Below, piece after piece: positions 1 to 59,506 of a DNA stretch of 59,506 nucleotides. This DNA comes from a virus. Below the pieces are notes generated by a model that saw nothing but the letters and a program-made list of their open reading frames with translations, ran no database searches and had not been told where the DNA came from. Made by a program: the position numbers and the translations under genes. The stretch's first letter is position 1, and the number at the start of each line of letters is the position of its first letter. Where the stretch lies: IMG/VR virus record IMGVR_UViG_3300028666_000037, positions 1 through 59,506 of that record; one strand, given 5' to 3'.

Positions 1-601
<601 letters not shown>

Positions 602-638
602 TGGATTATCCTCAAGTGAAATTTCCCAAAATCTCCTC

Positions 639-1616
639 TTATGCGCGCGCCGCGACCGGCTGCGGAAACGCGCGATGCTCGCGGCCGTCGAGCCAGGCGC
701 CGGCATCCTTCTTCCCGACCCGCGCCATGTAACGCGAGCCCGGAATGACGCTGTGGCCGCCGGTGCGCTCTGAGACCTCGACATCGATTTCGCCGGTCGG
801 ATGCACGAGATCGACGTGACCGCGCCGAACGTCGCCGCCGAGATCGCCGCCCGGCACCGGCTTGAAAGGAATCCACTCACCCCATTGCTTAAAGAAGAAC
901 GGCACGCCGGCGGCGGCGCATTGGTCGCGCAGCAATCGCGGCCATGCCGGATGCATCGGCCGCGCCTTCGCGCCGCTTTCGCCGCCGGCGATCACCCAGT
1001 CGATGTGACCGTTGACGTAACGCAGCGGGTCGATGCCATCGGCGATGTCGCCGATCGGCACCGGCAGCGTGGCGGGCCGCGGCGTGCAGCCCAAATCGAT
1101 CGGGCCGAGCAGCGGCTCGCAGCTCAAGAAATGCACGGCCGCCGGCGTCGCGAGCAGCTTTGGAATGTCGCGATCGGCTTCTTCCTGATTGACGATCGAC
1201 GCGCCGAGCCAGACATTCGGATAACCGCGCTCCCAATCCGCCGGCAACATGTCGGCCGCATTGCCGATGCGCTTCGTCAGCAACAGCCAGTCAAGGTTCG
1301 GCGTCTTGCGGATGACATCCCAGAGACGCGGGCGCACCGCGCCGGGCCAGCGCTTGTCGAAGACGTCGGCCATGCTGGCGCAGAAAACCCGCGCGCGGCG
1401 GCCTTCATGGCGCGCGATCGAATTCCATTTGAAGGGCTGATCCCAATATTTGCCGGGAAACTCGCGGAACGGCGCATCAACGCCCCAGTGATTCCAGCCG
1501 AGCCGATGATCGAACGCCTCGGCATAGCAATGATCGCAGCCGGGCGAGACCTTGCTGCAACCCCACACCGGGTTGAAGGTATGATCGCACCATTCGATCG
1601 CGGAATTCTCGCCCAT
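639..1616 (-). CDS. DUF5131 (phage Gp37/Gp68 family) protein
   Basis: 325 aa. The N-terminus IEWCDHTFNPVWGCSKVSPG followed by CDHCYAE is the hallmark of the phage Gp37/Gp68 family (DUF5131), whose clustered cysteines and fold prediction suggest a radical-SAM-like enzyme; the substrate is unknown. Further family-like blocks are DWLLLTKR (about 108), NVWLGASI (about 134), FLSCEPLLGPID (about 162) and a late GGESG, PMHPAW and FFFKQWGEW. Start ATG at 1616 directly follows a 41-aa membrane gene and lies in one leftward unit with an MT-A70 methyltransferase and a ParB-like protein. That neighbourhood suggests a role in DNA or nucleotide modification, which is inference. Family call strong, biochemical role unproven. 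Confidence 0.85.
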   Translation of the reverse strand: MGENSAIEWCDHTFNPVWGCSKVSPGCDHCYAEAFDHRLGWNHWGVDAPFREFPGKYWDQPFKWNSIARHEGRRARVFCASMADVFDKRWPGAVRPRLWDVIRKTPNLDWLLLTKRIGNAADMLPADWERGYPNVWLGASIVNQEEADRDIPKLLATPAAVHFLSCEPLLGPIDLGCTPRPATLPVPIGDIADGIDPLRYVNGHIDWVIAGGESGAKARPMHPAWPRLLRDQCAAAGVPFFFKQWGEWIPFKPVPGGDLGGDVRRGHVDLVHPTGEIDVEVSERTGGHSVIPGSRYMARVGKKDAGAWLDGREHRAFPQPVAARA

Positions 1617-1619
1617 CGG

Positions 1620-1745
1620 TCAATGCAGCTTTCGAATGAGGGGCGCGAGCAACGCGATGAGGGCTGCCGCGGCGCCGAGGATGACGGTAAAGGCGAGCGC
1701 GAGATCGAGCGCGAGACGCAGCGCGAATTGATTGATCGCGGTCAT
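1620..1745 (-). CDS. 41-aa single-TM protein
   Basis: Short gene starting ATG at 1745, overlapping the stop of the MT-A70 gene as ATGA (1742-1745), and ending 3 nt before the DUF5131 start. The product has a short polar N-terminus (MTAINQFALRLALD) and one hydrophobic helix of about 22 residues rich in Ala, Leu and Ile, ending in a basic tail (IRKLH). The position and exact ATGA overlap support translation although it is tiny. No family recognised; possibly a small inner-membrane protein. Confidence 0.6.
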   Translation of the reverse strand: MTAINQFALRLALDLALAFTVILGAAAALIALLAPLIRKLH

Positions 1746-2350
1746 GGTGCCGCCGCCGCGAATTTGTCGGTTTCGTTGCCCCATGCCGCCCAGCCCGTGC
1801 GCTCCGATCGCGCGAAGAGCTCGCAGCGCGGGCCGGGAAAGAGTTGCTCGAGCAAAAGATATTGCTGATCGGGCTTGCGGCTGTGCTCGCGCAGCTTGCC
1901 GCAGATCGCCCATTCCTCGACCTGCCGGAACTCTTCACCGATGATGCCGTGAACCGGTTTGGTGATGACGGGCTTGCCGCGCCAGGCGAGCAACAGCGGC
2001 TCGGATACACTGCGCAGGACATAGCCCGTGCCGAAAGCAACCCGGTCACCATCGCGCGTCAGTTTCATCCAGGGGCCGCCGGTCGAATAGCTGAAGCCCC
2101 AGGCCTGGATCACCTTGAAGGCTTGCTCGAGGAACGGCCATGTCGTCCACAGCGCGAGCGCGCAGCCTTCCTCTCGCGCCAGCATGCCGACCGGCAAATC
2201 CATGATCTGCCCAATGGCAAGCGTGTCGTAATAGCGCTCAGGCTTCTTCGATTGGTTCGCGTCGTTATACGTCGCGAACTTCCACGGCGGATCGGCGAGG
2301 ATGAGGCGATAGCCGCGCGGCTGCAGCGGTGCGAACGGCCAGCTCGTCAT
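1742..2350 (-). CDS. MT-A70-family adenine methyltransferase
   Basis: 202 aa. The catalytic motif DPPW is at residues 20-23 (ILADPPWKF), followed by a Tyr-rich segment and ALALWTTWPFLEQA, matching the MT-A70 (Ime4-like) SAM-dependent N6-adenine methyltransferase family; later SEPLLLAWRGKP also fits. The family methylates adenine in DNA or RNA; phage members are usually orphan DNA methyltransferases that can protect against restriction. No cognate restriction gene is adjacent. Start ATG at 2350 overlaps the ParB-like gene stop (ATGA), and its own stop overlaps the next ATG, so translation is coupled. Target site unknown. Confidence 0.9.
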   Translation of the reverse strand: MTSWPFAPLQPRGYRLILADPPWKFATYNDANQSKKPERYYDTLAIGQIMDLPVGMLAREEGCALALWTTWPFLEQAFKVIQAWGFSYSTGGPWMKLTRDGDRVAFGTGYVLRSVSEPLLLAWRGKPVITKPVHGIIGEEFRQVEEWAICGKLREHSRKPDQQYLLLEQLFPGPRCELFARSERTGWAAWGNETDKFAAAAP

Positions 2351-4269
2351 TCCGCCGCTTCCTCGATTGTGTCATCCGCCGCCGGCGGATCGGTTTCATC
2401 CGTGATCATCGCGTCGACCGCTTGCTGCTCGGTCGCGGTCGGCTGGCGCGCGAGGCTCGCCTCGATCGCCATCTGACCCGCCATGTCGCGCTCGGCGAGA
2501 AAGCCGAGCTCGATGAATTTCTCCGGCGTCCAGAATTCGGCGGGTTGCGCGAGCATCAGCTTGACGAGCTCGCTCTTTTTCATCTTCGCGTCGCCGGCAA
2601 GGCCATTGGCCACGGCAAGCCCGACCAGCCGCGCCTGCGACATCGCCTGGAAATACGTCTCGGAAACCTGCCAATAGCGGAGCAATTGCTCCGCTGCGTT
2701 GACGGATCGGGCCATGGCGATCTCGAAGGGATCGTCGCCGATGCTGTGGCCGTTATGGCCGTTGACGCCGACGAGGCTTGAGACCAGCAGCGCGAAGATC
2801 TTGTCGAGACGGTTGTCCTCGAGCGCGATCAGGCCGTTGAAGAGCGCCGCGGCCTGCGCCTCGTCTTCGACGAAGCTCGCGCGCTGATCGAACGGATCGA
2901 GGTCGACCGGCTTCCGCGCGATGAGCTCGGCGACCGGCGTCATCACGAGGCGCTGCGCCGCGCGCTCGATCGCCGGCGTGTCATAGGTCCATTCCGGCAG
3001 CATCACGCTCGATGCCATGCGGACATTGTGCGCGCCGAGAAGACTGCAGATGACGATCGCCTTCGCGACCTTGGGCTGCGCCGCGACGCCAAAGCGCAGC
3101 GCCTGCGTTTTCGCGCGCTTGACGATGACGGTCTGGGCCGCGGTCATGAGGCGCGCGGGTTGCGGCGCGGCGGTGCCATCGCCAAGCGGTGCCGGTGCTT
3201 CGCCGCCGGTGATCTTCTCGGCCTTGCGGCGCTCGCGCAGGCGCTTGGCGGCCGTTTCCGGCCGCAATGCCGGCGCCAACACGGCCAAGGCACCGGCGCC
3301 GTCGATATAGACCACGGCGCCGGCCTCCGCGTCATTCTTGCGCGCGATCTCGTACTCATGCGGGCGCTTGCCGGTTTCGAGCCGATCGACCCAAGGCCAG
3401 TCGGTCTTGAGGGTTTTGATGCGCGCGATGATGGCCGCCTCCTGAAGCCTCATCGCCTGCTTGTCGTCGGCGAAAAATTTCTCGCCGGTCTCTTCATCCT
3501 CGAGCAGCTCGCCTTGATAAGCATGCGGCGGGAAGGCGGCGCGCTTCACCGGAAAGCGTTCCGACAGCATGTGGCCGCGGATGGTCTCGGCATCCCAGTC
3601 GTACTCGGTCGCCCGCTCGATGAAATCGCGCTGCGTCTTGGCGTCGCCGAGCGCGAAGGCGCGGGCCATCTCGATATCGATCTTGCCGCCGCGGAGGCGT
3701 TTCTGGATCTCGGGCACACAACGCAGAAGCTGACGCCGGCGCTTGACATGGCTTCCCGAGGTCCCGGCGATCTGGCCGATCTCGTCATTGGTGCGCCCGG
3801 CGTTGTGCAGCTCCTCGAAGGCCTCGGCCTCGTCGACCGGGTTGAGGCTGCGGCGCGCGATGTTCTCGATCAGCGCGGCATCGCGAATGTCGCGGTCGCT
3901 GTAATCGCCGACGAAAGCCGGCAGCTTGAAATCCTTGGCGATGCGGCCATCGCCGATGCCGAGCTTCGTCGCCCGCCAGCGCCGCTCGCCCCACACGATC
4001 TCATAGCGGCCGTCCTTGTCCGGACGCAGCGCGAGCGGTTGCAGAATACCCTTCGCCGCGATCGTGTCGGCGAGGCTGGTCAGATCGTCGTCGAACTTTT
4101 CCTTGCGCGGATTGAGCGGCGACGGATAGCACAACGCCGGATCGATCGGCACCGCCGAGCGGATCGCGGCGCCGAGCGGTGATTCCGGCAGGGCGAGGTT
4201 GCGTTGCGTGGTTGCCGGCTTGGCTTTTGCGGCGTTGCGCTTCGGCGGCGTTTTCTTCTTGGCGGACAT
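2347..4269 (-). CDS. ParB-like (ParB/RepB/Spo0J) nuclease-domain protein, large
   Basis: 640 aa from ATG at 4269, chosen because it shares one base with the upstream stop (TGATG) and begins MSAKKKTPPKRN; a longer reading upstream is not needed. Lys/Ala-rich leader 1-25, then a ParB N-terminal domain with NPRKEKFDDDLTSLADTI (53-70), the GERRWRA box (94-100) and an ENIxR-type box (ENIARRSLNPVDEAEAF, 135-151), then a KorB-like HTH (TNDEIGQIAGTSGSHVKRRR). The C-terminal 350 residues are not recognised and end in an acidic tail. Roles in this family range from partition to nuclease or transcription factor. No parA neighbour is present, so plasmid-like partition is unlikely. Confidence 0.85.
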   Translation of the reverse strand: MSAKKKTPPKRNAAKAKPATTQRNLALPESPLGAAIRSAVPIDPALCYPSPLNPRKEKFDDDLTSLADTIAAKGILQPLALRPDKDGRYEIVWGERRWRATKLGIGDGRIAKDFKLPAFVGDYSDRDIRDAALIENIARRSLNPVDEAEAFEELHNAGRTNDEIGQIAGTSGSHVKRRRQLLRCVPEIQKRLRGGKIDIEMARAFALGDAKTQRDFIERATEYDWDAETIRGHMLSERFPVKRAAFPPHAYQGELLEDEETGEKFFADDKQAMRLQEAAIIARIKTLKTDWPWVDRLETGKRPHEYEIARKNDAEAGAVVYIDGAGALAVLAPALRPETAAKRLRERRKAEKITGGEAPAPLGDGTAAPQPARLMTAAQTVIVKRAKTQALRFGVAAQPKVAKAIVICSLLGAHNVRMASSVMLPEWTYDTPAIERAAQRLVMTPVAELIARKPVDLDPFDQRASFVEDEAQAAALFNGLIALEDNRLDKIFALLVSSLVGVNGHNGHSIGDDPFEIAMARSVNAAEQLLRYWQVSETYFQAMSQARLVGLAVANGLAGDAKMKKSELVKLMLAQPAEFWTPEKFIELGFLAERDMAGQMAIEASLARQPTATEQQAVDAMITDETDPPAADDTIEEAAE

Positions 4270-4517
4270 CACGTGACTCCGTTGTGATCGGGGCAAAGCG
4301 CGGCGAAACTGGTCAGCGTTCCTTCGAACCGTCCGCGCCTGCAGCGGCCCAGGACGTCGCTGCTGCGGCCCCAGCCGGTGCAATTGCCGCAGCCTCGCTC
4401 GGTCAGGATGAAAGGCGGCGCCGGCGGCTCATCGCTCCGGGGGATGGAGCGAGAGCCGCGCCGGGCCTCGGTCGCGGCGGCGGCTTCACGCCGTTGCGCG
4501 TCGAAGAGATCAGGCAT
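4269..4517 (-). CDS. Cys-rich small phage protein (putative zinc finger)
   Basis: 82 aa. C-terminal half contains CGNCTGWGRSSDVLGRC and later LCPDH: four cysteines plus a His spaced like a small metal-binding knuckle. The N-terminus is polar and starts MPDLFDAQRREAAAA. Overlaps its downstream ParB-like gene by one base and the upstream gene by 8 nt. Looks like a phage-typical zinc-binding small protein. Function unknown. Confidence 0.6.
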   Translation of the reverse strand: MPDLFDAQRREAAAATEARRGSRSIPRSDEPPAPPFILTERGCGNCTGWGRSSDVLGRCRRGRFEGTLTSFAALCPDHNGVT

Positions 4518-4761
4518 CGCACACCATTTCGACCGCGTCTGCCGAGGCGGCGGCGCTGATGCCGTTGAGGTTGAGATAGAGCACCGGCGCGTAGCCGGCG
4601 CTCATGCGCCAGCTCATGACGATGCCGATGCGCCCGTCGTGTAGCTTGACGCGGTCGCCGGTGCGCTTGCCCGGCGGCGGACCGAAGGCATCGGCCGGCT
4701 CGATCGGCACGAGGCCGCGCGCGGCGCGGATGCTGGCGAGGCTGACGATCTGCGCGCTCAT
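4510..4761 (-). CDS. 83-aa hypothetical protein
   Basis: Start ATG at 4761 (MSAQIVSLASIRAARG) overlaps the upstream stop as ATGA; a longer upstream reading would run into the previous gene. The middle reads GPPPGKRTGDRVKLHDGRIG then IVMSW, resembling a small SH3-like beta barrel (GDRVKLHDGRIGIV), followed by YAPVLYLNLNGIS. No family assigned. Tightly embedded in the early leftward operon. Confidence 0.6.
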   Translation of the reverse strand: MSAQIVSLASIRAARGLVPIEPADAFGPPPGKRTGDRVKLHDGRIGIVMSWRMSAGYAPVLYLNLNGISAAASADAVEMVCDA

Positions 4762-5042
4762 GGCACCATGCCCGCGCAGAGCACGGCTGCCGCGCCGATC
4801 GCCGCCGCAAAGCCGCACGCGACGAGGCCCAGACCGCCGACAATGATGCCGCGCAGCAAGCGGTCGCCGCGCCGGGCCCGGCGGCGCGCGCGCTCAACCG
4901 TCTCGGCGGCCGAGCTGTTGCAGATTTGGCCGTAGCGCACGCGCCTTGCGGTCTCCGCGCTGACTTGGAGGCGCTTGACGGTTGCGGGCGGTTTGACGAA
5001 AGGCGGCTGCCGATTGCCGAGAATGGATCCTTGAGCGTTCAT
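4758..5042 (-). CDS. 94-aa membrane protein with basic cytoplasmic helix
   Basis: Starts ATG at 5042 with an AAGGGG ribosome site about 9 nt upstream. Residues 1-60 are polar with an Arg-rich helix (ERARRRARRGDRLLRG), followed by one TM helix (IIVGGLGLVACGFAAAIGAA) near the C-terminus. Ends in an ATGA overlap with the next gene. Function unknown. Confidence 0.6.
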   Translation of the reverse strand: MNAQGSILGNRQPPFVKPPATVKRLQVSAETARRVRYGQICNSSAAETVERARRRARRGDRLLRGIIVGGLGLVACGFAAAIGAAAVLCAGMVP

Positions 5043-5090
5043 ATCATGCCCCTTCTGGGTGACGGTTCGATGCGGACCGGCGCGATTTTC

Positions 5091-5336
5091 CTAGGCGGCG
5101 TAATCCGTGCCGCGCAACGCGATGCGATCGCGGTTGAGGCGGCGGGCGAGGTTGGTCGCGATCGCCTTGCGCTCGGCGAAGGGCATGCGGCGATCGTTCA
5201 TCAAGACGGTCGCGGTGACCTGCGCCGCGCCGCTGAACGGATCGAACAATGCGAGCTCGATCTCGACCAGATCGCGATGCGCTTCGGCGCGCACCGTCGC
5301 CTGCATCGGTGCCGAGAGAAGCTGGATGCCGCTCAT
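5091..5336 (-). CDS. 81-aa hypothetical protein
   Basis: Begins ATG at 5336 in an ATGA overlap with the small TM gene upstream. Composition is mixed, with beta-prone segments (LVEIELALFDPFSG, AAQVTATVLMNDRR) and a basic helix (ERKAIATNLARRLNRDR). About 48 nt of spacer with a ribosome-binding site separates it from the next gene. No family recognised. Confidence 0.55.
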   Translation of the reverse strand: MSGIQLLSAPMQATVRAEAHRDLVEIELALFDPFSGAAQVTATVLMNDRRMPFAERKAIATNLARRLNRDRIALRGTDYAA

Positions 5337-5506
5337 GGCGCCGCGTCCTTGTCGACGGGCGCGCGCTCGCCGCGCTTCAGCGTGCGATGCCGGTCGAAGC
5401 CCGGTGTCGGCATGGCGGGCGGGCGGCGCCGACGGCGCATCACCACGACCGCGGCCACAGCGATGGCCAGCACGGCGACGGCGGCGATGATTTGAAAGAG
5501 CGTCAT
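5333..5506 (-). CDS. 57-aa single-TM protein
   Basis: Decoded directly: ATG at 5506, stop at 5333-5335. Sequence opens MTLFQIIAAVAVLAIAVAAV, one clear TM helix, followed by an MRRRRRPPAMP basic stop-transfer and a charged tail ending KDAAP. Both ends overlap neighbours by ATGA, which supports it as a real gene in the coupled operon. Function unknown. Confidence 0.65.
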   Translation of the reverse strand: MTLFQIIAAVAVLAIAVAAVVVMRRRRRPPAMPTPGFDRHRTLKRGERAPVDKDAAP

Positions 5507-5964
5507 GCCGCTTCTCCTTGTGACGAGGTCTCGAAGGCGTATTGGCTTGCGGTCGCGCGCGCGAACGAGATGAAAGCGCGGCGGCCGCGCGCGGGCATGC
5601 GCAGGATCAGCGCCGCGATCTCGACGCCAAGCGCGTAGTCATCGCCGGCGCTCGCATCGAGCGTCGCGATGTGATCCGGATTGGTGCCGGCCGCGACAAA
5701 GAAATAATTCGGCGTCACGCCAAGTGCTGCGGCGAAAGCGACGATCGCTTCGGGGCGCAGCGCGGTCTCGCCGCGCTCGACATAGGAGACGGTCGGCCCG
5801 CTCAGATGGACCATGAGGCCGAGCTCTTTCAAGGTGAGGCCGTGCACGCGGCGCAACAGGTGAACGCGGCGGCCGATCTCGACATCGATCGGGTGATGCG
5901 CCGGAACACGGCGGCGGAAGCGCGGCTTGGTGGCCGGGGCGGCCTCGACGGCGAGCGTATCCAT
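5503..5964 (-). CDS. XRE-family helix-turn-helix regulator
   Basis: 153 aa. Residues 26-80 form an HTH_3/XRE domain: IGRRVHLLRRVHGLTLKELG, then LMVHLSGPTVSYVERGETAL and VAFAAALGVTPNYFF. C-terminal half is helical. ATG at 5964 shares one base with the upstream stop; a GTG one codon earlier (5967) is also possible. As an early-operon DNA-binding protein it may act as a secondary regulator of phage or host genes; target unknown. It is distinct from the S24 repressor at 6696-7394. Confidence 0.85.
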   Translation of the reverse strand: MDTLAVEAAPATKPRFRRRVPAHHPIDVEIGRRVHLLRRVHGLTLKELGLMVHLSGPTVSYVERGETALRPEAIVAFAAALGVTPNYFFVAAGTNPDHIATLDASAGDDYALGVEIAALILRMPARGRRAFISFARATASQYAFETSSQGEAA

Positions 5965-6275
5965 CACGCCGCCTCGCGATCGGCGCCATAACGCAGCGCG
6001 ACTTGCATCGCCGCCTCGCGGTGCTGCGCGATCTGCGCCGTGGTGAAGCCGGCGGTGAAGAGATCGTCTTCGCTGCAGGCGCCGGTCGCGGCGACGCGAT
6101 CGGCCATCACGCGGCCCATCTCGGCCGCGCAGCGCGCGCCGGAGCTGAGCCGCTTCACGCGCGGCGCCGGCCGATGGGTTAACGCCGCGGCGGCATCGAG
6201 CGCCTTGGCCTCAAGCCAGGCGGCGCGGCCGATGTCGTGGCCGGTTTCGAGAAGTCGTTGAGCGTATGTGCGCAT
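5964..6275 (-). CDS. First gene of the PL operon, hypothetical
   Basis: 103 aa from ATG at 6275, preferred over ATG 6287 because GGGGGA lies about 5 nt upstream. Opens MRTYAQRLLETGHDIGRAAW, helical and Ala/Arg-rich, with a central RLSSGARCAAEMGRVMADRV and a late FTTAQIAQHREAAMQVALRY. Lies about 30 nt downstream of the PL -10 box, so it is the first product expressed after derepression. No family recognised; an antirepressor or antiterminator role is possible but unsupported. Confidence 0.65.
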   Translation of the reverse strand: MRTYAQRLLETGHDIGRAAWLEAKALDAAAALTHRPAPRVKRLSSGARCAAEMGRVMADRVAATGACSEDDLFTAGFTTAQIAQHREAAMQVALRYGADREAA

Positions 6276-6304
6276 TGTCCCCCGCATTCGAAAAGCACCG
6301 AATG

Positions 6305-6320
6305 GCGGGAAAAATACCGC
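6305..6320. promoter_or_regulatory. Repressor operator in PL (over the -10)
   Basis: GCGGGAAAAATACCGC, an imperfect palindrome covering the PL -10 hexamer. Repeated at 6339-6354 and in PR; start-to-start spacing to the next copy is 34 bp. Confidence 0.8.
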
Positions 6321-6339
6321 TTCAATTTTGAGATGTCAA
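6311..6339 (-). promoter_or_regulatory. PL promoter (leftward early)
   Basis: On the minus strand: TTGACA (6339-6334), 17-bp spacer, TATTTT (6316-6311). The -10 lies inside one operator and the -35 abuts another, the expected layout for repression by the S24 repressor. Confidence 0.8.
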
Positions 6340-6354
6340 CGGGAAAAATACCGC
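6339..6354. promoter_or_regulatory. Repressor operator upstream of the PL -35
   Basis: ACGGGAAAAATACCGC, identical to the 6305 site over 15 of 16 positions. A further half-site GCGGTAAAT begins at 6359, at the end of the lipoprotein gene. Confidence 0.75.
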
Positions 6355-6366
6355 CTTAGCGGTAAA

Positions 6367-6711
6367 TCACGGATCGTTGTCGGCGTTTGGCTCGTAGCCT
6401 TTGGCGCGCATGCAGTTTTCGACCGTGGGCTTCAACTCGGAAAGCTTCATCAGCTTGTCATCGCTCTCGTCAACGGCATATCCGGCGGCAGCGCCAACCG
6501 GACCGCCGACGAAAGCGCCAACCATTACGCCGACCCCGTTGCGGCGGTCATAATACGTTTTCACAGCGTCGAGCGCGCATTCCTTGGCGTCGGCGTGCAT
6601 TCGCGCCTCCGATGCGCTGCCCCCGCGCACCGCGTAACTGTCATGGGCGCAGCCGCTCAGCAATAGCACAGCGATCGCTGTGGCGGCGCCGGGACCTATG
6701 TCCATTGCCAT
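6367..6711 (-). CDS. Lipoprotein with glycine zipper, co-transcribed with the repressor
   Basis: 114 aa starting ATG at 6711 (MAMDIGPG), overlapping the repressor stop by 16 nt. Hydrophobic signal and lipobox LLLSGC (lipidated Cys about residue 21), so predicted to be exported and lipid-anchored. Residues about 58-80 form a glycine-zipper stretch (GVGVMVGAFVGGPVGAAAGY) as in outer-membrane-associated small lipoproteins. Because it follows the repressor in the same transcript it should be made in the lysogen. Superinfection exclusion or another lysogenic-conversion role is plausible inference. The gene ends at the PL operators. Confidence 0.8.
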   Translation of the reverse strand: MAMDIGPGAATAIAVLLLSGCAHDSYAVRGGSASEARMHADAKECALDAVKTYYDRRNGVGVMVGAFVGGPVGAAAGYAVDESDDKLMKLSELKPTVENCMRAKGYEPNADNDP

Positions 6712-7394
6712 TTTCCCAAAACACGTCCTTGAATATGCGCCTCCCCGATCGCGCGATCATAGCTTTCGTATTTGGTGTTCTCCGAACTAATGCGCACGGC
6801 GGGAGGATCAGAATTGGCGAGATATTGAACGCGCTTCGCGACGAGTCCCATGCCGTCCCAGACAATGAAAATTCCAGGCGGCGATGGCGTCGTGTCGGAA
6901 ATATCAACCATCACGCGGTCAAGCGGCCGAAACATCGGCTCCATCGAATCGCCAATGATCGTAATGATCTTGATCTTGTCCGGCTGCGCCGTCGTCGCGA
7001 TGCGCATGAGCTCGCGCGGCAATTCCCATTCCGCCACTTTGCGTTCGTGCTCGAGCAGCGCGCCATTGCCGGCAGACGCGCGGACGTCGAGCTCATCGAT
7101 ACGATAGCGCGGCGCTATATCGCCTGAGGCGGATTTCGTCGGCAGATCTTCCATGTGTTCGGACATTGCCCATTCGGGCGCATCGGCCTTCGGATCGCCG
7201 CGGAGCCATTTTTCGCTGCACTCAAAGAAGCTGGCGAGCTTGCCAAAATCCTCGGACCGAGGGCTGCGGCTTTTCCCGCGCCTGATATTGCGGATGAAGT
7301 CTTTGTTCAGTCCGGCATCCTTCGAGGCGCGCTGATCCGTGATGCGAAAATGAGCGAGAGCGGCGTCGATGCGATTGAGCGTTTCTTGCGGCAT
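6696..7394 (-). CDS. S24/LexA-like phage repressor (CI analogue)
   Basis: 232 aa from ATG at 7394 (MPQETLNRIDAALAHFRITD). N-terminal HTH about 10-60 with LNKDFIRNIRRGKSRSP as recognition region. C-terminal S24 peptidase domain: putative self-cleavage Ala108-Gly109 (RASAGNG), catalytic Ser150 in GDSMEPMF and Lys187 in GLVAKRV. Such repressors bind operators as dimers and self-cleave when RecA is activated, inducing the prophage. Five matching palindromes flank the gene, one touching its own start codon, which suggests autoregulation. The upstream in-frame extension crosses the operators and is rejected. Confidence 0.93.
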   Translation of the reverse strand: MPQETLNRIDAALAHFRITDQRASKDAGLNKDFIRNIRRGKSRSPRSEDFGKLASFFECSEKWLRGDPKADAPEWAMSEHMEDLPTKSASGDIAPRYRIDELDVRASAGNGALLEHERKVAEWELPRELMRIATTAQPDKIKIITIIGDSMEPMFRPLDRVMVDISDTTPSPPGIFIVWDGMGLVAKRVQYLANSDPPAVRISSENTKYESYDRAIGEAHIQGRVLGKWQWT

Positions 7395-7396
7395 GG

Positions 7397-7412
7397 GCGG
7401 GAATTTTCCCGC
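7397..7412. promoter_or_regulatory. Operator abutting the repressor start
   Basis: GCGGGAATTTTCCCGC, the most symmetrical of the set, ends 2 nt from the repressor ATG. Occupancy would block repressor translation start or transcription, fitting negative autoregulation. Confidence 0.8.
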
Positions 7413-7432
7413 AATATCAGGCGGTAAAGCGA

Positions 7433-7448
7433 CCGGTAAAAATCCCGT
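7433..7448. promoter_or_regulatory. Operator overlapping the PR -35
   Basis: CCGGTAAAAATCCCGT; its last base is the first base of the PR -35 TTGACC. A degenerate extra copy (GCGGTAAAGCGACCGG) lies at 7421-7436. Confidence 0.75.
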
Positions 7449-7476
7449 TGACCCGCGGGGAGAATAGCGGTAAATA
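7448..7476 (+). promoter_or_regulatory. PR promoter (rightward)
   Basis: TTGACC at 7448-7453, 17-bp spacer, TAAATA at 7471-7476. Same geometry as PL: operator over the -10, operator abutting the -35. Predicted start is near 7483, almost at the ATG of the next gene (7485). Confidence 0.8.
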
Positions 7477-7482
7477 TCCCGC
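7467..7482. promoter_or_regulatory. Operator over the PR -10
   Basis: GCGGTAAATATCCCGC, covering the -10 of PR and ending 2 nt before the Cro-like ATG. Confidence 0.8.
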
Positions 7483-7484
7483 TT

Positions 7485-7712
7485 ATGTCCCTCCGCGATG
7501 ACCTTCTCGCCAAAGTCGATTCCTACTGCACCGCCCATCATCTCACGCGTGCCGCTGTCGGCGTGTTGCTGATGAAGGACAATAAGTTCTTCGCCGATGT
7601 TGCGGCTGGAAAGCGCGGTTTCACGATCCGCACGTATGAGCGCCTCATGGAGGCGCTGAATGAGCCGCCGCCGGAGTCACGAAGCCCAAGTCCTGGTGAG
7701 GTCGCGGCATGA
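7485..7712 (+). CDS. Cro-like small regulator
   Basis: 75 aa. The N-terminus MSLRDDLLAKVDSYCTAHHL followed by TRAAVGVLLMKDNKFFADVA is an HTH-like fold as in small Cro/CI proteins, and GFTIRTYERLMEALNEPPP resembles the end of such domains. Divergent from the repressor and directly under PR, the position of cro. There is no leader or ribosome site: transcription should start about 2 nt before the ATG, so the mRNA may be leaderless. Ends in an ATGA overlap with the next ORF. Confidence 0.75.
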   Translation: MSLRDDLLAKVDSYCTAHHLTRAAVGVLLMKDNKFFADVAAGKRGFTIRTYERLMEALNEPPPESRSPSPGEVAA

Positions 7713-7891
7713 TGTGCTTGATGCATCGGTCGATCGCGAATTCGTTGCTTGCGCACCATGCCGCAGTGTCACGCGTTTGTCTTTGTGATCCTTCCGCCAC
7801 ATTCGGCGGCGGTTCAATCGCCGCAAGGCGCGGCGCGGTCTCCGGCGAAATCGTCGGTGAGAAATTCACCGAAGCTTTCGGTGTCGCATGA
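7709..7891 (+). CDS. 60-aa hypothetical protein
   Basis: Starts ATG at 7709 within an ATGA overlap with the Cro-like gene and ends in an ATGA overlap with the next gene; those two joins are the main support. Sequence opens MMCLMHRSIANSLLAHHAAV and has no recognised domain. Competing overlapping frames have no such joins. Confidence 0.5.
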   Translation: MMCLMHRSIANSLLAHHAAVSRVCLCDPSATFGGGSIAARRGAVSGEIVGEKFTEAFGVA

Positions 7892-8238
7892 GCGCGGACG
7901 GATCATCGCCGATCATCGCGCCGATCCTCGAGATGGGGCAGGGCGATCTGACGCGTGCTTTCAGCGAGGCGATGCACGATGAATTCGGCGATCGGCGCGA
8001 GGCGCGCCGGGCGCTCGCCGATGCGGCCAATTCCAACGAGCGTGCCGCCGAGAATTGGTTGGCCGGCAAGAACACACCCGATCTCCTTCACGCGTTGCGG
8101 CTTGCGGTTACGGTCCCGGCCTGGCGTGCCGAGTTGCGGCGTCTGCTCGCCCTCGATCAGGAACCGGACAGCGAGATCGAGCGCGAGCTCACCGAATTCG
8201 TGCATCGGTTCCAGCAAATGCAGGGCAAGAAGCCGTGA
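7888..8238 (+). CDS. Putative HTH DNA-binding phage protein
   Basis: 116 aa. Residues 25-75 (GDRREARRALADAANSNERA, AENWLAGKNTPDLLHALRLA) resemble HTH proteins of alphaproteobacterial mobile elements with the AENWLxGxNxP motif. An acidic tail (DQEPDSEIERELTEF) follows. ATGA overlap upstream, GTGA overlap downstream. It may be a lysis/lysogeny or replication regulator of the PR operon. Confidence 0.65.
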   Translation: MSADGSSPIIAPILEMGQGDLTRAFSEAMHDEFGDRREARRALADAANSNERAAENWLAGKNTPDLLHALRLAVTVPAWRAELRRLLALDQEPDSEIERELTEFVHRFQQMQGKKP

Positions 8239-8435
8239 GCCTCGCCGAAACGCTCTGGGCGCGGTCGGAAGAGCGCCGCCAGCTCGAGCATCTCGCCCAT
8301 CAGTTTCGGCGCGTCGCGCCGTCCAGCCGCCCCGATGGTGGGGCAAGTCCTTCGGGATTTTCCTCCCTAACCTGCGCCGGCGGTAGCAATGCCGCCGGCG
8401 ATTTTTCGGGGGCGGCAGAGGTCCCTTCGTCATGA
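8235..8435 (+). CDS. 66-aa hypothetical protein
   Basis: GTG start at 8235 overlaps the previous stop (GTGA); its stop overlaps the next ATG (ATGA). Sequence from the GTG is VSLAETLWARSEERRQLEHL, helical and charged, then a Gly/Ser-rich tail. No family recognised. An ATG further upstream in the same frame would run deep into the previous gene. Confidence 0.5.
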   Translation: MSLAETLWARSEERRQLEHLAHQFRRVAPSSRPDGGASPSGFSSLTCAGGSNAAGDFSGAAEVPSS

Positions 8436-8623
8436 GCCCGGCCGATCATCTCGACGCCATGCAGGATGAGGCGGTGCGGCTCGCGGTGATGCGCCGCTCG
8501 CGCCGATTGCAAGAGCGGCATGGGCAGGGCAGGGGCACGGTCGAGGCTTTTCCCTTCGGCGATCATCTGACCTTGGCCGAGCTCGCCGCGATCGCGGCGA
8601 CGGAAACCGAGAATTCGTCGTGA
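8432..8623 (+). CDS. 63-aa hypothetical protein
   Basis: Helical, charged protein (MSPADHLDAMQDEAVRLAVM, then RRSRRLQERHGQGRG). ATGA overlap at the start, GTGA overlap at the end. No family recognised. Part of the small-gene string before the ParB-like and replication genes. Confidence 0.55.
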   Translation: MSPADHLDAMQDEAVRLAVMRRSRRLQERHGQGRGTVEAFPFGDHLTLAELAAIAATETENSS

Positions 8624-8853
8624 GTGACACGCCGCGCAAACCCTGGGTCGTGACGCGGAAGCCGTCGCCGCCCTTCGTGGCGCGGTGCGAAACCTTCAAG
8701 GAAGCGCGGGAGGCGGCGCATGCCGCGAGCATCTTGGGGACGTTCTGGATCACGCATGACGATACCGGCGAGATCTGGACGCGGAGCGTGATGGGGGAAG
8801 AATGGAAACTGACACGACGGGCGTCCGCGACGCTCTCGCTACCGACGCTCTAA
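8620..8853 (+). CDS. 77-aa hypothetical protein
   Basis: GTG start at 8620 in a GTGA overlap. Opens MSDTPRKPWVVTRKPSPPFV and contains FKEAREAAHAASILGTFWIT. Its last 52 nt overlap the next gene, so the C-terminus is less certain. No family recognised. Confidence 0.5.
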   Translation: MSDTPRKPWVVTRKPSPPFVARCETFKEAREAAHAASILGTFWITHDDTGEIWTRSVMGEEWKLTRRASATLSLPTL

Positions 8854-9074
8854 TCGAGGCCACGCCGTGGCGCGCCGTGCTCGGCGGCGTGATCGTCTGC
8901 CGCGGCGCGACCCGCGACGAAACCATGGCCGCCGTCACCGCGCTGAGCCGCACCGGTTTTGCCACGGTGCGCAATGTCCTGACCCGCGAGACCTGGTTGC
9001 GGCCGAAGAACGGCGCGCATTGGCTGTGTCATTCTCGCGCGCGGCTTGGCGAGCGCCACGCGGAGATCGCGTGA
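8802..9074 (+). CDS. 90-aa hypothetical protein
   Basis: ATG at 8802 preceded by GGGGGAAGA, a strong ribosome site. Product opens METDTTGVRDALATDALIEA and continues with beta-prone LGGVIVCRGATRDE. Ends by sharing one base with the next start (TGATG). No family recognised. Confidence 0.55.
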   Translation: METDTTGVRDALATDALIEATPWRAVLGGVIVCRGATRDETMAAVTALSRTGFATVRNVLTRETWLRPKNGAHWLCHSRARLGERHAEIA

Positions 9075-9535
9075 TGCTGTGGCACCGGCGGCTGCAGATT
9101 ACGGAAACCGTCACCTGGGAAGGGATCGCGCTGCATCTCTCGGTCGGCTTCACGCGCGAGGCGGCGGCCGGCGAGATCTTCGCGGAGCCGGTGAAAAGCA
9201 ATCGCACCCTCGATCTCTCAATGCAGGACGATTCAATCGCCGTGTCGCATCTTCTCGACGGCCGTACTCTCGACGAGGTGCGGCGCATCTTCACGCCGCT
9301 GCCGGACGCCTTGAGCTCGACCGCGCCGAGCTTCATCGCCTTCATTATCGATCGCGCTCTTCAGATCGAAACACGCGTGCAGCGCGGCGAATTCGAATGG
9401 TCCGCGCGCCGGAAATCGCCGCCAAGCGGAGCAATTGCCCCGCTCAAAGCAGAAATCACCGCGCAGCTCGAGACGCTCATGCGGCCGCGACTCCACGCTT
9501 CACGTGAAACATCGCCAGTGGAGGCCGTGCCGTGA
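9074..9535 (+). CDS. TSCPD-like domain phage protein
   Basis: 153 aa. The core LHLSVGFTREAAAGEIFAEP with SNRTLDLSMQDDSIAVSHLL and DGRTLDEVRRIF has the order of the TSCPD domain (VGF..GxxxEIF.....D..IA.SxxL..G....E), best known as the C-terminal domain of B12-dependent ribonucleotide reductases and also seen alone in phages. No Cys pair is visible, so metal binding is doubtful. The C-terminal 40 residues are basic and polar. ATG at 9074 shares a base with the upstream stop; GTG at 9071 is an alternative. Ends in a GTGA overlap with the ParB-like gene. Confidence 0.5.
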   Translation: MLWHRRLQITETVTWEGIALHLSVGFTREAAAGEIFAEPVKSNRTLDLSMQDDSIAVSHLLDGRTLDEVRRIFTPLPDALSSTAPSFIAFIIDRALQIETRVQRGEFEWSARRKSPPSGAIAPLKAEITAQLETLMRPRLHASRETSPVEAVP

Positions 9536-10389
9536 CGACGACGGATTTTGGCGCGCCGCCCGAGCTCGCCTGGTTGCCGGTTGCCAAAGTCCGCGCCGAT
9601 GAACGCTATCAGCGGACGCTCGAAAGCCGGCGCTCGCAAAAGTTGATCGATCTGCTGGTCGCGAAATTCAGATGGGCCGCGTTCGGCTCCTTGCTCGCGA
9701 CCGATGATGGTGACGGCGGCTGGTATGTGATTGACGGCCAGCATCGGCTCGAGGCGGCGCGGCGCCTAGGCATCGCGCATGTGCCGGCCTCGGTCTTGAA
9801 AAACATGACGGTCGAGGAAGCGGCTTCGTCCTTCGTCAGCGCCAATGGCAGCCGCGTGACGGTCAACCAGTTTGCGCTCTACCATGCGCGGCTCGCGGCC
9901 GGCGACGAGGCGGCGCGCGAGTTGAGCCGATCTCTTGCCAAGGCGCGCATCGCGATTACGCGCTATCCGATTCCGGAAAACAAGATCGCGGCCGGCCAAA
10001 CCATGGCGCTCGGTCAGCTTGCGCGCATCTCGCGCGAGCGGATTCCCGCGCTCGCGGCGCTGATCATCGGCGCCGTGGCGGATGCCTATCGCACGGTGCC
10101 GGGCGCGTTGCGCGGGCTGTTCTTTCAGGCGGCCGATATAGCGATCACGAAAACCGAGCCGGAAAAGCGCGTGGCGCTCGCGGGCGCCATCACGGCGTGG
10201 CTGAAGGAGCGCCCGCATGCGCGCGTCATCGAGATGGCGGCGCAGAATGCGGGGCGGCTCGCATCGACGATGCCGATCGGCCTCGCCCATATTTTCGAGC
10301 GCCTGACGATCGAGCATCCCGCCATCGCTGACGGGGGGGGCGCGTTCATCAAGCCGCCGACGCGCGAGCAACTCATGGGCAGGCGTTAA
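9532..10389 (+). CDS. ParB-like nuclease-domain protein (rightward)
   Basis: 285 aa, GTG start in a GTGA overlap. ELAWLPVAKVRADERYQRTL near the N-terminus and VIDGQHRLEAARRLG (DGQHR 68-72) are the ParB/sulfiredoxin-like superfamily signature, closer to DGQHR-type phage proteins than to classical partition ParB. The C-terminal 200 residues are helical. Lies directly before the replication-initiator-like gene, so a role in replication is plausible. It is unlike the 2347-4269 ParB-type protein in length and motif. Confidence 0.8.
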   Translation: MTTTDFGAPPELAWLPVAKVRADERYQRTLESRRSQKLIDLLVAKFRWAAFGSLLATDDGDGGWYVIDGQHRLEAARRLGIAHVPASVLKNMTVEEAASSFVSANGSRVTVNQFALYHARLAAGDEAARELSRSLAKARIAITRYPIPENKIAAGQTMALGQLARISRERIPALAALIIGAVADAYRTVPGALRGLFFQAADIAITKTEPEKRVALAGAITAWLKERPHARVIEMAAQNAGRLASTMPIGLAHIFERLTIEHPAIADGGGAFIKPPTREQLMGRR

Positions 10390-10393
10390 CGTC

Positions 10394-11227
10394 ATGACGG
10401 AACGGCTGCCGACATTGGGCGAGAAGCGTGCGTGGCTGCGCTCCGTGATGGCCGATCCGGATTTGCCGCCGGCCGCGAAGATCGTCGCCTGGGCACTCGT
10501 CGAGCGCCACAACACGGCAACCGGCAAGCTCAACCCGCGGGTCGAGACCATCGCCTCGGATTCGGGGCTGAGCGATCGCGGGACCCGCCTCGCGCTCGCC
10601 GCGCTCGAGACGGGCGAATGGATCTGCCGCGTCGCCAACCGGCGCATCGGGCGATCGATCAGCAACTCCTACGCCCTGATTATTTCGGCGGGCGCGCAGC
10701 TCGTCGCGCAATACAATCCGGGCGATGCCGACGGCGTTGAAACGCGGCAAACCGTGCCGGCTTTTGATGAGGCAAAGCCGGAACAGATTACCGGCTTTCA
10801 CGACACGCAAAACCCGGCACTCTGTTCCGAAAAGCCGGTAAACGATTCCCAAAAGCCGGTAAACTGTTCAGGGCCTAATATAGAAGAACCTAAGAAGGAA
10901 CCTAAGAAAGAACCTTCGCGCGGGCGCGCGCGCGAGCCGGACCCAATTCAAAATCGTGGCGCCGGCGAAATCAAAAACGGCCACGACACCTCTCTGCCTG
11001 ATCATTCCGAGACGCTGAAACAAAGTCTGCTCGTCAAGACGAGAGCGGATCTGCGCTATGCGCTCCGCGTTTGGCTGAGGGATGCAGCGCTCGACATCGG
11101 TCCGGATGGCACGCTCATCGTCACGCCGTCCTACCAGGCGCAACGGCAATGGCTCTCCGAGCATGAAACCAATCTTCGTGGCGCGAGCGGTCGCGTCATT
11201 CGTATCGCCGATATTCCCCGAGGGTGA
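10394..11227 (+). CDS. Replication-initiator-like protein (lambda O-like layout)
   Basis: 277 aa. N-terminal winged-HTH typical of phage initiators: LPPAAKIVAWALVERHN, PRVETIASDSGLSDRGTRLA, then LETGEWICRVANRRIGRSI. Then a low-complexity linker (KPEQITGF, EKPVNDSQKPVNCSG, EEPKKEPKKEPSRGRARE), then a C-terminal domain (LRYALRVWLRDAALDIGPDG, LIVTPSYQAQRQWLSEHE) resembling the DnaA N-terminal-like fold of such initiators. The linker is encoded by iteron repeats and an A-rich stretch, as in lambda O where the origin lies inside the gene. No DnaC-type loader is visible downstream. Confidence 0.75.
   Translation: MTERLPTLGEKRAWLRSVMADPDLPPAAKIVAWALVERHNTATGKLNPRVETIASDSGLSDRGTRLALAALETGEWICRVANRRIGRSISNSYALIISAGAQLVAQYNPGDADGVETRQTVPAFDEAKPEQITGFHDTQNPALCSEKPVNDSQKPVNCSGPNIEEPKKEPKKEPSRGRAREPDPIQNRGAGEIKNGHDTSLPDHSETLKQSLLVKTRADLRYALRVWLRDAALDIGPDGTLIVTPSYQAQRQWLSEHETNLRGASGRVIRIADIPRG
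10756..10914 (+). other. Candidate replication origin: iterons and A-rich stretch inside the initiator gene
   Basis: Five copies of the core AAAGCCGG or its complement: complement at 10756-10765, direct at 10774-10781, complement at 10791-10798, and exact 14-mers AAAAGCCGGTAAAC at 10830-10843 and 10851-10864 (21-bp period, two helical turns). 10774-10798 can form an 8-bp stem with 9-nt loop. An A-rich segment with a repeated GAACCTAAGAA follows (10887-10914). Resembles the lambda origin layout; origin activity is inference. Confidence 0.6.
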
Positions 11228-11228
11228 C

Positions 11229-11786
11229 ATGGCCAAAAGGAAGAAAAACGCCGGAGCCCGGCGCGATATCGTCTATCCGACCGAGGAACGCGGCGAGCAC
11301 AGTCCGGTCGAGCGGGTTCAGCGGCAAATCGCCGATATCGATGATAATCCGTCACAGCCCTTTCGCGTGATAGACATCCTCGAAGTGATGGAGCGCCGCA
11401 TGACGATCACGCCGGAAATGCGCAAGGCCGGCGAAATGTTCCGTGATGATTTTACCCGGGCGGCGCTCGAACCGTTGCACGCGACCGCCTTCGCCATGGA
11501 CCGCGTCGATGGAGTCGCGGGGGAAAAGTCGATAGGATCGCTCGCCGCGCGCCGCCGTGTCTGGAACGCACTCGTATTGTTGGGCGGTCTCAGGGCGCCG
11601 ATGGCCAATCTCGCTTGGCATGTTCTCGGCGAGCAGAAAACCTTGAAACAATGGGCTATTCGCGATGGCTGGAACGAGCGTCCGGTACACTCGCGGACGG
11701 CATCTGGCCTGATGATCGGCACGCTCTCGATCCTCGCTGTTCATTACGGGCTTGACCGCGAGGTACATGCAAGCGTATCAGCATAG
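11229..11786 (+). CDS. DUF6456-like protein
   Basis: 185 aa from ATG at 11229, 1 nt after the previous stop. C-terminal half follows the DUF6456 order known from alphaproteobacteria: MFRDDFTRAALEPLH, SLAARRRVWNALVLLGGL, ANLAWHVLGEQKTLKQWAIR, LSILAVHYGL. Residues 1-60 are polar and basic. The domain is thought to be an HTH-like partner of transcription regulators. It lies at the end of the early rightward region, just before the terminase genes, where a late-gene regulator would sit. That role is inference. Confidence 0.65.
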   Translation: MAKRKKNAGARRDIVYPTEERGEHSPVERVQRQIADIDDNPSQPFRVIDILEVMERRMTITPEMRKAGEMFRDDFTRAALEPLHATAFAMDRVDGVAGEKSIGSLAARRRVWNALVLLGGLRAPMANLAWHVLGEQKTLKQWAIRDGWNERPVHSRTASGLMIGTLSILAVHYGLDREVHASVSA

Positions 11787-11891
11787 TCATGGTTCGATAG
11801 TTGCGCCCGTCCGGCATTGCCGCGGCGGGCGTTTCGTTGAAAGTCCCGTTTTACGGAGCAATTGCTCCGCTTTGCCGCAGCGAGGCCGCGC

Positions 11892-12521
11892 GTGAGCGAT
11901 GATCCGGTCAAGGTGGCGCCGCGGCGCCGCCGGACCAAAGCTGAGATAGCCGAGGATAAGCGGCTAGCTGCTGTGGCGCAGGCCGAGCGTCTATCGCAGC
12001 TACTCGCAAGCGCTCCGCCAATCGATGGCGAGCCATTGTCGCCGCCGGCCTACATCGCCGATCAACGCCTATCAGCCGCGCTCGTTGTGTGGCGTGAGTT
12101 GGCGCCTCGTCTTGTGCAGGCCGGACGTGTTACCTCGATCGATCGCGATGCGCTCGCCATGCTGTGCTATTGGAAGGCGGAGTGGATTGCCGCGATCGAT
12201 GATATTGCCACAACCGGCTACTCGATGATGGGCCGCGCTACAGCCGGCGGCGTGCGGCCTTGGACTAATCCCTCGGTCGAGCGCCGCGATACGGCGGCAA
12301 GCGAGATCGGCCGGCTGGAGGCAAAGTTCGGCCTGACGCCGCTCGATCGTGTAGCGATCAATCGCGGCGTGCGCGAGGGCCTGCTTGGCGATCAAGATCT
12401 CTTTGGCTTCTCGAAACCACCGTCCCCCAAAGCGGATCAATCCGCTGAGCCCTCCGCGTCGCGGGACGGTTGGTCCGAACTTCTCGATCCCGGCGCGCCA
12501 AAGGCCAGCACGCTGCAATAG
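11892..12521 (+). CDS. terS: Terminase small subunit (P27-like)
   Basis: 209 aa from GTG at 11892 (GAGG about 7 nt upstream); a TTG at 11862 is an alternative. N-terminus basic (PRRRRTKAEIAEDKRLAAVA), centre ALVVWRELAPRLVQAGRVTS and RDALAMLCYWKAEWIAAIDD, then NPSVERRDTAASEIGRLEAK and FGLTPLDR, the order of phage P27-family terminase small subunits. It would recognise the packaging site and recruit TerL. Followed by an HNH gene and TerL. Confidence 0.8.
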   Translation: MSDDPVKVAPRRRRTKAEIAEDKRLAAVAQAERLSQLLASAPPIDGEPLSPPAYIADQRLSAALVVWRELAPRLVQAGRVTSIDRDALAMLCYWKAEWIAAIDDIATTGYSMMGRATAGGVRPWTNPSVERRDTAASEIGRLEAKFGLTPLDRVAINRGVREGLLGDQDLFGFSKPPSPKADQSAEPSASRDGWSELLDPGAPKASTLQ

Positions 12522-12523
12522 CG

Positions 12524-12865
12524 ATGCGCCTCAAGACGCTCGGCTCAAGGCTCGCCACGCTCGACACGCGCGCGGCACCTCCCGCTGTCAAGCGCGCGGA
12601 GCCGTTCTATCTGTCGCCCGGATGGCGCGCCCTCATGGCGCGTCTCATCAGGGAGCGCGGGCGACGCTGCCAAGACGCGCGCTGCAAGACGCCGCATCGG
12701 ACCGGCATTCGTGTCTTCGGTGATCACATCGAAGAACTGAAGGACGGCGGCGACGCGCTCGATGAAACAAACATCCTGTTGCGCTGCGGCTCGTGTCACA
12801 CGCGCAAGACCAACGAGCAGCGTGCCAAGCGCCTCGCCGCGCCTCTTCTTCGGCCGGAGGGGTAG
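12524..12865 (+). CDS. HNH endonuclease next to terminase
   Basis: 113 aa. Residues 25-110 form an HNH nuclease: YLSPGWRALMARLIRERG, a Cys pair (CQDARC), GDHIEELKDGGDALDETN (His and Asn of the motif) and LLRCGSCHTRKTN. In HK97-like phages an HNH protein beside TerL is needed for cos-site cleavage with the terminase. Its position between TerS and TerL supports that role here and points to cohesive-end packaging. Start ATG at 12524 is 2 nt after the terS stop. Confidence 0.9.
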   Translation: MRLKTLGSRLATLDTRAAPPAVKRAEPFYLSPGWRALMARLIRERGRRCQDARCKTPHRTGIRVFGDHIEELKDGGDALDETNILLRCGSCHTRKTNEQRAKRLAAPLLRPEG

Positions 12866-12973
12866 GGGGTCTTAAATCTTCAAAACTCCCGCCGCCCTAA
12901 CCGCGATTGGTGGCATTCACAGATTTTTTCGGGTCTGGCGGCGAAATCTTTTTTTTTAGGGCAGGCCTCAGCG
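12866..12973 (+). other. Intergenic segment before terL, candidate cos region
   Basis: 108 nt without a convincing gene, containing two T-rich runs (TTTTTT and T9) and a G-rich start. In HNH/TerL phages the cos site lies near these genes, so this is one candidate. No cut site is identifiable from sequence alone. Confidence 0.3.
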
Positions 12974-14800
12974 ATGCCGTGGGATCTGTCGTGCCGCGAC
13001 TGGGAAGACCGGTTGCGCGACGGCCAGTCGCTAGTGCCGACGCTTCCGCTCTGGCAAGACGAGGCAAAACGGGCGATCGAGGTCTTTAATCGCCTCAAAT
13101 TGCCCGATGTGATCGGCACGCCGACCTTCGGCGAGGCCGGGGGCGCGTGGTTTCTCGACATCGTCGCCGCGCTTTTCGGTTCGCTCGATCCAGCGACGCA
13201 GGCGCGCGTGATTCGCGAAGTGTTTCTTCTCGTCCCGAAGAAAAACAACAAGACCACGGGCGGCGCCGGACTTCTGCTCGCGGCAGCTCTGCTCGCGCGC
13301 CGGCCGCGCTCGCCGTTTCAGTTCATCGGGCCGACCCAATCGATCGCCGATCAAGCCTTCAGCCAGGCGCTCGGCATGGTGCTGGCGGATCCGGAACTCA
13401 AAAAACGGATTTATGTCCAAGAGCATTTGAAGAAGCTGACGGTTATCGCGACCGGTGCCACGCTTCAGGTCAAGACCTTCGACACCAAGATCCAGACGGG
13501 TGGCCGGACGATCGGAACCTTGATCGACGAGCTTCACCTGCTGGGCGAAATGCTCAATGCAAGTCGGGTCCTGGGCCAGATCCGCGGCGGCATGATGCCG
13601 TTTCCGGAAGCCTTTCTCGTCATGATCACGACGCAGTCGGAGCTACCGCCGGCCGGCGTCTTCAAGACCGAGCTCGAGAATGCCCGCGCGGTCCGCGATG
13701 GCCGGGCCGAGGGCGCGTTGCTGCCGGTGCTCTATGAGATGCCGGAACGCCTGCTTACCTCGAATGCGTGGAAGGATCCCGCGCATTGGGCCGCGGTCAA
13801 TCCAAATGTCGGCCGCTCGGTCTTCGTGCAGCGGCTGATCGAGGACTATGCCAAGGCGCGGGAGAAGGACGAAGGCGAGCTTCGCCGCTGGGCTTCGCAG
13901 CATCTCAATATCGAGATTGGTCTCGCGCTGCGCTCGGATCGTTGGGAAGGCGCCGAGTTCTGGGAAAGCACGGTCGAGCCCGAGCTCACCTTCGAGAGCT
14001 TGCTCGAGCGCTGCGATGTCATCGTCTTCGGCATCGATGGCGGCGGCCTCGATGACTTGCTCGGGCTTTGCGCGCTTGGCCGCGATAAGATCACGCGCGA
14101 TTGGCTGGCCTGGTCGCATGCCTGGGCGCATCAAAGCGTGTTCGATCGTCGCAAGGAAATCGCCGATCGGCTGCATGATTTCGAGGACGAAGGCACTCTG
14201 ACCGTTGTCGCGACGCCCGGCGACGACGTGATTGCCGTGGCGGATTTGATCTCGCGTGCCGACGAAGCGGGGCTTCTTCCGGAAAAGCAGGCGATCGGCG
14301 TCGACCCGGCCGGCATCAGCGAGATCGTCGACGAGCTGACCGACCGCGGCATCACCGTCGAGGCCGAGCGCATCATCGGCATTCGGCAAGGCTGGACCTT
14401 ATCGAGCACGATCAAGACGACGGCACGCCGCCTCGCCGCCGGCACGCTCCGGCATGCCGAGACCAAATTGATGAATTGGTGCCTCGGCAACGCGAAGACA
14501 GAAGCCAAAGGTAATGCGGTTCTGATCACGAAGCAGGTATCGGGCTCCGCGAAGATCGACCCGCTGATTGGTATTTTCGCCGCCGTTGCGCTCTTGGCGC
14601 GCAACCCCGAAGCGCGCGGCCGCTCGATCTATGACGTGCTCGCGGACGTGGAAGGCACCGCGCCGGCGACCGTCGCCGCAGCGCAGGCCGATCCTGATAT
14701 CGATATGGCGGTGCTCGCCGATCCGCGGCACCCGCGCTTCGATGAAATGCGCGATCGCTGGGAACGGCGTCACCTGTCCATGGCGGAGGAGGATGGATGA
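12974..14800 (+). CDS. terL: Terminase large subunit
   Basis: 608 aa, usual length for HK97-type TerL (Terminase_1). ATPase: Walker A-like VPKKNNKTT (87-95) and Walker B IGTLIDELHLLGE (Asp185, Glu186), then coupling motif LVMITTQSE. Nuclease domain begins with DVIVFGIDGGGLDDL (about 350) and includes IGVDPAGISEIVDELT. It packages DNA into proheads. Overlaps the portal start by ATGA. Confidence 0.95.
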   Translation: MPWDLSCRDWEDRLRDGQSLVPTLPLWQDEAKRAIEVFNRLKLPDVIGTPTFGEAGGAWFLDIVAALFGSLDPATQARVIREVFLLVPKKNNKTTGGAGLLLAAALLARRPRSPFQFIGPTQSIADQAFSQALGMVLADPELKKRIYVQEHLKKLTVIATGATLQVKTFDTKIQTGGRTIGTLIDELHLLGEMLNASRVLGQIRGGMMPFPEAFLVMITTQSELPPAGVFKTELENARAVRDGRAEGALLPVLYEMPERLLTSNAWKDPAHWAAVNPNVGRSVFVQRLIEDYAKAREKDEGELRRWASQHLNIEIGLALRSDRWEGAEFWESTVEPELTFESLLERCDVIVFGIDGGGLDDLLGLCALGRDKITRDWLAWSHAWAHQSVFDRRKEIADRLHDFEDEGTLTVVATPGDDVIAVADLISRADEAGLLPEKQAIGVDPAGISEIVDELTDRGITVEAERIIGIRQGWTLSSTIKTTARRLAAGTLRHAETKLMNWCLGNAKTEAKGNAVLITKQVSGSAKIDPLIGIFAAVALLARNPEARGRSIYDVLADVEGTAPATVAAAQADPDIDMAVLADPRHPRFDEMRDRWERRHLSMAEEDG

Positions 14801-16152
14801 TGAGCCTCTTCGGCCGCTTCCGCCAAATCTTCGCCGCGCGCGAGACCAGCGAGCCGAGCTACCCCGACCGGCATCGCGTGCCCTACGTCTTTCGCTCGCT
14901 CGCGGGGCCGGTCGTTACCCCCGACACCGCGATTACCGTGCCGGCGGTCTGGGCGTGCTTGCGCTATGTGAGCCAGACCGTCGCGAGCCTGCCGTGGCGC
15001 GTGATGCAGGAAACGCAGAAGGGTGGTGAGCTCAAGTCGAGCCATCCGATCGACAATCTGCTCAACAAGCGGCCGAGCGCGGAATGGTCGGCGTTCCAGT
15101 TCCGCGAGACCATGGTGCACTGGGCGCTCCGCTGGGGAAATGGTTACGCCGAGATCGAGCGCGATCAGCTCGGCCGGCCCTTCGCGCTCTGGCCCATTCA
15201 TCCGGAGCGCGTGCTACCGCGTCGCGATATCGAGAACGGCAAACTGGTCTTCGAAGTATCGAATGGTACGAAGGGCAAGGTCATCGTCGACGCGATGGAC
15301 ATGTTCCATTTGCGCGGGTTTGGCGAAGGTCCGATCGGCGTCAACGTCATGCAATATGCGGCCGAGAGCATCGGGTGGGCGAAGGCGGCGCAGCTCTTCG
15401 GCGCAGCTTTCTTTGGCAATGGGATGACCGTCAATGGCATCATCCAACAGAAGACGGCGCTGAAGCCTGAAGGCCTCGCACGCTTCAAAGAAGAGTTAAA
15501 AAATCTATTCAAAGGCGTGCGGCGCGCTTTCGACGTCATCGTGCTCGACAATGGCGCCGAGTTCAAACAAGTCCAGGTTGACCCCGACAAGGGCCAGTTC
15601 CTCGAAACGCAAGAGCATCTTGTGCTCGAAATCTGCCGCTGGTTTGGCGTGCCGCCGCACAAGGTCGCGGCGCTCGATCGCGCGACCCATAGCAACATTG
15701 AAAGCCAGACCGTCGAGGTCGTGGTCGACTGTGTGGTGCCTTGGGTCAAGCGGCTCGAGGAAGAGGCTGACTTCAAGCTCTTTGGACAGAACCGGCAAGC
15801 GTTCTATTCGAAGATCATGTTGGCTGCCTTGTTGCGCGGCGATGCTGCGGCGCGCGCGGCGCTCTACAAGACGATGTGGGAAACAGGCGCCTTCTCGGCG
15901 AATATGATTCTCGCCGGCGAGGACATGAATCAGATCGGGCCCGAAGGCGATAAGCATCTCGTGCAGGCCAATCTGACGACGCTGCAACAGATCGGCGCCG
16001 CGCCGATCGCGCTTCCTGCGCCCGGCACCGCCGCCGATCCCGATGCCACGGAAGAGAACGCCGAACCCGCGCCGGACGACGAGCCGGCCGAACGTACGGC
16101 GAAAGCCGCACTTATGGTATGGGCGAACGAATTGGATTTCGTCGATGGCTAA
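14797..16152 (+). CDS. Portal protein (HK97 family)
   Basis: 451 aa. Blocks VTPDTAITVPAVWACLRYVS, SLPWRVMQET, HPIDNLLNKRPSAEWSAFQF, GNGYAEIERDQLGRP and FGVPPHKVAALDRATHSNIE are typical of the HK97-type portal, the ring at the vertex through which DNA passes and to which TerL docks. C-terminus is acidic and disordered. ATGA overlap with TerL; its stop overlaps the collagen-like gene by 8 nt. Confidence 0.95.
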   Translation: MMSLFGRFRQIFAARETSEPSYPDRHRVPYVFRSLAGPVVTPDTAITVPAVWACLRYVSQTVASLPWRVMQETQKGGELKSSHPIDNLLNKRPSAEWSAFQFRETMVHWALRWGNGYAEIERDQLGRPFALWPIHPERVLPRRDIENGKLVFEVSNGTKGKVIVDAMDMFHLRGFGEGPIGVNVMQYAAESIGWAKAAQLFGAAFFGNGMTVNGIIQQKTALKPEGLARFKEELKNLFKGVRRAFDVIVLDNGAEFKQVQVDPDKGQFLETQEHLVLEICRWFGVPPHKVAALDRATHSNIESQTVEVVVDCVVPWVKRLEEEADFKLFGQNRQAFYSKIMLAALLRGDAAARAALYKTMWETGAFSANMILAGEDMNQIGPEGDKHLVQANLTTLQQIGAAPIALPAPGTAADPDATEENAEPAPDDEPAERTAKAALMVWANELDFVDG

Positions 16153-17074
16153 CCGCCTTCAGACGGGTGCGCTCGCGCTCGCGGCAAATGAAACCGCCGG
16201 TGCGCGGCCGAATGCCGGCGCTGGGCCTTGGGCTGCGGTCAATCGCATTCTTTCAGCACTTGGACGGCGCCTCACGGCGCTCGAGCAACGCCCGATTGCA
16301 CGCGATGGCCGTGATGGTTTCAACGGCCGGGACGGCATTAATGGTCTTGATGGCAAGGATGGCCGCCCTGGCGCGTCCGGCGAGGATGGCGCGCCTGGCC
16401 GCGACGGTCTCGATGGCAAAGACGGCATTAACGGTCTCGACGGCAAAAATGGCCTCGCTGGCATGGACGGCGCACCTGGCCGCGATGGCGTTGATGGCAA
16501 AGATGGCAAGAATGGTCTCGACGGCAAAGACGGTGCGCCCGGTGCGGATGGTAAGGATGGCGCGCCCGGCTGCGACGGCGTTGATGGCAAAGATGGCAAG
16601 GATGGACTCGACGGCAAAGACGGCGCACCTGGCGCGGATGGTGAGGACGGTACCGTCGGCCGCGACGGTCTTGCTGGTCGCGACGGTCGCGACGGCAAAG
16701 ACGGGCGCGGCATTGTCGCGGTCGAGCGTGACGCGCAAGGCCACGTTGTGCTGCGCTTTTCCGACGGTGCGAGCGAGATCTTCGATCTGAAGGGCCCTCC
16801 GGGCAAGGATGGCCGTGACGGGGTGAATGGCAAAGACGGCAATCCTGGCCATGACGGGCGCGACGGCAAGGATGGCGTTCCTGGAAAACAAGGGGCGCCC
16901 GGAAAAGCCGGCCGCGATGGCAAAGATGGCGCGGCGGGTGCGGCAGGATCGGCGCTCGAGCTCGGTTACGTGCAAAATGCCGAACTCTCCACGCGCAATC
17001 TCTCAAATCTGAATGTTCGCGAGCTCATCATCGATGGCGAGCGTCTGCGCGTTCTTGTATTGCCCGGAGGCTGA
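16145..17074 (+). CDS. Collagen-like Gly-X-Y repeat protein
   Basis: 309 aa. Residues 1-55 globular (MANRLQTGALALAANETAGA, then NRILSALGRRLTALEQRP), followed by about 40 Gly-X-Y triplets such as GKDGINGLDGKNGLAG and GPPGKDGRDG, split once by a non-collagenous insert (GRGIVAVERDAQGHVVLRFS), then a C-terminal cap of about 50 residues (LELGYVQNAELSTRNLSNLN). The repeats are rich in GKDG and GRDG, a common bacterial and phage collagen pattern that forms stable triple helices without hydroxyproline. Placement between portal and protease is unusual; such proteins are often fibres or head decorations. No scaffold signature. Confidence 0.85.
   Translation: MANRLQTGALALAANETAGARPNAGAGPWAAVNRILSALGRRLTALEQRPIARDGRDGFNGRDGINGLDGKDGRPGASGEDGAPGRDGLDGKDGINGLDGKNGLAGMDGAPGRDGVDGKDGKNGLDGKDGAPGADGKDGAPGCDGVDGKDGKDGLDGKDGAPGADGEDGTVGRDGLAGRDGRDGKDGRGIVAVERDAQGHVVLRFSDGASEIFDLKGPPGKDGRDGVNGKDGNPGHDGRDGKDGVPGKQGAPGKAGRDGKDGAAGAAGSALELGYVQNAELSTRNLSNLNVRELIIDGERLRVLVLPGG
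16306..16950. repeat. 9-nt codon repeats encoding Gly-X-Y triplets
   Basis: Tandem GGC-NNN-NNN codons (often GATGGCAAAGATGGC) underlie the collagen-like gene. Internal identity makes it prone to slippage and assembly error. Confidence 0.85.
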
Positions 17075-17076
17075 TC

Positions 17077-17817
17077 ATGCATATCGACCGAGGCATTTTG
17101 GCCGCGTCGCCCGTGCTGCGCCCGAATTTCGCGCGGCAAAAGGATCAGCCGCCAAAGCTTCCAGCGCATTACAGCGTCAAGGCGAACGGCGATGCTGCCG
17201 AGATCTACCTTTATGGGGCGATCGGCAGCAGCTGGTTTGACGAAGGTATTACCGCAAGCCAATTCGCCAAAGATCTGAAGGCGCTCGGCGCGGTGAAATC
17301 GATCGACGTGCGCGTCAACTCTCCCGGCGGCGACGTCTTCGAAGGCCGCGCGATCTACAATCTTCTCGCCGGGCATCCTGCGGATATCACCGTCTACATC
17401 GACGCTGAGGCTTCCTCGATCGCGAGCCTCATCGCCATGGCGGGCAAGCAAATCCACATGGCCGAAGGATCGCTGATGATGATCCATTGCGCCTGGGGCT
17501 TCGCCATGGGCAATGCGAGCGAGATGCGCAATCAGGCTGATCTGCTCGACGTCATCGATCAGACGCTCGTCGATACTTATGTCAATCGCACGCGCAATGC
17601 GGCGAAGCAGGTCAAGTCCTGGATGGATGCCGAGACCTGGATGAACCCGGCCGAGGCCCAGGCGCGCGGCTTTTGCGATGTCATCGACGAGCCGATGAAG
17701 GTCGCGGCGATGTCGGTCGACCGCGCCAAATTCCATTGCTTCCGGATGCCGCTCGTCACCCATCGGCCCAATCGTGCCGCCGCCGCGGCCGCGCTCGCGC
17801 GCGTTATTAAAGCCTGA
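17077..17817 (+). CDS. ClpP-like prohead protease
   Basis: 246 aa, S14 (ClpP) family. IYLYGAIGSSWF, VRVNSPGGDVFEG, then nucleophile in EASSIASLIAMAG (Ser114) and His137 in MMIHCAWG; ALHDV-like FCDVIDE near the end. In HK97-type phages a ClpP-like protease matures the prohead by cleaving scaffold or the capsid N-terminus. Starts 2 nt after the collagen-like gene and precedes the capsid gene. Confidence 0.9.
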   Translation: MHIDRGILAASPVLRPNFARQKDQPPKLPAHYSVKANGDAAEIYLYGAIGSSWFDEGITASQFAKDLKALGAVKSIDVRVNSPGGDVFEGRAIYNLLAGHPADITVYIDAEASSIASLIAMAGKQIHMAEGSLMMIHCAWGFAMGNASEMRNQADLLDVIDQTLVDTYVNRTRNAAKQVKSWMDAETWMNPAEAQARGFCDVIDEPMKVAAMSVDRAKFHCFRMPLVTHRPNRAAAAAALARVIKA

Positions 17818-17915
17818 AATTTCGATTCCGGGTCAAACCGGGTAACCCCGCGCCTGGGTCTTAGGCGTCCTATGCCTTCGGTCTGAAAGCCCAGGCAATC
17901 GACATGGAGCAGTAA
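17818..17915 (+). other. Intergenic leader of the capsid gene
   Basis: 98 nt without an ORF; GGAG lies 8-12 nt before the capsid ATG. No convincing -35/-10 seen. Confidence 0.5.
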
Positions 17916-19298
17916 ATGAAAAAGGCCTCCCTGGCCCTGCTGGCCTGTGCAGCGGGACTTCCCATCTTCGCAATGGCGGATCCTGCCGCCATGCTGGAAA
18001 AGCTTCGCGCTGATCTCACGGCAGCGCGCACCGGTTCGGAAGCGATCGTCGCCGCGGCCGACGACGAAGGGCGCGACCTAACGCCCGAAGAATTGAAGGA
18101 CGTCGAAGCCTTCGCCGACAAGATTAAGGGACTGCAGCGTCAGATCGACGCGCGTTCCGCGCTCGTGCCGCAAGGGTCCGGCCGCCGGACGTCCGCCGAG
18201 CCTGCCAATAAGGATGGCATCATCATTCCCGCTCAGGCGCGTACCAATGATGGGCGCATGGGCTTCCGCAGCTTCGGGGAGTTCGCTCAATCGGTCCGCA
18301 ATCACGCGCGGCAGCGCTATGACGATGATGGCGTGAAGCGCCTCATGGCCGCGCAGACGACGCTCGGCAATGAAGGCACCGGTGCCGATGGTGGCTTCGC
18401 CGTGCCGCCGGATTTCCGGCAATCGATCTGGGTCAAGGTCATGGATCAGGAAAATCTCCTGACCCGCTGCGACCAGCTCGAGACCGCTTCCAACTCGATG
18501 ACCTATCCGAAAGATGAGACGACGCCCTGGGATACGACCAATGGCATTCAGGTCAATTGGGAAGGCGAAGGTCAAGCGCCGACGGTGACCAAGCCGCAAT
18601 TGCAAATGGCGACCATTCGCCTTGCAAAACTGATGGCGCTTGTGCCGATTTCGGATGAGTTGCTCGACGACGCGCCCGGTCTCGAGTCCTGGCTGCGCGC
18701 CAAGGCGCCGGCCAAGATGCAGGCCAAAATCAATACCGCGATCATCTCGGGCACCGGCGTCGGCCAGCCGCTCGGCATTCTCAATGCGAAATCGCTGATC
18801 ACCATCTCGGCCGAAACTTCGCAGGCGACCGCGACGATCTATTTCGCGAACATTCAAAAGATGTGGGCACGGCTCTATGCACCGTGCCGCCGCAATGCGG
18901 TCTGGTTGATCAACCAGGACGTCGAGCCGCAATTGAACGCCATGGCGTTCGATCCGAAAGCGACTTCGAAGGTCCCGGCCTATATGCCGCCTGGTGGCCT
19001 GTCGGAAAGCCCCTATGGCTTGCTGATGAGCCGACCCGTCGTGCCGGTCGAGGCCTGCTCGACCATCGGCACGGCCGGTGACATCATCCTCGCCGATCTC
19101 ACGCAATACATGGCGCTGAAGAAAGCCGGCCAGGACATCCGGACCGATGTGTCGATGCATCTCTATTTCGATCAGGCGCTCATGGCTTTCCGGTTCATCT
19201 TCCGCGTCAACGGCCAGCCCTATTGGGGTGATTCGATGAGCCCGAAGAACGGCTCGAATACCCGTTCCTGGGCGGTCGCACTCGCGACGCGGCCTTAA
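17916..19298 (+). CDS. Major capsid protein (HK97 fold)
   Basis: 460 aa. Residues 1-20 (MKKASLALLACAAGLPIFAM) look like a secretion signal; residues 20-105 form a coiled-coil delta/scaffold-like domain (MLEKLRADLTAARTGSEAIV, LKDVEAFADKIKGLQRQIDA); then the HK97 capsid with LGNEGTGADGGFAVPPDFRQ, PISDELLDDAPGLESWLRAK, SGTGVGQPLGILNA and AVALATRP. ATG at 17916 has the ribosome site; an alternative ATG at 17973 (MADPAAMLEK) has none. Confidence 0.95.
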   Translation: MKKASLALLACAAGLPIFAMADPAAMLEKLRADLTAARTGSEAIVAAADDEGRDLTPEELKDVEAFADKIKGLQRQIDARSALVPQGSGRRTSAEPANKDGIIIPAQARTNDGRMGFRSFGEFAQSVRNHARQRYDDDGVKRLMAAQTTLGNEGTGADGGFAVPPDFRQSIWVKVMDQENLLTRCDQLETASNSMTYPKDETTPWDTTNGIQVNWEGEGQAPTVTKPQLQMATIRLAKLMALVPISDELLDDAPGLESWLRAKAPAKMQAKINTAIISGTGVGQPLGILNAKSLITISAETSQATATIYFANIQKMWARLYAPCRRNAVWLINQDVEPQLNAMAFDPKATSKVPAYMPPGGLSESPYGLLMSRPVVPVEACSTIGTAGDIILADLTQYMALKKAGQDIRTDVSMHLYFDQALMAFRFIFRVNGQPYWGDSMSPKNGSNTRSWAVALATRP

Positions 19299-19312
19299 CG
19301 GCTGAATTCGCT

Positions 19313-19330
19313 GCGGCGCTTCGGCGCCGC
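19313..19330 (+). terminator. GC hairpin with UUCG loop after the capsid gene
   Basis: GCGGCGC-TTCG-GCGCCGC, a perfect 7-bp stem with the extra-stable UUCG tetraloop, 15 nt after the capsid stop, followed by TCTTCCTTCC rather than a clean T-run. More likely a partial terminator or mRNA 3'-stabiliser that sets capsid mRNA levels. Confidence 0.6.
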
Positions 19331-19392
19331 TCTTCCTTCCATCGCTTTTATCCGCGCGGCAATCGTGCCGGCGGTGCAGGGAGTTTTCCTCC

Positions 19393-19932
19393 ATGTCGCT
19401 CAATCAACACGCTATCGAAAAGCTGCAGATCGTCTCCGGCTTCCTACCGGTCGATATGCATACGGCCGCTCCGTCTTCCGACTACGTCAGCCTCAAGAAT
19501 TATGGCCGCTGCGCGATCGTCTTCTTCAAGGCGATCGGTACCAACGGCGAGGATCCGACCATCACTTTGTCGCAGGCGTCGGACGTCTCGGGCACCGGCA
19601 AAAAAGCGCTCAATTTCTCGCGCATCGATAAGAAGCAGGCCGCGACCAATCTCTTGTCGACCGGCACATTCACAACCTCGACGTCAGGCGTGCCCGCCAC
19701 GCATGACAGCTTCGCCACGGCCAATTCCTGGACCAATACCGATCTCGCGGAGCAGGCGGCGATCGTCGTGATCGATGTCAAAGCCGAAGATCTCGACGTC
19801 GCGAACGGCTTCGATTGCGTCATCGCCGAGATCGGCGATGTCGGTACCAATGCGCAGCTCGGCTGCATTCTCTATCTGCTGCACGAGCCGCGCGAGCAAT
19901 CGGGCACGCTGCCTTCCGCGATCGTCGACTAA
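19393..19932 (+). CDS. Structural protein, head-decoration candidate
   Basis: 179 aa. Beta-rich (VSLKNYGRCAIVFFKAIGTN, TITLSQASDVSGTGKKAL, AAIVVIDVKAEDLDVANGFD), with a hydrophobic end CILYLLHEPREQSG. Lies between capsid and appendage genes with ribosome site GGGAG. The order capsid-hairpin-this gene suggests a decoration or head-completion protein. Family uncertain. Confidence 0.55.
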   Translation: MSLNQHAIEKLQIVSGFLPVDMHTAAPSSDYVSLKNYGRCAIVFFKAIGTNGEDPTITLSQASDVSGTGKKALNFSRIDKKQAATNLLSTGTFTTSTSGVPATHDSFATANSWTNTDLAEQAAIVVIDVKAEDLDVANGFDCVIAEIGDVGTNAQLGCILYLLHEPREQSGTLPSAIVD

Positions 19933-19956
19933 GTCTCGTTTCTCCCCTGCTTCAAA

Positions 19957-19980
19957 GGCCGGTGCCGCGCGGCGCCGGCC
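19957..19980 (+). terminator. GC-rich hairpin between head genes
   Basis: GGCCGGTGCC-GCGC-GGCGCCGGCC: 10-bp stem (one G-T pair) with a 4-nt loop, followed by GGTGAAGCC, so not a standard terminator. Second strong hairpin within 700 bp of the capsid gene. Confidence 0.5.
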
Positions 19981-20003
19981 GGTGAAGCCGCAAAGGAATA
20001 GCC

Positions 20004-20294
20004 ATGCCCAAAATCCGGTTTACGCAAAATCACGTGCTGCATGATGAGCATCGCGGCACCGATCGCGAGACCAAGTTCGGGATCGGCGATATTCGTGAAT
20101 TCAGAGATTCGACCTGCGAATTCTGGAAGAATCTCGGGCTTGCTGAGGATTACGTCCCGCCGGTGAAGAAACTCGCTGAGCGTGCGGCACCGGCTCCGGC
20201 TGACCCAAGTCCTGAAGTGCAGGTCACGGCAGCCTCCGTCAGCGCGACAGTCATCCCAGCGACGGCCAAAATCGAGAAAGCGGTAGGGAAATAA
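20004..20294 (+). CDS. 96-aa hypothetical protein (head region)
   Basis: Opens MPKIRFTQNHVLHDEHRGTD, central FGIGDIREFRDSTCEFWKNL, then a Pro/Ala-rich tail. Ribosome site AAAGGAAT just upstream. Followed 6 nt later by the glycosyltransferase cassette. Placement suggests a head-related protein. No family recognised. Confidence 0.55.
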   Translation: MPKIRFTQNHVLHDEHRGTDRETKFGIGDIREFRDSTCEFWKNLGLAEDYVPPVKKLAERAAPAPADPSPEVQVTAASVSATVIPATAKIEKAVGK

Positions 20295-20300
20295 GCTTTC

Positions 20301-20930
20301 GTGCTGACCGTCGCTTGCGTCCTGCGTTCCGGCGGTATTTACAACCCGAATTGGGTCACCCGGCTGCGCCGTCAAGTTGATCGCCACCTGAGCGAGCCAT
20401 GCCGGTTCGTCTGTTTCACTGACCGCGATGGCTTGCCTTGCGAGCGAATTCCACTCGAGCATGCGTGGCCTGGATGGTGGGCGAAGCTCGAGCTCTTCCG
20501 CTTGCCGGGCCCGGTGCTTTATCTCGATCTCGATACGCTCGTGCTGGGCGATCTCGGCGATATTGCCGCGCTCGCGCGCGGCCGGCCCTTCGTCATGCTG
20601 CGTGATTTCTATCAGGTCACGCGGCGCGGCTCCGGCGTCATGGCTTGGTCGGGTGACTCCTCTGAAATTTATGAAATCTTCGCGGACGCCCCGCTCCATT
20701 GGATGGAGAAGTCCGATCGCGGCGATCAGGGCTTCATCGAGCAAACCGCGCTCGGCGCGATCTCGGCGCTCTGGCAATCGGAACTGCCGGGCCAGATCGT
20801 CAGCTATAAGCGCGATGCTTGCGATGTAGCGGCGCCTGCCGGCGCGCGACTTATGTGTTTTCATGGCGCGCCGAAACAATGCGACCTGCCGCCGACGCAT
20901 TGGGCGCGGCGCCTGTGGGATGCGGCGTGA
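20301..20930 (+). CDS. Glycosyltransferase-like protein (GT8-type DxD)
   Basis: 209 aa, GTG start. MLTVACVLRSGGIYNPNWVT opens a GT-A fold; VLYLDLDTLVLGDL contains the metal-binding DxD (Asp76-Leu-Asp78) as in GT8 enzymes, WPGWWAKLELFRL precedes it, and MCFHGAPKQCD near the end resembles the late His-Gly motif. It should transfer a sugar from a nucleotide-sugar; donor and acceptor unknown. First of four consecutive genes joined by TGATG or ATGA overlaps, in the head region. Confidence 0.8.
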   Translation: MLTVACVLRSGGIYNPNWVTRLRRQVDRHLSEPCRFVCFTDRDGLPCERIPLEHAWPGWWAKLELFRLPGPVLYLDLDTLVLGDLGDIAALARGRPFVMLRDFYQVTRRGSGVMAWSGDSSEIYEIFADAPLHWMEKSDRGDQGFIEQTALGAISALWQSELPGQIVSYKRDACDVAAPAGARLMCFHGAPKQCDLPPTHWARRLWDAA

Positions 20931-21559
20931 TGTGGTTGCTGCCGTCACGGGGACGTCCGCAGCTCATCGCCCGGGTTTTTTCTAAGACAGTGACGACCGA
21001 GCCCGGCGTTGTCGGTATCGATGAGGATGAAGTCGATCTCTATTCAGATGTCGCGTTGCCGCGGCGCTGGATCTTTCACGTGTGTCCGCGACTCTATCTC
21101 GGGCCAAAGCTCAATTATCTGGTCGGCCAGTTCCCGGGGCGGCCTTGGTACGGCAATATCAACGATGACATGCTGCCGGAAACTCAGGGCTGGGATGGGC
21201 TTCTGCCGCAAGCGGCCGGCCGCCGTGGCATCGCCTGGGCCGATGACGGGCTCAATCGCCGGCTTGGCGCGGCTGCTTATGGTGGCGAGCTGATCCGTGA
21301 TCTGGGCTGGCTCGCCTGTCCGGCGCTGAAGCATTTCTATATCGATGATGTGCATGAATTGATCGCCGCCGAGCTGGCGGTTGGGACGCTGTGCCGCGAC
21401 ATCCGCATCGCCCATCTTCATTGGAGCGCCGGGCTGACGCCGCGCGATCGCACGACGAATGAGCGGCCGCCTTCGGATGCCGACCGTCATGCTTTCGAAG
21501 CGTGGCGCGTTGCGGCGTGGCCGACGGTGCGCGAGCGGCTGAGAAACGGGGCGTCATGA
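20930..21559 (+). CDS. Glycosyltransferase-like protein 2
   Basis: 209 aa from ATG at 20930 (TGATG overlap). Starts MWLLPSRGRPQLIARVFSKT, the LPSRGRP opening seen in phage and bacterial GT-A proteins, then GIDEDEVDLYSDVALPRRW and an acidic GNINDDMLPETQGWD motif, then IAWADDGLN. No membrane segment. Probably a companion glycosyltransferase; acceptor unknown. Confidence 0.65.
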   Translation: MWLLPSRGRPQLIARVFSKTVTTEPGVVGIDEDEVDLYSDVALPRRWIFHVCPRLYLGPKLNYLVGQFPGRPWYGNINDDMLPETQGWDGLLPQAAGRRGIAWADDGLNRRLGAAAYGGELIRDLGWLACPALKHFYIDDVHELIAAELAVGTLCRDIRIAHLHWSAGLTPRDRTTNERPPSDADRHAFEAWRVAAWPTVRERLRNGAS

Positions 21560-22428
21560 TCCGCTTTTTTTGTCTCGTCTATGGTGAGCGCTATCTCGAC
21601 ATGCTGGAGCGAGTCGCGGTGCGTTCGCTGCTCCAAAGCGACAACCGTAGAGCGCTACATCACCAAGCGAATACGCAGGTGGCGCTCTATACCGACGTTG
21701 CCTCGGCCGATCGCGCGGTTGCGCTTTTGAGCCGGCTCGCGCATGTCGAGCTCAATATCATGCCGCGCGTTGACAACGCGGGTGAGATGCTGCGCCGCGC
21801 GATGACGGCCGAAATCGCGGCTTGTCTCATGCGCGATGCGACGATGATTACCCTCGGTCCGGATTGGTTCTGGGGCGACGGCTCGCTGCATCATCTGCAA
21901 ACGCTTGTACGCGGCGCCGATGCTTGTATCGCGGCGCCGCATCCGCGGGTTGATCACGACCGGTTTCTCGCCGCGTTGCCCGATGGCGATATCGATAACC
22001 GGCAGCTGGTCGGGCTCGCGCTCGAGACTTTGCATTGCACCTGGCGCGACGCGCGCGTGCCGGCTGACATGGCCAATTGCTGGAAAACCGGCATCGCTAT
22101 TCAAAGCCTGGGGCGCGGACTTTACGCCGTGCATCATCTTCTGCCGTCGATTTGGCTGGCGCACTTCCGGCCGAGCGACCTCGATTTTTTCGCCCATCAC
22201 GATAAGTGCGGCGTCTGGGATCATTACTGGCCGGCAAAGCTGGTCGAGGAAGGGCGTCAGATCGTCGTCGCCGACAGCGATATCGTTTTTCTCGTGGAGT
22301 TGACGCATCCGGATGAAAACCGGCCGCAGTTGCGGTCGGTCGATCAGCGCGACCCTTTTCGCTATCGCGGCGATCTCGCTCATCATCGTGCCAATCGTGC
22401 TATCGTCTCGGGCTGGCGCTCGCGCTGA
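21556..22428 (+). CDS. Glycosyltransferase-like protein 3
   Basis: 290 aa from ATG at 21556 (ATGA overlap). Opens MIRFFCLVYGERYLDMLERV followed by AVRSLLQSDNRRAL, then QVALYTDVASADRAVALLSR, like GT-A proteins that start with a soluble nucleotide-binding half. ATMITLGPDWFWGDGS may hold an acidic site. A DYW-like RPSDLDFFAHHDKCG follows. No exact family; inference from cassette and fold-like pattern. Confidence 0.55.
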   Translation: MIRFFCLVYGERYLDMLERVAVRSLLQSDNRRALHHQANTQVALYTDVASADRAVALLSRLAHVELNIMPRVDNAGEMLRRAMTAEIAACLMRDATMITLGPDWFWGDGSLHHLQTLVRGADACIAAPHPRVDHDRFLAALPDGDIDNRQLVGLALETLHCTWRDARVPADMANCWKTGIAIQSLGRGLYAVHHLLPSIWLAHFRPSDLDFFAHHDKCGVWDHYWPAKLVEEGRQIVVADSDIVFLVELTHPDENRPQLRSVDQRDPFRYRGDLAHHRANRAIVSGWRSR

Positions 22429-23105
22429 TGGATCTCGTTCTCGATTACAGCCGGCAAGAGGAATGCTGGACGCCGGAGGTTTTATGGCGTGGCCAGGACG
22501 TCTTCATTCTGGGTGGCGGACCGAGCCTGCGCGATGCGGATCTGAGCGGCCTTGCGGCGCGCCACGCCGCCGGCTCGGCGCGCGTGATCGCGGTCAACTC
22601 GTCGCATCTGCTGGCGCCGTGGGCCGATATTCTCTTCTTCACCGACAATTCCTGGTTTGAGTGCCACGTCGATATCGTGCGCCAGTGGCCGCAGCTCGTT
22701 GTCACCTTTTCGCGCGCGACCAAGGCGGCACTTCCCGACAAGGTGCGGCGCATCCGTGGCATTCTGATGCCGGAATTCCCGCCGCTGAGGTCGGAGATGG
22801 TGCGGCTCGGCCAATCCTCTGGCCAGTCCGCGATCAGCCTCGCCATTGCCATGGGCGCGACGCGGATCGTTTTGCTCGGTTTCGACATGCGCGAGGACGC
22901 GGGCCGGTCGCATCATCACGACGAATATCGCAACACCGACCCGAAGCTCTATACGCGCGATTTTCTGCCGGGCTTTTGTGGTTGGGATGCGGACGCCAAG
23001 GCGGCCGGTGTCGAGATTTTGAATGCCACGCCAGAGTCCGCACTGATGGAATTCAAACAGATTTCTCTCGCCAGCATCCTTTCCCGCGCCGACACACGGG
23101 AATGA
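22428..23105 (+). CDS. DUF115-like (MptE/6-HMP pyrophosphokinase fold) protein
   Basis: 225 aa. VFILGGGPSLRDADLSGL (GGGPSL), ARVIAVNSSHLLAPWADILF, FFTDNSWF, then SSGQSAISLAIAMGATRIVL followed by LLGFDM, matching DUF115-type proteins. Members occur in flagellin-glycosylation loci (Maf proteins) and pterin metabolism. Its place directly after three glycosyltransferases argues for the glycosylation type. TGATG overlap with the previous gene. Confidence 0.75.
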   Translation: MDLVLDYSRQEECWTPEVLWRGQDVFILGGGPSLRDADLSGLAARHAAGSARVIAVNSSHLLAPWADILFFTDNSWFECHVDIVRQWPQLVVTFSRATKAALPDKVRRIRGILMPEFPPLRSEMVRLGQSSGQSAISLAIAMGATRIVLLGFDMREDAGRSHHHDEYRNTDPKLYTRDFLPGFCGWDADAKAAGVEILNATPESALMEFKQISLASILSRADTRE

Positions 23106-23122
23106 CGTAGCGCGCGCGACGG

Positions 23123-23150
23123 AGGGCGGCTCCTGTCGGGGGGCCGCCCT
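23123..23150 (+). terminator. Hairpin after the glycosylation cassette
   Basis: AGGGCGGC (23123-23130) pairs with GCCGCCCT (23143-23150), 12-nt loop, then TTTC. Weak T-run, so perhaps partial termination that separates the cassette from the appendage genes. Confidence 0.5.
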
Positions 23151-23169
23151 TTCAATCCGGTGATCGCCC

Positions 23170-23526
23170 ATGACCGCGCTGCCCTCGATTGATATTGCCG
23201 CCGAAATTCGCAGCGGATCGACGCTCGGTAAAGAGCTCAAGATCCGTCGCGATGCCATGGCGCACAACGAATGCCTGACGGTCGCGCAGAAATGGCCGCG
23301 CTGCGCCTATTGCGCGATGCAGGGCGTCATCACGCCGCATCCGATGGCGATGTATCCGGCCGTGCTCGATGGAAAATGTCCGGTCTGCGGGACCGCGGCG
23401 GCGCCGGCGGAAGAACCGGTCATCTCGATCGGTGTCATCACTGCAACGCCTGGAACGCCGACATGGTTCGGCCTCCTCTTGATGAAACTCGGCCATTGGC
23501 TGGCGAACCTCGGAAAGGGCATCTGA
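23170..23526 (+). CDS. 118-aa protein with zinc-ribbon-like cysteines
   Basis: Opens MTALPSIDIAAEIRSGSTLG; CAYCAMQG (CxxC) and about 30 residues later CPVCGTAAAP (CxxC) make a probable zinc ribbon; a hydrophobic stretch (TWFGLLLMKLGHWLANLG) ends the protein. Function unknown; a head-tail or assembly factor is possible. Ends 1 nt before the next gene. Confidence 0.6.
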   Translation: MTALPSIDIAAEIRSGSTLGKELKIRRDAMAHNECLTVAQKWPRCAYCAMQGVITPHPMAMYPAVLDGKCPVCGTAAAPAEEPVISIGVITATPGTPTWFGLLLMKLGHWLANLGKGI

Positions 23527-23527
23527 C

Positions 23528-24070
23528 ATGAAGACGACGCTCAAAGGGTATTCGGTCCACACCGTCCATGACACCGAGGTCGAAATCGACAGCGTGGTCG
23601 CCGATGGCCGCCACAAGGGCCGCGCCGGCAAGCTGCGCTTGCCCGGCCTCATCGTCGAGGCCGTGTCGTCCGAAGGCGACCCGGTGCTGACGTTCAAGGT
23701 CGTGTGCGACACACCGGAAGATCATGCCAAGGCGTTAAAGGCCTATGGCTTCGGCGCGATGCTCGAGGTCGATGTCCGGTCGGTTGGCGAAGGGCGCACG
23801 CCGCGTGAGCAGCGTCAGGCGGCGCTCCATCATCATATCGCCGAGGCCGAGGCGCAATTGCCCGATCTCGAGGCCGCCTATGCCGGGCTGCCCGCCAATC
23901 TCGATCAGGGTAAGCGGGATATCGAGAAAGACCGCCTGCAGGCACACCGCGATGCGATCAAGCAGCAGCGCAAGACGCTCGCCGATCTTGTCGGCGACGA
24001 GGATTGCGGCAAGCTCATCGCCGACGCGCACAGCGCCCGCGCCGCGGCGGCAGGGATCGCCAAAAGCTAG
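23528..24070 (+). CDS. 180-aa structural-region hypothetical protein with helical tail
   Basis: N-terminal half beta-like (MKTTLKGYSVHTVHDTEVEI, RLPGLIVEAVSSEGDPVLTF), C-terminal half a long helix (EAEAQLPDLEAAYAGLPANL, DIEKDRLQAHRDAIKQQRKT) predicted as coiled coil. Could be a minor virion or assembly component. No family recognised. Confidence 0.5.
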   Translation: MKTTLKGYSVHTVHDTEVEIDSVVADGRHKGRAGKLRLPGLIVEAVSSEGDPVLTFKVVCDTPEDHAKALKAYGFGAMLEVDVRSVGEGRTPREQRQAALHHHIAEAEAQLPDLEAAYAGLPANLDQGKRDIEKDRLQAHRDAIKQQRKTLADLVGDEDCGKLIADAHSARAAAAGIAKS

Positions 24071-24113
24071 ACCTTTCCCATAATCACGCCGCTGCCGACA
24101 CAGCGAGGAAGAC

Positions 24114-24440
24114 ATGCAGGCACATCAATCAACGCGGATCGTGACGGTCACGATTACATCGCTCGAGCGTGCCGCCGCCGGCGGCACGGCCCATCTCGCC
24201 ATTCAGGACGGCATGACGACCGGCACGGCAAGATTGCGGCGAAAGGCCGGGCTCTCGCCGGCGGTTCATCTCGATCTTGGTAGTGTGCGTCTCAGCCTGC
24301 GCGCCAAGCGTTTCGATTTTCCGACGAAGAGCGTCGTGATCGAAATCGCCGAGGGGCTGCCGTCCGGGCGCCTGAAAAAGACCGATGTTACCCATCGCGT
24401 CGATGAGCCCTTCACGTTCAGCTTCCTCGTCGCCGCTTAG
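24114..24440 (+). CDS. 108-aa hypothetical protein
   Basis: Beta-rich protein opening MQAHQSTRIVTVTITSLERA with a basic centre and ending DEPFTFSFLVAA. Ribosome site GAGGAAG upstream. Structural-region small protein without a recognised family. Confidence 0.5.
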   Translation: MQAHQSTRIVTVTITSLERAAAGGTAHLAIQDGMTTGTARLRRKAGLSPAVHLDLGSVRLSLRAKRFDFPTKSVVIEIAEGLPSGRLKKTDVTHRVDEPFTFSFLVAA

Positions 24441-24512
24441 TTTCTTCGCCCAATCTCCCGCGGTCCGACAGCCGCGGCTCCTGATCTGCTCTCTCAACCA
24501 AGGAGTCGCATC

Positions 24513-24989
24513 ATGTCGGATATTGCCATTGGCCGGCCTCGTCCGGCCGTCTTGCCGCTTGGCGCTGCTGTGCGCCGGCGCTTGCGCCAGCTGCAGGGTT
24601 GGCTCGCGACCGTCTTCACGACGGCGGGCGCTGCCATCATCACGAACCGGATCATTCAGGCCGGTACCGCGCCGAAAAACATCGGCTGGGGCGTCGGGAC
24701 GAATGCCGCCGCCACGTCGGACACCGCGCTGCAAACCGAATCCGCCCCGACGACATCGGGCGGCCGCACGGTCGGCACGGAAAGCCGGACGACGGTCACC
24801 AATACCAATGACAATTACCAGGTCGTCGGAACCGTCACGGCCGGATCGACCCTTGCCATCACCGAGGCCGCTCTCTTCGACGCCGTATCGACGGGCAATA
24901 TGCTCATCCGCTCGGTCTTCTCGGCGATCAACGTGGTGAGCGGTGACAGCGTCGCCTTCACCTTCGGCCTGAAAATGGTCCCTGGCTGA
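24513..24989 (+). CDS. Phage virion-type protein (NWGxGT.. family)
   Basis: 158 aa. IGWGVGTNAAATSDTALQTE, then TVTAGSTLAITEAALFDA and MLIRSVFSAINVVSGDSVAF is a pattern found repeatedly in phage structural genes. The N-terminus is basic, amphipathic (AVRRRLRQLQGWLATVF). Strong ribosome site AAGGAG. Probable appendage or tail-associated protein. Confidence 0.6.
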   Translation: MSDIAIGRPRPAVLPLGAAVRRRLRQLQGWLATVFTTAGAAIITNRIIQAGTAPKNIGWGVGTNAAATSDTALQTESAPTTSGGRTVGTESRTTVTNTNDNYQVVGTVTAGSTLAITEAALFDAVSTGNMLIRSVFSAINVVSGDSVAFTFGLKMVPG

Positions 24990-25001
24990 TCGTCAATCGT
25001 G

Positions 25002-25018
25002 ACGGCAGCGCTGGCCGT
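25002..25018 (+). terminator. Weak stem-loop with T-rich tail
   Basis: ACGGC-AGCGCTG-GCCGT followed by TTTCTTCTTC. A 5-bp stem, so only a low-grade terminator candidate, in the gap after the 158-aa virion protein. Confidence 0.3.
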
Positions 25019-25047
25019 TTTCTTCTTCTGCCGCGGAGCGCGCAGCC

Positions 25048-25443
25048 ATGGCTGATACGATCCGCACGCGCGTCGCTTTGCTGACATCGCTCTTTGTCGA
25101 CAATCAAGTCGGCACGATCGTCGAGCAGACGATGCGCGATCTGATCGTGTCGCTGATCCCGGACGAAGCGGTGCTGAGTTATGCGGCATCGCTCGCCTGG
25201 GATCTGCTGGCCAGTCCGATCGCGCGCGTCACCCTCGCCGGTGATGCCACGATCACCTTGGCCAATGGCGAGAACGGCCTCGGCTATCGGCTGGTCGTGA
25301 AGCAGGATGCGACCGGCAATCGCGCCGTCACTCTTGCGGGGTGCACTGTTCTGGGCACGGCGACATGGCAGACGGCGGCGGGCGCGGTCAACATCATCAC
25401 CGTCGATGTCAGCAATGGCACCCGCTACGTAACGGTCGTCTGA
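25048..25443 (+). CDS. 131-aa virion-type hypothetical protein
   Basis: N-terminal helix (MADTIRTRVALLTSLFVDNQ) then beta repeats (ARVTLAGDATITLANGENGL, VTLAGCTVLGTATWQTAAGA). This layout is common in phage fibre or tailspike-attachment proteins. It sits directly before a 1058-aa appendage gene (1 nt gap). No exact family. Confidence 0.5.
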   Translation: MADTIRTRVALLTSLFVDNQVGTIVEQTMRDLIVSLIPDEAVLSYAASLAWDLLASPIARVTLAGDATITLANGENGLGYRLVVKQDATGNRAVTLAGCTVLGTATWQTAAGAVNIITVDVSNGTRYVTVV

Positions 25444-25444
25444 C

Positions 25445-28400
25445 TTGCCGCATCGCCGCCGCGCCCAGCTCACGGTAACGCACGCACCGACGCCTTCGGG
25501 CAGCGGGGCCACGATCACAACCTTCAAAGAGCGCTCGACGACGAGCGCCGTGAAGCCCTTTCTGATCGGCCTGCCGCAATTTCCGGAAGGCATGACGGAC
25601 GGCCCGCTGTCGCTGAATATCGCGGAAGGCCAGGTCGTCCCGCTGGTCTATTGGCCGGATGGCAGCATCAAATTTGCTGCCGCTGCCGGCCATGGCACTT
25701 TCGTCGCCAATACCGATCTGACGATTTCGGTCGTCGAGACGAGCTCAAGCGGCACCAATCTGACGCCGGCGAACGTGGCGGCCTCCTCGGCCTTCAACGT
25801 CGCCGGTCAGAACTACGTCGATCTCGGCGTCGGCGGCATCGTCGATCTCTCGACCCTGCTCGCCAGCCCGCTCATGACGGTCATGGCGGGGCCGCAGCAC
25901 GAGCAGATCATCTATGGCAAGACGCAATCCGGCGTCTTTGTCGAGTTTCATGTCGACTATTACAAATTCGGCTCGGCCGAAATCTATGTCGCGATCGACA
26001 ATGGCTGGGTCGATATTGCCAATGCCGATCGCGCCTATACCTGCAAGATCGTCATCGGCGGCGTTACGGTGTTTGGCCCGACCGCCATCACCCATCTCGC
26101 TCATACGCGGGTGCAGGGCAATGCCTGGGTCGGCATCACGGATCCCGCGCTCGTGCCGACGCACAATGTCGCCGACATCGTCGCCTCGAAGCTCATGCCG
26201 AATTTCTTCGGCGATGCGCCGCCGGCAAGCTTCCCGCCCGGCAGCCAGAACGAGGGCTTGCTTCTCACTGGCCTCGTCACTGCCTATACGCGCGGCGGCA
26301 ACGGCAATTGGGATAGCGACAGCGCCGGGCCCGGCTTTCACAACGCGGTCGGTTGGACGCCGACTTGGGACAATCTCTTCATCACGTCGCAGGCCGACAA
26401 TCGCGCCTATAAATCGGTCCTCGCGAATTCCGAGATTCTCGCCGGCACGCAGCCGATCGTCTGGCGCGGCTCGACCGACACGGCGGCATGCCTGCCGTCG
26501 CGGCCTTCGGTCTATCCGACCTATACCTTCGAAGGTCCGAATGGCGGCGGTTTCGGGACGCCTGGCCTCACGGCGGACGGCGTCAATTTCTGGGAAGACG
26601 CGCATCACGGCTCGGGCGGTTATCTGGCGTGGCTGCTGACCGCCAAGTGGCGGTTCAAGCAGATCATGGATTTTCAATCGGCGCTTTGTTACCTGTGCGA
26701 GAATTCGAGCTCGGCGCGCGGTACCGGCGTCAACAAGATCATGTTCCCGCAGACCCGTGGGATGGCGTGGCGGCTCAGAACCTGGGGGCAGCTCGCGAGC
26801 GTGGCGCCGACCGGCGATCTGGTCGCGACGGATTATCGCGCGGTCGCGAGCCGGCAGATCGATGTCATGCTCGCGACATCGCAGCTGTCAGGACAGAACA
26901 CCCGCGGCATTGCCTATGATGCGGAATGCCGCGACAACGTCGATAGTCTCACGGTCGCGCAGGGACGGCCGTGGCAAAAGGAATATCTCGGCGACGAAAT
27001 CTGCGCCCTAATCGATACGAAGGCGCTGACCGATCTCACCAACACGATCGCGCTGCGTGATTTCACCGCCGACTATCTGCTCGGCTTGCTCGGCGAAAAC
27101 ACAAACGGCACGACCTATCCCTTCACTTATGCGGCCAATTCGCTCTTCATCGAAGGGCCGACCTCGAACACGCCGGACTATACCGATCTCTATGACGATT
27201 GGGTGGCTGTCTTCAATGCCAACAAGGGCGTCAATTTCACCGATAATGGCATCAACAATACCCTGCAGGGCGGCGGCGCAGCGACGCCCGGCAACGCCGC
27301 AAAGGGTTATTGGGGTTATATTCTCCCGTGGCTCTCGCGACTTATAGACCAGGACGTTCCGCAGGCGCAGTCGGCCTATAATCGCCTCACGAGCGCGGCC
27401 AATTGGCTCGATGTGCGCAATTGCGTCGGAACGCCTGGCGACAATTTCGGGACGATCCCGACCTTTGGTGTCTCGCCGCGCAGCGCGCTCTCAAAGCTGC
27501 TCGCGACCATGGCACCGGGAAGCTGGAAGGCAGTCTCGGGCTCGCAACTCGCCTCGGTCGCCTATAATGCCGTCACGTCGGCGGCGGATTATAACAGTGC
27601 GGAATCGACCGCTATTCAGGGCGGCTCCGGCGTCAAAAGCGTCTTTGAAGCCTGGGCCGGCGCCGCCTTCGACACGCTCAATCGCCGCGTCGTCATTCCG
27701 GCGCAAGGCGGCCACCACGACTATTACGGCAACGAGGTCTATATCTTCTCGCTCGAGACGCTAACCTGGTCGCGGGTGACGACGCCGAGCGATATCCGCG
27801 GCCTCAATATTTCTTCGGGCAATCCTTGGGTTCTCGACGCCTATCCGGACGGCAATCCGTTTCCGCACCATTCCTATTGCGCGAACGTCTATATGCCGTC
27901 GAACAACAAGATTCTCTGCGCCTCAGGCGGCAGCGAGAGCGGCGGCAGCAATCGCGGCTTCATCTTCGACATGGCCGCGGTCGGCGCTGCGCTTCCGACA
28001 CTCGCCGGCTGGACGCACACGCCCACTTATACAAGCCCCTTCGGCGGGACGATCGGTTCCGGCGTGCCCGGTCTTTGCGCCTGCTGGGACGGCACGTCCA
28101 ACCGTGTCTTCATTATCGGCAACGATAACAATCTCGGCGGCGCCTGGTACGATCCGGTCGCCAATACCTACGCCTTTGCCGCGGTCAACGCCGTGCTGCC
28201 CGACTATCATATGACGGGCGCGCTCGACACGGCGACGGGCGAGTTGTGGTGCGTGGGGCCGTTCAACCTCACCAAGATCAATCTTGCGACGCTGACCACG
28301 ACCCAGAATGTTGCCTGGACAGGCAACGCCGGCGGATTGCAGGGCGGCTTCAGCTATCCCGGCTGGGAATACCATCCGCCGAGCGGCAATTTTGTCGGGT

Positions 28401-28621
28401 GGACGGGCGGCAATACGCTCGTGCTGTTCAATCCGGTGACGAAGGTTTTCACCCAGTGGACAGGATCCCATGTCGGCGGCGACACGGTGCCGGCTTTCAA
28501 TGATGGCGGCGGCGTTGGCTCGGGCTGCTTCAAGCGCTGGATATGGGACGCCGTCGACGAGTGCTTCATTCTCGCCAATCGTGTGACCGAGAACGTCTAT
28601 GTCTATAAGCCGGATTTTTGA
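25445..28621 (+). CDS. Large virion appendage protein with C-terminal beta-propeller
   Basis: 1058 aa; TTG start at 25445, 1 nt after the previous stop. N-terminal 650 residues are beta-rich with no catalytic motif I can name (TTFKERSTTSAVKPFLIGLP, VPLVYWPDGSIKF). Residues about 700-1058 form a Kelch/galactose-oxidase-like propeller: GGHHDYYGNEVYIF (about 754), ASGGSESGGSNRGFIFDM, DYHMTGALDTATGELWCVG, GWTGGNTLVLFNP. The same module recurs in the protein at 49216-51456. Likely receptor-binding or glycan-binding. Confidence 0.65.
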   Translation: MPHRRRAQLTVTHAPTPSGSGATITTFKERSTTSAVKPFLIGLPQFPEGMTDGPLSLNIAEGQVVPLVYWPDGSIKFAAAAGHGTFVANTDLTISVVETSSSGTNLTPANVAASSAFNVAGQNYVDLGVGGIVDLSTLLASPLMTVMAGPQHEQIIYGKTQSGVFVEFHVDYYKFGSAEIYVAIDNGWVDIANADRAYTCKIVIGGVTVFGPTAITHLAHTRVQGNAWVGITDPALVPTHNVADIVASKLMPNFFGDAPPASFPPGSQNEGLLLTGLVTAYTRGGNGNWDSDSAGPGFHNAVGWTPTWDNLFITSQADNRAYKSVLANSEILAGTQPIVWRGSTDTAACLPSRPSVYPTYTFEGPNGGGFGTPGLTADGVNFWEDAHHGSGGYLAWLLTAKWRFKQIMDFQSALCYLCENSSSARGTGVNKIMFPQTRGMAWRLRTWGQLASVAPTGDLVATDYRAVASRQIDVMLATSQLSGQNTRGIAYDAECRDNVDSLTVAQGRPWQKEYLGDEICALIDTKALTDLTNTIALRDFTADYLLGLLGENTNGTTYPFTYAANSLFIEGPTSNTPDYTDLYDDWVAVFNANKGVNFTDNGINNTLQGGGAATPGNAAKGYWGYILPWLSRLIDQDVPQAQSAYNRLTSAANWLDVRNCVGTPGDNFGTIPTFGVSPRSALSKLLATMAPGSWKAVSGSQLASVAYNAVTSAADYNSAESTAIQGGSGVKSVFEAWAGAAFDTLNRRVVIPAQGGHHDYYGNEVYIFSLETLTWSRVTTPSDIRGLNISSGNPWVLDAYPDGNPFPHHSYCANVYMPSNNKILCASGGSESGGSNRGFIFDMAAVGAALPTLAGWTHTPTYTSPFGGTIGSGVPGLCACWDGTSNRVFIIGNDNNLGGAWYDPVANTYAFAAVNAVLPDYHMTGALDTATGELWCVGPFNLTKINLATLTTTQNVAWTGNAGGLQGGFSYPGWEYHPPSGNFVGWTGGNTLVLFNPVTKVFTQWTGSHVGGDTVPAFNDGGGVGSGCFKRWIWDAVDECFILANRVTENVYVYKPDF

Positions 28622-28677
28622 TCGGGTGCTTGGGTCAAGCGGCAGTCGATCCGTAATCTAAACCGCGCAGGTCGCCG

Positions 28678-31344
28678 ATGGCCTTTGATCAAGCGATCAA
28701 TTTTCGCGGCACGAGCGGCTATGTAACGGATACTGGCACCGAGGCGCCAATCCTCGGCACCAATCAGGCAGGGTCGATCTATCTCTCGACGACGGCGCAA
28801 GGCAATAATGTCGGCTGGGAAGAAAATCTCGGCGGCTCGGCAGCAGATCGCAGCACGGGCGTCGATCATCGCCTGGCGGGTATCAATTATGCGCCGCCCG
28901 GTCAAGATGCCTATTTCCGAATCGATTTACCGTCGGCAGGCACTTATCGCATTCACCTGGCGGCGGGCGACGCATCCTTCGCCAATGGGCCTTTCAAGGT
29001 CGAGATCGTCGATAACACGACGGTCCTGGCGACGCCGGTCAATAATGCCGCGACCTCGTCGGCCAATCATTATTTCGACGCAACCGGCGTCGAGCGGACG
29101 AGCGACACGGACTGGGCCAACAACAACGCTTATGTCGATCTGACCTTTTCCTCGACCGTCTTCCGGCTGCATGCGGTCGGGATGGGGGGCTATTGCGTTC
29201 TCGCCTATTTGCGCGTCCAGGACGCGCCGAGCGGCACGACCTACAATCAAGGCTGTACCGGTTCGACCGCACCGGTCGCCTCGCGTAGCACACAGACGGG
29301 CAAAATTGCGCGCGCAAGCGACAGCGCCGCTGCAACCAGGATATCCCAGAGCGGGATTATCCGGCGCGGCGCGACGAGCGCCGCCGCAAGCCGTGCGTCG
29401 CAGACGGGACATCAGGCCTCGGCGAGCAACAGCGCCGTGGCATCGCGCGCGGCGCAGATCGCGCAAAGTAAAACCATCACGGCGACGACATCGCCGGTCG
29501 GGTCGGAATCGAGCATCAGAGGCCGCGTTTCACAGGCGAGCAACGCAGCGTCGGCAGCGCTCACCCGAGGGCTCGCGAAGACCTTGCAGGGCACGGTCAG
29601 TCCGCTGGCACTGCGGACGGCGCTCGTCAGTACGGCGCGAGCGCTCTCGAATTCGGCCGCTGCATCGCTGAAGCGTCAGGCGCAAAAGATAGCGGCGGCA
29701 ACGACCGCGCCCGTCACGAGCGCGTCGCGGCGCGCGGGCAAGATCGCTGCGGCGATCAACAACGCTGTCGCTGCCTTGGGAACGTCCTTCTCGGGCGCGC
29801 CGCGCTTCGATCAGGGCATCAACTTTCGCGGATCGTCCGGCCTCGTTGTCGACGCAACCAATGAATTCCCGATCCTTGGCACAAACCAAGGCTCTTCGAT
29901 TTATCCCGTCACGACGACGCAGACCAATAGCGCGGGCTGGGAAGAAAACATCGGCGCCTCGGCGGCAGATCGAAATGCCGCGATTGATCGGCGTCTTGCC
30001 GGCATCAACTACGCCGAGCCTGGCCGCACCTCTGACTTCCGGATCGATTTGCCGCATGCCGGGACGTTCCGGATCACGGCGGCGATCGGCGATACCTCGT
30101 TTCAAAACGGCCCGATGACGGTCGCGTTTCTCGATGGCTCGACGGTTCTTTTTACACCGGTCAACAATCAGACGATGGGCGCGGCCAATCATTTTTTCGA
30201 TGCGTCTGGCGTCGAGCGCACGAGCGACGCGGATTGGGTCGCCAATCAAGCCTCGAAAAGCCTAACCTTCGCGTCGACCATCTTTCGCATGCGCGTCACG
30301 GGCGGCACCGGATACGGCGTCGTCGCGCATGTGCGCGTGCAGGATGTAGCAACCGGCACGACCTTCACGCAAAGCTGCCTCGCCGCAACCTCGGCCGCGG
30401 CAAGCCTTACCAAGGGTCATCTGCTATCGAAAGCCGCCGCCGCCTCGAACGCGGCGGTAGCCTCGATCACGACGCTCAAGACCAAGCTCGGTCTTGCCAC
30501 CAATGCGGCGCTCGCGTCGATGAAGCGCGTCCCGGGCAAGCTGCTGCGCGCGAATTCGACCGCAGCCAATCCGTGGGGCATCGCCTTTAGCAGCGCTTTC
30601 GGCCCGATCGTCGCCTCGCTGCTCAAATCCAAGACTTCGGGTGGCGGCGGTCTCACGCAATCCGCTCAGGCGTCGACCGCGCCCTCCGCGCGGCTCGTGC
30701 GACAAGGTCAAAAACCGGCAGCGGCGTCGACTTCACCGGTCGCGTCGCGCGTCGGTTTGCCCGGGAAATTGGCCAGGGCTTCGACTGCCGCCTTGGCGCG
30801 GCGGGCGTTTTTGATTGGCCGCGCCATTGCCGTTGCCGTGGCCGCAATCGCGACGCGCGTGAGTCAGCCGGCCAAGGCCAGTCCGACGCAAACCGCGCCG
30901 GTCGTGTCATCCTCGGCGACGCGCGCGGTATCGCAATCGGGTTCGGCAAGCGTTTCGCTCTCAGCCACGCTGGTCAAGGCGCTGGCACGCTTGCTGCCCG
31001 CGATCAATGTCGCAGTTCCGACCGTCAATCATGCGGCGACGCATCAGACGCCGGTCGCGGCGACGGCCTTGAGCGCGCCGGTTGCCTCGGCGGCCCATCT
31101 TCTGGGCAAAAGCGCGCCGGCGGCGACAACGCCGCAGGCGTCAGGCTTGCGGCAAATCGCCAAGCGGTTGACGACGAGTACGTCGCCGGTCGCACGTCTT
31201 TTGCGCGCTCTGATTGGCGGCATCACGCGCCCGATCGTCCGGGTATCGACGGCGGCCGTGACGATTTTTGCGCGCAGCCGGCCCGACGCGCCCCAGGCGG
31301 ACGCGCGCGGCTCCGAGGATCAGGCTGGACCGAGAGGAGATTGA
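28678..31344 (+). CDS. Large repetitive appendage protein: two copies of a beta domain plus 18-aa repeats
   Basis: 888 aa. Two domains of about 190 residues, at 1-190 and 376-566, are clear duplicates: both have INFRG.SG, ILGTNQ, GWEEN.G.SAADR, RLAGINYA.PG and AxHVRVQD/AYLRVQD elements, with malectin-like beta folds. Between and after them run Ala/Ser/Thr repeats of about 18 residues with a basic residue (consensus SxAVASxxxxxGKxxAA). The C-terminus is basic. Possibly a fibre or tail-associated adhesin. The 18-aa repeat type occurs in several phage metagenome proteins of unknown role. Confidence 0.55.
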   Translation: MAFDQAINFRGTSGYVTDTGTEAPILGTNQAGSIYLSTTAQGNNVGWEENLGGSAADRSTGVDHRLAGINYAPPGQDAYFRIDLPSAGTYRIHLAAGDASFANGPFKVEIVDNTTVLATPVNNAATSSANHYFDATGVERTSDTDWANNNAYVDLTFSSTVFRLHAVGMGGYCVLAYLRVQDAPSGTTYNQGCTGSTAPVASRSTQTGKIARASDSAAATRISQSGIIRRGATSAAASRASQTGHQASASNSAVASRAAQIAQSKTITATTSPVGSESSIRGRVSQASNAASAALTRGLAKTLQGTVSPLALRTALVSTARALSNSAAASLKRQAQKIAAATTAPVTSASRRAGKIAAAINNAVAALGTSFSGAPRFDQGINFRGSSGLVVDATNEFPILGTNQGSSIYPVTTTQTNSAGWEENIGASAADRNAAIDRRLAGINYAEPGRTSDFRIDLPHAGTFRITAAIGDTSFQNGPMTVAFLDGSTVLFTPVNNQTMGAANHFFDASGVERTSDADWVANQASKSLTFASTIFRMRVTGGTGYGVVAHVRVQDVATGTTFTQSCLAATSAAASLTKGHLLSKAAAASNAAVASITTLKTKLGLATNAALASMKRVPGKLLRANSTAANPWGIAFSSAFGPIVASLLKSKTSGGGGLTQSAQASTAPSARLVRQGQKPAAASTSPVASRVGLPGKLARASTAALARRAFLIGRAIAVAVAAIATRVSQPAKASPTQTAPVVSSSATRAVSQSGSASVSLSATLVKALARLLPAINVAVPTVNHAATHQTPVAATALSAPVASAAHLLGKSAPAATTPQASGLRQIAKRLTTSTSPVARLLRALIGGITRPIVRVSTAAVTIFARSRPDAPQADARGSEDQAGPRGD

Positions 31345-31351
31345 CGCGGCA

Positions 31352-31981
31352 ATGCAGTCAATTCTGACGGTCACAACGGCAGCCTCGACGCGGGATTTCA
31401 CGCGGCTCGACACGGTGCGCCAAGAGCTTTCGATCAGAGGCCGCCAGGACGATGCGCTGCTCTTGCGCTGGATCCGCGAAAGCTCCGCGGCGATCGAGGA
31501 TTATCTCACGCGCCGGATCGTGCTCGAGACCATCTCGGAAGTTTTTCGTCTCGACCATTCCTGTCGTGAGGTCGCCGCCGCCGTACCGTTGCGCTTGTCG
31601 CGCTGGCCCGTCACGGCGATCGCTTCGATCACCGAATGCGATCAAGCCTTGCAGACGACAGATTACGAGCTCGCGTCGGACAGCGGACTCCTCTGGCGCC
31701 TCTGCGACGATCGCCGCCGCCCCTGGAACTGGGGCAAGGTTACCATCGCCTACACGGCGGGTTATGAGCTGCTCAAGACGCTGCCACGGGCGATCGAGCA
31801 GGCCTGCCTCGAACTCATCAAGCTGCGCTGGTCGGCGAAGGGACGCGATCCTACGGTCCGTGCCGAGCGGGTCGAGGGCGTGGACGAGGTGACCTATTGG
31901 GTCGGCGCGATTGGCGAGAATGGCGCGCTGCCGCCCAAGGTCACGGCGTTGATCGATAGTTATCGGGAGCCCAATCTATGA
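31352..31981 (+). CDS. Head-tail connector (gp6-like)
   Basis: 209 aa, ATG at 31352 chosen for the GGAGA site upstream. ALLLRWIRESSAAIEDYLTR, RLSRWPVTAIASITECDQAL and DRRRPWNWGKVTIAYTAGYE are typical of HK97 gp6-like connector adaptors (DUF3199/gp6). Ends in an ATGA overlap with the next gene. Confidence 0.8.
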   Translation: MQSILTVTTAASTRDFTRLDTVRQELSIRGRQDDALLLRWIRESSAAIEDYLTRRIVLETISEVFRLDHSCREVAAAVPLRLSRWPVTAIASITECDQALQTTDYELASDSGLLWRLCDDRRRPWNWGKVTIAYTAGYELLKTLPRAIEQACLELIKLRWSAKGRDPTVRAERVEGVDEVTYWVGAIGENGALPPKVTALIDSYREPNL

Positions 31982-32382
31982 TCGATGGAGCGCTCTATTC
32001 ACTGGGTGATATCACGATCACCAACAGCGCCGAATATATCGGCGATTGGGTCGAGGATCTCGACGGCATGGCCGGTGCGACGATTCAGGTCGGCGCGGCG
32101 ATCGGCACGGCCGGCGCGAAAATTCAGGTCTATGTGCAAACGAGCCTCGACCAGGGCGAGACGGCGGTCGATATCGCCTGCGTCACGTTCATCGCCGATG
32201 GGACGCCCAAGATCCTGAATTTTTCGACGGATGGTGCGGTGACCGAGCATGTGCCGAGCGATGGCACGATGAGTGATGACACGATGATCAACGGCATTCT
32301 CGGTGACCGGCTGCGGATGAAGATCGTCACGACCGGGACCTATGCCAATACTGTCGTGAGCGGCCGCGCCGCCGTGCGATGA
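31978..32382 (+). CDS. 134-aa structural protein
   Basis: Beta-rich: MIDGALYSLGDITITNSAEY, DGMAGATIQVGAAIGTAGAK, IVTTGTYANTVVSGRAAVR. Sits between connector genes with ATGA overlaps at both ends. Probably a head-tail joining component. Family not certain. Confidence 0.6.
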   Translation: MIDGALYSLGDITITNSAEYIGDWVEDLDGMAGATIQVGAAIGTAGAKIQVYVQTSLDQGETAVDIACVTFIADGTPKILNFSTDGAVTEHVPSDGTMSDDTMINGILGDRLRMKIVTTGTYANTVVSGRAAVR

Positions 32383-32708
32383 CGGCGGAACGGGTCGCGT
32401 CGGCGATCGGGCGCCGCGGACGCAGCCTGACGCTGCGGCGCTATACCGGCACGGCGCGTAAATTCTTCGATGTGACAGTGAAGGGCGTCGTCTCGAACTA
32501 CCGTCCCGAGCAGCTGGCGGGCGGCATTCAGCAAGGCGACCGCCAGATCATCATCGCGAATACCGAAATCGCCGCACGGCAATGGCCCGGTCCGCCGCGG
32601 CGCAGCGACGCGATCAAGATCGATGGCATCTTCGTCACCATCGAGAACGTCGAGACCGTTTACGCCGGCGAGGATATCGCAAAGCACGTCCTTCAGGTGC
32701 GCGGCTAG
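32379..32708 (+). CDS. Head-tail stopper-like protein
   Basis: 109 aa. IGRRGRSLTLRRYTGTARKF, VKGVVSNYRPEQLAGGIQQG and IKIDGIFVTIENVETVYAGE match small stopper or closure proteins of siphoviruses. ATGA overlap with the preceding gene, direct abutment to the next. Confidence 0.65.
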   Translation: MTAERVASAIGRRGRSLTLRRYTGTARKFFDVTVKGVVSNYRPEQLAGGIQQGDRQIIIANTEIAARQWPGPPRRSDAIKIDGIFVTIENVETVYAGEDIAKHVLQVRG

Positions 32709-33341
32709 ATGGCGCGCCTTAACGAGTTTGAGCGCGAACTCAAGGTCGCGACCGCTGGTCTCGACGATGATGCGATCGCAAAGCTGCTCGCCGAAACCGC
32801 TGAAGAGGCGCGGGACGCGGCGATCTCGGCGGGCGAGGCGTCCGCGCATTACGAGACCTTCGTCAATTACGAAGAGGGCCGCTCGGAAGAGCAGGTGAAG
32901 CCGCCCGGTCCGATCATCTATGTCTTCGATTATGGGATCGAAATCGCGCAGTTCGCCTTGGAGCTGGCGCGCGCCTTGTCGCCCGTCCGTAGCGGCGCTT
33001 ATCGCGACGCGTGGTTCCTGCTCGACGAAAGCGGCGCCCAGACGACACCGGAAAATCTGACGCCCGGCGCGCCCTTCACTATCACGAACGACAAGCCCTA
33101 TGCGCGCAAGATCGAGGTCGGGGCGATGAAGGTCAGCGTGCCGCCCGGTATCGTCGAGCGATTGCGCAAGGGTGTTCTCGGCCGCTACGGCAATTCGGTC
33201 AGCGCCAAGGTCAAATTCATCAAGCTGGAAGGCGGCTATGTGCTGAAGCGCCATGGCACGGGCGGCCGGCAGCGGCGCCGTGACGAGCGTGCCGCCGGAA
33301 CGGCGATCAACTATCCCGCTCTGGTCGTGGCGCCACGATGA
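32709..33341 (+). CDS. Neck/tail-completion protein (HK97 gp10-like)
   Basis: 210 aa. FALELARALSPVRSGAYRDA then ITNDKPYARKIEVGAMKVSV is the conserved HK97 gp10 pattern (LARxxxPVxTGxLRxS, N..PYAxxIExG). N-terminal helix acidic. It would cap the neck and connect to the tail tube. Confidence 0.8.
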   Translation: MARLNEFERELKVATAGLDDDAIAKLLAETAEEARDAAISAGEASAHYETFVNYEEGRSEEQVKPPGPIIYVFDYGIEIAQFALELARALSPVRSGAYRDAWFLLDESGAQTTPENLTPGAPFTITNDKPYARKIEVGAMKVSVPPGIVERLRKGVLGRYGNSVSAKVKFIKLEGGYVLKRHGTGGRQRRRDERAAGTAINYPALVVAPR

Positions 33342-33760
33342 GGGTTGATGACGCGCAAGCGCTCATTCGCAGCACCCTCGATACCGGATGGGCGACGACC
33401 GAGAAGCGCTATCCGAACGAGGATATCAATCCGCCGCGCAATAAGGACGGCGCCGCGGCGCCCTTTGTGCTGCTCGAATTTCTCGATGCGGCCGACGAGC
33501 AGATGTCGATCGGCTCGCCCGGCAACAATCTCTTTCGGCGCAGTGGCACCTGCTTTGTCCATGTCTTGGTGCCGCGCGGCACCGGTGACGGCACGGCGCT
33601 GCTTTATGCGCAAGACATCGGCGCGCTCTTTCGCGGTCGCGACCTTGGGGGCGTCACCTGCGAAGGCGCCTCGATCGGCGGCGGCGGTCCGGGCGACGAT
33701 ACCGGCAATTATTGGCGGCGCAGCGTCGCGATCGATTTTTGGTTCGACGACACGGCATAA
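33338..33760 (+). CDS. Tail terminator-like protein
   Basis: 140 aa, ATGA overlap upstream. FVLLEFLDAADEQMSIGSPG, GTCFVHVLVPRGTGDGTALL and RRSVAIDFWFDD fit lambda gpU/HK97-type tail-terminator size and position. Ends 12 nt before the tail-tube gene. Confidence 0.7.
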   Translation: MRVDDAQALIRSTLDTGWATTEKRYPNEDINPPRNKDGAAAPFVLLEFLDAADEQMSIGSPGNNLFRRSGTCFVHVLVPRGTGDGTALLYAQDIGALFRGRDLGGVTCEGASIGGGGPGDDTGNYWRRSVAIDFWFDDTA

Positions 33761-33772
33761 CGGAGAAATGGC

Positions 33773-35242
33773 ATGAGTGACAGCAATCGCGTCCGGCTCA
33801 GCGGCATGCGCGAGGCGACGCTTGGCACGACGCCGGGCTCGCCGCGTTTCCGCAATCTGCGCTTCACCGGCGAGAGCCTGGTCTACAAGCCGGAATTCGT
33901 CACGCCGGAAGAGATTCGCTCGGATCGCATGAATGTTGCGCCGGCCAAAGTCGGCGAAAGCAATAGCGGCGGCGTCAATTTCGAATTTCATTATCCGCCC
34001 CAGATCAGCATGATCTCCGAGCTGATCGAATCCGCGTTCATGAATACATGGAACAACACGCCATCGCGCGACAATGACGGCACCGCCGACAGCGTGATCA
34101 CGAATGTCGCAGCGAGCGGCGGCGTCTTCACCGTGACGACGGGGCCCTCGATCGTCGCCGGCAGCTTGCTCAAATCATCCGGCTTCACCAATTCCGGCAA
34201 TAACGGGATTAACAAGGTGACGACCGGCTCGGCGACCGTCCCGGCCGTGGGCAGCTCGATCTTGACCGATGAAGCGGTACCGCCGGCGGCGGCGCGGCTG
34301 AAGGTCGTCGGTTTCGAGGGCGCATCGGGCGACATCACGGCAACCAGCAGCGGCGTTGCTTCCACATCGCTCGATTTCACGACCTTCAATCTCGCGGTCG
34401 GCCAGTGGCTCAAGATTGGCGGCTCGACGTCCGGCCAGAAATTCGCGACGGCGGCGCTGAATGATTGGGTGCGCATCGCCGGCCCGGTCACGGCCAATGC
34501 CATTCCCCTCGACAATCTGCCGTCCGGCTGGACGACCGATGCGGGCACAGGCAAGACGATCCGCGTGTGGTTTGGCGATTACATCGTCAACGGCACGACG
34601 AAGCTCGGCGAATCGCTCGAACGCGGCTTCCTCGATCAAGCCTCGCCGACCTATGTTCTGCAAAAGGGCATGGCCGTCAATAAATGGACCATGAACTTTA
34701 CGAAGAAGGCCAAGATCACCGGCTCCTTCGATTTCATGGGCATGGGTGGTAGTCAAAGCCAGACCTCGGTCGATTCGACAACCGATGCGGCGCCGGACCC
34801 GAATTCCTATCCGATCATGGCCGCCTCGGCCAATGTCGGCCGCGTCGCCGAAAACGGCGTGCAGCTGGCGAGCCCGAATTTCTGCGAGTCCTTCAGCTTC
34901 ACGCTCACCAATAACTATACCGAGCTCGACGCGGTCGACAGTCAGTCAGCGGTCGATCTTAGCGCGGGCTCGTGCGACGTCGAAGTGACGTGCTCAACCT
35001 ATTTCGGCGACAATACCTTGCTGACCAAGCTCTTCGCCAACACGCTGACGAATGCGAATATTAGGGCAGCGAAAAACAGCCAGGCGGTCATTTTCGGCTT
35101 CCCGGCATTGACGTTCACGGAAGGGGTGCCGAACGCCTCGAAGAAAAACGATCAGGTCATGCTGCCGCTGAAGGGCTCGGCTTCCCTCGATGCGACGACC
35201 AATGCGCAGATCATCGTCAACCGCTTGGAATTCTACGTCTGA
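33773..35242 (+). CDS. Major tail tube protein
   Basis: 489 aa, longer than many because of an Ig-like or beta insertion. Opens SDSNRVRLSGMREATLGTTP, FEFHYPPQISMISELIESAF; then KLGESLERGFLDQASPTYVL, KGMAVNKWTMNFTKKAKITG and GSFDFMGMG, matching phage tail-tube proteins of alphaproteobacteria. Followed by the tail chaperone genes, with one antisense gene in between. Confidence 0.85.
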   Translation: MSDSNRVRLSGMREATLGTTPGSPRFRNLRFTGESLVYKPEFVTPEEIRSDRMNVAPAKVGESNSGGVNFEFHYPPQISMISELIESAFMNTWNNTPSRDNDGTADSVITNVAASGGVFTVTTGPSIVAGSLLKSSGFTNSGNNGINKVTTGSATVPAVGSSILTDEAVPPAAARLKVVGFEGASGDITATSSGVASTSLDFTTFNLAVGQWLKIGGSTSGQKFATAALNDWVRIAGPVTANAIPLDNLPSGWTTDAGTGKTIRVWFGDYIVNGTTKLGESLERGFLDQASPTYVLQKGMAVNKWTMNFTKKAKITGSFDFMGMGGSQSQTSVDSTTDAAPDPNSYPIMAASANVGRVAENGVQLASPNFCESFSFTLTNNYTELDAVDSQSAVDLSAGSCDVEVTCSTYFGDNTLLTKLFANTLTNANIRAAKNSQAVIFGFPALTFTEGVPNASKKNDQVMLPLKGSASLDATTNAQIIVNRLEFYV

Positions 35243-35574
35243 GCCGTGCGCGCAGCCGGCGCCGGCGTGATCTCGCGCCAGCCGCGGCGGAGATAGGCCC
35301 GCGCGATCGCCGCTTGCATCGCCATGCCGAGCGCCCATTGGGCGAAGGCGATCCAAAGAAAGAAGATGGCGACCGATCTGTCCTGGCTGCCGCCGAGGAT
35401 AATCGCCGCGACTGAAATCGCGATCTCGACCGGCACGGCAGTTAGCGCGGCGAGCCACGCGTGCCGGATAAGCAGGTAAAGCGGACCGAACAAGGCGACG
35501 AGCAGGATCGAGGCGAAGGTGCCGGTCTTCTCGGCGTAACCGTTGCCTGAAGGGTGCGTAAATACGCGCGTCAT
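35233..35574 (-). CDS. Antisense DUF2628-like membrane protein (moron)
   Basis: 113 aa on the strand opposite its neighbours. Start ATG at 35574 with GGAG upstream. VFTHPSGNGYAEKTGTFASI, LLVALFGPLYLLIRHAWLAA is the DUF2628 pattern (HP.G...K.G.s..A..FGP.W.L....W). Then two further hydrophobic helices (EIAISVAAIILGG, VAIFFLWIAFAQWALGMAMQ). Ends in 10 nt overlap with the tail-tube stop. Being antisense it needs its own promoter, which fits a moron expressed in lysogeny. Function unknown; likely inner-membrane. Confidence 0.7.
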   Translation of the reverse strand: MTRVFTHPSGNGYAEKTGTFASILLVALFGPLYLLIRHAWLAALTAVPVEIAISVAAIILGGSQDRSVAIFFLWIAFAQWALGMAMQAAIARAYLRRGWREITPAPAARTAQT

Positions 35575-35606
35575 AAGGCGCTCCACAGTCCAAGACAGAG
35601 GAAAAT

Positions 35607-36020
35607 ATGGTGCTGAAACTGGCGTCGCTCAAGGCCGATCTCGCGGCCGAGCGCGATGGAGAATGGATCGAGCTGACCGGTTTTACGGGGCTGGTCGATC
35701 TCGATGGCGTCAAGCTGAAAGTGCGGTCCTTGCTCTATCCGCCGTTCCAGCAGGCTTTCGAGGCGGCGCAGCGCAAGCTTTCGGCGCGGCACGGCAACAG
35801 GCGCGTGCCCGAGGATGAGCTGGCGCCGATCGTTGGCGCGCTCTATGCCGAGCATCTCGTGCTCGATTGGTCCGGCATCGATATCCCTTATTCGGCCGAT
35901 GTCGCGCGCGAGCAATTGATGGATGTCGCCAATCGCGAATGGCGCGCCTATGTCCTGGCGGCGGCCTCGCGCGTCGGCTCAGCGAAGCACGAATACATCC
36001 AGGACGTCGAAAAAAACTAA
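35607..36020 (+). CDS. Tail assembly chaperone, short form (gpG-like)
   Basis: 137 aa. LKADLAAERDGEWIELTGFT, FQQAFEAAQRKLSARHGNRR and VLDWSGIDIPYSADVAREQL. Matches the short tail chaperone of long-tailed phages by position before the tape measure. Its end carries A-AAA-AAC at 36011-36017, directly before the TAA. Confidence 0.85.
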   Translation: MVLKLASLKADLAAERDGEWIELTGFTGLVDLDGVKLKVRSLLYPPFQQAFEAAQRKLSARHGNRRVPEDELAPIVGALYAEHLVLDWSGIDIPYSADVAREQLMDVANREWRAYVLAAASRVGSAKHEYIQDVEKN

Positions 36021-36400
36021 GAGCGGCGGTGCGCTGGCGGCTCGGGCCGGGGCGCAACGCCGAATGGCTGGCCGAGCTCGCCGAGGAAGAGGCAGACGCG
36101 GCCCATCTTGCGGCGGTCGCGACGCCGCCGCCCGAGGCCTGCATTCCGCCTGGCTGTCGCGACATTGTCGCGGCTTTTATCCGCCTTGCCGACGATCGGC
36201 CGCGCCTCTTGGCGTTGTTGCCGCTACCCGATGGCGGCGTGACGGTGCGGCATCTTCCGCGCCGCATCAGCTTCGCTCAAATCGACCGTTACGCGCACCG
36301 GTATGGCGTCGCGGATCCCGAGGAATTCGACATTTTCCGGCGCCTGATCGAGGCGATGGACGATGAGGCGTTGAAGGCCGAAGCCGAGGACGATAGCTGA
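35607..36400 (+). CDS. Tail assembly chaperone, -1 frameshift fusion (gpGT-like)
   Basis: Slip at the heptamer A-AAA-AAC (36011-36017) shifts the ribosome by -1, joining 137 codons to a second frame that reads LRAAVRWRLGPGRNAEWLAE from 36017 and ends at 36400 (about 264 aa). The second frame, read alone, has no proper start in the relevant place. Its C-terminus is Ala/Asp-rich with HRYGVADPEEFDIFRRLIEA. Same arrangement as lambda G/GT. It would bring the tape measure and tail tube together. Confidence 0.85.
36011..36017 (+). other. Slippery heptamer for -1 frameshift
   Basis: AAAAAAC in phase A-AAA-AAC, followed at once by TAA in frame 0. Fits X-XXY-YYZ. Confidence 0.85.
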
Positions 36401-39075
36401 TGCCCGATTTGACGCGCCTCGCCTCGCTGAAGGTCTCCGCCGACCTTGACGCTTCAGGTTATGCCAAGGGGGCCAAGACCAAGACCGATTCCGACGCCGC
36501 GATGCTCAAGAGCGGCTCGGATGTGAACTCGATCGTCGAAGAGACGGCGCGCAAACTCAACGGCAGCGCGAGCTCCTATGACAGCGCGCGCCGCGCCGCC
36601 GAAGGGCTCGGCTCCGCGCATGGGGAGGCTGGCGGCAAGATCAAGGATTTCCGCGAGATCCTGCGCACCGCGTCCGACGCGATCGATGGCAACGTCGCGG
36701 GCACGGCGAAGGGTGTCGCGCAGCTTGCCAATCAGTGGGGCATTCTCGCGATCGCGTTCAATCCTGTCGTTCTCGGGCTCGCGGCGCTTGGTGCCGGCTT
36801 TGCCCTGATCGTCGCGCGCAGCGAGCAGATGAGCGCCGACACGCGGACGCTGACGGTCGATCTGAAGGCCATGGGCGACGGCGCGGGCTCTTCCGCCAAT
36901 CAGCTCTTGAGCGTCGTGAAGGCGCTGCAGCAGGCCGGCGCGAGCCACGCCGATGCGTTGCAAATGGTCCAGGCGGCCACGTTCTCGGGTAACGTCACGC
37001 CCGGCGGCGCGCAGCAGCTTGGCGGCCTGGCGCTCGATGTCTCGGCCGTGCGCGGCGGTACGCCGGTTCAGGACATGCAAAAGCTGCTCGATCTCGTCGG
37101 CAAGGGCTATCCGGCGATCGTTCAGCTGAACAACGAATGGAATTTCCTCACCAATAGCGAGCTGCAATCAATCCGGGTGATGTCGGAGCACGGCGACCGC
37201 ATCGGCGCCGTCAATCTCGCGATTGACGCCCTTGGCAAGCGCTTCAGCGGGCTGCGCGAGGAATCACTATCGCCGACACAAAAGGCGGTCGAAAATTTCA
37301 CGCGCGAATGGAATACACTTCTCGACCGACTTGCTATCAATATCGGTACGCCCGTTCTCGACCGGCTTGCCGATGCGCTGCATCAGGCCAACCAGGGCGG
37401 CGGCCAAAGTAGCACGCTTCAAGGTGCTTATACCCGCCTCGGCATTCCCTATGCCGCGGCAATGAACGGGCCCGCGATGCCGCAACCATTGCCCGCGGGC
37501 GCGGCGCGCGTGGCTCTGCCGCCACGTGGCAATTACGGCCCGAGCGATGCAAATATCGCCGCCGAGTACTTCCCGCCGGCCACCACGAATGCGCTCGGCC
37601 TTAGCGGCGGCACGGCTGATCAGGCCGGCGCTCTCCTTCTGAAAAATATGGCGTCGGATACGCAAAAGGTGATCGATGTCACCAAGGCCTATCTCTCGAG
37701 CTCGGCCGAAGGTCTCGCCGCCGATGCACGGCGCAAAGCCGAGATCGATAATTTGACGCAAGCGGTCGATGTCGCGGCGCGATCCTGGGAAAATCTCAAG
37801 CGCTCGGCGGCAGATATAGCGCGGCAAGGTGCGCCGCAAACCCAGGCGATTGCCTTGCAAGCGCAACAGGCCGAACGAATTGCGGCCGCATCCGGACAAG
37901 GCCCGGCGGCTCTCCGCGGTGCTCAACTGCAGAACCAAGTCGATAACACGACCCTGCAGCAGCACATCGCGCTGCAGGCGCTCGGCAACCGGAATGATCA
38001 GGAAGCGATTACGATCCGGGGCCAGCTCAACGATCAGATTCAGCGCACGACCGCCAATCTGACGGCCGAGGATCAGGCCCATCTTCAAACGAGTGCCAAT
38101 CAAGAGGATCAGGCGCTCGAGCGGGCGATCGAGGCGCGCCGCACCGAGCTTTCGCTCATGAATGTGAGCAAGGAGACGCGCGAGCAGGAAGTCGCGCTGA
38201 TCAAGGCGAAGAACGATCTCATGGCCGAAGGCTGGTCGCAGGATCTGCCCGGCTACACGGAGGAACTGCAGAAGCGCATCGCGCTCAATCAGGAATATGC
38301 CAAGCTCGGCGTTCAGCTCGACGCGGCCAATGAGAAGCAGCGCCAGGCCAAGCAATATGCGTCGGAATTTACGAGCTTTGCCGATACGTCGCTGCGGACG
38401 CTGACCTCGACGACATCGACCTGGCACGACAAGCTGCAAACCATTGTCGAAGATTTCGCACAGCTTGCGATCAAGATGCTGCTCTTGAAGCCGCTCGAGC
38501 AGGACATGACGAATTGGATCGGCAAGCTCATCGGCGGCGGTGGCACGGCGAGTGGCGGCTCGGGCGGCGGCCTGCTGGACCAGCTTTTCAGTTTGTTCGG
38601 TGGCGGCGGCACGGCGGCGGCCGGTCTTGGCGCTGGCGGTTCCGTTGCGGCGATAGGCGACGCGGGGCTCGGCGGCTCTTTGCTTCTTGCTGATGGCGGT
38701 GTTTTCTCGCAAGGGCGCCGCATGCGCCGCTTCGCGTCCGGCTCGGTCTTCGATTCACCGACTGCCTTCGGGATGGCCGATGGCGGTCTAGGGGTGCTCG
38801 GTGAGGCCGGCCCCGAGGCGATCATGCCGCTAAAAACCTTGAACAACGGCAAGCTCGGCGTCCAGGCGTCGGGCGGCGCGGGCGGTCAGACCAATCATTA
38901 TTATGATCTGCGCGGCGCCGATTCGAGCGCCGTGCCGGCACTGCAAAAGCTGCTCGCCGGGCTCAATGCCAAAGTCACGAAGCTCGACAAATCAATCGAG
39001 CCGCGCTCGGTGCGGGCCAACATCCAGGCGCGGTCGATGCATCCGACCGCTTTCCAGCCGCGCAACATCGGCTAA
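36400..39075 (+). CDS. Tail tape measure protein
   Basis: 891 aa; shares one base with the fusion stop (TGATG). N-terminus soluble; hydrophobic helix at about 115-140 (WGILAIAFNPVVLGLAALGA, FALIVA); long helical middle (QALERAIEARRTELSLMN...). The C-terminus has GGVFSQGRRMRRFASGSVF, GMADGGLGVLGEAGPEAIMP, the lambda-type tape-measure ending. Its length sets tail length: about 130 nm by the usual 0.15 nm per residue rule, a rough inference. Confidence 0.9.
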   Translation: MPDLTRLASLKVSADLDASGYAKGAKTKTDSDAAMLKSGSDVNSIVEETARKLNGSASSYDSARRAAEGLGSAHGEAGGKIKDFREILRTASDAIDGNVAGTAKGVAQLANQWGILAIAFNPVVLGLAALGAGFALIVARSEQMSADTRTLTVDLKAMGDGAGSSANQLLSVVKALQQAGASHADALQMVQAATFSGNVTPGGAQQLGGLALDVSAVRGGTPVQDMQKLLDLVGKGYPAIVQLNNEWNFLTNSELQSIRVMSEHGDRIGAVNLAIDALGKRFSGLREESLSPTQKAVENFTREWNTLLDRLAINIGTPVLDRLADALHQANQGGGQSSTLQGAYTRLGIPYAAAMNGPAMPQPLPAGAARVALPPRGNYGPSDANIAAEYFPPATTNALGLSGGTADQAGALLLKNMASDTQKVIDVTKAYLSSSAEGLAADARRKAEIDNLTQAVDVAARSWENLKRSAADIARQGAPQTQAIALQAQQAERIAAASGQGPAALRGAQLQNQVDNTTLQQHIALQALGNRNDQEAITIRGQLNDQIQRTTANLTAEDQAHLQTSANQEDQALERAIEARRTELSLMNVSKETREQEVALIKAKNDLMAEGWSQDLPGYTEELQKRIALNQEYAKLGVQLDAANEKQRQAKQYASEFTSFADTSLRTLTSTTSTWHDKLQTIVEDFAQLAIKMLLLKPLEQDMTNWIGKLIGGGGTASGGSGGGLLDQLFSLFGGGGTAAAGLGAGGSVAAIGDAGLGGSLLLADGGVFSQGRRMRRFASGSVFDSPTAFGMADGGLGVLGEAGPEAIMPLKTLNNGKLGVQASGGAGGQTNHYYDLRGADSSAVPALQKLLAGLNAKVTKLDKSIEPRSVRANIQARSMHPTAFQPRNIG

Positions 39076-39078
39076 TCC

Positions 39079-39705
39079 GTGACAATCACCTATCCGCTCT
39101 CGCTGCCGACGAGCCCGAAGCCGGCGCAGGTGCAAATTGGCAGCACCGATGTCGTCGGCGTCAATCGCTCGCCGTTCAGCAACAAGCGCGAGGTGCAGGA
39201 TTGGGGCGGTGACATGTGGAGCGCCAAGCTGACTTGGCCAGTGCTCGCCGGCCGCGATCAGGCCGAGCCGCTGCTTGTCATGCTGTTGGCGCTGCGCGGC
39301 CGGCTCGGAACGGTGCTCATCGGCGATCCGCTTGGCGCGACGGGGCGCGGCGTTTTGACCGGCGCGCCGCTCATCAACGGCGTGGCGTCTGCCGGCGCGC
39401 GGAACCTTGCCATCAAAGGGGCTACGCATAGCGTCACCGGCTGGATCAAGGCCGGCGATTATCTGCAGCTCGGCAGCGGCACCTCGACGCGCCTGCATAA
39501 GGCCCTGGCGGATGCCGCGAGCGACGGCAGCGGCAATCTAACCGTCGATATTTGGCCGCGGCTGCGTGAATCGTACGCCGATGGCGCGGCGATCGCCGTC
39601 AGCAACTGCCGCGGCACTTTCGAGCTCGGCACCAATCAACGCGGCTGGGATGAGAGCAGCTTCTTTCGCTATGCGGTCGAGGTTGCCTTCGTGGAGTCAT
39701 ACTGA
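39079..39705 (+). CDS. Distal tail/tip protein
   Basis: 208 aa, GTG start. MTITYPLSLPTSPKPAQVQI, then FSNKREVQDWGGDMWSAKLT and RGTFELGTNQRGWDESSFFR. Position directly after the tape measure, like lambda gpM/L. Common in tail modules of alphaproteobacterial siphophages. Assigned by position and pattern. Confidence 0.65.
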   Translation: MTITYPLSLPTSPKPAQVQIGSTDVVGVNRSPFSNKREVQDWGGDMWSAKLTWPVLAGRDQAEPLLVMLLALRGRLGTVLIGDPLGATGRGVLTGAPLINGVASAGARNLAIKGATHSVTGWIKAGDYLQLGSGTSTRLHKALADAASDGSGNLTVDIWPRLRESYADGAAIAVSNCRGTFELGTNQRGWDESSFFRYAVEVAFVESY

Positions 39706-40307
39706 TGTCGCGAAATCTCACGCCCGCCGTGATTGCGCAGCTGGCAGCGTCGAGCAAAAAGCTGGCTATACTGATGCATGGCCAGTTCAAGAGCGCGGAC
39801 GCCTATTTCTGGACCGGGATCGGCACGCTCGATTGGAACGGCCACACCTGGCTTGGCTCGGGGGCGCTGATCGATATCTCGGTCGTGCCCGAGACGACCG
39901 AGATCATGGCATCGCAGATCATGATCACGCTCTCGGGAATCGATTCCTCGCTTCTGGCGCTCATGCTTCAGGAAGGCGGCCATAATTTCACGGGTGATCT
40001 TTGGCTCGCCTTCTTCGACGGTAATGATCAGCTCATCGACGATCCGATACAGATCGATCGCGGACTTTATGATTATTCCGAGCTCGTCGAGAAGGCCGAC
40101 GGGTCCGTGCTGCAAATCTTCTATCAGAATCAGCTCGCCGATCTCGAGCGTCCACGCCTGCTCAATTATACGGATGCGGATCAGCAGCGGCTCTCGCCTG
40201 GCGATCGCGGCTTCGAATTTGTGCCCAAGGTGCAAGACTGGTCGGGCCGATGGGGGCCAAGCGCGGTCTCGGCGCCGCCGCCGCCGCCGAGCGGAGGCGG
40301 TAAATAA
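39705..40307 (+). CDS. Tail tip protein (lambda gpL-position)
   Basis: 200 aa, overlapping by one base. FWTGIGTLDWNGHTWLGSGA, VPETTEIMASQIMITLSGID and QIFYQNQLADLERPRLLNYT. This is a common tip-assembly family in alphaproteobacterial phages. C-terminus Pro/Gly-rich. A role in tip assembly before gpJ-like is inferred from position. Confidence 0.65.
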   Translation: MSRNLTPAVIAQLAASSKKLAILMHGQFKSADAYFWTGIGTLDWNGHTWLGSGALIDISVVPETTEIMASQIMITLSGIDSSLLALMLQEGGHNFTGDLWLAFFDGNDQLIDDPIQIDRGLYDYSELVEKADGSVLQIFYQNQLADLERPRLLNYTDADQQRLSPGDRGFEFVPKVQDWSGRWGPSAVSAPPPPPSGGGK

Positions 40308-40714
40308 TGAGGCGCTGCGAAGACTGGCCGGAGCGGCTTCATCTTTTCATCGCCACGGCGCGGACGCGCCCACTAGCTTATGGCGTCTGGGATTGCTGCC
40401 TCTTCCCCGCAGACGTTATCGCGGCCATGACGGGAGAGGATCTCGCGGCGCGCTGGCGCGGCTCCTATCACGATGAGCCGAGCGCGCGCGCGCTTCTGGA
40501 AAGCCTTGGTGGCGTCGAGGAAATCGCGCGCGCTTTCCTCGGTGAAGCCTTGACATCGGTAAAATTGGCGCAGCGTGGTGATTTTGCAATCTGGAACGGT
40601 CATCGCGGTCACTGCGGCGGGATCGTGATCGGCAGGGAAACCATGGTTCTCGCCGAGCAGGGCGGCCTCATCGCCGTGCCGACGCGCGCCTGTTACAAGG
40701 CGTGGCGCGTCTAG
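40307..40714 (+). CDS. DUF6950-like tail-tip protein
   Basis: 135 aa. CEDWPERLHLFIATARTRPL, YGVWDCCLFPADVIAAMTGE and GHCGGIVIGRE: the order of DUF6950, which sits next to gpJ-like genes in alphaproteobacterial phages. The Cys-Cys and HCGG pattern is like papain/NlpC folds, but a peptidase activity is not shown. Confidence 0.7.
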   Translation: MRRCEDWPERLHLFIATARTRPLAYGVWDCCLFPADVIAAMTGEDLAARWRGSYHDEPSARALLESLGGVEEIARAFLGEALTSVKLAQRGDFAIWNGHRGHCGGIVIGRETMVLAEQGGLIAVPTRACYKAWRV

Positions 40715-40719
40715 CCTAG

Positions 40720-43700
40720 ATGGTCACCAATATGTTGAAGCTTAAGCGTCATCCGGCGGAGGCGCCTAATTGGGCGGCGCCGCGCTACGGTGCCATCGCC
40801 GCTGCCATTGCGGCGGCGGCGGTCGAGATTGGCGCCACAGCAGCGACGGCGGCCATCATTGGCTCAATCGGCGCGACTCTGATCACCTCGGTCCTGAGCA
40901 TGGCGCTCAGCATGGTCGTCCAAAGCCTCTTCAGTTCTGGCAATCACCAAACTGCCAATCTCGGGCAGACCAATGGCCGTCCGCGCAATGTCACCGTCCG
41001 GCAGGCGGTCGCGCCGCGCGAGATCGCGCTTGGCGAAGTGCGCAAAGGCGGCATCATAAGCTTCATCGCCTTGGGTGGCGCCGACAACGAGGTTTTCCAT
41101 CTTGTTGTCACACTCTCGGGCCATCCGATCGAGCGGATCGGCGCGATCTATATCGCGGGTCAGCTGGCGATCGATCCGGATGGCAACAGCGTCGGCGTCT
41201 ATGCCGGCCTGATCAATGTTGAGAAAAAGCTTGGCGCGGTTGGCGAGCCGGCTTTCGCCGGTCTCATCGCCGCCAATCTTGGCTGGACGAGCGATCACCG
41301 CCAGGACGGCTGCGCGAGCATCCATCTCGCCTTGACCTGGAACGAGGATGCCTTCTCATCCTTCGATCCGACGCAGCTCAGCTTCGACGTGTGGGGCCAT
41401 AACCGTATTTATGATCCGCGCGCGGCTACGTTCGGCTTCAACGACAATGCTGCCTTGGTTGTTGCTTGGTATCTCAATGATGCGACCTTCGGCCTTGGCG
41501 TCGCGCTCGATGATACCGGCTTCGATCTGCCGACGCTCGAGGCGACCGCCAATCTTTGCGACGAATATGTCGGGCTGACCGAGACCTCGGCCTCGGTCAC
41601 GATCAGCGGCGCGACCTCGCAAATCACGATCAACGAGGCGATGCAGCCGGCGGCCGGCGACACGCCGTCGGGGCTCTGGGCGCCACTGATCGGTGATCGC
41701 GTGCAATTGAGCGGCGCGCTGCCCGGCGAGATCGCCGCGGACAGCGATTATTATTGGATCCCGGCGACGGAAATCCTGGGCTCCTATACCGATGCGATTC
41801 CGGATACCTTCACCGGCTACATAGCGACCACGCTCGCGAACGCGCTGGCGCGCAATTTCATCGCGGTGACCGGTGACGGCAGCGGCACGCTGACACGCAC
41901 TGCCGAGCGCCGTTATTGCGCCAGTGGCGTATTCACCGCCGATTTGACGCCGAGCTCGATCCTTCCGGGTCTTGTGAGTGCCCTCGGCGGCGGCGCCGGC
42001 CGTGCCTTCAAGAGCGCCGGCCTTTGGGTCGTGAAAGCGGGCGCCTATGAGACGCCTGGCGATGTGGGTCTTGGCGAAGACGATCTGCGCCGGGACGGCT
42101 TCACGGTTGTCAGCCAGGCTGGCTTGCGCGATTTTTGCAACGGCGTGCGCGGCAAATTCATCAATCCGGCGCGCGGCTGGCAGGAAGACGATTACCCAGC
42201 GGCGACCGATAGCGATTTGGTCGCGGCCGAGGGCGGCCAGAAATGGCTCACCCTCAACCTGCCGATGGAGCATTCAGGCTCGCGAGCACAGCGCATCGCG
42301 ACGATGGAGTTCCTGCGCAACCGGCTCGAGCTGCGCATCCCGCAACTCCCTTGCAAATTGTCGGCGCTTCAATTCAGGCCGACCGATACTGTGCCGTTCA
42401 GCTTCGCGCGCTATGGCTGGTCGAGCGTACCTTTCGAAGTCGTCGCGATGGCGCTCGCCAAGGAAGAGGATTCGGACGGGCAACCGGTTCTCGGCGTCGA
42501 TCTGACGCTGAAGACGATCAGCCCCGACGCCTATAGCTGGACAGCGGATCAGGCCGAGCTCATTCCGCTCGCGCCGAAAGCGAATTTGCCGAATCCGGCG
42601 GTTATCAAGGCGCCTGGCGTGCCGGTCGTGAGCGACGATCTTTATGTCACGCGCGACGGCGGCGGCGTGAAGGCCAAGGCCGTGGTCGAGGTCGCGGCAA
42701 TCGATGCCTATGCCAATAATTATCGCGTCGGCTATCGCCTGCAGGGCGTCGCGAATTGGACGGACGGCCCTTGGGTCTCGCCCGATCCAACCGCCGCAAC
42801 CGTATCCTTCGAATTCTTCGATCTGGCGCCGGGTCTCTACGATTTTCGCGCTCGCTGCATGAACGCGATCGGCGTGATGTCGACTTATTCGGTCTTCATC
42901 GGCAGCGAGATCCTCGGTCTCGGTGCGGCGCCGGCGGATGTCGCGCATTTCACGGTCACACCGATCAATGGCTTTGGCTATGCAGTCTGGGATGCGGCGC
43001 CCGATCTCGATGTCCGGTTTGGCGGTCAGGTCAAGATCCGCTGGTCGCCGGTCGATGACGGCAGCGCCACCTGGCAGAACGCGATCGACTGGGCACAGCC
43101 TTTCGACGGCAATCAGAGCCACGCCACGATCCCGCTGAGCGCCGGCACGTATCTCGCCAAATTCGTCGATAGCACCGGCCAGGAAAGCGCGTCGGCGGCG
43201 GTCTTCGTCTCGACGGCGCCAGACCTCGTGACGCTGACCGGGTCGACTACGACCTTGACCGAGGATCCGACATTCGGCGGCACGAAGACCAGCTGCGCGG
43301 TGAACTCGTCGCTCTTGAAGATGAGCGGCGAGGGCAATTGGGACTCGATCACCGACGTCGATGCCGTCGATATGATCGACGAATTCGGCGGCATCGCGGC
43401 AAGCGCCACCTATCTCTTTGCTTCGGGCATCGACAATGGCTCGGTCCAGAAATGCCGGATTGCCTTCTCGGTGCAGGTCGAGGGTGTCAACCTCTCGACG
43501 CTCGTGGATTCGCGCGGTGCAAGTGTCGACGCCTGGGTCGATTGGGACGGCGCTTCGGATGTCAGCTCCGCGAATGGGACGGGATTTTATCGCGAAACGG
43601 ATGACGATCCCGCAGGTTCGCCAAGCTGGAGCGATTGGAAGCGGCTCGATGGCATCGCCGATGCCGAGGCGCGCGCGTTTCAGTTCAAAATCGAGATGAC

Positions 43701-43764
43701 GACGGCCGACAAAGCCTTCGCGCTCTGGGTGCATAAGCTCAGCGCATCGGTCACGCTGCAATAA
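40720..43764 (+). CDS. Tail tip/central fibre protein (gpJ-like)
   Basis: 1014 aa. Begins with a TM-like segment (GAIAAAIAAAAVEIGATAAT, IIGSIGATLITSVLSMALSM), then RQAVAPREIALGEVRKGGII and FISFIALGGADNEVFHLVVT, a gpJ-type start; the middle has fibronectin-like regions (VKAKAVVEVAAIDAYANNYR, GLYDFRARCMNAIGVMSTYS) and the end is beta. Likely determines host range with the tail fibre genes downstream. Confidence 0.85.
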   Translation: MVTNMLKLKRHPAEAPNWAAPRYGAIAAAIAAAAVEIGATAATAAIIGSIGATLITSVLSMALSMVVQSLFSSGNHQTANLGQTNGRPRNVTVRQAVAPREIALGEVRKGGIISFIALGGADNEVFHLVVTLSGHPIERIGAIYIAGQLAIDPDGNSVGVYAGLINVEKKLGAVGEPAFAGLIAANLGWTSDHRQDGCASIHLALTWNEDAFSSFDPTQLSFDVWGHNRIYDPRAATFGFNDNAALVVAWYLNDATFGLGVALDDTGFDLPTLEATANLCDEYVGLTETSASVTISGATSQITINEAMQPAAGDTPSGLWAPLIGDRVQLSGALPGEIAADSDYYWIPATEILGSYTDAIPDTFTGYIATTLANALARNFIAVTGDGSGTLTRTAERRYCASGVFTADLTPSSILPGLVSALGGGAGRAFKSAGLWVVKAGAYETPGDVGLGEDDLRRDGFTVVSQAGLRDFCNGVRGKFINPARGWQEDDYPAATDSDLVAAEGGQKWLTLNLPMEHSGSRAQRIATMEFLRNRLELRIPQLPCKLSALQFRPTDTVPFSFARYGWSSVPFEVVAMALAKEEDSDGQPVLGVDLTLKTISPDAYSWTADQAELIPLAPKANLPNPAVIKAPGVPVVSDDLYVTRDGGGVKAKAVVEVAAIDAYANNYRVGYRLQGVANWTDGPWVSPDPTAATVSFEFFDLAPGLYDFRARCMNAIGVMSTYSVFIGSEILGLGAAPADVAHFTVTPINGFGYAVWDAAPDLDVRFGGQVKIRWSPVDDGSATWQNAIDWAQPFDGNQSHATIPLSAGTYLAKFVDSTGQESASAAVFVSTAPDLVTLTGSTTTLTEDPTFGGTKTSCAVNSSLLKMSGEGNWDSITDVDAVDMIDEFGGIAASATYLFASGIDNGSVQKCRIAFSVQVEGVNLSTLVDSRGASVDAWVDWDGASDVSSANGTGFYRETDDDPAGSPSWSDWKRLDGIADAEARAFQFKIEMTTADKAFALWVHKLSASVTLQ

Positions 43765-43780
43765 CGCAAAGGATATCCGA

Positions 43781-44101
43781 ATGGCGACACTCGCCCTCCT
43801 CAGCGCGACGGGCGTCCTGCTCGACTATCGCGTGGTCGATGAGGTTCCGGTACCGCTGCCGGCCAATGCGATTCTCGTTCCCAACGGCTGCGACCATGAG
43901 ATCGGTTGCGCGCGCTGGGACGCAACCCTGAGGCAATGGTCGATCGTCGCGCCGCCGACGCCGCAGGAAAAGGTCGAGGCGCCCGATGCGTTGCGGGCGC
44001 TCGCGCTCGGCTTCATGGCGATCCGCGATGGCAAGGGATTGCCTGCTGAAACGCTGGCCTGGCTCGATGCCTATGCCAAATCCTTCGATTTTCTCGGCTG
44101 A
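43781..44101 (+). CDS. 106-aa fibre-region hypothetical protein
   Basis: Starts MATLALLSATGVLLDYRVVD, ends PAETLAWLDAYAKSFDFLG. Between gpJ-like and fibre. Small size and place fit fibre assembly or accessory proteins, though no family signature is visible. Confidence 0.55.
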   Translation: MATLALLSATGVLLDYRVVDEVPVPLPANAILVPNGCDHEIGCARWDATLRQWSIVAPPTPQEKVEAPDALRALALGFMAIRDGKGLPAETLAWLDAYAKSFDFLG

Positions 44102-44126
44102 CGGCGCGTCCCCAAGGAAATAACGC

Positions 44127-45089
44127 ATGACGCAATCCTCCGACGCGTACACCGTCGCCAATGGCTCCGGCTCGACCGTCCGGGCCGCGCTCAATGCTGA
44201 TTTGCAGGCGGCCAATTCAAACAACAGCGGCACCTCTGCGCCGAGCTCGCCGGTCGCCGGCATGTGGTGGGTCGATACCACCAACAAGCTCGTCAAGCAG
44301 CGCGATTCGACCAACTCGGTTTGGGTCGTGCGCGCCGGGCTTGATGGCGATCCGCCGAGCACCCTTGCCAGTGCATCGACCTGCGATCTCGGCTCGATCC
44401 CGTCGAATTGCGCCAACATCACCGGCACGACGACGATCACCGCGCTCGGCTCCTCTGCCTCGACGACGCGGCCGATCTACTTCATCACCTTCGCCGGCGC
44501 GCTGACGCTCACGCATAACGGCACAAGCCTAATTCTGCCCGGTGCCGTGTCGAGGGTGACGCAGGCGGGCGATGTCGCCATCGTTCAATATCTGGGCTCC
44601 GGCAATTGGCGCATGTTGCATTACATGCCGTCCGCGCTATCAGGCGGCCGCGTCAACGCGGTGATGACCGAGACCGGTGCCGTCGCAACGGGTTCGACCG
44701 CGATACCCTGGGATGACACGAAGCCACAAAGCAACGAAGGCACGCAATTTCTCTCTCAGAGTTACACGGTCCTCAATGCCGGCTCGACGCTCTATATCGA
44801 TGCGGTTCTGAGTATGTCCTGCGGCTCCGCGGACAAGGTTGCCGTTGCGCTATTTCAAGATTCGGGCGCGGACGCTCTATGCGCAACCTCGCGCGATGTC
44901 GCGACGGACAGTTCGGAGCAATTCACGCTCTCGCATACGATGCCCGCCGGCTCGGCTGGCGCGACGACCTTCAAGGTTCGGTCCGGTTCCGATGGCGGTC
45001 ACACGATGACGCTGAACGGCGCCGGCGGTAGCCGCAAGCTGGGCGGCGTCATGATGTCAAGCCTCCGGATCATCGAGGTGTTGCCGTGA
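44127..45089 (+). CDS. Tail fibre-like protein
   Basis: 320 aa. MTQSSDAYTVANGSGSTVRA, NSGTSAPSSPVAGMWWVDTT, NKLVKQRDSTNSVWV is the usual fibre N-terminal module. C-terminal half is beta-rich (HTMPAGSAGATTFKVRSGSD, GGHTMTLNGAGGSRKLGGVM) and reminiscent of jelly-roll knob domains. GTGA overlap with the next gene. Confidence 0.7.
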   Translation: MTQSSDAYTVANGSGSTVRAALNADLQAANSNNSGTSAPSSPVAGMWWVDTTNKLVKQRDSTNSVWVVRAGLDGDPPSTLASASTCDLGSIPSNCANITGTTTITALGSSASTTRPIYFITFAGALTLTHNGTSLILPGAVSRVTQAGDVAIVQYLGSGNWRMLHYMPSALSGGRVNAVMTETGAVATGSTAIPWDDTKPQSNEGTQFLSQSYTVLNAGSTLYIDAVLSMSCGSADKVAVALFQDSGADALCATSRDVATDSSEQFTLSHTMPAGSAGATTFKVRSGSDGGHTMTLNGAGGSRKLGGVMMSSLRIIEVLP

Positions 45090-45586
45090 CGAATTGGTAT
45101 GTCCATCGCGACAATGGCAACATTGTCTTTGCCGCCCAATATCCCCAGACGGGCTATGCGACCGAGCAGGTCGACGACGCGACGAGTGACGCGCTTAAGG
45201 CCTTTCTCAATCCGCAAAGTTCGCAGCTTCAGCGCGTCGACGCGTTCCGTGATGCGCGGCTCGCGGCCGGCTTTGCCGATAGCGGCGACGGCATGACGGG
45301 GAAGACCTTTCAATGCGATGCGGTCAGCCGCGGCAATTGGACCGGGCTTGCTGCTGCGGCGCAATTCGCGCTGATTGGCCACGCCAATGGCGGCCCGGCC
45401 GCGCCCGACATCACCATCATCTGCGCCGACAATTCGCAGATCACCTTGTCGTCGGCCGATTGCTTCGCCCTCTTTGCCACGCGGGTCGCGCCCTGGGTGC
45501 AGTCGACCATCTTCTATGCGCGAACGATGAAGAACGCGATCCTGGCGGATTCGCCGCCGGACGACTACACGGCCGGATGGCCTTGA
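45086..45586 (+). CDS. DUF4376-like fibre-associated protein
   Basis: 166 aa, GTG start. MTNWYVHRDNGNIVFAAQYP, then MTGKTFQCDAVSRGNWTGLA, ITLSSADCFALFATRVAPWV, FYARTMKNAIL: DUF4376-type pattern seen at the ends of phage fibre modules. Probably tail-fibre assembly or receptor-related. Confidence 0.65.
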   Translation: MTNWYVHRDNGNIVFAAQYPQTGYATEQVDDATSDALKAFLNPQSSQLQRVDAFRDARLAAGFADSGDGMTGKTFQCDAVSRGNWTGLAAAAQFALIGHANGGPAAPDITIICADNSQITLSSADCFALFATRVAPWVQSTIFYARTMKNAILADSPPDDYTAGWP

Positions 45587-45598
45587 CGCGAGGGCGGT

Positions 45599-45967
45599 GT
45601 GGACAGCGGACAAATCATCGAGCTCGTGACGTTACTTGTGCTCGGCGCCGGCAGCCTGTCGGCCGTGGTTTGGAAATTGCTGAAGCTCATCGGCGACGTC
45701 GATGACAAGCGCAGCGCCGGCATTCGCGATCTGCACAAGAAGATCGATGACACAGCTACGTCGCTCGACGTGAAATTCAACACGGTCCGCGATGAAATCG
45801 GCAAGGTCAAGGAAGACTACGTCCGCCGCGACGACCTCAACGCGCTCGAGGCCCGGATCGGCAAAAGCTTCGATGCGACGACGGCGGCGGTCGATCGATT
45901 GCGGGTCCGTTTCGACGAGAGCTTCGTCAAGATGATCGACCTGCTCGCCACGGGCAAAAAAACCTGA
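45599..45967 (+). CDS. TM plus coiled-coil protein (lysis-module start)
   Basis: 122 aa, GTG start at 45599. N-terminal TM helix (IIELVTLLVLGAGSLSAVVW) followed by a long coiled coil (DKRSAGIRDLHKKIDDTATS, ALEARIGKSF). XhlA-like or holin-accessory by position. Function not demonstrated. Confidence 0.5.
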   Translation: MDSGQIIELVTLLVLGAGSLSAVVWKLLKLIGDVDDKRSAGIRDLHKKIDDTATSLDVKFNTVRDEIGKVKEDYVRRDDLNALEARIGKSFDATTAAVDRLRVRFDESFVKMIDLLATGKKT

Positions 45968-45968
45968 C

Positions 45969-46091
45969 ATGGGCTTCGATCCAAAACGGATCGAAGACGT
46001 CGTCAAGCTTCTGTCACTGATTGCCTTCTTCGCCGCGCTCGCCGCCCTCATTGGCGTCTCGTTCTTCAATCTCCACGAGGCGATGCGATGA
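45969..46091 (+). CDS. 40-aa single-TM protein
   Basis: Decoded: MGFDPKRIEDVVKLLSLIAF, FAALAALIGVSFFNLHEAMR. One TM helix with a charged N-terminus. Starts 1 nt after the previous stop and overlaps the next gene by ATGA. Possible holin or lysis accessory. Confidence 0.6.
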   Translation: MGFDPKRIEDVVKLLSLIAFFAALAALIGVSFFNLHEAMR

Positions 46092-46264
46092 GAGCATTTC
46101 TGCAGGATCTCGGGCATCGCCTCGATCTCGTCACCTGGGACGCGAGGGGCCGGGAAATCGCGCGGGTCGAACTCAGCCCGACCGAGGCGTTTGTGATGGC
46201 GCAATCCTTGCTGTCATCGGTCCGTCGCAGCATCGATCTGACGGCGAAGAAAGTCGGCACATGA
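46088..46264 (+). CDS. 58-aa hypothetical protein
   Basis: Decoded: MRAFLQDLGHRLDLVTWDAR, then GREIARVELSPTEAFVMAQS. ATGA overlaps at both ends. Soluble. No family recognised; placed just before the endolysin. Confidence 0.6.
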   Translation: MRAFLQDLGHRLDLVTWDARGREIARVELSPTEAFVMAQSLLSSVRRSIDLTAKKVGT

Positions 46265-46716
46265 TCGAGCCCAATCCGAACCGCACCGCCTTTCTCACCA
46301 TGATCGCCGTTTCCGAGGGCACGGCGGGGAAGGGCGATGACGGCTACAACGTCCTCGTTGGTGGCGGCCGGTTCAACTCCTATGCCGATCATCCGCGCCA
46401 ACTCGTCCATCTCAATGCCCATTTGGAATCGACCGCGGCTGGCCGTTATCAGATTCTCGCGCGCACCTTCGACGCCTATAAGACGATCGCCGGCGTTACG
46501 GATTTCTCGCCGCCGTCCCAGGATCAGATCGCGCTCGTTCTGATCCGCGAGCGCGGCGCGATTCTTCCGATCGACCGTGGCAATGTCGATGACGCCATTG
46601 CGCGCATCAAGACCCTCTGGGCGAGCTTGCCGGGCGCCGGCTATGGGCAGCACGAGAATAGCTTGATCGCGCTGCGCCAGGCCTTCACGAGCGCCGGCGG
46701 CGCACTCGCGGTATGA
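46261..46716 (+). CDS. Endolysin (lambda-lysozyme-like)
   Basis: 151 aa from ATG at 46261 (ATGA overlap). FLTMIAVSEGT (Glu19 catalytic candidate), YNVLVGGGRFNSYADHPRQL, TAAGRYQILARTFDAYKTIA and DFSPPSQDQIALVLIRERGA match the lambda R/GH24-like transglycosylase pattern. It degrades peptidoglycan. No signal peptide, so it needs a holin. Confidence 0.9.
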   Translation: MIEPNPNRTAFLTMIAVSEGTAGKGDDGYNVLVGGGRFNSYADHPRQLVHLNAHLESTAAGRYQILARTFDAYKTIAGVTDFSPPSQDQIALVLIRERGAILPIDRGNVDDAIARIKTLWASLPGAGYGQHENSLIALRQAFTSAGGALAV

Positions 46717-46931
46717 CCAAAGACGAATTCATCGACCGTTTCATCACGGCAAGCGGGATGCCGAAAGCGTGCCGCACGCCCGATGGCGTGAAAGACGGCC
46801 GCTTCGAGATGGTCGCCGTCCCATGCACGTGCGGCGGCAGCTACAGCGATCCCTGCGCGGGCTGGCAGATGGTGCGGCCGAGCCCGGCCGAGCGCGCGAA
46901 AATCAAGGTCATTATCCATACGCCCGGCTGA
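46713..46931 (+). CDS. 72-aa hypothetical protein with Cys cluster
   Basis: MTKDEFIDRFITASGMPKAC, then EMVAVPCTCGGSYSDPCAGW. Three cysteines in the late part may form a small metal site. ATGA overlap with the endolysin. Function unknown. Confidence 0.5.
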   Translation: MTKDEFIDRFITASGMPKACRTPDGVKDGRFEMVAVPCTCGGSYSDPCAGWQMVRPSPAERAKIKVIIHTPG

Positions 46932-46969
46932 GTCGTCGGCCGCGCTTCCTCTTCCCTTCAGGAACCCTC

Positions 46970-47941
46970 ATGAAACCCGATCTGTTGCACGTGGTTGCGG
47001 TCGTCTCCAATCCGGTTCGCTTCGGCCGTCGCGCCGAGCTCTTCAGGCACTTCATCGACCATATGTTGGCCTCCGGCGTCCGGCTCACCGTGGTCGAGCT
47101 TGCCTATGGCGATCGCGACTTCGATATCGCGCCGCGCGAGGGCGTCAATATCGTCCAGCTGCGCACCCGCGACGAGCTGTGGCACAAGGAAAATCTGATC
47201 AATGCAGGTGTGCAGCGCCTGCCGCCGGATTGGAAATATGTCGCCTGGGTCGATGGCGATGTCACCTTCACCAATCCGGATTGGGCGACCCAGACCGTTG
47301 ATCAACTGCAGCATTACGACGTGGTGCAACTCTTCGACTTTGCCGAGGATGTCGGCCTCGCGCCGCATCAGCATCTCAACATCGAGCGTGGCTTTGTCCA
47401 TCGCTACCACGCCATGCTGCGTGAATGTGCGGCTGGCGGCACGACGCCCACGCCGCCACATGGCAAGCATCCCTATGGCGGCTGGTTTGGCCATTGCGGT
47501 TATGCTTGGGCAATGCGGCGCTCGGCCTGGAACAAGCTGGGCGGTCTTTTCGATCTCGGCATTCTCGGCAGCGGCGATCATCACATGGCCTGCGCGCTCG
47601 TCGGCGCGGTGCAGAGCTCGGTGCCGGTCAAGGTCAGCCTCGCCTATCGCAAGCATCTGGCACTCTGGGAGGCGCGCGCGAGGCGTCACATCGTCCAGAA
47701 TATCGGCTATGTGCCGGGCAAGCTCTTGCATCATTTCCACGGGCCGAAGGCGCAACGCCAATATGTCGAGCGCTGGCAGATCCTGCTGCGCAACGATTTC
47801 GATCCGGAGACGGATCTGAAGCGCGACTGGCAAGGGCTCTGGTCGCTCACCGGGAACAAGCCGCAGCTGCGCGACGAGCTGCGGCTTTATTTCCGGCAGC
47901 GTAACGAGGACAGCAACGATCTCGGCGGCGTCCGCGCCTGA
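46970..47941 (+). CDS. Glycosyltransferase-like protein 4 (GT-A, DxD)
   Basis: 323 aa from ATG at 46970. DLLHVVAVVSNPVRFGRRAE, LTVVELAYGDRDFDIAPREG, then KYVAWVDGDVTFTNPDW (DGD metal site), GHCGYAWAMRRSAWNKLGGL and LGSGDHHMA, all typical of GT-A fold glycosyltransferases (GT2/GT8-like). No TM. Lies in the lysis module, 25 kb from the first three glycosyltransferases. Confidence 0.8.
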   Translation: MKPDLLHVVAVVSNPVRFGRRAELFRHFIDHMLASGVRLTVVELAYGDRDFDIAPREGVNIVQLRTRDELWHKENLINAGVQRLPPDWKYVAWVDGDVTFTNPDWATQTVDQLQHYDVVQLFDFAEDVGLAPHQHLNIERGFVHRYHAMLRECAAGGTTPTPPHGKHPYGGWFGHCGYAWAMRRSAWNKLGGLFDLGILGSGDHHMACALVGAVQSSVPVKVSLAYRKHLALWEARARRHIVQNIGYVPGKLLHHFHGPKAQRQYVERWQILLRNDFDPETDLKRDWQGLWSLTGNKPQLRDELRLYFRQRNEDSNDLGGVRA

Positions 47942-48149
47942 TTGCTTGCGACCAGGCGGTCATCGCGGCGCGGAAGCGCGATTGAGCTCATCGGCGCGTC
48001 GGCCACTCTGGCGAGCAGCCATGCTGTGCAATATCGCCGTGGGGTTGTGGAGTGTCCGGGTAATTGGGTATGGCCCCGCCCGCTTATTCGCCGTCGGTTG
48101 CTGAAGCTTTCTGTGGCGCGGTGATTTCATTCAGCAAGGGAGAGTTTCG
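47942..48149 (+). other. 208-nt gap in the lysis region
   Basis: No gene longer than 30 codons with a start and ribosome site. A weak TTGCTG-17-GTGATT promoter-like pair lies at about 48099, but I do not rely on it. AAGGGAGAG precedes the next ATG. Confidence 0.5.
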
Positions 48150-48302
48150 ATGCCTGACTTGAAAGCCAATCTCAACATGGCCGTTGCCGATGCGAAAAAG
48201 AGCCGCTCCTGGCTGCGCGGTTTCATCAGCGCTCATCCGCTGCTGACCTTCGAGATCTTCGGCGGCGTCATCGTGGCCGTGATTTATCTCGCCTGGCGCT
48301 GA
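48150..48302 (+). CDS. 50-aa TM protein
   Basis: Decoded: MPDLKANLNMAVADAKKSRS, WLRGFISAHPLLTFEIFGGV, IVAVIYLAWR. One C-terminal TM helix; strong ribosome site AAGGGAGAG. Possible holin-class or antiholin small protein. Confidence 0.65.
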   Translation: MPDLKANLNMAVADAKKSRSWLRGFISAHPLLTFEIFGGVIVAVIYLAWR

Positions 48303-48308
48303 TCCGCC

Positions 48309-48581
48309 GTGCCGCGTTTGCTGCGCCGCTATTTCCATGTCGGCGATCCGACCTGGACGGTACGGCGCCGCATGGCGATCTGGACGATGAGCTTCTGCTG
48401 CTTCGTCATTCTGGTTTGCCTCTGCGGCCCGTTCGACAAAGAGCTGAGCAAGACGGCGATATCGAGCGCCTTCGTGCTGCTCGGCGCGGTGCCGAGCATG
48501 TATAGCCTCGCGACCGTCGCCGACGATCATTCAAAGCGCGTGACCGCCGCCGAGCCGGCGGCAAAAGGGGAGGGCGGCTGA
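48309..48581 (+). CDS. Two-TM protein, holin candidate
   Basis: 90 aa, GTG start at 48309. Basic N-terminus (MPRLLRRYFHVGDPTWTVRR), TM1 MAIWTMSFCCFVILVCLCG, TM2 ISSAFVLLGAVPSMYSLATV, polar C-terminus. Directly upstream of Rz/Rz1. Topology and place fit a class II holin. Confidence 0.6.
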   Translation: MPRLLRRYFHVGDPTWTVRRRMAIWTMSFCCFVILVCLCGPFDKELSKTAISSAFVLLGAVPSMYSLATVADDHSKRVTAAEPAAKGEGG

Positions 48582-48584
48582 TTG

Positions 48585-49055
48585 ATGGCATTCCTATCGA
48601 GCCTTGGCGGCAAGCTCGTCCTCGCCGGCATCGTCGCACTCGCGTTTCTCGGACTTTGGGCAAAGGACAAGTTCGACGTCGCGCAGAAGGAAAAGGCCGA
48701 GGCCGCGAGCCTCGCCTGGCAAGGCGAAACGAGCAGGCTGCAACAGCTTGCCAATCAGAACGAGGCCACGCTCAAAGAAATCAACGCGCAGATTGCGACC
48801 TCGACGGCGGCGGCGAAGGCCGCGCGCGACAACGAGGCGACTGCAAATGCGCGGCTGGACAAACTGAAACAGGAGATCGCGCATGCGCCGCATGGCCCCG
48901 TTCCGGGCGACATTGTGCTTGCTTTTAGCCGGATGTGGGACGGCCACATCGCTGCCGGTAGTGGAAACGAAGCTCGTCCTGCAGCCTTGCGCGGTCGATC
49001 AGGGTCTCTTGGCGCCCATCCAATTTCCGCTGCGGCCGCCAAGCCGCCACGCTGA
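48585..49055 (+). CDS. Rz: Rz-like inner-membrane spanin
   Basis: 156 aa from ATG at 48585 (a TTG is 1 codon earlier). N-terminal TM (LVLAGIVALAFLGLWAKD) followed by a long helix (EKAEAASLAWQGETSRLQQL, QIATSTAAAKAARDNEATAN). An Rz1-like gene is nested in its 3' part, in another frame. Links inner and outer membranes during lysis. Confidence 0.8.
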   Translation: MAFLSSLGGKLVLAGIVALAFLGLWAKDKFDVAQKEKAEAASLAWQGETSRLQQLANQNEATLKEINAQIATSTAAAKAARDNEATANARLDKLKQEIAHAPHGPVPGDIVLAFSRMWDGHIAAGSGNEARPAALRGRSGSLGAHPISAAAAKPPR

Positions 49056-49188
49056 CGGCTCGCTTGACAGCGATCAGTATGCCGACGCTGCCGGTGAGCT
49101 TGGCACCGCGCTCGACACGGCAAACGATCGCCTCGGGAAGATTGCCGACACGTTGCAGGACTGCGCGCGCCGCGCAGCGAAGCCCTGA
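48883..49188 (+). CDS. Rz1: Rz1-like outer-membrane spanin lipoprotein
   Basis: 101 aa, starting inside Rz in a different frame. Signal and lipobox CLLLAGCG (Cys18) and a mature part with Pro-containing LAPIQFPLRPPSRHADGS, then a helix (QYADAAGELGTALDTANDRL). Longer than lambda Rz1 and extends 130 nt past Rz, so partly embedded, partly separate. Confidence 0.8.
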   Translation: MRRMAPFRATLCLLLAGCGTATSLPVVETKLVLQPCAVDQGLLAPIQFPLRPPSRHADGSLDSDQYADAAGELGTALDTANDRLGKIADTLQDCARRAAKP

Positions 49189-49215
49189 TCCGACCCATCA
49201 GATAAGGATTACCCG

Positions 49216-51456
49216 ATGACCGTTTCCGTGACGACACAAGCCGATATCGACGCCGCGACCGCGCCGATCACCGCGGCGCTCGCTGCCGCCACGACTGCGA
49301 TCGCTGGCTTGACGACGCGCGTCACTGCGCTCGAGGCGAAGGCGACAACGCCCGTGCCAACCCCGCCGCCCGTGCCGCCGCCGGTCCCGACACCAATTCC
49401 CACACCGACTCCGATCCCGGTGCCAACACCCGTGCCGATCCCAGTCCCGGTCCCTACGACCTTGCCTGCCGGCGCATGGAAGCAATTGCCGAATGCGACG
49501 CTCGCCAATGTCATCTATAGCGGCTCGCTCAAGGATACGATTCACGGCAATACCGGCCCGGTCGCGATCATGGATACGTGGAACGGCGCCTGCCTCAATC
49601 CGAATACCCATGATCTGATCGTCTGGGGCGGCGGCCATAACGACTATTATGGCAACGAGGTCTATGCGGTTCGCCTTACGGATGGCACGGCGCGTCTCTT
49701 GAATCAGCCGTCGCCGCCGCCCGCCGATCCGACGATCGACACCACGGCTGACGGCTGCCCGGTCTCGACCCACACCTACAGCTCGCTCAGCTTCATTCCC
49801 GATCTCAATCTGATGTATGTGCCGGGCGAATGGGGCTGCCGCCAGGTCGACAGTCCGCAGAGCTGGCTCTTCGATCCGGGCGCGCAGGATCCGACCAAGA
49901 CCGGCATCTGGAAGAAGGGGCCGCTCTTCCCCAATGGCAGCTTCGACATGTCAGCCGATTACGACCCGGTCACGAAGAAGATATATCTCGTGCCGAGCTA
50001 CAATTCGAATGGCCATGGCATGCAGGTCTATGACCCTGCGACGAATACGACGAAGCAGCTCGCCGCCGACTATCAATCCGATTACCACATGACGGGAGCG
50101 ATCGATCCCGTCAACCGGCACATGGTCTGCGTTGGCAGCGGCTTTCTCGATGTCTTCGACCTGACGACCGGCGCCCGCAGCAATCCGAAATCGAGCGGAC
50201 CGCAGACTTGCCAGCAAGGCAACGCGCCAGGCTTCGCGTGGTGCGATTCTCTCTCGATGTTTGTCGGCTGGAACGGCGGCAGCACGCTCTATGCGCTCGA
50301 TCCGAAGAGCTGGGCATGGAAAGCGATCACGATGACCGGTGACGCGGGTGCGCCGGCTACCAATGGCACCTTCGGCCGCTTCCGCTATGACAAGGGCCTC
50401 GATCAATTCATCGTCGTGAACCGAATCAGCGAGCCGCCCTCGATCTGCCGAATCGATCCCGCGGTTGTAAAGGGCACGCCGGCGCAGACCGTGCCGCCGA
50501 TGGCGACGGTGACAAATACCGATGGCACGGGCGGAAGCGCCAACACGTTGGCCGGAGCGTTGGCCATCCTCAAATCCGGCGGCACGCTGCGCATCGCGGC
50601 CAACCCGATCGCGCCGAATTATTGGATCGATGGAGCGGTATTCCCGGCGACTCTCGACAATATCACCGTCATCGGCGATGCCGGCGCCAAGATCCAGGGC
50701 GTCATGCAAGAGGGTGGCGTCGGCGCTCTTTCGGTTCACACGCCGCACTTCGCGATCAGCGGCATCGAGATCTTCGGCTGCCGCAATTCGGACGGCAACG
50801 GCTCGGCTATTCGCGTGCAGCCGGAATGCCTCAGCTTCACGGCTGGCCCAGGCATGAACCTGCATGACAATGATATGGGCATCCTGACGCCGACGGCGTC
50901 GGCCAATGCGCTCGGTTTGCAGGTAGCGATCTCGGGCGGGACGTATGGCGGCAACGGCTCGAGTAATCACTTCGGCGGCTCGCACGATATTTATGTCGGT
51001 ACTTGCTCATCGTTGACGGTCGCCGGCGCCAGCTTCACTGGCTGCACCAATGGCGGTCACCGGCTGAAGAGCCGCGCGCTGAAGACGACGATCACAAACT
51101 GCCAGTTTCCGCTCGCTACCTCCGACGATAGCCGCCTCATCGATTGTCCGATGGGCGGCATGGTCACGATCAGCGGCAATACAATGGTGCAGAACGCGAC
51201 CGAGGAAAATACCGAGATGATCGGCATCGGCCAGGAGATCACGATCAATCCCGATCCGGCCGGCGTCACGCGCACGCATCAATTCGCGATCAGTGGCAAC
51301 ACGCTCAGCTCGAAGAAGCCCGCCTGGACCATGGCCAATGTTGCGACGTCACTCGTCGCGGGCGCCCAGGCGATCGCGAAGAGTAATGCAATCGCCAAGG
51401 CCGGCTTCAGCTACGGCAGCGGTGTCACCGATGGTGGCGGCAACGTGCTCTCCTAG
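49216..51456 (+). CDS. Propeller/beta-helix spike protein
   Basis: 746 aa. N-terminus helical (AATTAIAGLTTRVTALEAKA), then a Pro-Thr-Val linker (PVPTPIPTPTPIPVPTPVP) of about 40 residues, then a Kelch-like propeller (GGGHNDYYGNEVYAVRLTDG, SADYDPVTKKIYLVPSYNSN, MTGAIDPVNRHMVCVGSGFL, GWNGGSTLYALDPKSW), then from about 430 a right-handed beta-helix (LAGALAILKSGGTLRIAAN, ISGIEIFGCRNSDGNGSAIR, FAISGNTLSSK). Propeller is related to that in the 1058-aa protein. Fits a receptor-degrading or -binding spike. Last gene of the rightward operon. Confidence 0.75.
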   Translation: MTVSVTTQADIDAATAPITAALAAATTAIAGLTTRVTALEAKATTPVPTPPPVPPPVPTPIPTPTPIPVPTPVPIPVPVPTTLPAGAWKQLPNATLANVIYSGSLKDTIHGNTGPVAIMDTWNGACLNPNTHDLIVWGGGHNDYYGNEVYAVRLTDGTARLLNQPSPPPADPTIDTTADGCPVSTHTYSSLSFIPDLNLMYVPGEWGCRQVDSPQSWLFDPGAQDPTKTGIWKKGPLFPNGSFDMSADYDPVTKKIYLVPSYNSNGHGMQVYDPATNTTKQLAADYQSDYHMTGAIDPVNRHMVCVGSGFLDVFDLTTGARSNPKSSGPQTCQQGNAPGFAWCDSLSMFVGWNGGSTLYALDPKSWAWKAITMTGDAGAPATNGTFGRFRYDKGLDQFIVVNRISEPPSICRIDPAVVKGTPAQTVPPMATVTNTDGTGGSANTLAGALAILKSGGTLRIAANPIAPNYWIDGAVFPATLDNITVIGDAGAKIQGVMQEGGVGALSVHTPHFAISGIEIFGCRNSDGNGSAIRVQPECLSFTAGPGMNLHDNDMGILTPTASANALGLQVAISGGTYGGNGSSNHFGGSHDIYVGTCSSLTVAGASFTGCTNGGHRLKSRALKTTITNCQFPLATSDDSRLIDCPMGGMVTISGNTMVQNATEENTEMIGIGQEITINPDPAGVTRTHQFAISGNTLSSKKPAWTMANVATSLVAGAQAIAKSNAIAKAGFSYGSGVTDGGGNVLS
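49351..49470 (+). repeat. Pro-Thr-Val codon repeat
   Basis: CCN-ACN/GTN/ATN repeat encoding a stiff linker between coiled coil and propeller of the spike. Confidence 0.8.
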
Positions 51457-51479
51457 ACGCACCCACATCCTTGGTATGC

Positions 51480-51508
51480 GGGCCGCCCTCCGGGGCGGCC
51501 CTTTTTTT
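51480..51508 (+). terminator. Intrinsic terminator of the rightward operon
   Basis: GGGCCGCC (51480-51487), loop CTCCGG, GGCGGCCC (51494-51501) and then seven Ts (51502-51508). Strong rho-independent terminator 24 nt after the spike gene. Confidence 0.93.
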
Positions 51509-51523
51509 GTGTCTGGGCCTCGT

Positions 51524-51548
51524 CCCACCTTTGCACGGCAAAGGTGGG
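51524..51548. terminator. Hairpin at the operon convergence
   Basis: CCCACCTTTGC-ACG-GCAAAGGTGGG: perfect 11-bp stem, 3-nt loop, one nt from the hicB stop (51550). No T-run leftward. Could stop or stabilise the leftward hicAB mRNA, or insulate the convergent transcripts. Confidence 0.65.
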
Positions 51549-51549
51549 C

Positions 51550-51936
51550 TCAGCCCGCGAGCGCCTTCTCGGCGGCCTCGACCAAGAAAGCCGAGCGGTT
51601 GGGATTCCGTTCTTCGATCCGGCGTAGCAGATCCTCGGGCAGCATGACGTTGACGCGGACGCGGCGCGCCGACGGCACATCGACGCGCACCAGGATCCGG
51701 GCCACTTCGCGCACCTCGGGATCGTGCCGGATATCGTCGAGCGCGCTCGGCTCGGGAATGCGCTGACCTTCCTCGATCATCAGCTCGATATGCCCCTTCA
51801 GCCCTTCCTCGGCCATGCGCGCGGCTTCCTGAAGATCGCCGCCAGCGCTGGCGAGGCCCGGAATGTCGGGAAAGAACACGCTATAGCCGGGCTCGTCTCC
51901 GTTCTCGACGACGGCGGGAAAATATAAGACTGCCAT
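51550..51936 (-). CDS. hicB: HicB-like antitoxin
   Basis: 128 aa. N-terminal HicB fold (YFPAVVENGDEPGYSVFFPD, IPGLASAGGDLQEAARMAEE); C-terminal ribbon-helix-helix-like RVRVNVMLPEDLLRRIEERN, PNRSAFLVEAAEKAL. It neutralises HicA and represses the hicAB promoter. Starts 9 nt after hicA. Confidence 0.9.
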   Translation of the reverse strand: MAVLYFPAVVENGDEPGYSVFFPDIPGLASAGGDLQEAARMAEEGLKGHIELMIEEGQRIPEPSALDDIRHDPEVREVARILVRVDVPSARRVRVNVMLPEDLLRRIEERNPNRSAFLVEAAEKALAG

Positions 51937-51945
51937 GATGATCTC

Positions 51946-52134
51946 CTATCGAAGCCTGACGCCTGATTGCCGCTCGATACTCTTGAGCGTTCCGATTTTG
52001 ATGTCCTTCACGGGATGCGGCACCGTCACCAGCCCCGGCTTCGTCGGATGATTGAAATGGTGATGGCTCCCGGTTATGCGCTTCAACTGCCACCCGTCAT
52101 CCTTGAGAGCCGAGATGATGTCCGCGCTATTCAT
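51946..52134 (-). CDS. hicA: HicA-like mRNA interferase toxin
   Basis: 62 aa from ATG at 52134, chosen over a longer upstream start because the promoter and operator lie there. MNSADIISALKDDGWQLKRI, then TGSHHHFNHPTKPGLVTVPH and IGTLKSIERQSGV: dsRBD-like HicA with the catalytic His in GSHHHF. Precedes hicB, the usual order. In a phage such pairs serve prophage maintenance or defence against other phages. Confidence 0.92.
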   Translation of the reverse strand: MNSADIISALKDDGWQLKRITGSHHHFNHPTKPGLVTVPHPVKDIKIGTLKSIERQSGVRLR

Positions 52135-52170
52135 GTGTGTAAGACTACACACCATGCCCGCGCCCGTCAA
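52135..52170 (-). promoter_or_regulatory. hicAB promoter with overlapping operator
   Basis: Minus strand: TTGACG (52170-52165), 17-bp spacer, TAGTCT (52147-52142). The inverted repeat GTGTGT-6 nt-ACACAC (52135-52152) covers the -10 and is the likely HicB/HicAB operator. Transcription start would be about 52135, next to the ATG at 52134. Confidence 0.75.
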
Positions 52171-52356
52171 GCAAGAATGTGTGCCCGTGTGTATTAAATC
52201 CAGATTAATCCGGTTGCCCCCGCCGCCGAACGCTCCGCGAACAAACTCCACGGATTTTCCACGGCTTTGAAGCGCATGTTCTGGCAGCGTTCTGCAAGAT
52301 GCTGCATCGGGCGCCGGAATGCCCCTATCGAAAAGCGCGGATTTGCTTGGGTTTTA

Positions 52357-52410
52357 TGGTGCTGCCGGAAAGGATTGAACTTTCGACCTCTCCCTTACCA
52401 AGGCAAGGGA
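52357..52410 (-). other. attP: 3'-end of tRNA-Thr(GGU)
   Basis: On the minus strand, reading from 52410, the sequence has anticodon stem-loop CTTGGTAAG with GGT anticodon (+ strand 52397-52399), variable loop, T-arm GAAAG-TTCAATC-CTTTC and acceptor CGGCAGCACCA ending at 52357. No D-arm or 5' acceptor exists, so this is not a full tRNA but a copy of its 3' half. Tyrosine integrases use such sequences as attP core; the crossover is expected in the anticodon-loop to T-arm region. Immediately downstream of the integrase. Confidence 0.85.
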
Positions 52411-52433
52411 TGATCGCGAAAACGCCAATCAAA

Positions 52434-53516
52434 TCAACGCGTGGTTTTTAATTCCACGGATTTCGCACGGATTCGACGCTTCGCCGCCGCGCGCTTTTTC
52501 GTGGGCGCCGGCGGCGTCGGCAGCATCGCCGCGCGCCCGGCTTCCTCGCTCGCGACGGCGTGCTCGTAGCGGGCGACGGATTTCTCGTCGTCCCAGCGAC
52601 CGGTTGCGATCAGCGCCTTCTTGTCGGCACCGCCATAACGGCGCATCCAGGTCGCCCAGGTGTGACACCAGATGTGAAACTTCACTCCGGGCGGCAAGGT
52701 GATGCCGGCAAGCTTCAGCGTATCGGCCATGAGATTGTAGAGCCGGCCGTTCTTGTTGAAGCGGAAAACCTTCTCGCCGGGGCGGTCGAGGCCGCGCGGA
52801 TGATTGGCGAGCTTTGCCACCACCACAGGCGGCAGGAAAACGCCGCGGGGCTTGCCGGTCTTAGTCGTGCCCAGATAAGCGTAGGCTTCGGCGACTCGCG
52901 TGTAATCGCAGCCCAGCTTCAGGGCGTCGGAAAGGCGCATGCCGGTGTAACAGAGCACGAAGAGGAAGATCTCGAATTCCGGATCGATCTGCCGTGCCGC
53001 GGCGAAGATCGCGAAGGCGCGCTCGGGCCAGAGCCAATCGGTGCGCTGCGTGCCTTGCGATCCTGGCGGCCGGCGCAGGCTGCGCTCGATCCCGGCGCGC
53101 TTCAGCACGGCGGAGACCGGCGTATAGACTTGGCGGTTGCGGGTCGCCGGCGACGTATTCGGATGGAGCTCGAGCGCGATCGCGTCGATCGTCGCCTGGG
53201 TGATTTCCGTCAAGGGCAGGTTTTGCAGCCGCGCGGTGAGACCGGTCCATTTGCCGGTGTCGGGATCGAAGCGGCCGAGGAAGCGGCCATCGCCGCCGGC
53301 CTCGAGATAATCGCGCACGGCGTCTAGGAAGACCGGCTCGCCGCGCTTGGAAAACTCACCACGTTCGATGCCGCTGCGGATTTGGTCGAGCTTCTTTTGC
53401 GCGATTTTTTTGTCAGCAGTTCCTGCACTCTCGTCAACGTAGCATTTGAGGTACGTGCCGCGGATGCGATAGTTTTTCGAGCGGCCTTGACGCGGCGGGA
53501 TGAGCTTGAGGGGCAT
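52434..53516 (-). CDS. int: Tyrosine-type integrase with Arg-to-Cys at box II
   Basis: 360 aa. N-terminal Arm/SAM-like part (about 65-150), catalytic domain with Arg194 (CYTGMRLSDAL), Lys in GTTKTGKPRGVF (219 or 222), box II HIWCHTWATW (His281, Cys284, His285), Trp308 (GRWDD) and Tyr317 (ARYEHA). The canonical box II is HxxR, so Cys284 sits where the second catalytic Arg should be (codon TGT at 52665-52667, one transition from CGT). Activity is therefore doubtful. Adjacent attP and the overlapping xis-like gene form the integration module. Confidence 0.9.
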   Translation of the reverse strand: MPLKLIPPRQGRSKNYRIRGTYLKCYVDESAGTADKKIAQKKLDQIRSGIERGEFSKRGEPVFLDAVRDYLEAGGDGRFLGRFDPDTGKWTGLTARLQNLPLTEITQATIDAIALELHPNTSPATRNRQVYTPVSAVLKRAGIERSLRRPPGSQGTQRTDWLWPERAFAIFAAARQIDPEFEIFLFVLCYTGMRLSDALKLGCDYTRVAEAYAYLGTTKTGKPRGVFLPPVVVAKLANHPRGLDRPGEKVFRFNKNGRLYNLMADTLKLAGITLPPGVKFHIWCHTWATWMRRYGGADKKALIATGRWDDEKSVARYEHAVASEEAGRAAMLPTPPAPTKKRAAAKRRIRAKSVELKTTR

Positions 53517-53683
53517 GGCAGGCTCCGGTAGAGCTGATCGAATTCGAGGCGATCGAGCAGAATATGGCGGCCGGAGCGTTTGCCAAGCCCCAGGGAGGCG
53601 CAGAGCTCCTTCGTCCCGCGCACGCCGCGGTGCAGGCGCTCGGCGGCTTCTTCAGCGGTGATGGGCCAATCAGCGTCGCTCAT
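53324..53683 (-). CDS. Excisionase-like HTH protein overlapping the integrase
   Basis: 119 aa. First 60 residues: WPITAEEAAERLHRGVRGTK, LGLGKRSGRHILLDRLEFDQ, LYRSLPCPSSSS, an HTH_17/excisionase-like domain; C-terminal 50 residues are basic and Ser/Ala-rich (RVQELLTKKSRKRSSTKSAA). Its last 193 nt overlap the integrase start in another frame. Predicted role: control of integrase directionality or its expression. Confidence 0.75.
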   Translation of the reverse strand: MSDADWPITAEEAAERLHRGVRGTKELCASLGLGKRSGRHILLDRLEFDQLYRSLPCPSSSSRRVKAARKTIASAARTSNATLTRVQELLTKKSRKRSSTKSAAASNVVSFPSAASRSS

Positions 53684-53702
53684 TGCTTCCCAAATGACAG
53701 TG

Positions 53703-53912
53703 TTATGCGTTGTGGGCGTGGAGCTCTTGATAGATAAATTTTGCAGCCAGCGGCCAAAGCACGATCACGACAGGCCCAACAAAAACGGTCGCCGTGATCC
53801 CTCTCCATTGTCCTGTTCGGGAATGCCAATCGACTGTCCACCAAATAAAAATTCCCACGCCGCAAACGAGATAGGTGATGACCACTTTTCGGGCGACGGT
53901 TAGAAACATCAT
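53703..53912 (-). CDS. 69-aa two-TM protein
   Basis: ATG at 53912 (second ATG at 53909), GAAGGGGAAA upstream. MMFLTVARKVVITYLVCGVG, then FIWWTVDW and a second helix TATVFVGPVVIVLWPLAAKF. Inner-membrane small protein of unknown function. Confidence 0.6.
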   Translation of the reverse strand: MMFLTVARKVVITYLVCGVGIFIWWTVDWHSRTGQWRGITATVFVGPVVIVLWPLAAKFIYQELHAHNA

Positions 53913-53929
53913 TTTCCCCTTCGTTGACG

Positions 53930-54316
53930 TTATGCGACGGGTACCGCCCGGCGCGTCGCGCGGTCCAGGCGCTCGATCTCGGCGACGATCAAGGCCGCCG
54001 CCTTGATGAGAAGATTGCGGCGCAAGCCCGGCTTGGCGTGCTTGTTAGCGACCACCTGATTGCCGTGGCCGGGTCGCTTATCGAAGCGCTCGGCCCATGG
54101 CCACGGATCGTTATATTGTCGGCTGTTCGCTCTGACGTCTTCCCGATAAAGCAGCACGGGCGACGCGTAGCACGCCGCCGCGAGCGCCAGGCTGCCGTCA
54201 TCGTGCTCGTCGTCGTGATCGAGTGCATAGCCTTCCTTGGTGATCTGGCGCGCGCGCTCGCTGGCGATCTCGTCGATCACGCGTGCCGTTGCTTGGGCGG
54301 CTTCATCGGCCTTCAT
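53930..54316 (-). CDS. Phage early protein with HDD motif
   Basis: 128 aa from ATG at 54316 (MKADEAAQATARVIDEIASE). RARQITKEGYALDHDDEHDD, then LALAAACYASPVLLY and DPWPWAERFDKRP, a pattern found in many uncharacterised phage early proteins. The HDDEHDD stretch could bind metal. Function unknown. Confidence 0.65.
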   Translation of the reverse strand: MKADEAAQATARVIDEIASERARQITKEGYALDHDDEHDDGSLALAAACYASPVLLYREDVRANSRQYNDPWPWAERFDKRPGHGNQVVANKHAKPGLRRNLLIKAAALIVAEIERLDRATRRAVPVA

Positions 54317-54494
54317 CGTTGTTCCCCTTCTGACTTTCCTCAATGTGATCTTGAAAGGAGGCTGAGGCGGCAAACGACGAGAATCGGTAACCGGTTGTCC
54401 ACCCGCAGGCGCATCGTCCAATGATGCCTTTGGCTTCTCCCTTGTCGTCGCGCTCCAGGTGAAGGGTGCCGTCGACAAGCTTGTGTTCAGTCAT
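54303..54494 (-). CDS. 63-aa hypothetical protein (C-x-C motif)
   Basis: ATG at 54494 with AGAAGGGGAAG upstream. MTEHKLVDGTLHLERDDKGE, IGRCACGWTTGYRFSSF. Overlaps the next gene by 14 nt. Single CxC; function unknown. Confidence 0.6.
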   Translation of the reverse strand: MTEHKLVDGTLHLERDDKGEAKGIIGRCACGWTTGYRFSSFAASASFQDHIEESQKGNNDEGR

Positions 54495-54501
54495 GGCAGT
54501 G

Positions 54502-54521
54502 CTTCCCCTTCTGTGATGTTA
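54502..54521 (-). repeat. Gene-boundary element copy
   Basis: Minus-strand TAACATCACAGAAGGGGAAG: stop codon plus ribosome-binding GAAGGGGAA, variant of the exact repeat at 55299-55319 and 55897-55917; another variant is at 53913-53932. Confidence 0.7.
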
Positions 54522-54989
54522 TGCGCCGGCTGCGGCGTCGCCGCTGGTCTCAGTCGCCGCCGCTTTCATGGATTCGATCAGCGCAAGGGCCTCGGCGCGC
54601 GTCGCCTTCGGCTCATACTCGTATCCATCGAAATTGCCGTCGCCGTCGCCGATCGAAATCGGAACGACGTATTCCGGGTGACCGCGATAGATTTTGGTCA
54701 ACTCGGCGAGCTCGTCATCGCCGCTGGCATTGACCGCCTCGGCAATATCCTCATAGGTCTCGTGCGGCTCGGTAATGGTCGACCAACCAATATGCTCGAG
54801 CGTCCCGCCCTTCGGTTCATGATGCTCGGAAAGAACGAGTTGCACGCCGAGCAGCGAGAGACGCGCCGCATAGCGAAGATCGCCTGTACTGAGGAAGCTG
54901 GCGAGGGCGAGCACGTCCCGCGGTCTCCACTCTTCCGGTTTGCATCGGTCGTGATGAATGGTGAAGGTCGACGTCTTTGATTCGCTCAT
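54519..54989 (-). CDS. 156-aa acidic hypothetical protein
   Basis: MSESKTSTFTIHHDRCKPEE, DVLALASFLSTGDLRYAARL, then VVPISIGDGDGNFDGYEYEP. Many acidic residues. No family recognised; early operon member. Confidence 0.55.
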   Translation of the reverse strand: MSESKTSTFTIHHDRCKPEEWRPRDVLALASFLSTGDLRYAARLSLLGVQLVLSEHHEPKGGTLEHIGWSTITEPHETYEDIAEAVNASGDDELAELTKIYRGHPEYVVPISIGDGDGNFDGYEYEPKATRAEALALIESMKAAATETSGDAAAGA

Positions 54990-55009
54990 TGGCTGCTCTT
55001 CCTGCGCGT

Positions 55010-55312
55010 TTAATCGATTTCGGAGAGATCAAGCAGAAACCCGCTCTTTTGTGCTGCCTTGAAGCCCTGTTCGGTCGCGGCGTAGCCACTTCCAGCGACG
55101 GCACCATCTTCGTTGAAGAGCCCATTGCGGAACGCCGTGAGGCCTTTGCGCTTGAGCGAGCGGCATGCGCGGCGCACCGTCTTGCGATCAATCTTTGTCC
55201 CATCGCTGATCGTATCGAAGGCAAAGTAAAAGTGCTGATCGCTCTGAAACTTGGCGGCGAGGAAGCCAAGCACGCGCTTCTCATCGTCGCGGCGGATGAT
55301 TTCCCCTTCCAT
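55010..55312 (-). CDS. Winged-helix-like protein starting MEGE
   Basis: 100 aa from ATG at 55312, inside the gene-boundary repeat. MEGEIIRRDDEKRVLGFLAA, DTISDGTKIDRKTVRRACRS, LKRKGLTAFRNGLFNEDGAV resembles a winged HTH (KIDRKTVRRACRSLKRKGL). Might regulate early genes. The first four residues MEGE are shared with the gene upstream because both use the repeat. Confidence 0.65.
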   Translation of the reverse strand: MEGEIIRRDDEKRVLGFLAAKFQSDQHFYFAFDTISDGTKIDRKTVRRACRSLKRKGLTAFRNGLFNEDGAVAGSGYAATEQGFKAAQKSGFLLDLSEID

Positions 55313-55319
55313 GACGTTA
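55299..55319 (-). repeat. Exact 21-bp gene-boundary repeat, copy 1
   Basis: Minus strand TAACGTCATGGAAGGGGAAAT less its last base is a 20-mer; the full exact match to 55897-55917 is 21 bp. It contains the stop TAA of the upstream gene and the ATG of the next. Confidence 0.85.
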
Positions 55320-55910
55320 AGCCGCCGCCGGCGTGGTGACATCGTTGGGATGCGAGCACAGCGCCGTGTCGCTGTCGTCGCGCATAAACCAAACGTAGTG
55401 ATCTTGATTGCGGTGATAGACGCGCGTCGCGGGCAGTCCGCCGACGAGGATGCGCTCGCCGACGCCAGGCGGATCGGCAATCCGGCGCACGTGCGCGATC
55501 ACGAGAAAATCGCCAAAGGATTTGTCATAGACCGCAGTGAAATCCCGCCACGCCTTCGCCATGGCTTTCGCTGGCGATCGCGCCGAATAGATCGCCTCAT
55601 CATACCCGTCGACACGGACGGCATAGGTCCGGATCGGGCCAAAGCGTTTCGCGCGGCGCTTAAGCCGCCGCTTACCGCTCCACAAATCCCACATCTTGAT
55701 CATGGCGCGACCTTCTTCGATCCAAAGGTCATCATTCCAGGTCAGTTTCAGGATAGTGATCTGCGTCGATCGTGGGCGGCAGGCGATCGCCTCACGCACG
55801 AAGGATTCCATCTGATCTTCGGTGAGAAAGGCGCCTTTCATCTCAGGCGCCATGCCTTTGTCGTGCAGCACGACAAACCAGCGCTTGATGGTGGCAATTT
55901 CCCCTTCCAT
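55317..55910 (-). CDS. 197-aa hypothetical protein starting MEGE
   Basis: ATG at 55910 inside the second copy of the repeat. MEGEIATIKRWFVVLHDKGM, then LTEDQMESFVREAIACRPRS and IRTYAVRVDGYDEAIYSARS. Late FMRDDSDTALCSHPND. No family recognised. Ends in the first repeat copy (TAA at 55317-55319). Confidence 0.6.
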   Translation of the reverse strand: MEGEIATIKRWFVVLHDKGMAPEMKGAFLTEDQMESFVREAIACRPRSTQITILKLTWNDDLWIEEGRAMIKMWDLWSGKRRLKRRAKRFGPIRTYAVRVDGYDEAIYSARSPAKAMAKAWRDFTAVYDKSFGDFLVIAHVRRIADPPGVGERILVGGLPATRVYHRNQDHYVWFMRDDSDTALCSHPNDVTTPAAA

Positions 55911-55917
55911 GACGTTA
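55897..55917 (-). repeat. Exact 21-bp gene-boundary repeat, copy 2
   Basis: Identical to 55299-55319. Contains the TAA of the 83-aa gene and the ATG of the 197-aa gene. Confidence 0.85.
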
Positions 55918-56166
55918 TGCGTCCTTTGCCGGTGCCGGCGCTGGTATCTGATGCGCGTGATCGCCGAGATAGCGCTCGGCCGTGACCACGTAATGCACGG
56001 CGCGCAACACCTGGCGCGCCAGCTCGGCGCGGGCCCGCGCATCGCGAACGCTGATTTTGCCCGCGCGCAGCGCTTTCAAATCACCAATAAGGTCATTGGT
56101 GAATGTCGATAGATTGAAGCGTTCGCTAAGCGGCGCGGGCTCGGTAAGCGGCTCGGGCAATTTCAT
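55915..56166 (-). CDS. 83-aa hypothetical protein
   Basis: Helical, polar: MKLPEPLTEPAPLSERFNLS, LKALRAGKISVRDARARAEL, ARQVLRAVHYVVTAERYLGD. Overlaps the upstream gene by 41 nt. Function unknown. Confidence 0.6.
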   Translation of the reverse strand: MKLPEPLTEPAPLSERFNLSTFTNDLIGDLKALRAGKISVRDARARAELARQVLRAVHYVVTAERYLGDHAHQIPAPAPAKDA

Positions 56167-56491
56167 GCTCCAAATGCTTTAGGACGATCCAGGCTTCGGC
56201 AAGGTCGCGGCGGTCATTGAAATTCTTCGGACCATTTGCGTGATGGCCGATGTTGACACGCTTGCAATGAATGCAGAGCGTCGAGTGCTCCCAGGGATAG
56301 ACGTTCGGCTCATCACACAGCGCGCAGGCGCGCGGCTCATCGACGATCGGCGGCTGTGGCGGCAAGATGATCTTTGGTCGGGGCGGATCGCTAGCTCGGC
56401 GCTCGATCCAAACAAGGCGTCGCTTGCCGCCCGGCTTGTCGGGCGGGAGGATTTCGACATCATAATCGATTGCGTCGTCATCCATGGGCAT
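56126..56491 (-). CDS. 121-aa zinc-finger-like protein
   Basis: ATG at 56491 or 56485 (MPMDDDAIDYDVEILPP). ACALCDEPNVYPWEHSTLCI then HCKR: two Cys pairs about 18 residues apart, likely a zinc knuckle. C-terminus helical. Similar small proteins occur in phage early operons. Function unknown. Confidence 0.6.
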   Translation of the reverse strand: MPMDDDAIDYDVEILPPDKPGGKRRLVWIERRASDPPRPKIILPPQPPIVDEPRACALCDEPNVYPWEHSTLCIHCKRVNIGHHANGPKNFNDRRDLAEAWIVLKHLEHEIARAAYRARAA

Positions 56492-56648
56492 TAGGTGCCC
56501 TGTCCGGCGCTCCAAGTTTTTGAATCGCGCGCATCTCTTTCGTCGTCATGCCGCTCAAGGCGTGATTGCTGCCGCTCGGCTCGATAAGCGGAATGCCGTC
56601 GATCCAGAAGCTCCACAGCCGGCGCCAGGTGGTCGAGACCGCGGTCAT
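56478..56648 (-). CDS. 56-aa hypothetical protein
   Basis: ATG at 56648 (MTAVSTTWRRLWSFWIDGIP). Contains two Trp clusters and ends GAPDRAPNAHG. Lies 4 nt after the pyrophosphorylase-like gene. Function unknown. Confidence 0.5.
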   Translation of the reverse strand: MTAVSTTWRRLWSFWIDGIPLIEPSGSNHALSGMTTKEMRAIQKLGAPDRAPNAHG

Positions 56649-56652
56649 CGGA

Positions 56653-57558
56653 TCACCAGCCTCGCCCTGGCACATAGGTCGCGCGCGGCTTGCCTTCGCC
56701 ATTTTTGACGCGCAGATATTTATCGGTCTCGCAAAGAATGTTCGGCACGTCGCTGAAATCCATCACGACGCCGGTCTCATCGGTCACGCGCTCATAGATC
56801 GCGCGCATTTCCTCGAGCGCGCGATCCTGCGGCAAGGAAAAATCAAGGCGCCGGCCGTGCAAGCGATTGAGCCCGCGGATCGTGCCGGGCCCGGCCGCGG
56901 CCCATTTCTGCCGGTCGGCGGCATGCTCGAGCAATTTGGTAAAGCGCATGTCGACCACGGCTTGATAGGCCATGAACGCCCCCCATCCGGGGAATCGCAT
57001 CAGGTCCATGTGAACGTCGCGCAGGGAAGGCTTGCCGCCGAAGAGCAATCGAAACGTGCCGATGCGCTGCCACAGCGTGCCGATCACGGTCTCGGCGATG
57101 TAGCGGCTTTTCGGCTGGCCCTTTTCGCTGCCGGCGCTGATCACATAGGCGCCGGTCCAAACCTTGGCGCCCTGCTCTTTGCGATCCTCAAGAAGCTCGG
57201 TTAGAAGATCGGGGCGCCAGTGGGGATGCGACGGCCAGGCGTCGCCTTGATTACGGCCAATCCAATCGTCGCCAGTATCGCTGACACCGTACATCGCGAC
57301 GGCCAAGGTTTCGGGCCAATTGATTTGACGCGCGATGCACAGCATGAGCCACAGCAAGGGATGATCGGCGAAGGGCTCGCGGATGTGTTTGCGGATCCAG
57401 ATTGTCACGCGATCGTCTTCACGGCGCACATTGCAGAAGCGATAAGCCGCCAGGATCGGATCGCCGGTCAGCGGCGCGCCAACTGGCCGGCGCAGCTTGC
57501 GCTCGCGGATCGCCTCGCGTTCCTTGACCCAGTACCACAGCGGCGCGTAGTCAACCAT
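56653..57558 (-). CDS. Clade-2 alpha-glutamyl/putrescinyl-thymine pyrophosphorylase-like protein
   Basis: 301 aa from ATG at 57558 (site GAGGGAAGCGGAA). TGDPILAAYRFCNVRREDDR (about 33-52), then LLWLMLCIARQINWPETLAV and TGDDWIGRNQGDA; late PGWGAFMAYQAVVDMRF and AAGPGTIRGLNRL, the latter an HhH-like pattern. This order matches aGPT-Pplase2 proteins described from hypermodified-DNA phages, also labelled nucleotide kinase domain proteins. They would act on 5-hydroxymethyl-dU-derived thymine. No dUMP hydroxymethylase is visible in the window, so the pathway is incomplete or host-supplied. Confidence 0.7.
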   Translation of the reverse strand: MVDYAPLWYWVKEREAIRERKLRRPVGAPLTGDPILAAYRFCNVRREDDRVTIWIRKHIREPFADHPLLWLMLCIARQINWPETLAVAMYGVSDTGDDWIGRNQGDAWPSHPHWRPDLLTELLEDRKEQGAKVWTGAYVISAGSEKGQPKSRYIAETVIGTLWQRIGTFRLLFGGKPSLRDVHMDLMRFPGWGAFMAYQAVVDMRFTKLLEHAADRQKWAAAGPGTIRGLNRLHGRRLDFSLPQDRALEEMRAIYERVTDETGVVMDFSDVPNILCETDKYLRVKNGEGKPRATYVPGRGW

Positions 57559-57569
57559 TTCCGCTTCCC

Positions 57570-57656
57570 TCACTTATAGGTGCGCATCGCCGCGTGCATC
57601 GCGATCAGAAACACCACGCCGATCGCGACCCATTGCAAACCATCCATGTCGCTCAT
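57570..57656 (-). CDS. 28-aa TM peptide
   Basis: Decoded: MSDMDGLQWVAIGVVFLIAM, HAAMRTYK. Ribosome site AGGGAAGCGGAA upstream. One TM helix. Very short; supported by the site and clean start and stop. Function unknown. Confidence 0.5.
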   Translation of the reverse strand: MSDMDGLQWVAIGVVFLIAMHAAMRTYK

Positions 57657-57675
57657 GATTTCCGCTTCCCTATCG

Positions 57676-57984
57676 TTATGCGTCTGCCCGTTGCGGATCC
57701 GCGATCGCGCGCAGCGGCGCTTTTGCCAGCTCGATCGCGGTGATGAACTCGAGCGCAGGCGGTGACATCGCGGCAAAGCGCTCGCCGGCGCGATCAAGGA
57801 TCAGGCAGGCGATCGACAGCAATTGCACCGGGTGGCAATCGACCGTGCCGAGGGCCACAAATGCACGTTGAGCGCCCATTGCTGTCACGGTCCCGGCGAA
57901 GACGCCGGCCTCTTGATCGGCCGTCGCGTGCTCGCGCACAAACCGGGCAAGCTGCAGAATTTCGGCAGGGTTGCGGTCAGTCAT
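57676..57984 (-). CDS. 102-aa hypothetical protein
   Basis: ATG at 57984 (MTDRNPAEILQLARFVREHA). Helical, mixed charge; two Cys. Overlaps the upstream gene by 8 nt. Function unknown. Confidence 0.55.
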   Translation of the reverse strand: MTDRNPAEILQLARFVREHATADQEAGVFAGTVTAMGAQRAFVALGTVDCHPVQLLSIACLILDRAGERFAAMSPPALEFITAIELAKAPLRAIADPQRADA

Positions 57985-58258
57985 CGCAAAGCCTCTTGAG
58001 TGTGCGGATCTCCTCGCCAGCATTGGAGAAGAGCGGCAGCGCGCCATGAAGGCCTCGATTTCCGCGGTCGGTACATTCGGACAGCTTCAGCGGATGCGCG
58101 TCTTGCTCGAATGCGGCGCGCGCCAGGCCGTAATCGCGGGCCTGTTCAAAGGCGTGCTCGAGCTTGGCGTCAAAGCCTTTGGAAAAGACTGCGAGCTGAT
58201 CAAGATCGCGACGCGCTTCGCGGGCGAGACGTTTCGGGGCTATGCGGGGGTTTTTCAT
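57977..58258 (-). CDS. 93-aa hypothetical protein
   Basis: ATG at 58258 (MKNPRIAPKRLAREARRDLD). Basic helical N-terminus; ends EEIRTLKRLCDD. ATGA overlap with the upstream gene. Function unknown. Confidence 0.55.
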   Translation of the reverse strand: MKNPRIAPKRLAREARRDLDQLAVFSKGFDAKLEHAFEQARDYGLARAAFEQDAHPLKLSECTDRGNRGLHGALPLFSNAGEEIRTLKRLCDD

Positions 58259-58593
58259 GGTGTCTTCCAATCTGGAAATGCTCGCTCGAGCGAGCGGTCC
58301 CACCATCTTTGCCGCAATCCGCGAAAGCCGGGAATAGGTGCGTCTATCGTGACCGCAACGCCGCCGCCGCGCCGACAAATGCAGCCGGATTGAACGCGCG
58401 TCACCGGCGCAAACCCGCGCAGCTTGCCATGCGCGACCACATAGAAGCGATCGCCGGGCTTGATCAGGCGCACGAATGAATGCCCACTAAACCAGCCCCA
58501 TTCTTCGCCGGTCTCAGGGTCGCCGGCCGCGTCGCCCTCGGCAATCCAGTCAAACCAGAAATCTTTTGGGCAGGTGCCGACGAGATCCGTCAT
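58255..58593 (-). CDS. ASCH/PUA-like phage protein
   Basis: 112 aa from ATG at 58593. CPKDFWFDWIAEGDAAGDPE, TGEEWGWFSGHSFVRLIKPG, DRFYVVAHGKLRGFAPVTRV and FRGLRQRWWDR. The KPGDRFYVVAHGKLRGF part looks like the ASCH/PUA beta-barrel family, which binds RNA or modified bases. ATGA overlaps at both ends. Function not established. Confidence 0.55.
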   Translation of the reverse strand: MTDLVGTCPKDFWFDWIAEGDAAGDPETGEEWGWFSGHSFVRLIKPGDRFYVVAHGKLRGFAPVTRVQSGCICRRGGGVAVTIDAPIPGFRGLRQRWWDRSLERAFPDWKTP

Positions 58594-58829
58594 GATGCGG
58601 CGTGCGAGCGGTTGAGTTTCACGGCCTCTTCCCAGGCGGCATGGATCTTTTCGGCATCGTCGCCGATGCGCGCCAGGGTCCGCACGCCGTTGAGCGACGC
58701 CCAAACACTGATTTTCATCCGGTCGGCAAGCTCAACCATTTCCTTGATCACGTTCGGGATCCGCGCGCCGCCATACACGCTGACCTCGATATAGAGATCG
58801 TTTTTTTCGTCGACTCTCATCTGACCCAT
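58590..58829 (-). CDS. 79-aa hypothetical protein
   Basis: MGQMRVDEKNDLYIEVSVYG, GARIPNVIKEMVELADRMKI. Beta-alpha mixed, acidic. ATGA overlap downstream. Function unknown. Confidence 0.55.
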   Translation of the reverse strand: MGQMRVDEKNDLYIEVSVYGGARIPNVIKEMVELADRMKISVWASLNGVRTLARIGDDAEKIHAAWEEAVKLNRSHAAS

Positions 58830-58838
58830 AATTGAGCC

Positions 58839-59396
58839 TTATGCGTCTCGGCGCATGAGCCGCGCCGTCTTGGCGCGCTTCTGTGCACCACGCACCGCTG
58901 CCCGCAGCTCGTCGCGTAAGCGGATTTTCTCGAAGAGCGATTTGTGGCCGGCGAGCTCGTTACAACGGCGATGCGCGATCGCACTATTAGAGAGATGATT
59001 CGGTCCGCCACTCGTTAGCGGAATGAGATATTCGATCGTCTCAAAGCCGGGCGGGATTGGTTCCGGGCAATAAAAGCATCCGGGACCATCGCGCTCGATC
59101 AAGGTCGCGATGATCTGCGCGCGTTGATCACCGGCAGGATGTGGCGCTTTCTCTCGGGCACGATAGGTCCCGTGTGAGGTGAAGGCGCGCCAGGGCTCGC
59201 GTACCGGCCCGATGAATTTGAGCACGCCTTTCTTGTCACGGTAGATGACGGCCGTTCCGGCGCCGGTGCGAAACCGCAGCACTTCGTAAGCATTGCTCGA
59301 GGAAAAAATCTCGGCGCCACTCGCATTCAAGAAGTTCTTGAAGGCGGTGAGCCGCCGCACAGATAGCTCGCTGATGTGGAACGGGAGCCCGCTCAC
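58839..59396 (-). CDS. HNH-like protein with Tyr at the catalytic His position
   Basis: 185 aa. Cys pair CFYC (107-110), then GFETIEYLIPLTSGGPNHLS with Asn137 and HRRCNELAGHK (His142, Cys145). Usual HNH would have DH or EH before LIPL; here Tyr123 (codon TAT at 59028-59030, one transition from CAT). The rest of the HNH frame is kept, so it may be an inactive or altered nuclease. N-terminal 100 residues differ from common HNH genes. Starts 5 nt after the junction-gene stop. Confidence 0.75.
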   Translation of the reverse strand: MSGLPFHISELSVRRLTAFKNFLNASGAEIFSSSNAYEVLRFRTGAGTAVIYRDKKGVLKFIGPVREPWRAFTSHGTYRAREKAPHPAGDQRAQIIATLIERDGPGCFYCPEPIPPGFETIEYLIPLTSGGPNHLSNSAIAHRRCNELAGHKSLFEKIRLRDELRAAVRGAQKRAKTARLMRRDA

Positions 59397-59401
59397 GCTG
59401 G

Positions 59402-59506
59402 TTAAGCCGCTTCCAGAATCTGGATGAGCTTGTCGGCCATCCTTTGCCAGGCTTCATCGCGCGCCGTCAGGCGCGCGTAGGCGGCGGCGTAGGCGGCGGC
59501 GGCGGC
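59402..59506 (-). CDS. Ala/Tyr-repeat protein, C-terminal part (crosses junction)
   Basis: 35 codons from the window edge to TAA at 59402-59404: AAAAYAAAYARLTARDEAWQ, then RMADKLIQILEAA. Continues the gene at 1-601. The helical end with DEAWQRMADKLIQILE is the typical tail of these proteins. Confidence 0.85.
   Translation of the reverse strand, partial: AAAAAYAAAYARLTARDEAWQRMADKLIQILEAA

Follow-up and report, generated by a model that had tools for sequence, protein, structure and literature searches.

Virion glycosylation is already known in mycobacteriophages, reportedly including Che8 (gp108-110), Corndog and Myrna, the phages treated by Freeman et al. in 2023. According to two papers, mycobacteriophages encode glycosyltransferases, and their capsid and tail-tube proteins are reported to be glycosylated (PMC12363180, PMC12619734). 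A bacterial parallel is offered by the Maf flagellin glycosyltransferases, whose central domain, PF01973, is reported to resemble Cst-II and which put nonulosonic acids, and in tests also Neu5Ac and Kdo, on Ser/Thr of surface loops (PMC11339370). In phage P1, pmgO (phrog_4603-like), pmgP (DUF115-like) and pmgQ (phrog_1962-like) are grouped together. CRISPRi and deletion showed all three to be dispensable for growth (PMC10695390), which is what one would predict of genes with a decoration function.

Here we analyzed one entire IMG/VR record (IMGVR_UViG_3300028666_000037, 59,506 nt; hereafter the window), in which four genes, g1 to g4, are inserted between the major capsid protein (MCP) and head-tail adaptor genes. 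Judging from family assignments and gene neighborhoods, these genes probably constitute a moron for virion glycosylation, which an apparently temperate siphophage of the HK97 type carries in its capsid-adaptor slot.

Four overlapping genes beside the capsid gene

The cassette (20301-23105) consists of four real plus-strand genes (Table 1), and the successive overlaps of 1, 4, and 1 nt agree with the 1-4 nt given in an earlier note on this DNA; the ATG of g2, at 20930, shares 1 nt with the g1 stop. Its placement among head genes was likewise borne out. Terminase, portal, ClpP-like protease and MCP genes lie on the 5′ side, while the adaptor and then head closure follow on the 3′ side, with tape measure, distal tail and tail fiber genes further downstream. 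Given this gene order and the integrase, the phage looks like a temperate HK97-type siphophage. The AT skew of the cassette is strongly negative (about -0.10 to -0.18) and differs from that of the flanking genes, which fits acquired cargo, but coding content could also cause such skew.

Hairpins had been proposed to bound the cassette on both sides. Both sequences do fold, but the one at 19957-19980 (-33 kcal/mol, z -4.6, without a U tract) lies between after1, the conserved gene directly 3′ of the MCP gene, and a separate head gene, and is therefore no cassette boundary; the one at 23123-23150 barely exceeds chance (z -1.7). Neither was listed by a terminator scan. A fourth glycosyltransferase had also been counted outside the slot (46970-47941). 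A match of its product to the GT2 family was indeed found, but it falls below threshold; the one relative is a jumbo-phage protein, from Xanthomonas phage XaC1 (43% identity).

Between MCP and adaptor the window carries, besides after1, the small conserved gene and the cassette, several further small genes and a pair of large proteins that look appendage-like and lack a PHROG family. The first (25445-28621, 1058 aa) has a sub-threshold kelch match, and a similar-looking kelch-like protein occurs in the corresponding interval of one relative (L139, 8195-9349). The second (28678-31344, 888 aa), also without a Pfam family, contains an internal duplication: a domain that starts FDQAINFRGTSG and a similar one that starts FDQGINFRGSSG sit among Ala/Ser/Thr-rich repeats. 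Upstream, a collagen-like gene (16043-17074) lies between portal and protease and overlaps the portal gene by ~110 nt; its homologues keep this position in relatives, whether or not the MCP-adaptor interval is occupied.

Table 1. Coordinates of the cassette and of the genes that frame its interpretation (positions in the window).
Feature	Position	Strand	Assignment and remarks
MCP (major capsid protein)	17916-19298	+	major head protein of phrog_10 (1.4e-45); anchors the slot on the left
after1, conserved protein directly 3′ of the MCP gene	19393-19932	+	candidate acceptor
Small conserved head-region protein	20004-20294	+	left slot edge; homologues precede the slot in relatives
g1	20301-20930	+	phrog_1962 glycosyltransferase, GT8-like; PHROG 6e-46
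g2	20930-21559	+	phrog_14945 glycosyltransferase; PHROG 2e-19
g3	21556-22428	+	orphan, possibly GT-A-like; without Pfam or PHROG family
g4	22428-23105	+	phrog_4603 (4e-39), stand-alone DUF115/MptE-like (Maf_flag10-type) transferase domain
Head-tail adaptor	31268-31981	+	phrog_442, 8e-31; right anchor of the slot
Possible fourth glycosyltransferase	46970-47941	+	PF00535, 0.12, sub-threshold; outside the slot
Integrase	52434-53516	-	

Predicted activities of the four products

The description of g4 as DUF115-like is consistent with its phrog_4603 assignment and with a match to PF01973 (MptE-like/DUF115; 1.1e-7) that, at 32.3 bits, falls just under the Pfam cut-off of 34.6 bits; relatives of g4 are sub-threshold against this family too. 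The confident AF2 model of g4 (pLDDT 90.4) has as its top PDB fold match an MptE-type HPPK, 8sd5 (E 2.3e-5, TM 0.47-0.49), and N57, D73, G132, H162 and N199 are invariant. The PHROG name of phrog_4603, alpha-2,3-sialyltransferase (GT42), is unsupported, since the g4 profile reached only a non-significant E of 0.14 against Cst-II, which was also absent from the 50 best fold matches listed.

Three genes had been called glycosyltransferase-like, and for g1 and g2 this stands. The product of g1, a homologue of P1 PmgQ, contains DLD (D76/D78), GDQG and FHG-PK (FHGAPK) motifs. A profile built from it and ten relatives matches glycogenin-1 (GT8; E 4e-5) across the DxD, GDQ and KP motifs, such that DLD at 76-78 aligns with the glycogenin DxD metal motif, and GDQG and FHGAPK align, in order, with its GDQG and HFLGQTKP-type stretches. 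We call g1 GT8-like rather than GT8, as Pfam, searched to E 1, gave no match for it, GT8 included. In a ten-member subfamily of phrog_1962 (with genes from L027, L030, L031, L099 and L023), GLD replaces DLD, which may reflect another metal ligand or inactivity; the activity of this subfamily is uncertain for that reason.

The g2 product is 27-32% identical to Streptomyces phage glycosyltransferases. It also matches phrog_2675, annotated as DNA methyltransferase (3e-5), and phage glycosyltransferases often target DNA (PMC12619734); both points would suit a cassette that glycosylates phage DNA, as a base hypermodification against restriction. However, we recognized neither a hydroxymethylase gene nor any other gene for a base precursor beside the cassette, and in relatives the genes of the phrog_1962, phrog_4603 and PmgP families are concentrated near those of the capsid. 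To our knowledge, DUF115 genes plus hexapeptide acyltransferases, which accompany them in relatives, are not a known DNA-modification set; this further weakens DNA glycosylation, which we regard as very improbable.

The third presumed glycosyltransferase, g3, belongs to no Pfam family or PHROG, and no relative was found among the phages and viral contigs searched. Its relatives are weak matches to uncharacterized proteins in bacterial genomes (best E 7e-10) that share ..YGERYLD../..DGSL.. motifs. The best of them come from the orders of two prophage hosts, the Hyphomicrobiales and Rhodospirillales groups, and one has a sub-threshold GT2 match. Codon-position GC of g3 (0.69/0.44/0.70) is similar to that of neighboring genes and consistent with a coding gene, and its single-sequence AF2 model has a pLDDT of 36. 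A glycosyltransferase function for g3 is plausible.

A recurrent slot in related phages

We gathered relatives through MCP and after1 searches and defined the slot as the interval from MCP to adaptor. This conserved-neighborhood search, which the earlier note had suggested as a check, revealed a recurrent variable slot in which sugar-modifying genes are enriched. Many of the 127 slots left after duplicate removal are empty, and 62 extend at least 0.9 kb beyond after1; 28 of these 62 carry phrog_1962-, phrog_4603- or PmgP-type genes. Occupied slots often hold sugar-type enzymes, comprising phrog_1962, DUF115, hexapeptide acyltransferases, methyltransferases and, once, GT41. Profiles of phrog_1962, phrog_4603 and PmgP together gave 39 matches in 166 kb of slots vs. 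4 in 1046 kb outside, a ratio that is descriptive only because the loci are related and partly redundant. Two leading Pfam families, MptE-like (14) and hexapeptide transferases (13), account for 27 of 131 slot ORFs, alongside methyltransferases, FkbM, sulfotransferase, DUF6716 and one GT41. Past the adaptor, a sample of 125 ORFs yielded no sugar-modifying Pfam family and mainly matches to connector and tail families. A search of the open-access literature, with subscription papers outside its scope, returned no description of this capsid-adjacent slot.

Individual slots range from empty to elaborate. Those of L015, L016 and L101 hold nothing except two conserved small genes, which shows that the cargo is dispensable. 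Others carry DUF115 and a methyltransferase (L014), two phrog_1962 genes (L022), or a hexapeptide transferase with a possible glycosyltransferase and DUF115 (L018); in five (L023, L027, L030, L031, and L099), a hexapeptide transferase accompanies phrog_1962 and DUF115. The slot of L167 contains a GT41 gene of the protein O-GlcNAc-transferase type (4125-5627; 6e-40, with a weak TPR match), which is unusual in a phage.

Slot contents of this kind could also serve the host envelope. Acting in the lysogen or in the late phase of infection, the enzymes might modify LPS, capsule or another surface glycan and so block superinfection or assist progeny release. The phage looks temperate, the hexapeptide acyltransferases and FkbM/RfbT-like methyltransferases of sister slots are common in surface-glycan loci, and the weak relatives of g3 are bacterial. 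Against this, no gtrABC-type flippase (GtrA) or bactoprenol-glycosyltransferase (GtrB) family was found for g1-g4 in Pfam or PHROGs. The cassette lies inside the capsid-connector block and not with the integrase, as does the g4 homologue in phage D3, and the L167 slot contains a protein glycosyltransferase type. On balance, we consider envelope modification unlikely.

The slot itself might be no more than a tolerant insertion point that collects unrelated morons, with sugar enzymes of diverse and unlinked roles and with the after1 loop described below hitch-hiking. The spread of slot sizes, from about 0.4 to 12 kb, and the variety of contents, Laminin_G proteins included, are in keeping with this, as is the non-independence of the loop association on the MCP tree; the large appendage-like proteins mean that the slot is not pure glycan cargo. 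Yet hexapeptide transferase, phrog_1962 and DUF115 genes recur together, which is unexpected for random morons, sugar-modifying families are confined to one side of the adaptor in the ORFs sampled, and the g1 and g4 families are also paired beyond the slot, in unrelated phages. We therefore hold a purely tolerant slot to be improbable, more so than envelope modification.

These pairings also qualify the statement that no described phage has this exact set: it holds for the exact four genes, but the g1 and g4 families co-occur in P1, in XacN1 (ORF373-375, paired as in P1) and in others. In L002 and L003, phrog_4603, an FkbM methyltransferase and phrog_1962 adjoin connector genes. A single ORF in L004 (207-1511), directly before a head-connector-type gene, joins a g1-type glycosyltransferase to a region that we labeled DUF115-like from reading the sequence; the two core functions may be naturally fused here.

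A candidate acceptor and comparison with known systems

The after1 protein is conserved with or without slot cargo, and in the window it contains a Ser/Thr-rich loop, FTTSTSGVPATHDSFATANSWTN. Such a loop (insertion consensus ...KSTS-SPATNDTFNTTNGTWTN...) was found in after1 of 14 of 140 loci. A phrog_1962 gene is present in the slot of 12 of these 14, vs. 6 of the 126 loop-free loci (Fisher 2e-11, kinship ignored). On the MCP tree, however, the loop changes only five times, and independent pairs in the same direction (1.8 vs. 0.5) are not significant; most of the Fisher p-value thus reflects shared ancestry, and a test for an independent link on this tree did not reach significance. Exceptions occur both ways: the records of L139 and L056 show the loop but lack phrog_1962, and three loci (L022, L071, and L102) have phrog_1962 but no loop. 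Two different phrog_1962 subfamilies accompany the loop, most loop loci carrying the GLD-type one, and the window, L023 and the main clade lie mutually apart on the MCP tree. These separate positions and the two subfamilies speak in favor of a functional link, while co-transfer of adjacent genes could also cause the association. We defined the comparison only after noticing the pattern in some 20 loci; loci added later (e.g., L136, L140-L144) mostly agreed. We regard the association as a lead and not as a result.

As acceptor, the earlier note had favored, among others, the collagen-like protein. We rejected it: a homologue also occurs at L015, where the slot is empty, so the protein appears unlinked to the cassette. 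A possible acceptor is after1, through its Ser/Thr-rich loop, and it is the better candidate of the two. The wider proposal of a virion-glycosylation system thus loses its collagen-like acceptor but otherwise appears the most economical and best-supported reading of the cassette, given a capsid-adjacent slot enriched in sugar-modifying genes.

In the scheme that we infer, g1-g4 would be made together with the late structural genes and would assemble a short O-linked glycan on a virion protein from activated sugars of the host, with the after1 loop as candidate acceptor. Either g4 (DUF115/Maf-like) or g1 (GT8-like) may place the first sugar onto Ser/Thr in a surface loop, and g2 and g3 would then extend the glycan, in an order that is provisional. 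A plausible donor for g4 is CMP-Kdo, which would be available in any LPS-bearing, Gram-negative host. The resulting coat would affect how the virion adsorbs, how stable it is or how it is recognized. Among relatives, glycan genes are swapped at the same slot. A broader extension is tentative, and we rate it as doubtful, albeit less so than the alternatives above: proteobacterial (including alphaproteobacterial) HK97-type phages may share an exchangeable “glycan island” adjoining the capsid gene, in which swappable transferases, acyltransferases and methyltransferases make strain-specific O-glycans on the Ser/Thr-rich loop of a capsid-associated protein. Enzyme and loop would be exchanged together, and the island would be to phages what O-antigen loci are to bacteria.

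If virion glycosylation is the correct reading, many uncultivated and prophage-borne siphophages would have swappable capsid glycans, and the phenomenon would extend from mycobacteriophages to Gram-negative phages, using different enzymes. The same reading would hint at what P1 pmgO, pmgP and pmgQ do, and the after1 loop provides a concrete candidate acceptor.

Several known loci resemble parts of the cassette. The pmgO-pmgP-ppp-pmgQ run of P1 has phrog_1962-like, phrog_4603-like and DUF115-like genes side by side, but it is without g2- or g3-like genes, includes a phosphatase and does not adjoin the capsid gene. Pseudomonas phage D3 has a phrog_4603 gene (orf7) between MCP and adaptor; in “Tetraselmis viridis virus S20”, the capsid-to-adaptor/head-closure interval holds a longer head cluster with phrog_4603 gene(s) and other glycosyltransferases; the gene sets of both differ from g1-g4, and we know of no functional test of either. 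The Maf flagellin O-glycosyltransferases have a PF01973-type catalytic domain, which g4 resembles at a sub-threshold Pfam score, whereas g4 is a lone domain of 225 aa without Maf's flanking domains, and no flagellin is involved. The nearest known function to the proposed role is mycobacteriophage virion glycosylation. Che8-type systems likewise have glycosyltransferase genes in short overlapping runs, but these lie at the right genome end and not beside the capsid gene, and the hosts differ from those of the cassette phages. The cassette enzymes appear unrelated by sequence to the mycobacteriophage ones: between Che8 gp108-110 and g1-g4 we found no sequence similarity, and their PHROGs differ. 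The cassette would thus work like a known kind of system, with different parts.

Follow-up and report, generated by a model that had tools for sequence, protein, structure and literature searches.

A stand-alone helical domain of the 5-hmdU DNA kinase system in a phage genome without recognised hypermodification partners

We analysed a whole virus record of 59,506 bases (IMGVR_UViG_3300028666_000037; hereafter the window), and partner searches covered all of that record. One of its genes appears to encode the helical, DNA-facing half of a 5-hmdU DNA kinase system, detached from the kinase half. It falls in a supported subfamily that counts about 30 loci, most of them on phage contigs. We judge it about an even bet that this is a freed helical half acting outside the M6-type pathway, and not in hypermodification of the phage's own DNA. 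The protein now probably has a different job from thymine decoration, and a DNA-base-reading role outside the known pathway is the one that we consider most likely. The features discussed below are collected in Table 1.

Table 1. The helical gene and neighbouring features of the window.
Feature	Coordinates	Strand	Basis and remarks
Stand-alone HMUDK_hel (aGPT-Pplase1) protein	56653..57573	-	PF18723, AlphaFold2 model, orphan subfamily in tree
DUF5131, predicted radical-SAM	639..1616	-	PF07505 E 2.6e-86; about 2.6 kb upstream of helical gene if contig circular
MT-A70-type DNA adenine methyltransferase, same early gene run	1742..2350	-	PF05063 E 4.8e-25; PADLOC MTase_II; neighbourhood only
ParB_N + HTH_ParB protein, 678 aa, overlaps MT-A70 gene	2347..4383	-	PF02195 E 2.8e-18, PF17762 E 2.6e-09; neighbourhood only
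Small ASCH/PUA-like protein (by eye only), 0.7 kb upstream of helical gene	58255..58704	-	
HNH endonuclease, upstream in helical gene's run	58839..59396	-	PHROG 7785 E 4.2e-14; neighbourhood only

The open reading frame encodes 306 residues from a GTG start at 57573. An alternative start, the ATG at 57558 (MVDYAPLW), gives 301 residues; it is the point at which the initial annotation had ended the gene, and it lies inside the longer GTG-started frame. The protein covers the PF18723 profile (HMUDK_hel, 5-hmdU DNA kinase helical domain) at full length, from position 6 to 278 of 281, with E 9.6e-39 and 133.9 bits against a curated cut-off of 25 bits, and it matches PHROG 2396 at E 2.5e-56. The motif blocks that first drew attention to the gene, RFCNVRREDDRV and INWPETL (here within QINWPETL), are both present in the ORF and form part of the conserved core of the family. 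In a set of 51 homologs 24 columns are invariant, and R46, E47, D49 and the INWP block, all hallmarks of the family, are invariant or nearly so; invariance is meant within this 51-row set, and some far plasmid and phage relatives deviate at a few positions. The PF18723 invariants kept in the window protein are R46, E47, D49, K150, D215, GPG223-225, C276, E277 and K280.

Annotations of homologs (AN14, SN1 and Pam3) name this family aGPT-Pplase clade 1 (PMC9476957), and homolog records equate clade 2 with the ADDT family, PF18724. The initial annotation had assigned the protein to clade 2 of the alpha-glutamyl/putrescinyl-thymine pyrophosphorylases. Membership of a thymidine-hypermodification family stands, through PF18723, but the clade has to be changed from 2 to 1. 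The PF18724 profile matched neither the window protein nor any other part of the record, while M6, TM26, Pam3 and Sonora do score, and clade 2 identity is thereby ruled out. A sequence-profile comparison of the window family with ADDT was likewise not significant (E 0.15). The clade-1 domain, moreover, is now tied to 5-hmdU DNA kinase and not to a demonstrated pyrophosphorylase.

An AlphaFold2 model of the window protein was obtained with high confidence scores (pLDDT 92, pTM 0.90). Its matches in BFVD were proteins of phiRSL1 (E 3.4e-16, TM 0.83), PhiW-14 and SP10, all of them HMUDK_hel-like. Searches by sequence for a solved structure of the PF18723 family, and for the M6 kinase in the PDB, found none. 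The top PDB match of the model was the PaMx11 5-PmdU glycinyltransferase (gp46, 8z2m), a member of the ADDT family (aGPT-Pplase2), with Z 10.3; it was followed by an archaeal 8-oxoguanine glycosylase (Z 10.1) and the queuine-salvage protein DUF2419 (Z 10.0). ADDT is thus the closest solved fold, and by eye it shares similar GPW..FK.AD and LC.WK motifs with the window protein, although the profile results given above separate the two. Against DNA glycosylases the Z scores were 8-10, which is modest for a helical protein; the Foldseek E value was about 0.09, and Foldseek returned nothing from the PDB at E below 0.001. At these modest scores the structural matches are compatible with a helix-hairpin-helix DNA-glycosylase-like fold.

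Bacillus phage SBSphiC encodes a 636-residue fusion with a PF18748 kinase at 35-193 and PF18723 at 312-597, and the SP10 protein that matches our model is a 637-residue protein named 5-hmdU DNA kinase. The C-terminal half of these two-domain enzymes is the domain of the window protein, whereas their N-terminal P-loop kinase half is absent from the window gene and was not found in the window genome. In M6 the two halves are separate adjoining genes, gp54 (kinase) and gp55 (helical), with the ADDT gene gp51, the radical-SAM gene gp53 and the TS-family hydroxymethylase gene gp58 nearby; PaMx11, Rhizobium phage TM26, Pam3 and Sonora have a similar layout. M6 gp55 resembles the window protein in its full-length match to the Pfam family, in its invariant residues and at about 41% identity, but of the M6 partners the kinase, ADDT and TS were not found in the window. 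M6 gp54 (L037:8363-8926) and PaMx11 gp49 (L212:6432-7001) are annotated as "terminase small subunit"; M6 gp54 matches the 5-hmdU DNA kinase family.

In six IMG/VR records and in Brevibacterium phage LuckyBarnes, TS accompanies the helical gene although no PF18748 kinase was found, so the hydroxymethylase, not the kinase, is its commonest partner. This partnership suggests that it is the helical domain that deals with the modified base in DNA. In LuckyBarnes (L130), whose genome gave no PF18748 match, the helical gene has two glycosyltransferase genes and TS as neighbours, and this arrangement possibly represents a glycosylated-hmdU route.

We searched the whole 59.5-kb window for the pathway partners. 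Neither PF00303 (TS family, dUMP hydroxymethylase) nor the hydroxymethylase-like TS of locus L046 used as a query gave a match in the record. PF18748 (5-hmdU kinase) matched neither the window protein nor the record, and no Walker A motif was seen in the early ORFs; PF18748 is not fully sensitive, as it found none in PhiW-14 and scored the PaMx11 kinase below cut-off, and a divergent kinase could therefore escape detection. PF00303, by comparison, detected TS in all of the characterised hmdU phage records on which it was tried (M6, PhiW-14, Det7 and PaMx11). The initial annotation had reported that it could see no hydroxymethylase, kinase or attachment enzyme and had proposed an HMM search against the modification families; with PF00303, PF18748 and PF18724 (amino acid:DNA transferase) all negative across the record, that observation is borne out.

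The rest of the genome comprises an S24-type repressor, an integrase, terminase, portal, capsid and tail genes and a HicAB pair, and we recognised no DNA polymerase or nucleotide-metabolism gene. On this content it resembles a temperate phage that carries no polymerase we could recognise. The HicB-like antitoxin and HicA toxin (51550-52251, minus strand) follow the tail genes and were placed by ORF size and order. Adjoining the portal gene, positions 16331-16884 hold 27-90-base repeats rich in GAC-GGC that encode a collagen-like Gly-Lys-Asp/Asn-Gly pattern.

Both contig ends (1-107 and 59470-59506) fall in one Ala/Tyr (GCC/TAC) repeat within a single minus-strand ORF that is in frame on both sides. 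The record is therefore probably circular and nearly complete, with its linear map broken at the repeat; no second viral contig carrying the right-hand end of the join was found. Ends that fall within one in-frame repeat ORF leave little space for missing genes, and a circular join would bring the left-end DUF5131 and MT-A70 genes into the same leftward run as the helical gene, upstream of it.

The window protein is not alone in its setting. We drew homologs from IMG/VR and bacterial genomes and compared their flanks by tblastn: TS was present at 49/56 loci of other types and at 1/31 orphan loci. Over whole virus records, PF00303 found TS in one of 30 orphan records (L025, about 14 kb away) and in all ten of the others; Fisher p is about 1e-8, a value that is indicative only, given related sequences and fragments. 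Of TS, kinase and ADDT, these orphan records yielded only the TS of L025. A maximum-likelihood tree has a branch with 96/95 support that sets the orphans apart, the window protein among them; their side also includes a single TS-bearing row on a long branch (L113).

Against this background the phage could still hypermodify thymine in its own DNA by the known route, with partners that are too divergent to recognise or that lie in a gap between the two contig ends. Membership of PF18723 and the kinases missed by PF18748 are compatible with such a route, and a hydroxymethylase does stand next to the helical gene at L046. Yet TS accompanies the domain at most comparable loci and in all the characterised hmdU phage records tried and is missing here, the contig ends leave little space for further genes, and no polymerase or nucleotide genes were recognised. 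We accordingly regard it as unlikely that the phage carries out thymidine hypermodification of a known type on its own DNA, and the specific case of overlooked partners as rather improbable.

Loss of the usual partners might instead mean that the gene is a decaying, functionless remnant. The reading frame is intact in the orphan loci examined, however, and dN/dS was 0.08-0.22 in five orphan pairs; purifying selection of this strength (about 0.1-0.2) indicates that the orphan proteins work. Together with the 24 invariant columns, these values make decay barely credible. The gene is not a host housekeeping gene, as a scan of one host order found it in only 1/397 genomes.

The orphans differ from the other set at 20 positions, where almost all of them carry a residue seldom seen in that set (E15, R18, R45, D48 and F206 among them). 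We considered whether these changes prove a substrate switch in the pocket, and dropped the argument because PhiW-14, a phage known to have thymine-hypermodified DNA (PMC6449724), carries key orphan-type residues (E15, R18, D48 and H183). Within the subfamily, L046 (an alphaproteobacterial MAG) encodes a helical protein 61% identical to that of the window, but differs in having a hydroxymethylase-like TS, 46% identical to phage hydroxymethylases, that starts 16 nt downstream. In its sister L045 the single TS is an ordinary host one, located elsewhere in the genome. With TS next door in L046, hmdU may still be the substrate.

Another possibility is that the protein acts in trans, made by the prophage to recognise 5-hmdU-type bases in the DNA of competing phages and so exclude them. 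Such a role would account for a phage in which no hmdU source was found and for the residues shared with PhiW-14, a true hmdU phage. The S24-type repressor gene also heads the leftward run that contains the helical gene, which would fit expression in lysogens. In a 2026 screen, defence systems that contain 5-hmdU kinase and TS domains were validated, and aGPT-Pplase is listed among the predicted ones (PMC13092281). Far relatives on the plasmids L228, L230 and L231 have TS or dCTP deaminase as neighbours and are accompanied by TIR or HTH/ImmA-IrrE genes, in what looks like a bacterial defence-like island. On the other hand, the window protein has no PADLOC match and no toxic or nuclease domain, and the known helical proteins belong to modifying, not attacking, pathways. 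We consider action in trans unlikely.

The initial annotation had suggested that DUF5131 and the unassigned neighbours might fill the missing steps in a new way. For the ASCH/PUA-like and Cys-rich ORFs this found no support, as neither gave a convincing family match in Pfam or PHROG. DUF5131 is the one plausible candidate. Its model best matches spore photoproduct lyase (4rh0; VIA-align Z 13.1, 210 aligned), followed by viperin and RlmN, and C20, C27 and C30 are invariant among 29 homologs, with CX6CX2C spacing compared with the classic CX3CX2C; it is predicted to be a radical-SAM enzyme with a spore-photoproduct-lyase-like fold. In the collection of papers searched, none mentions DUF5131.

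The DUF5131 gene lies within about 3 kb of the helical gene and on the same strand in the window and in L007, L010, L014, L019 and L047, and in L014 the two genes overlap at stop and start. Together the two proteins could modify thymine directly from its 5-methyl group, making a hydroxymethylase unnecessary. Spore photoproduct lyase acts on thymine in DNA, and M6-type operons also contain a radical-SAM gene. Against this route, DUF5131 was found in only 8/30 orphan virus records, is very common without the helical gene, which was in the flanks of none of the 80 best DUF5131 loci (0/80), and matches PADLOC defence-candidate models. DUF5131 is thus unsupported as an obligatory partner, and its link to the helical gene is no more than suggestive. 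For a neutral base rate of DUF5131, terminase relatives gave only 10 loci and integrase relatives none, too few to derive one. We hold direct modification by the pair to be distinctly improbable, and its more specific form, in which the helical domain would present thymine in DNA to an SPL-like DUF5131 that attacks the 5-methyl group free of any hydroxymethylase, to be very improbable.

Among 137 proteins encoded near orphan genes, the most frequent Pfam families were DUF5131 (5 proteins) and DUF4326 (4); ParB_N, SNF2, integrase and primase zinc finger were among the families with 3, and MT-A70 and D12 methyltransferases had 2 each. No neighbour recurred in most orphan loci. Several unrelated phages (L007, L010, L019, L048 and L055) do, however, repeatedly show DUF4326-type and ASCH-like proteins close to their orphan helical gene, and in L017 a stretch 73% identical to the ASCH/PUA-like protein of the window lies close upstream of the helical gene (tblastn).

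Together, these results favour the view that the window protein is a freed helical half. In our model it would adopt the glycosylase-like fold and hold a thymine-type base, flipped out of DNA, in a pocket of invariant residues. It would serve some partner or reaction distinct from the known kinase, would act early in infection or in the prophage, and would have no part in M6-type hypermodification of its own phage's DNA.

Gene finders label such proteins "5-hmdU DNA kinase" or "hypermodification", from which readers infer that the phage DNA is modified, and a whole subfamily breaks that inference. The orphan subfamily further sets apart a component of the pathway that is poorly understood. Should the helical half function by itself, what it does, be it base reading, flipping or chemistry, would be measurable without the kinase.
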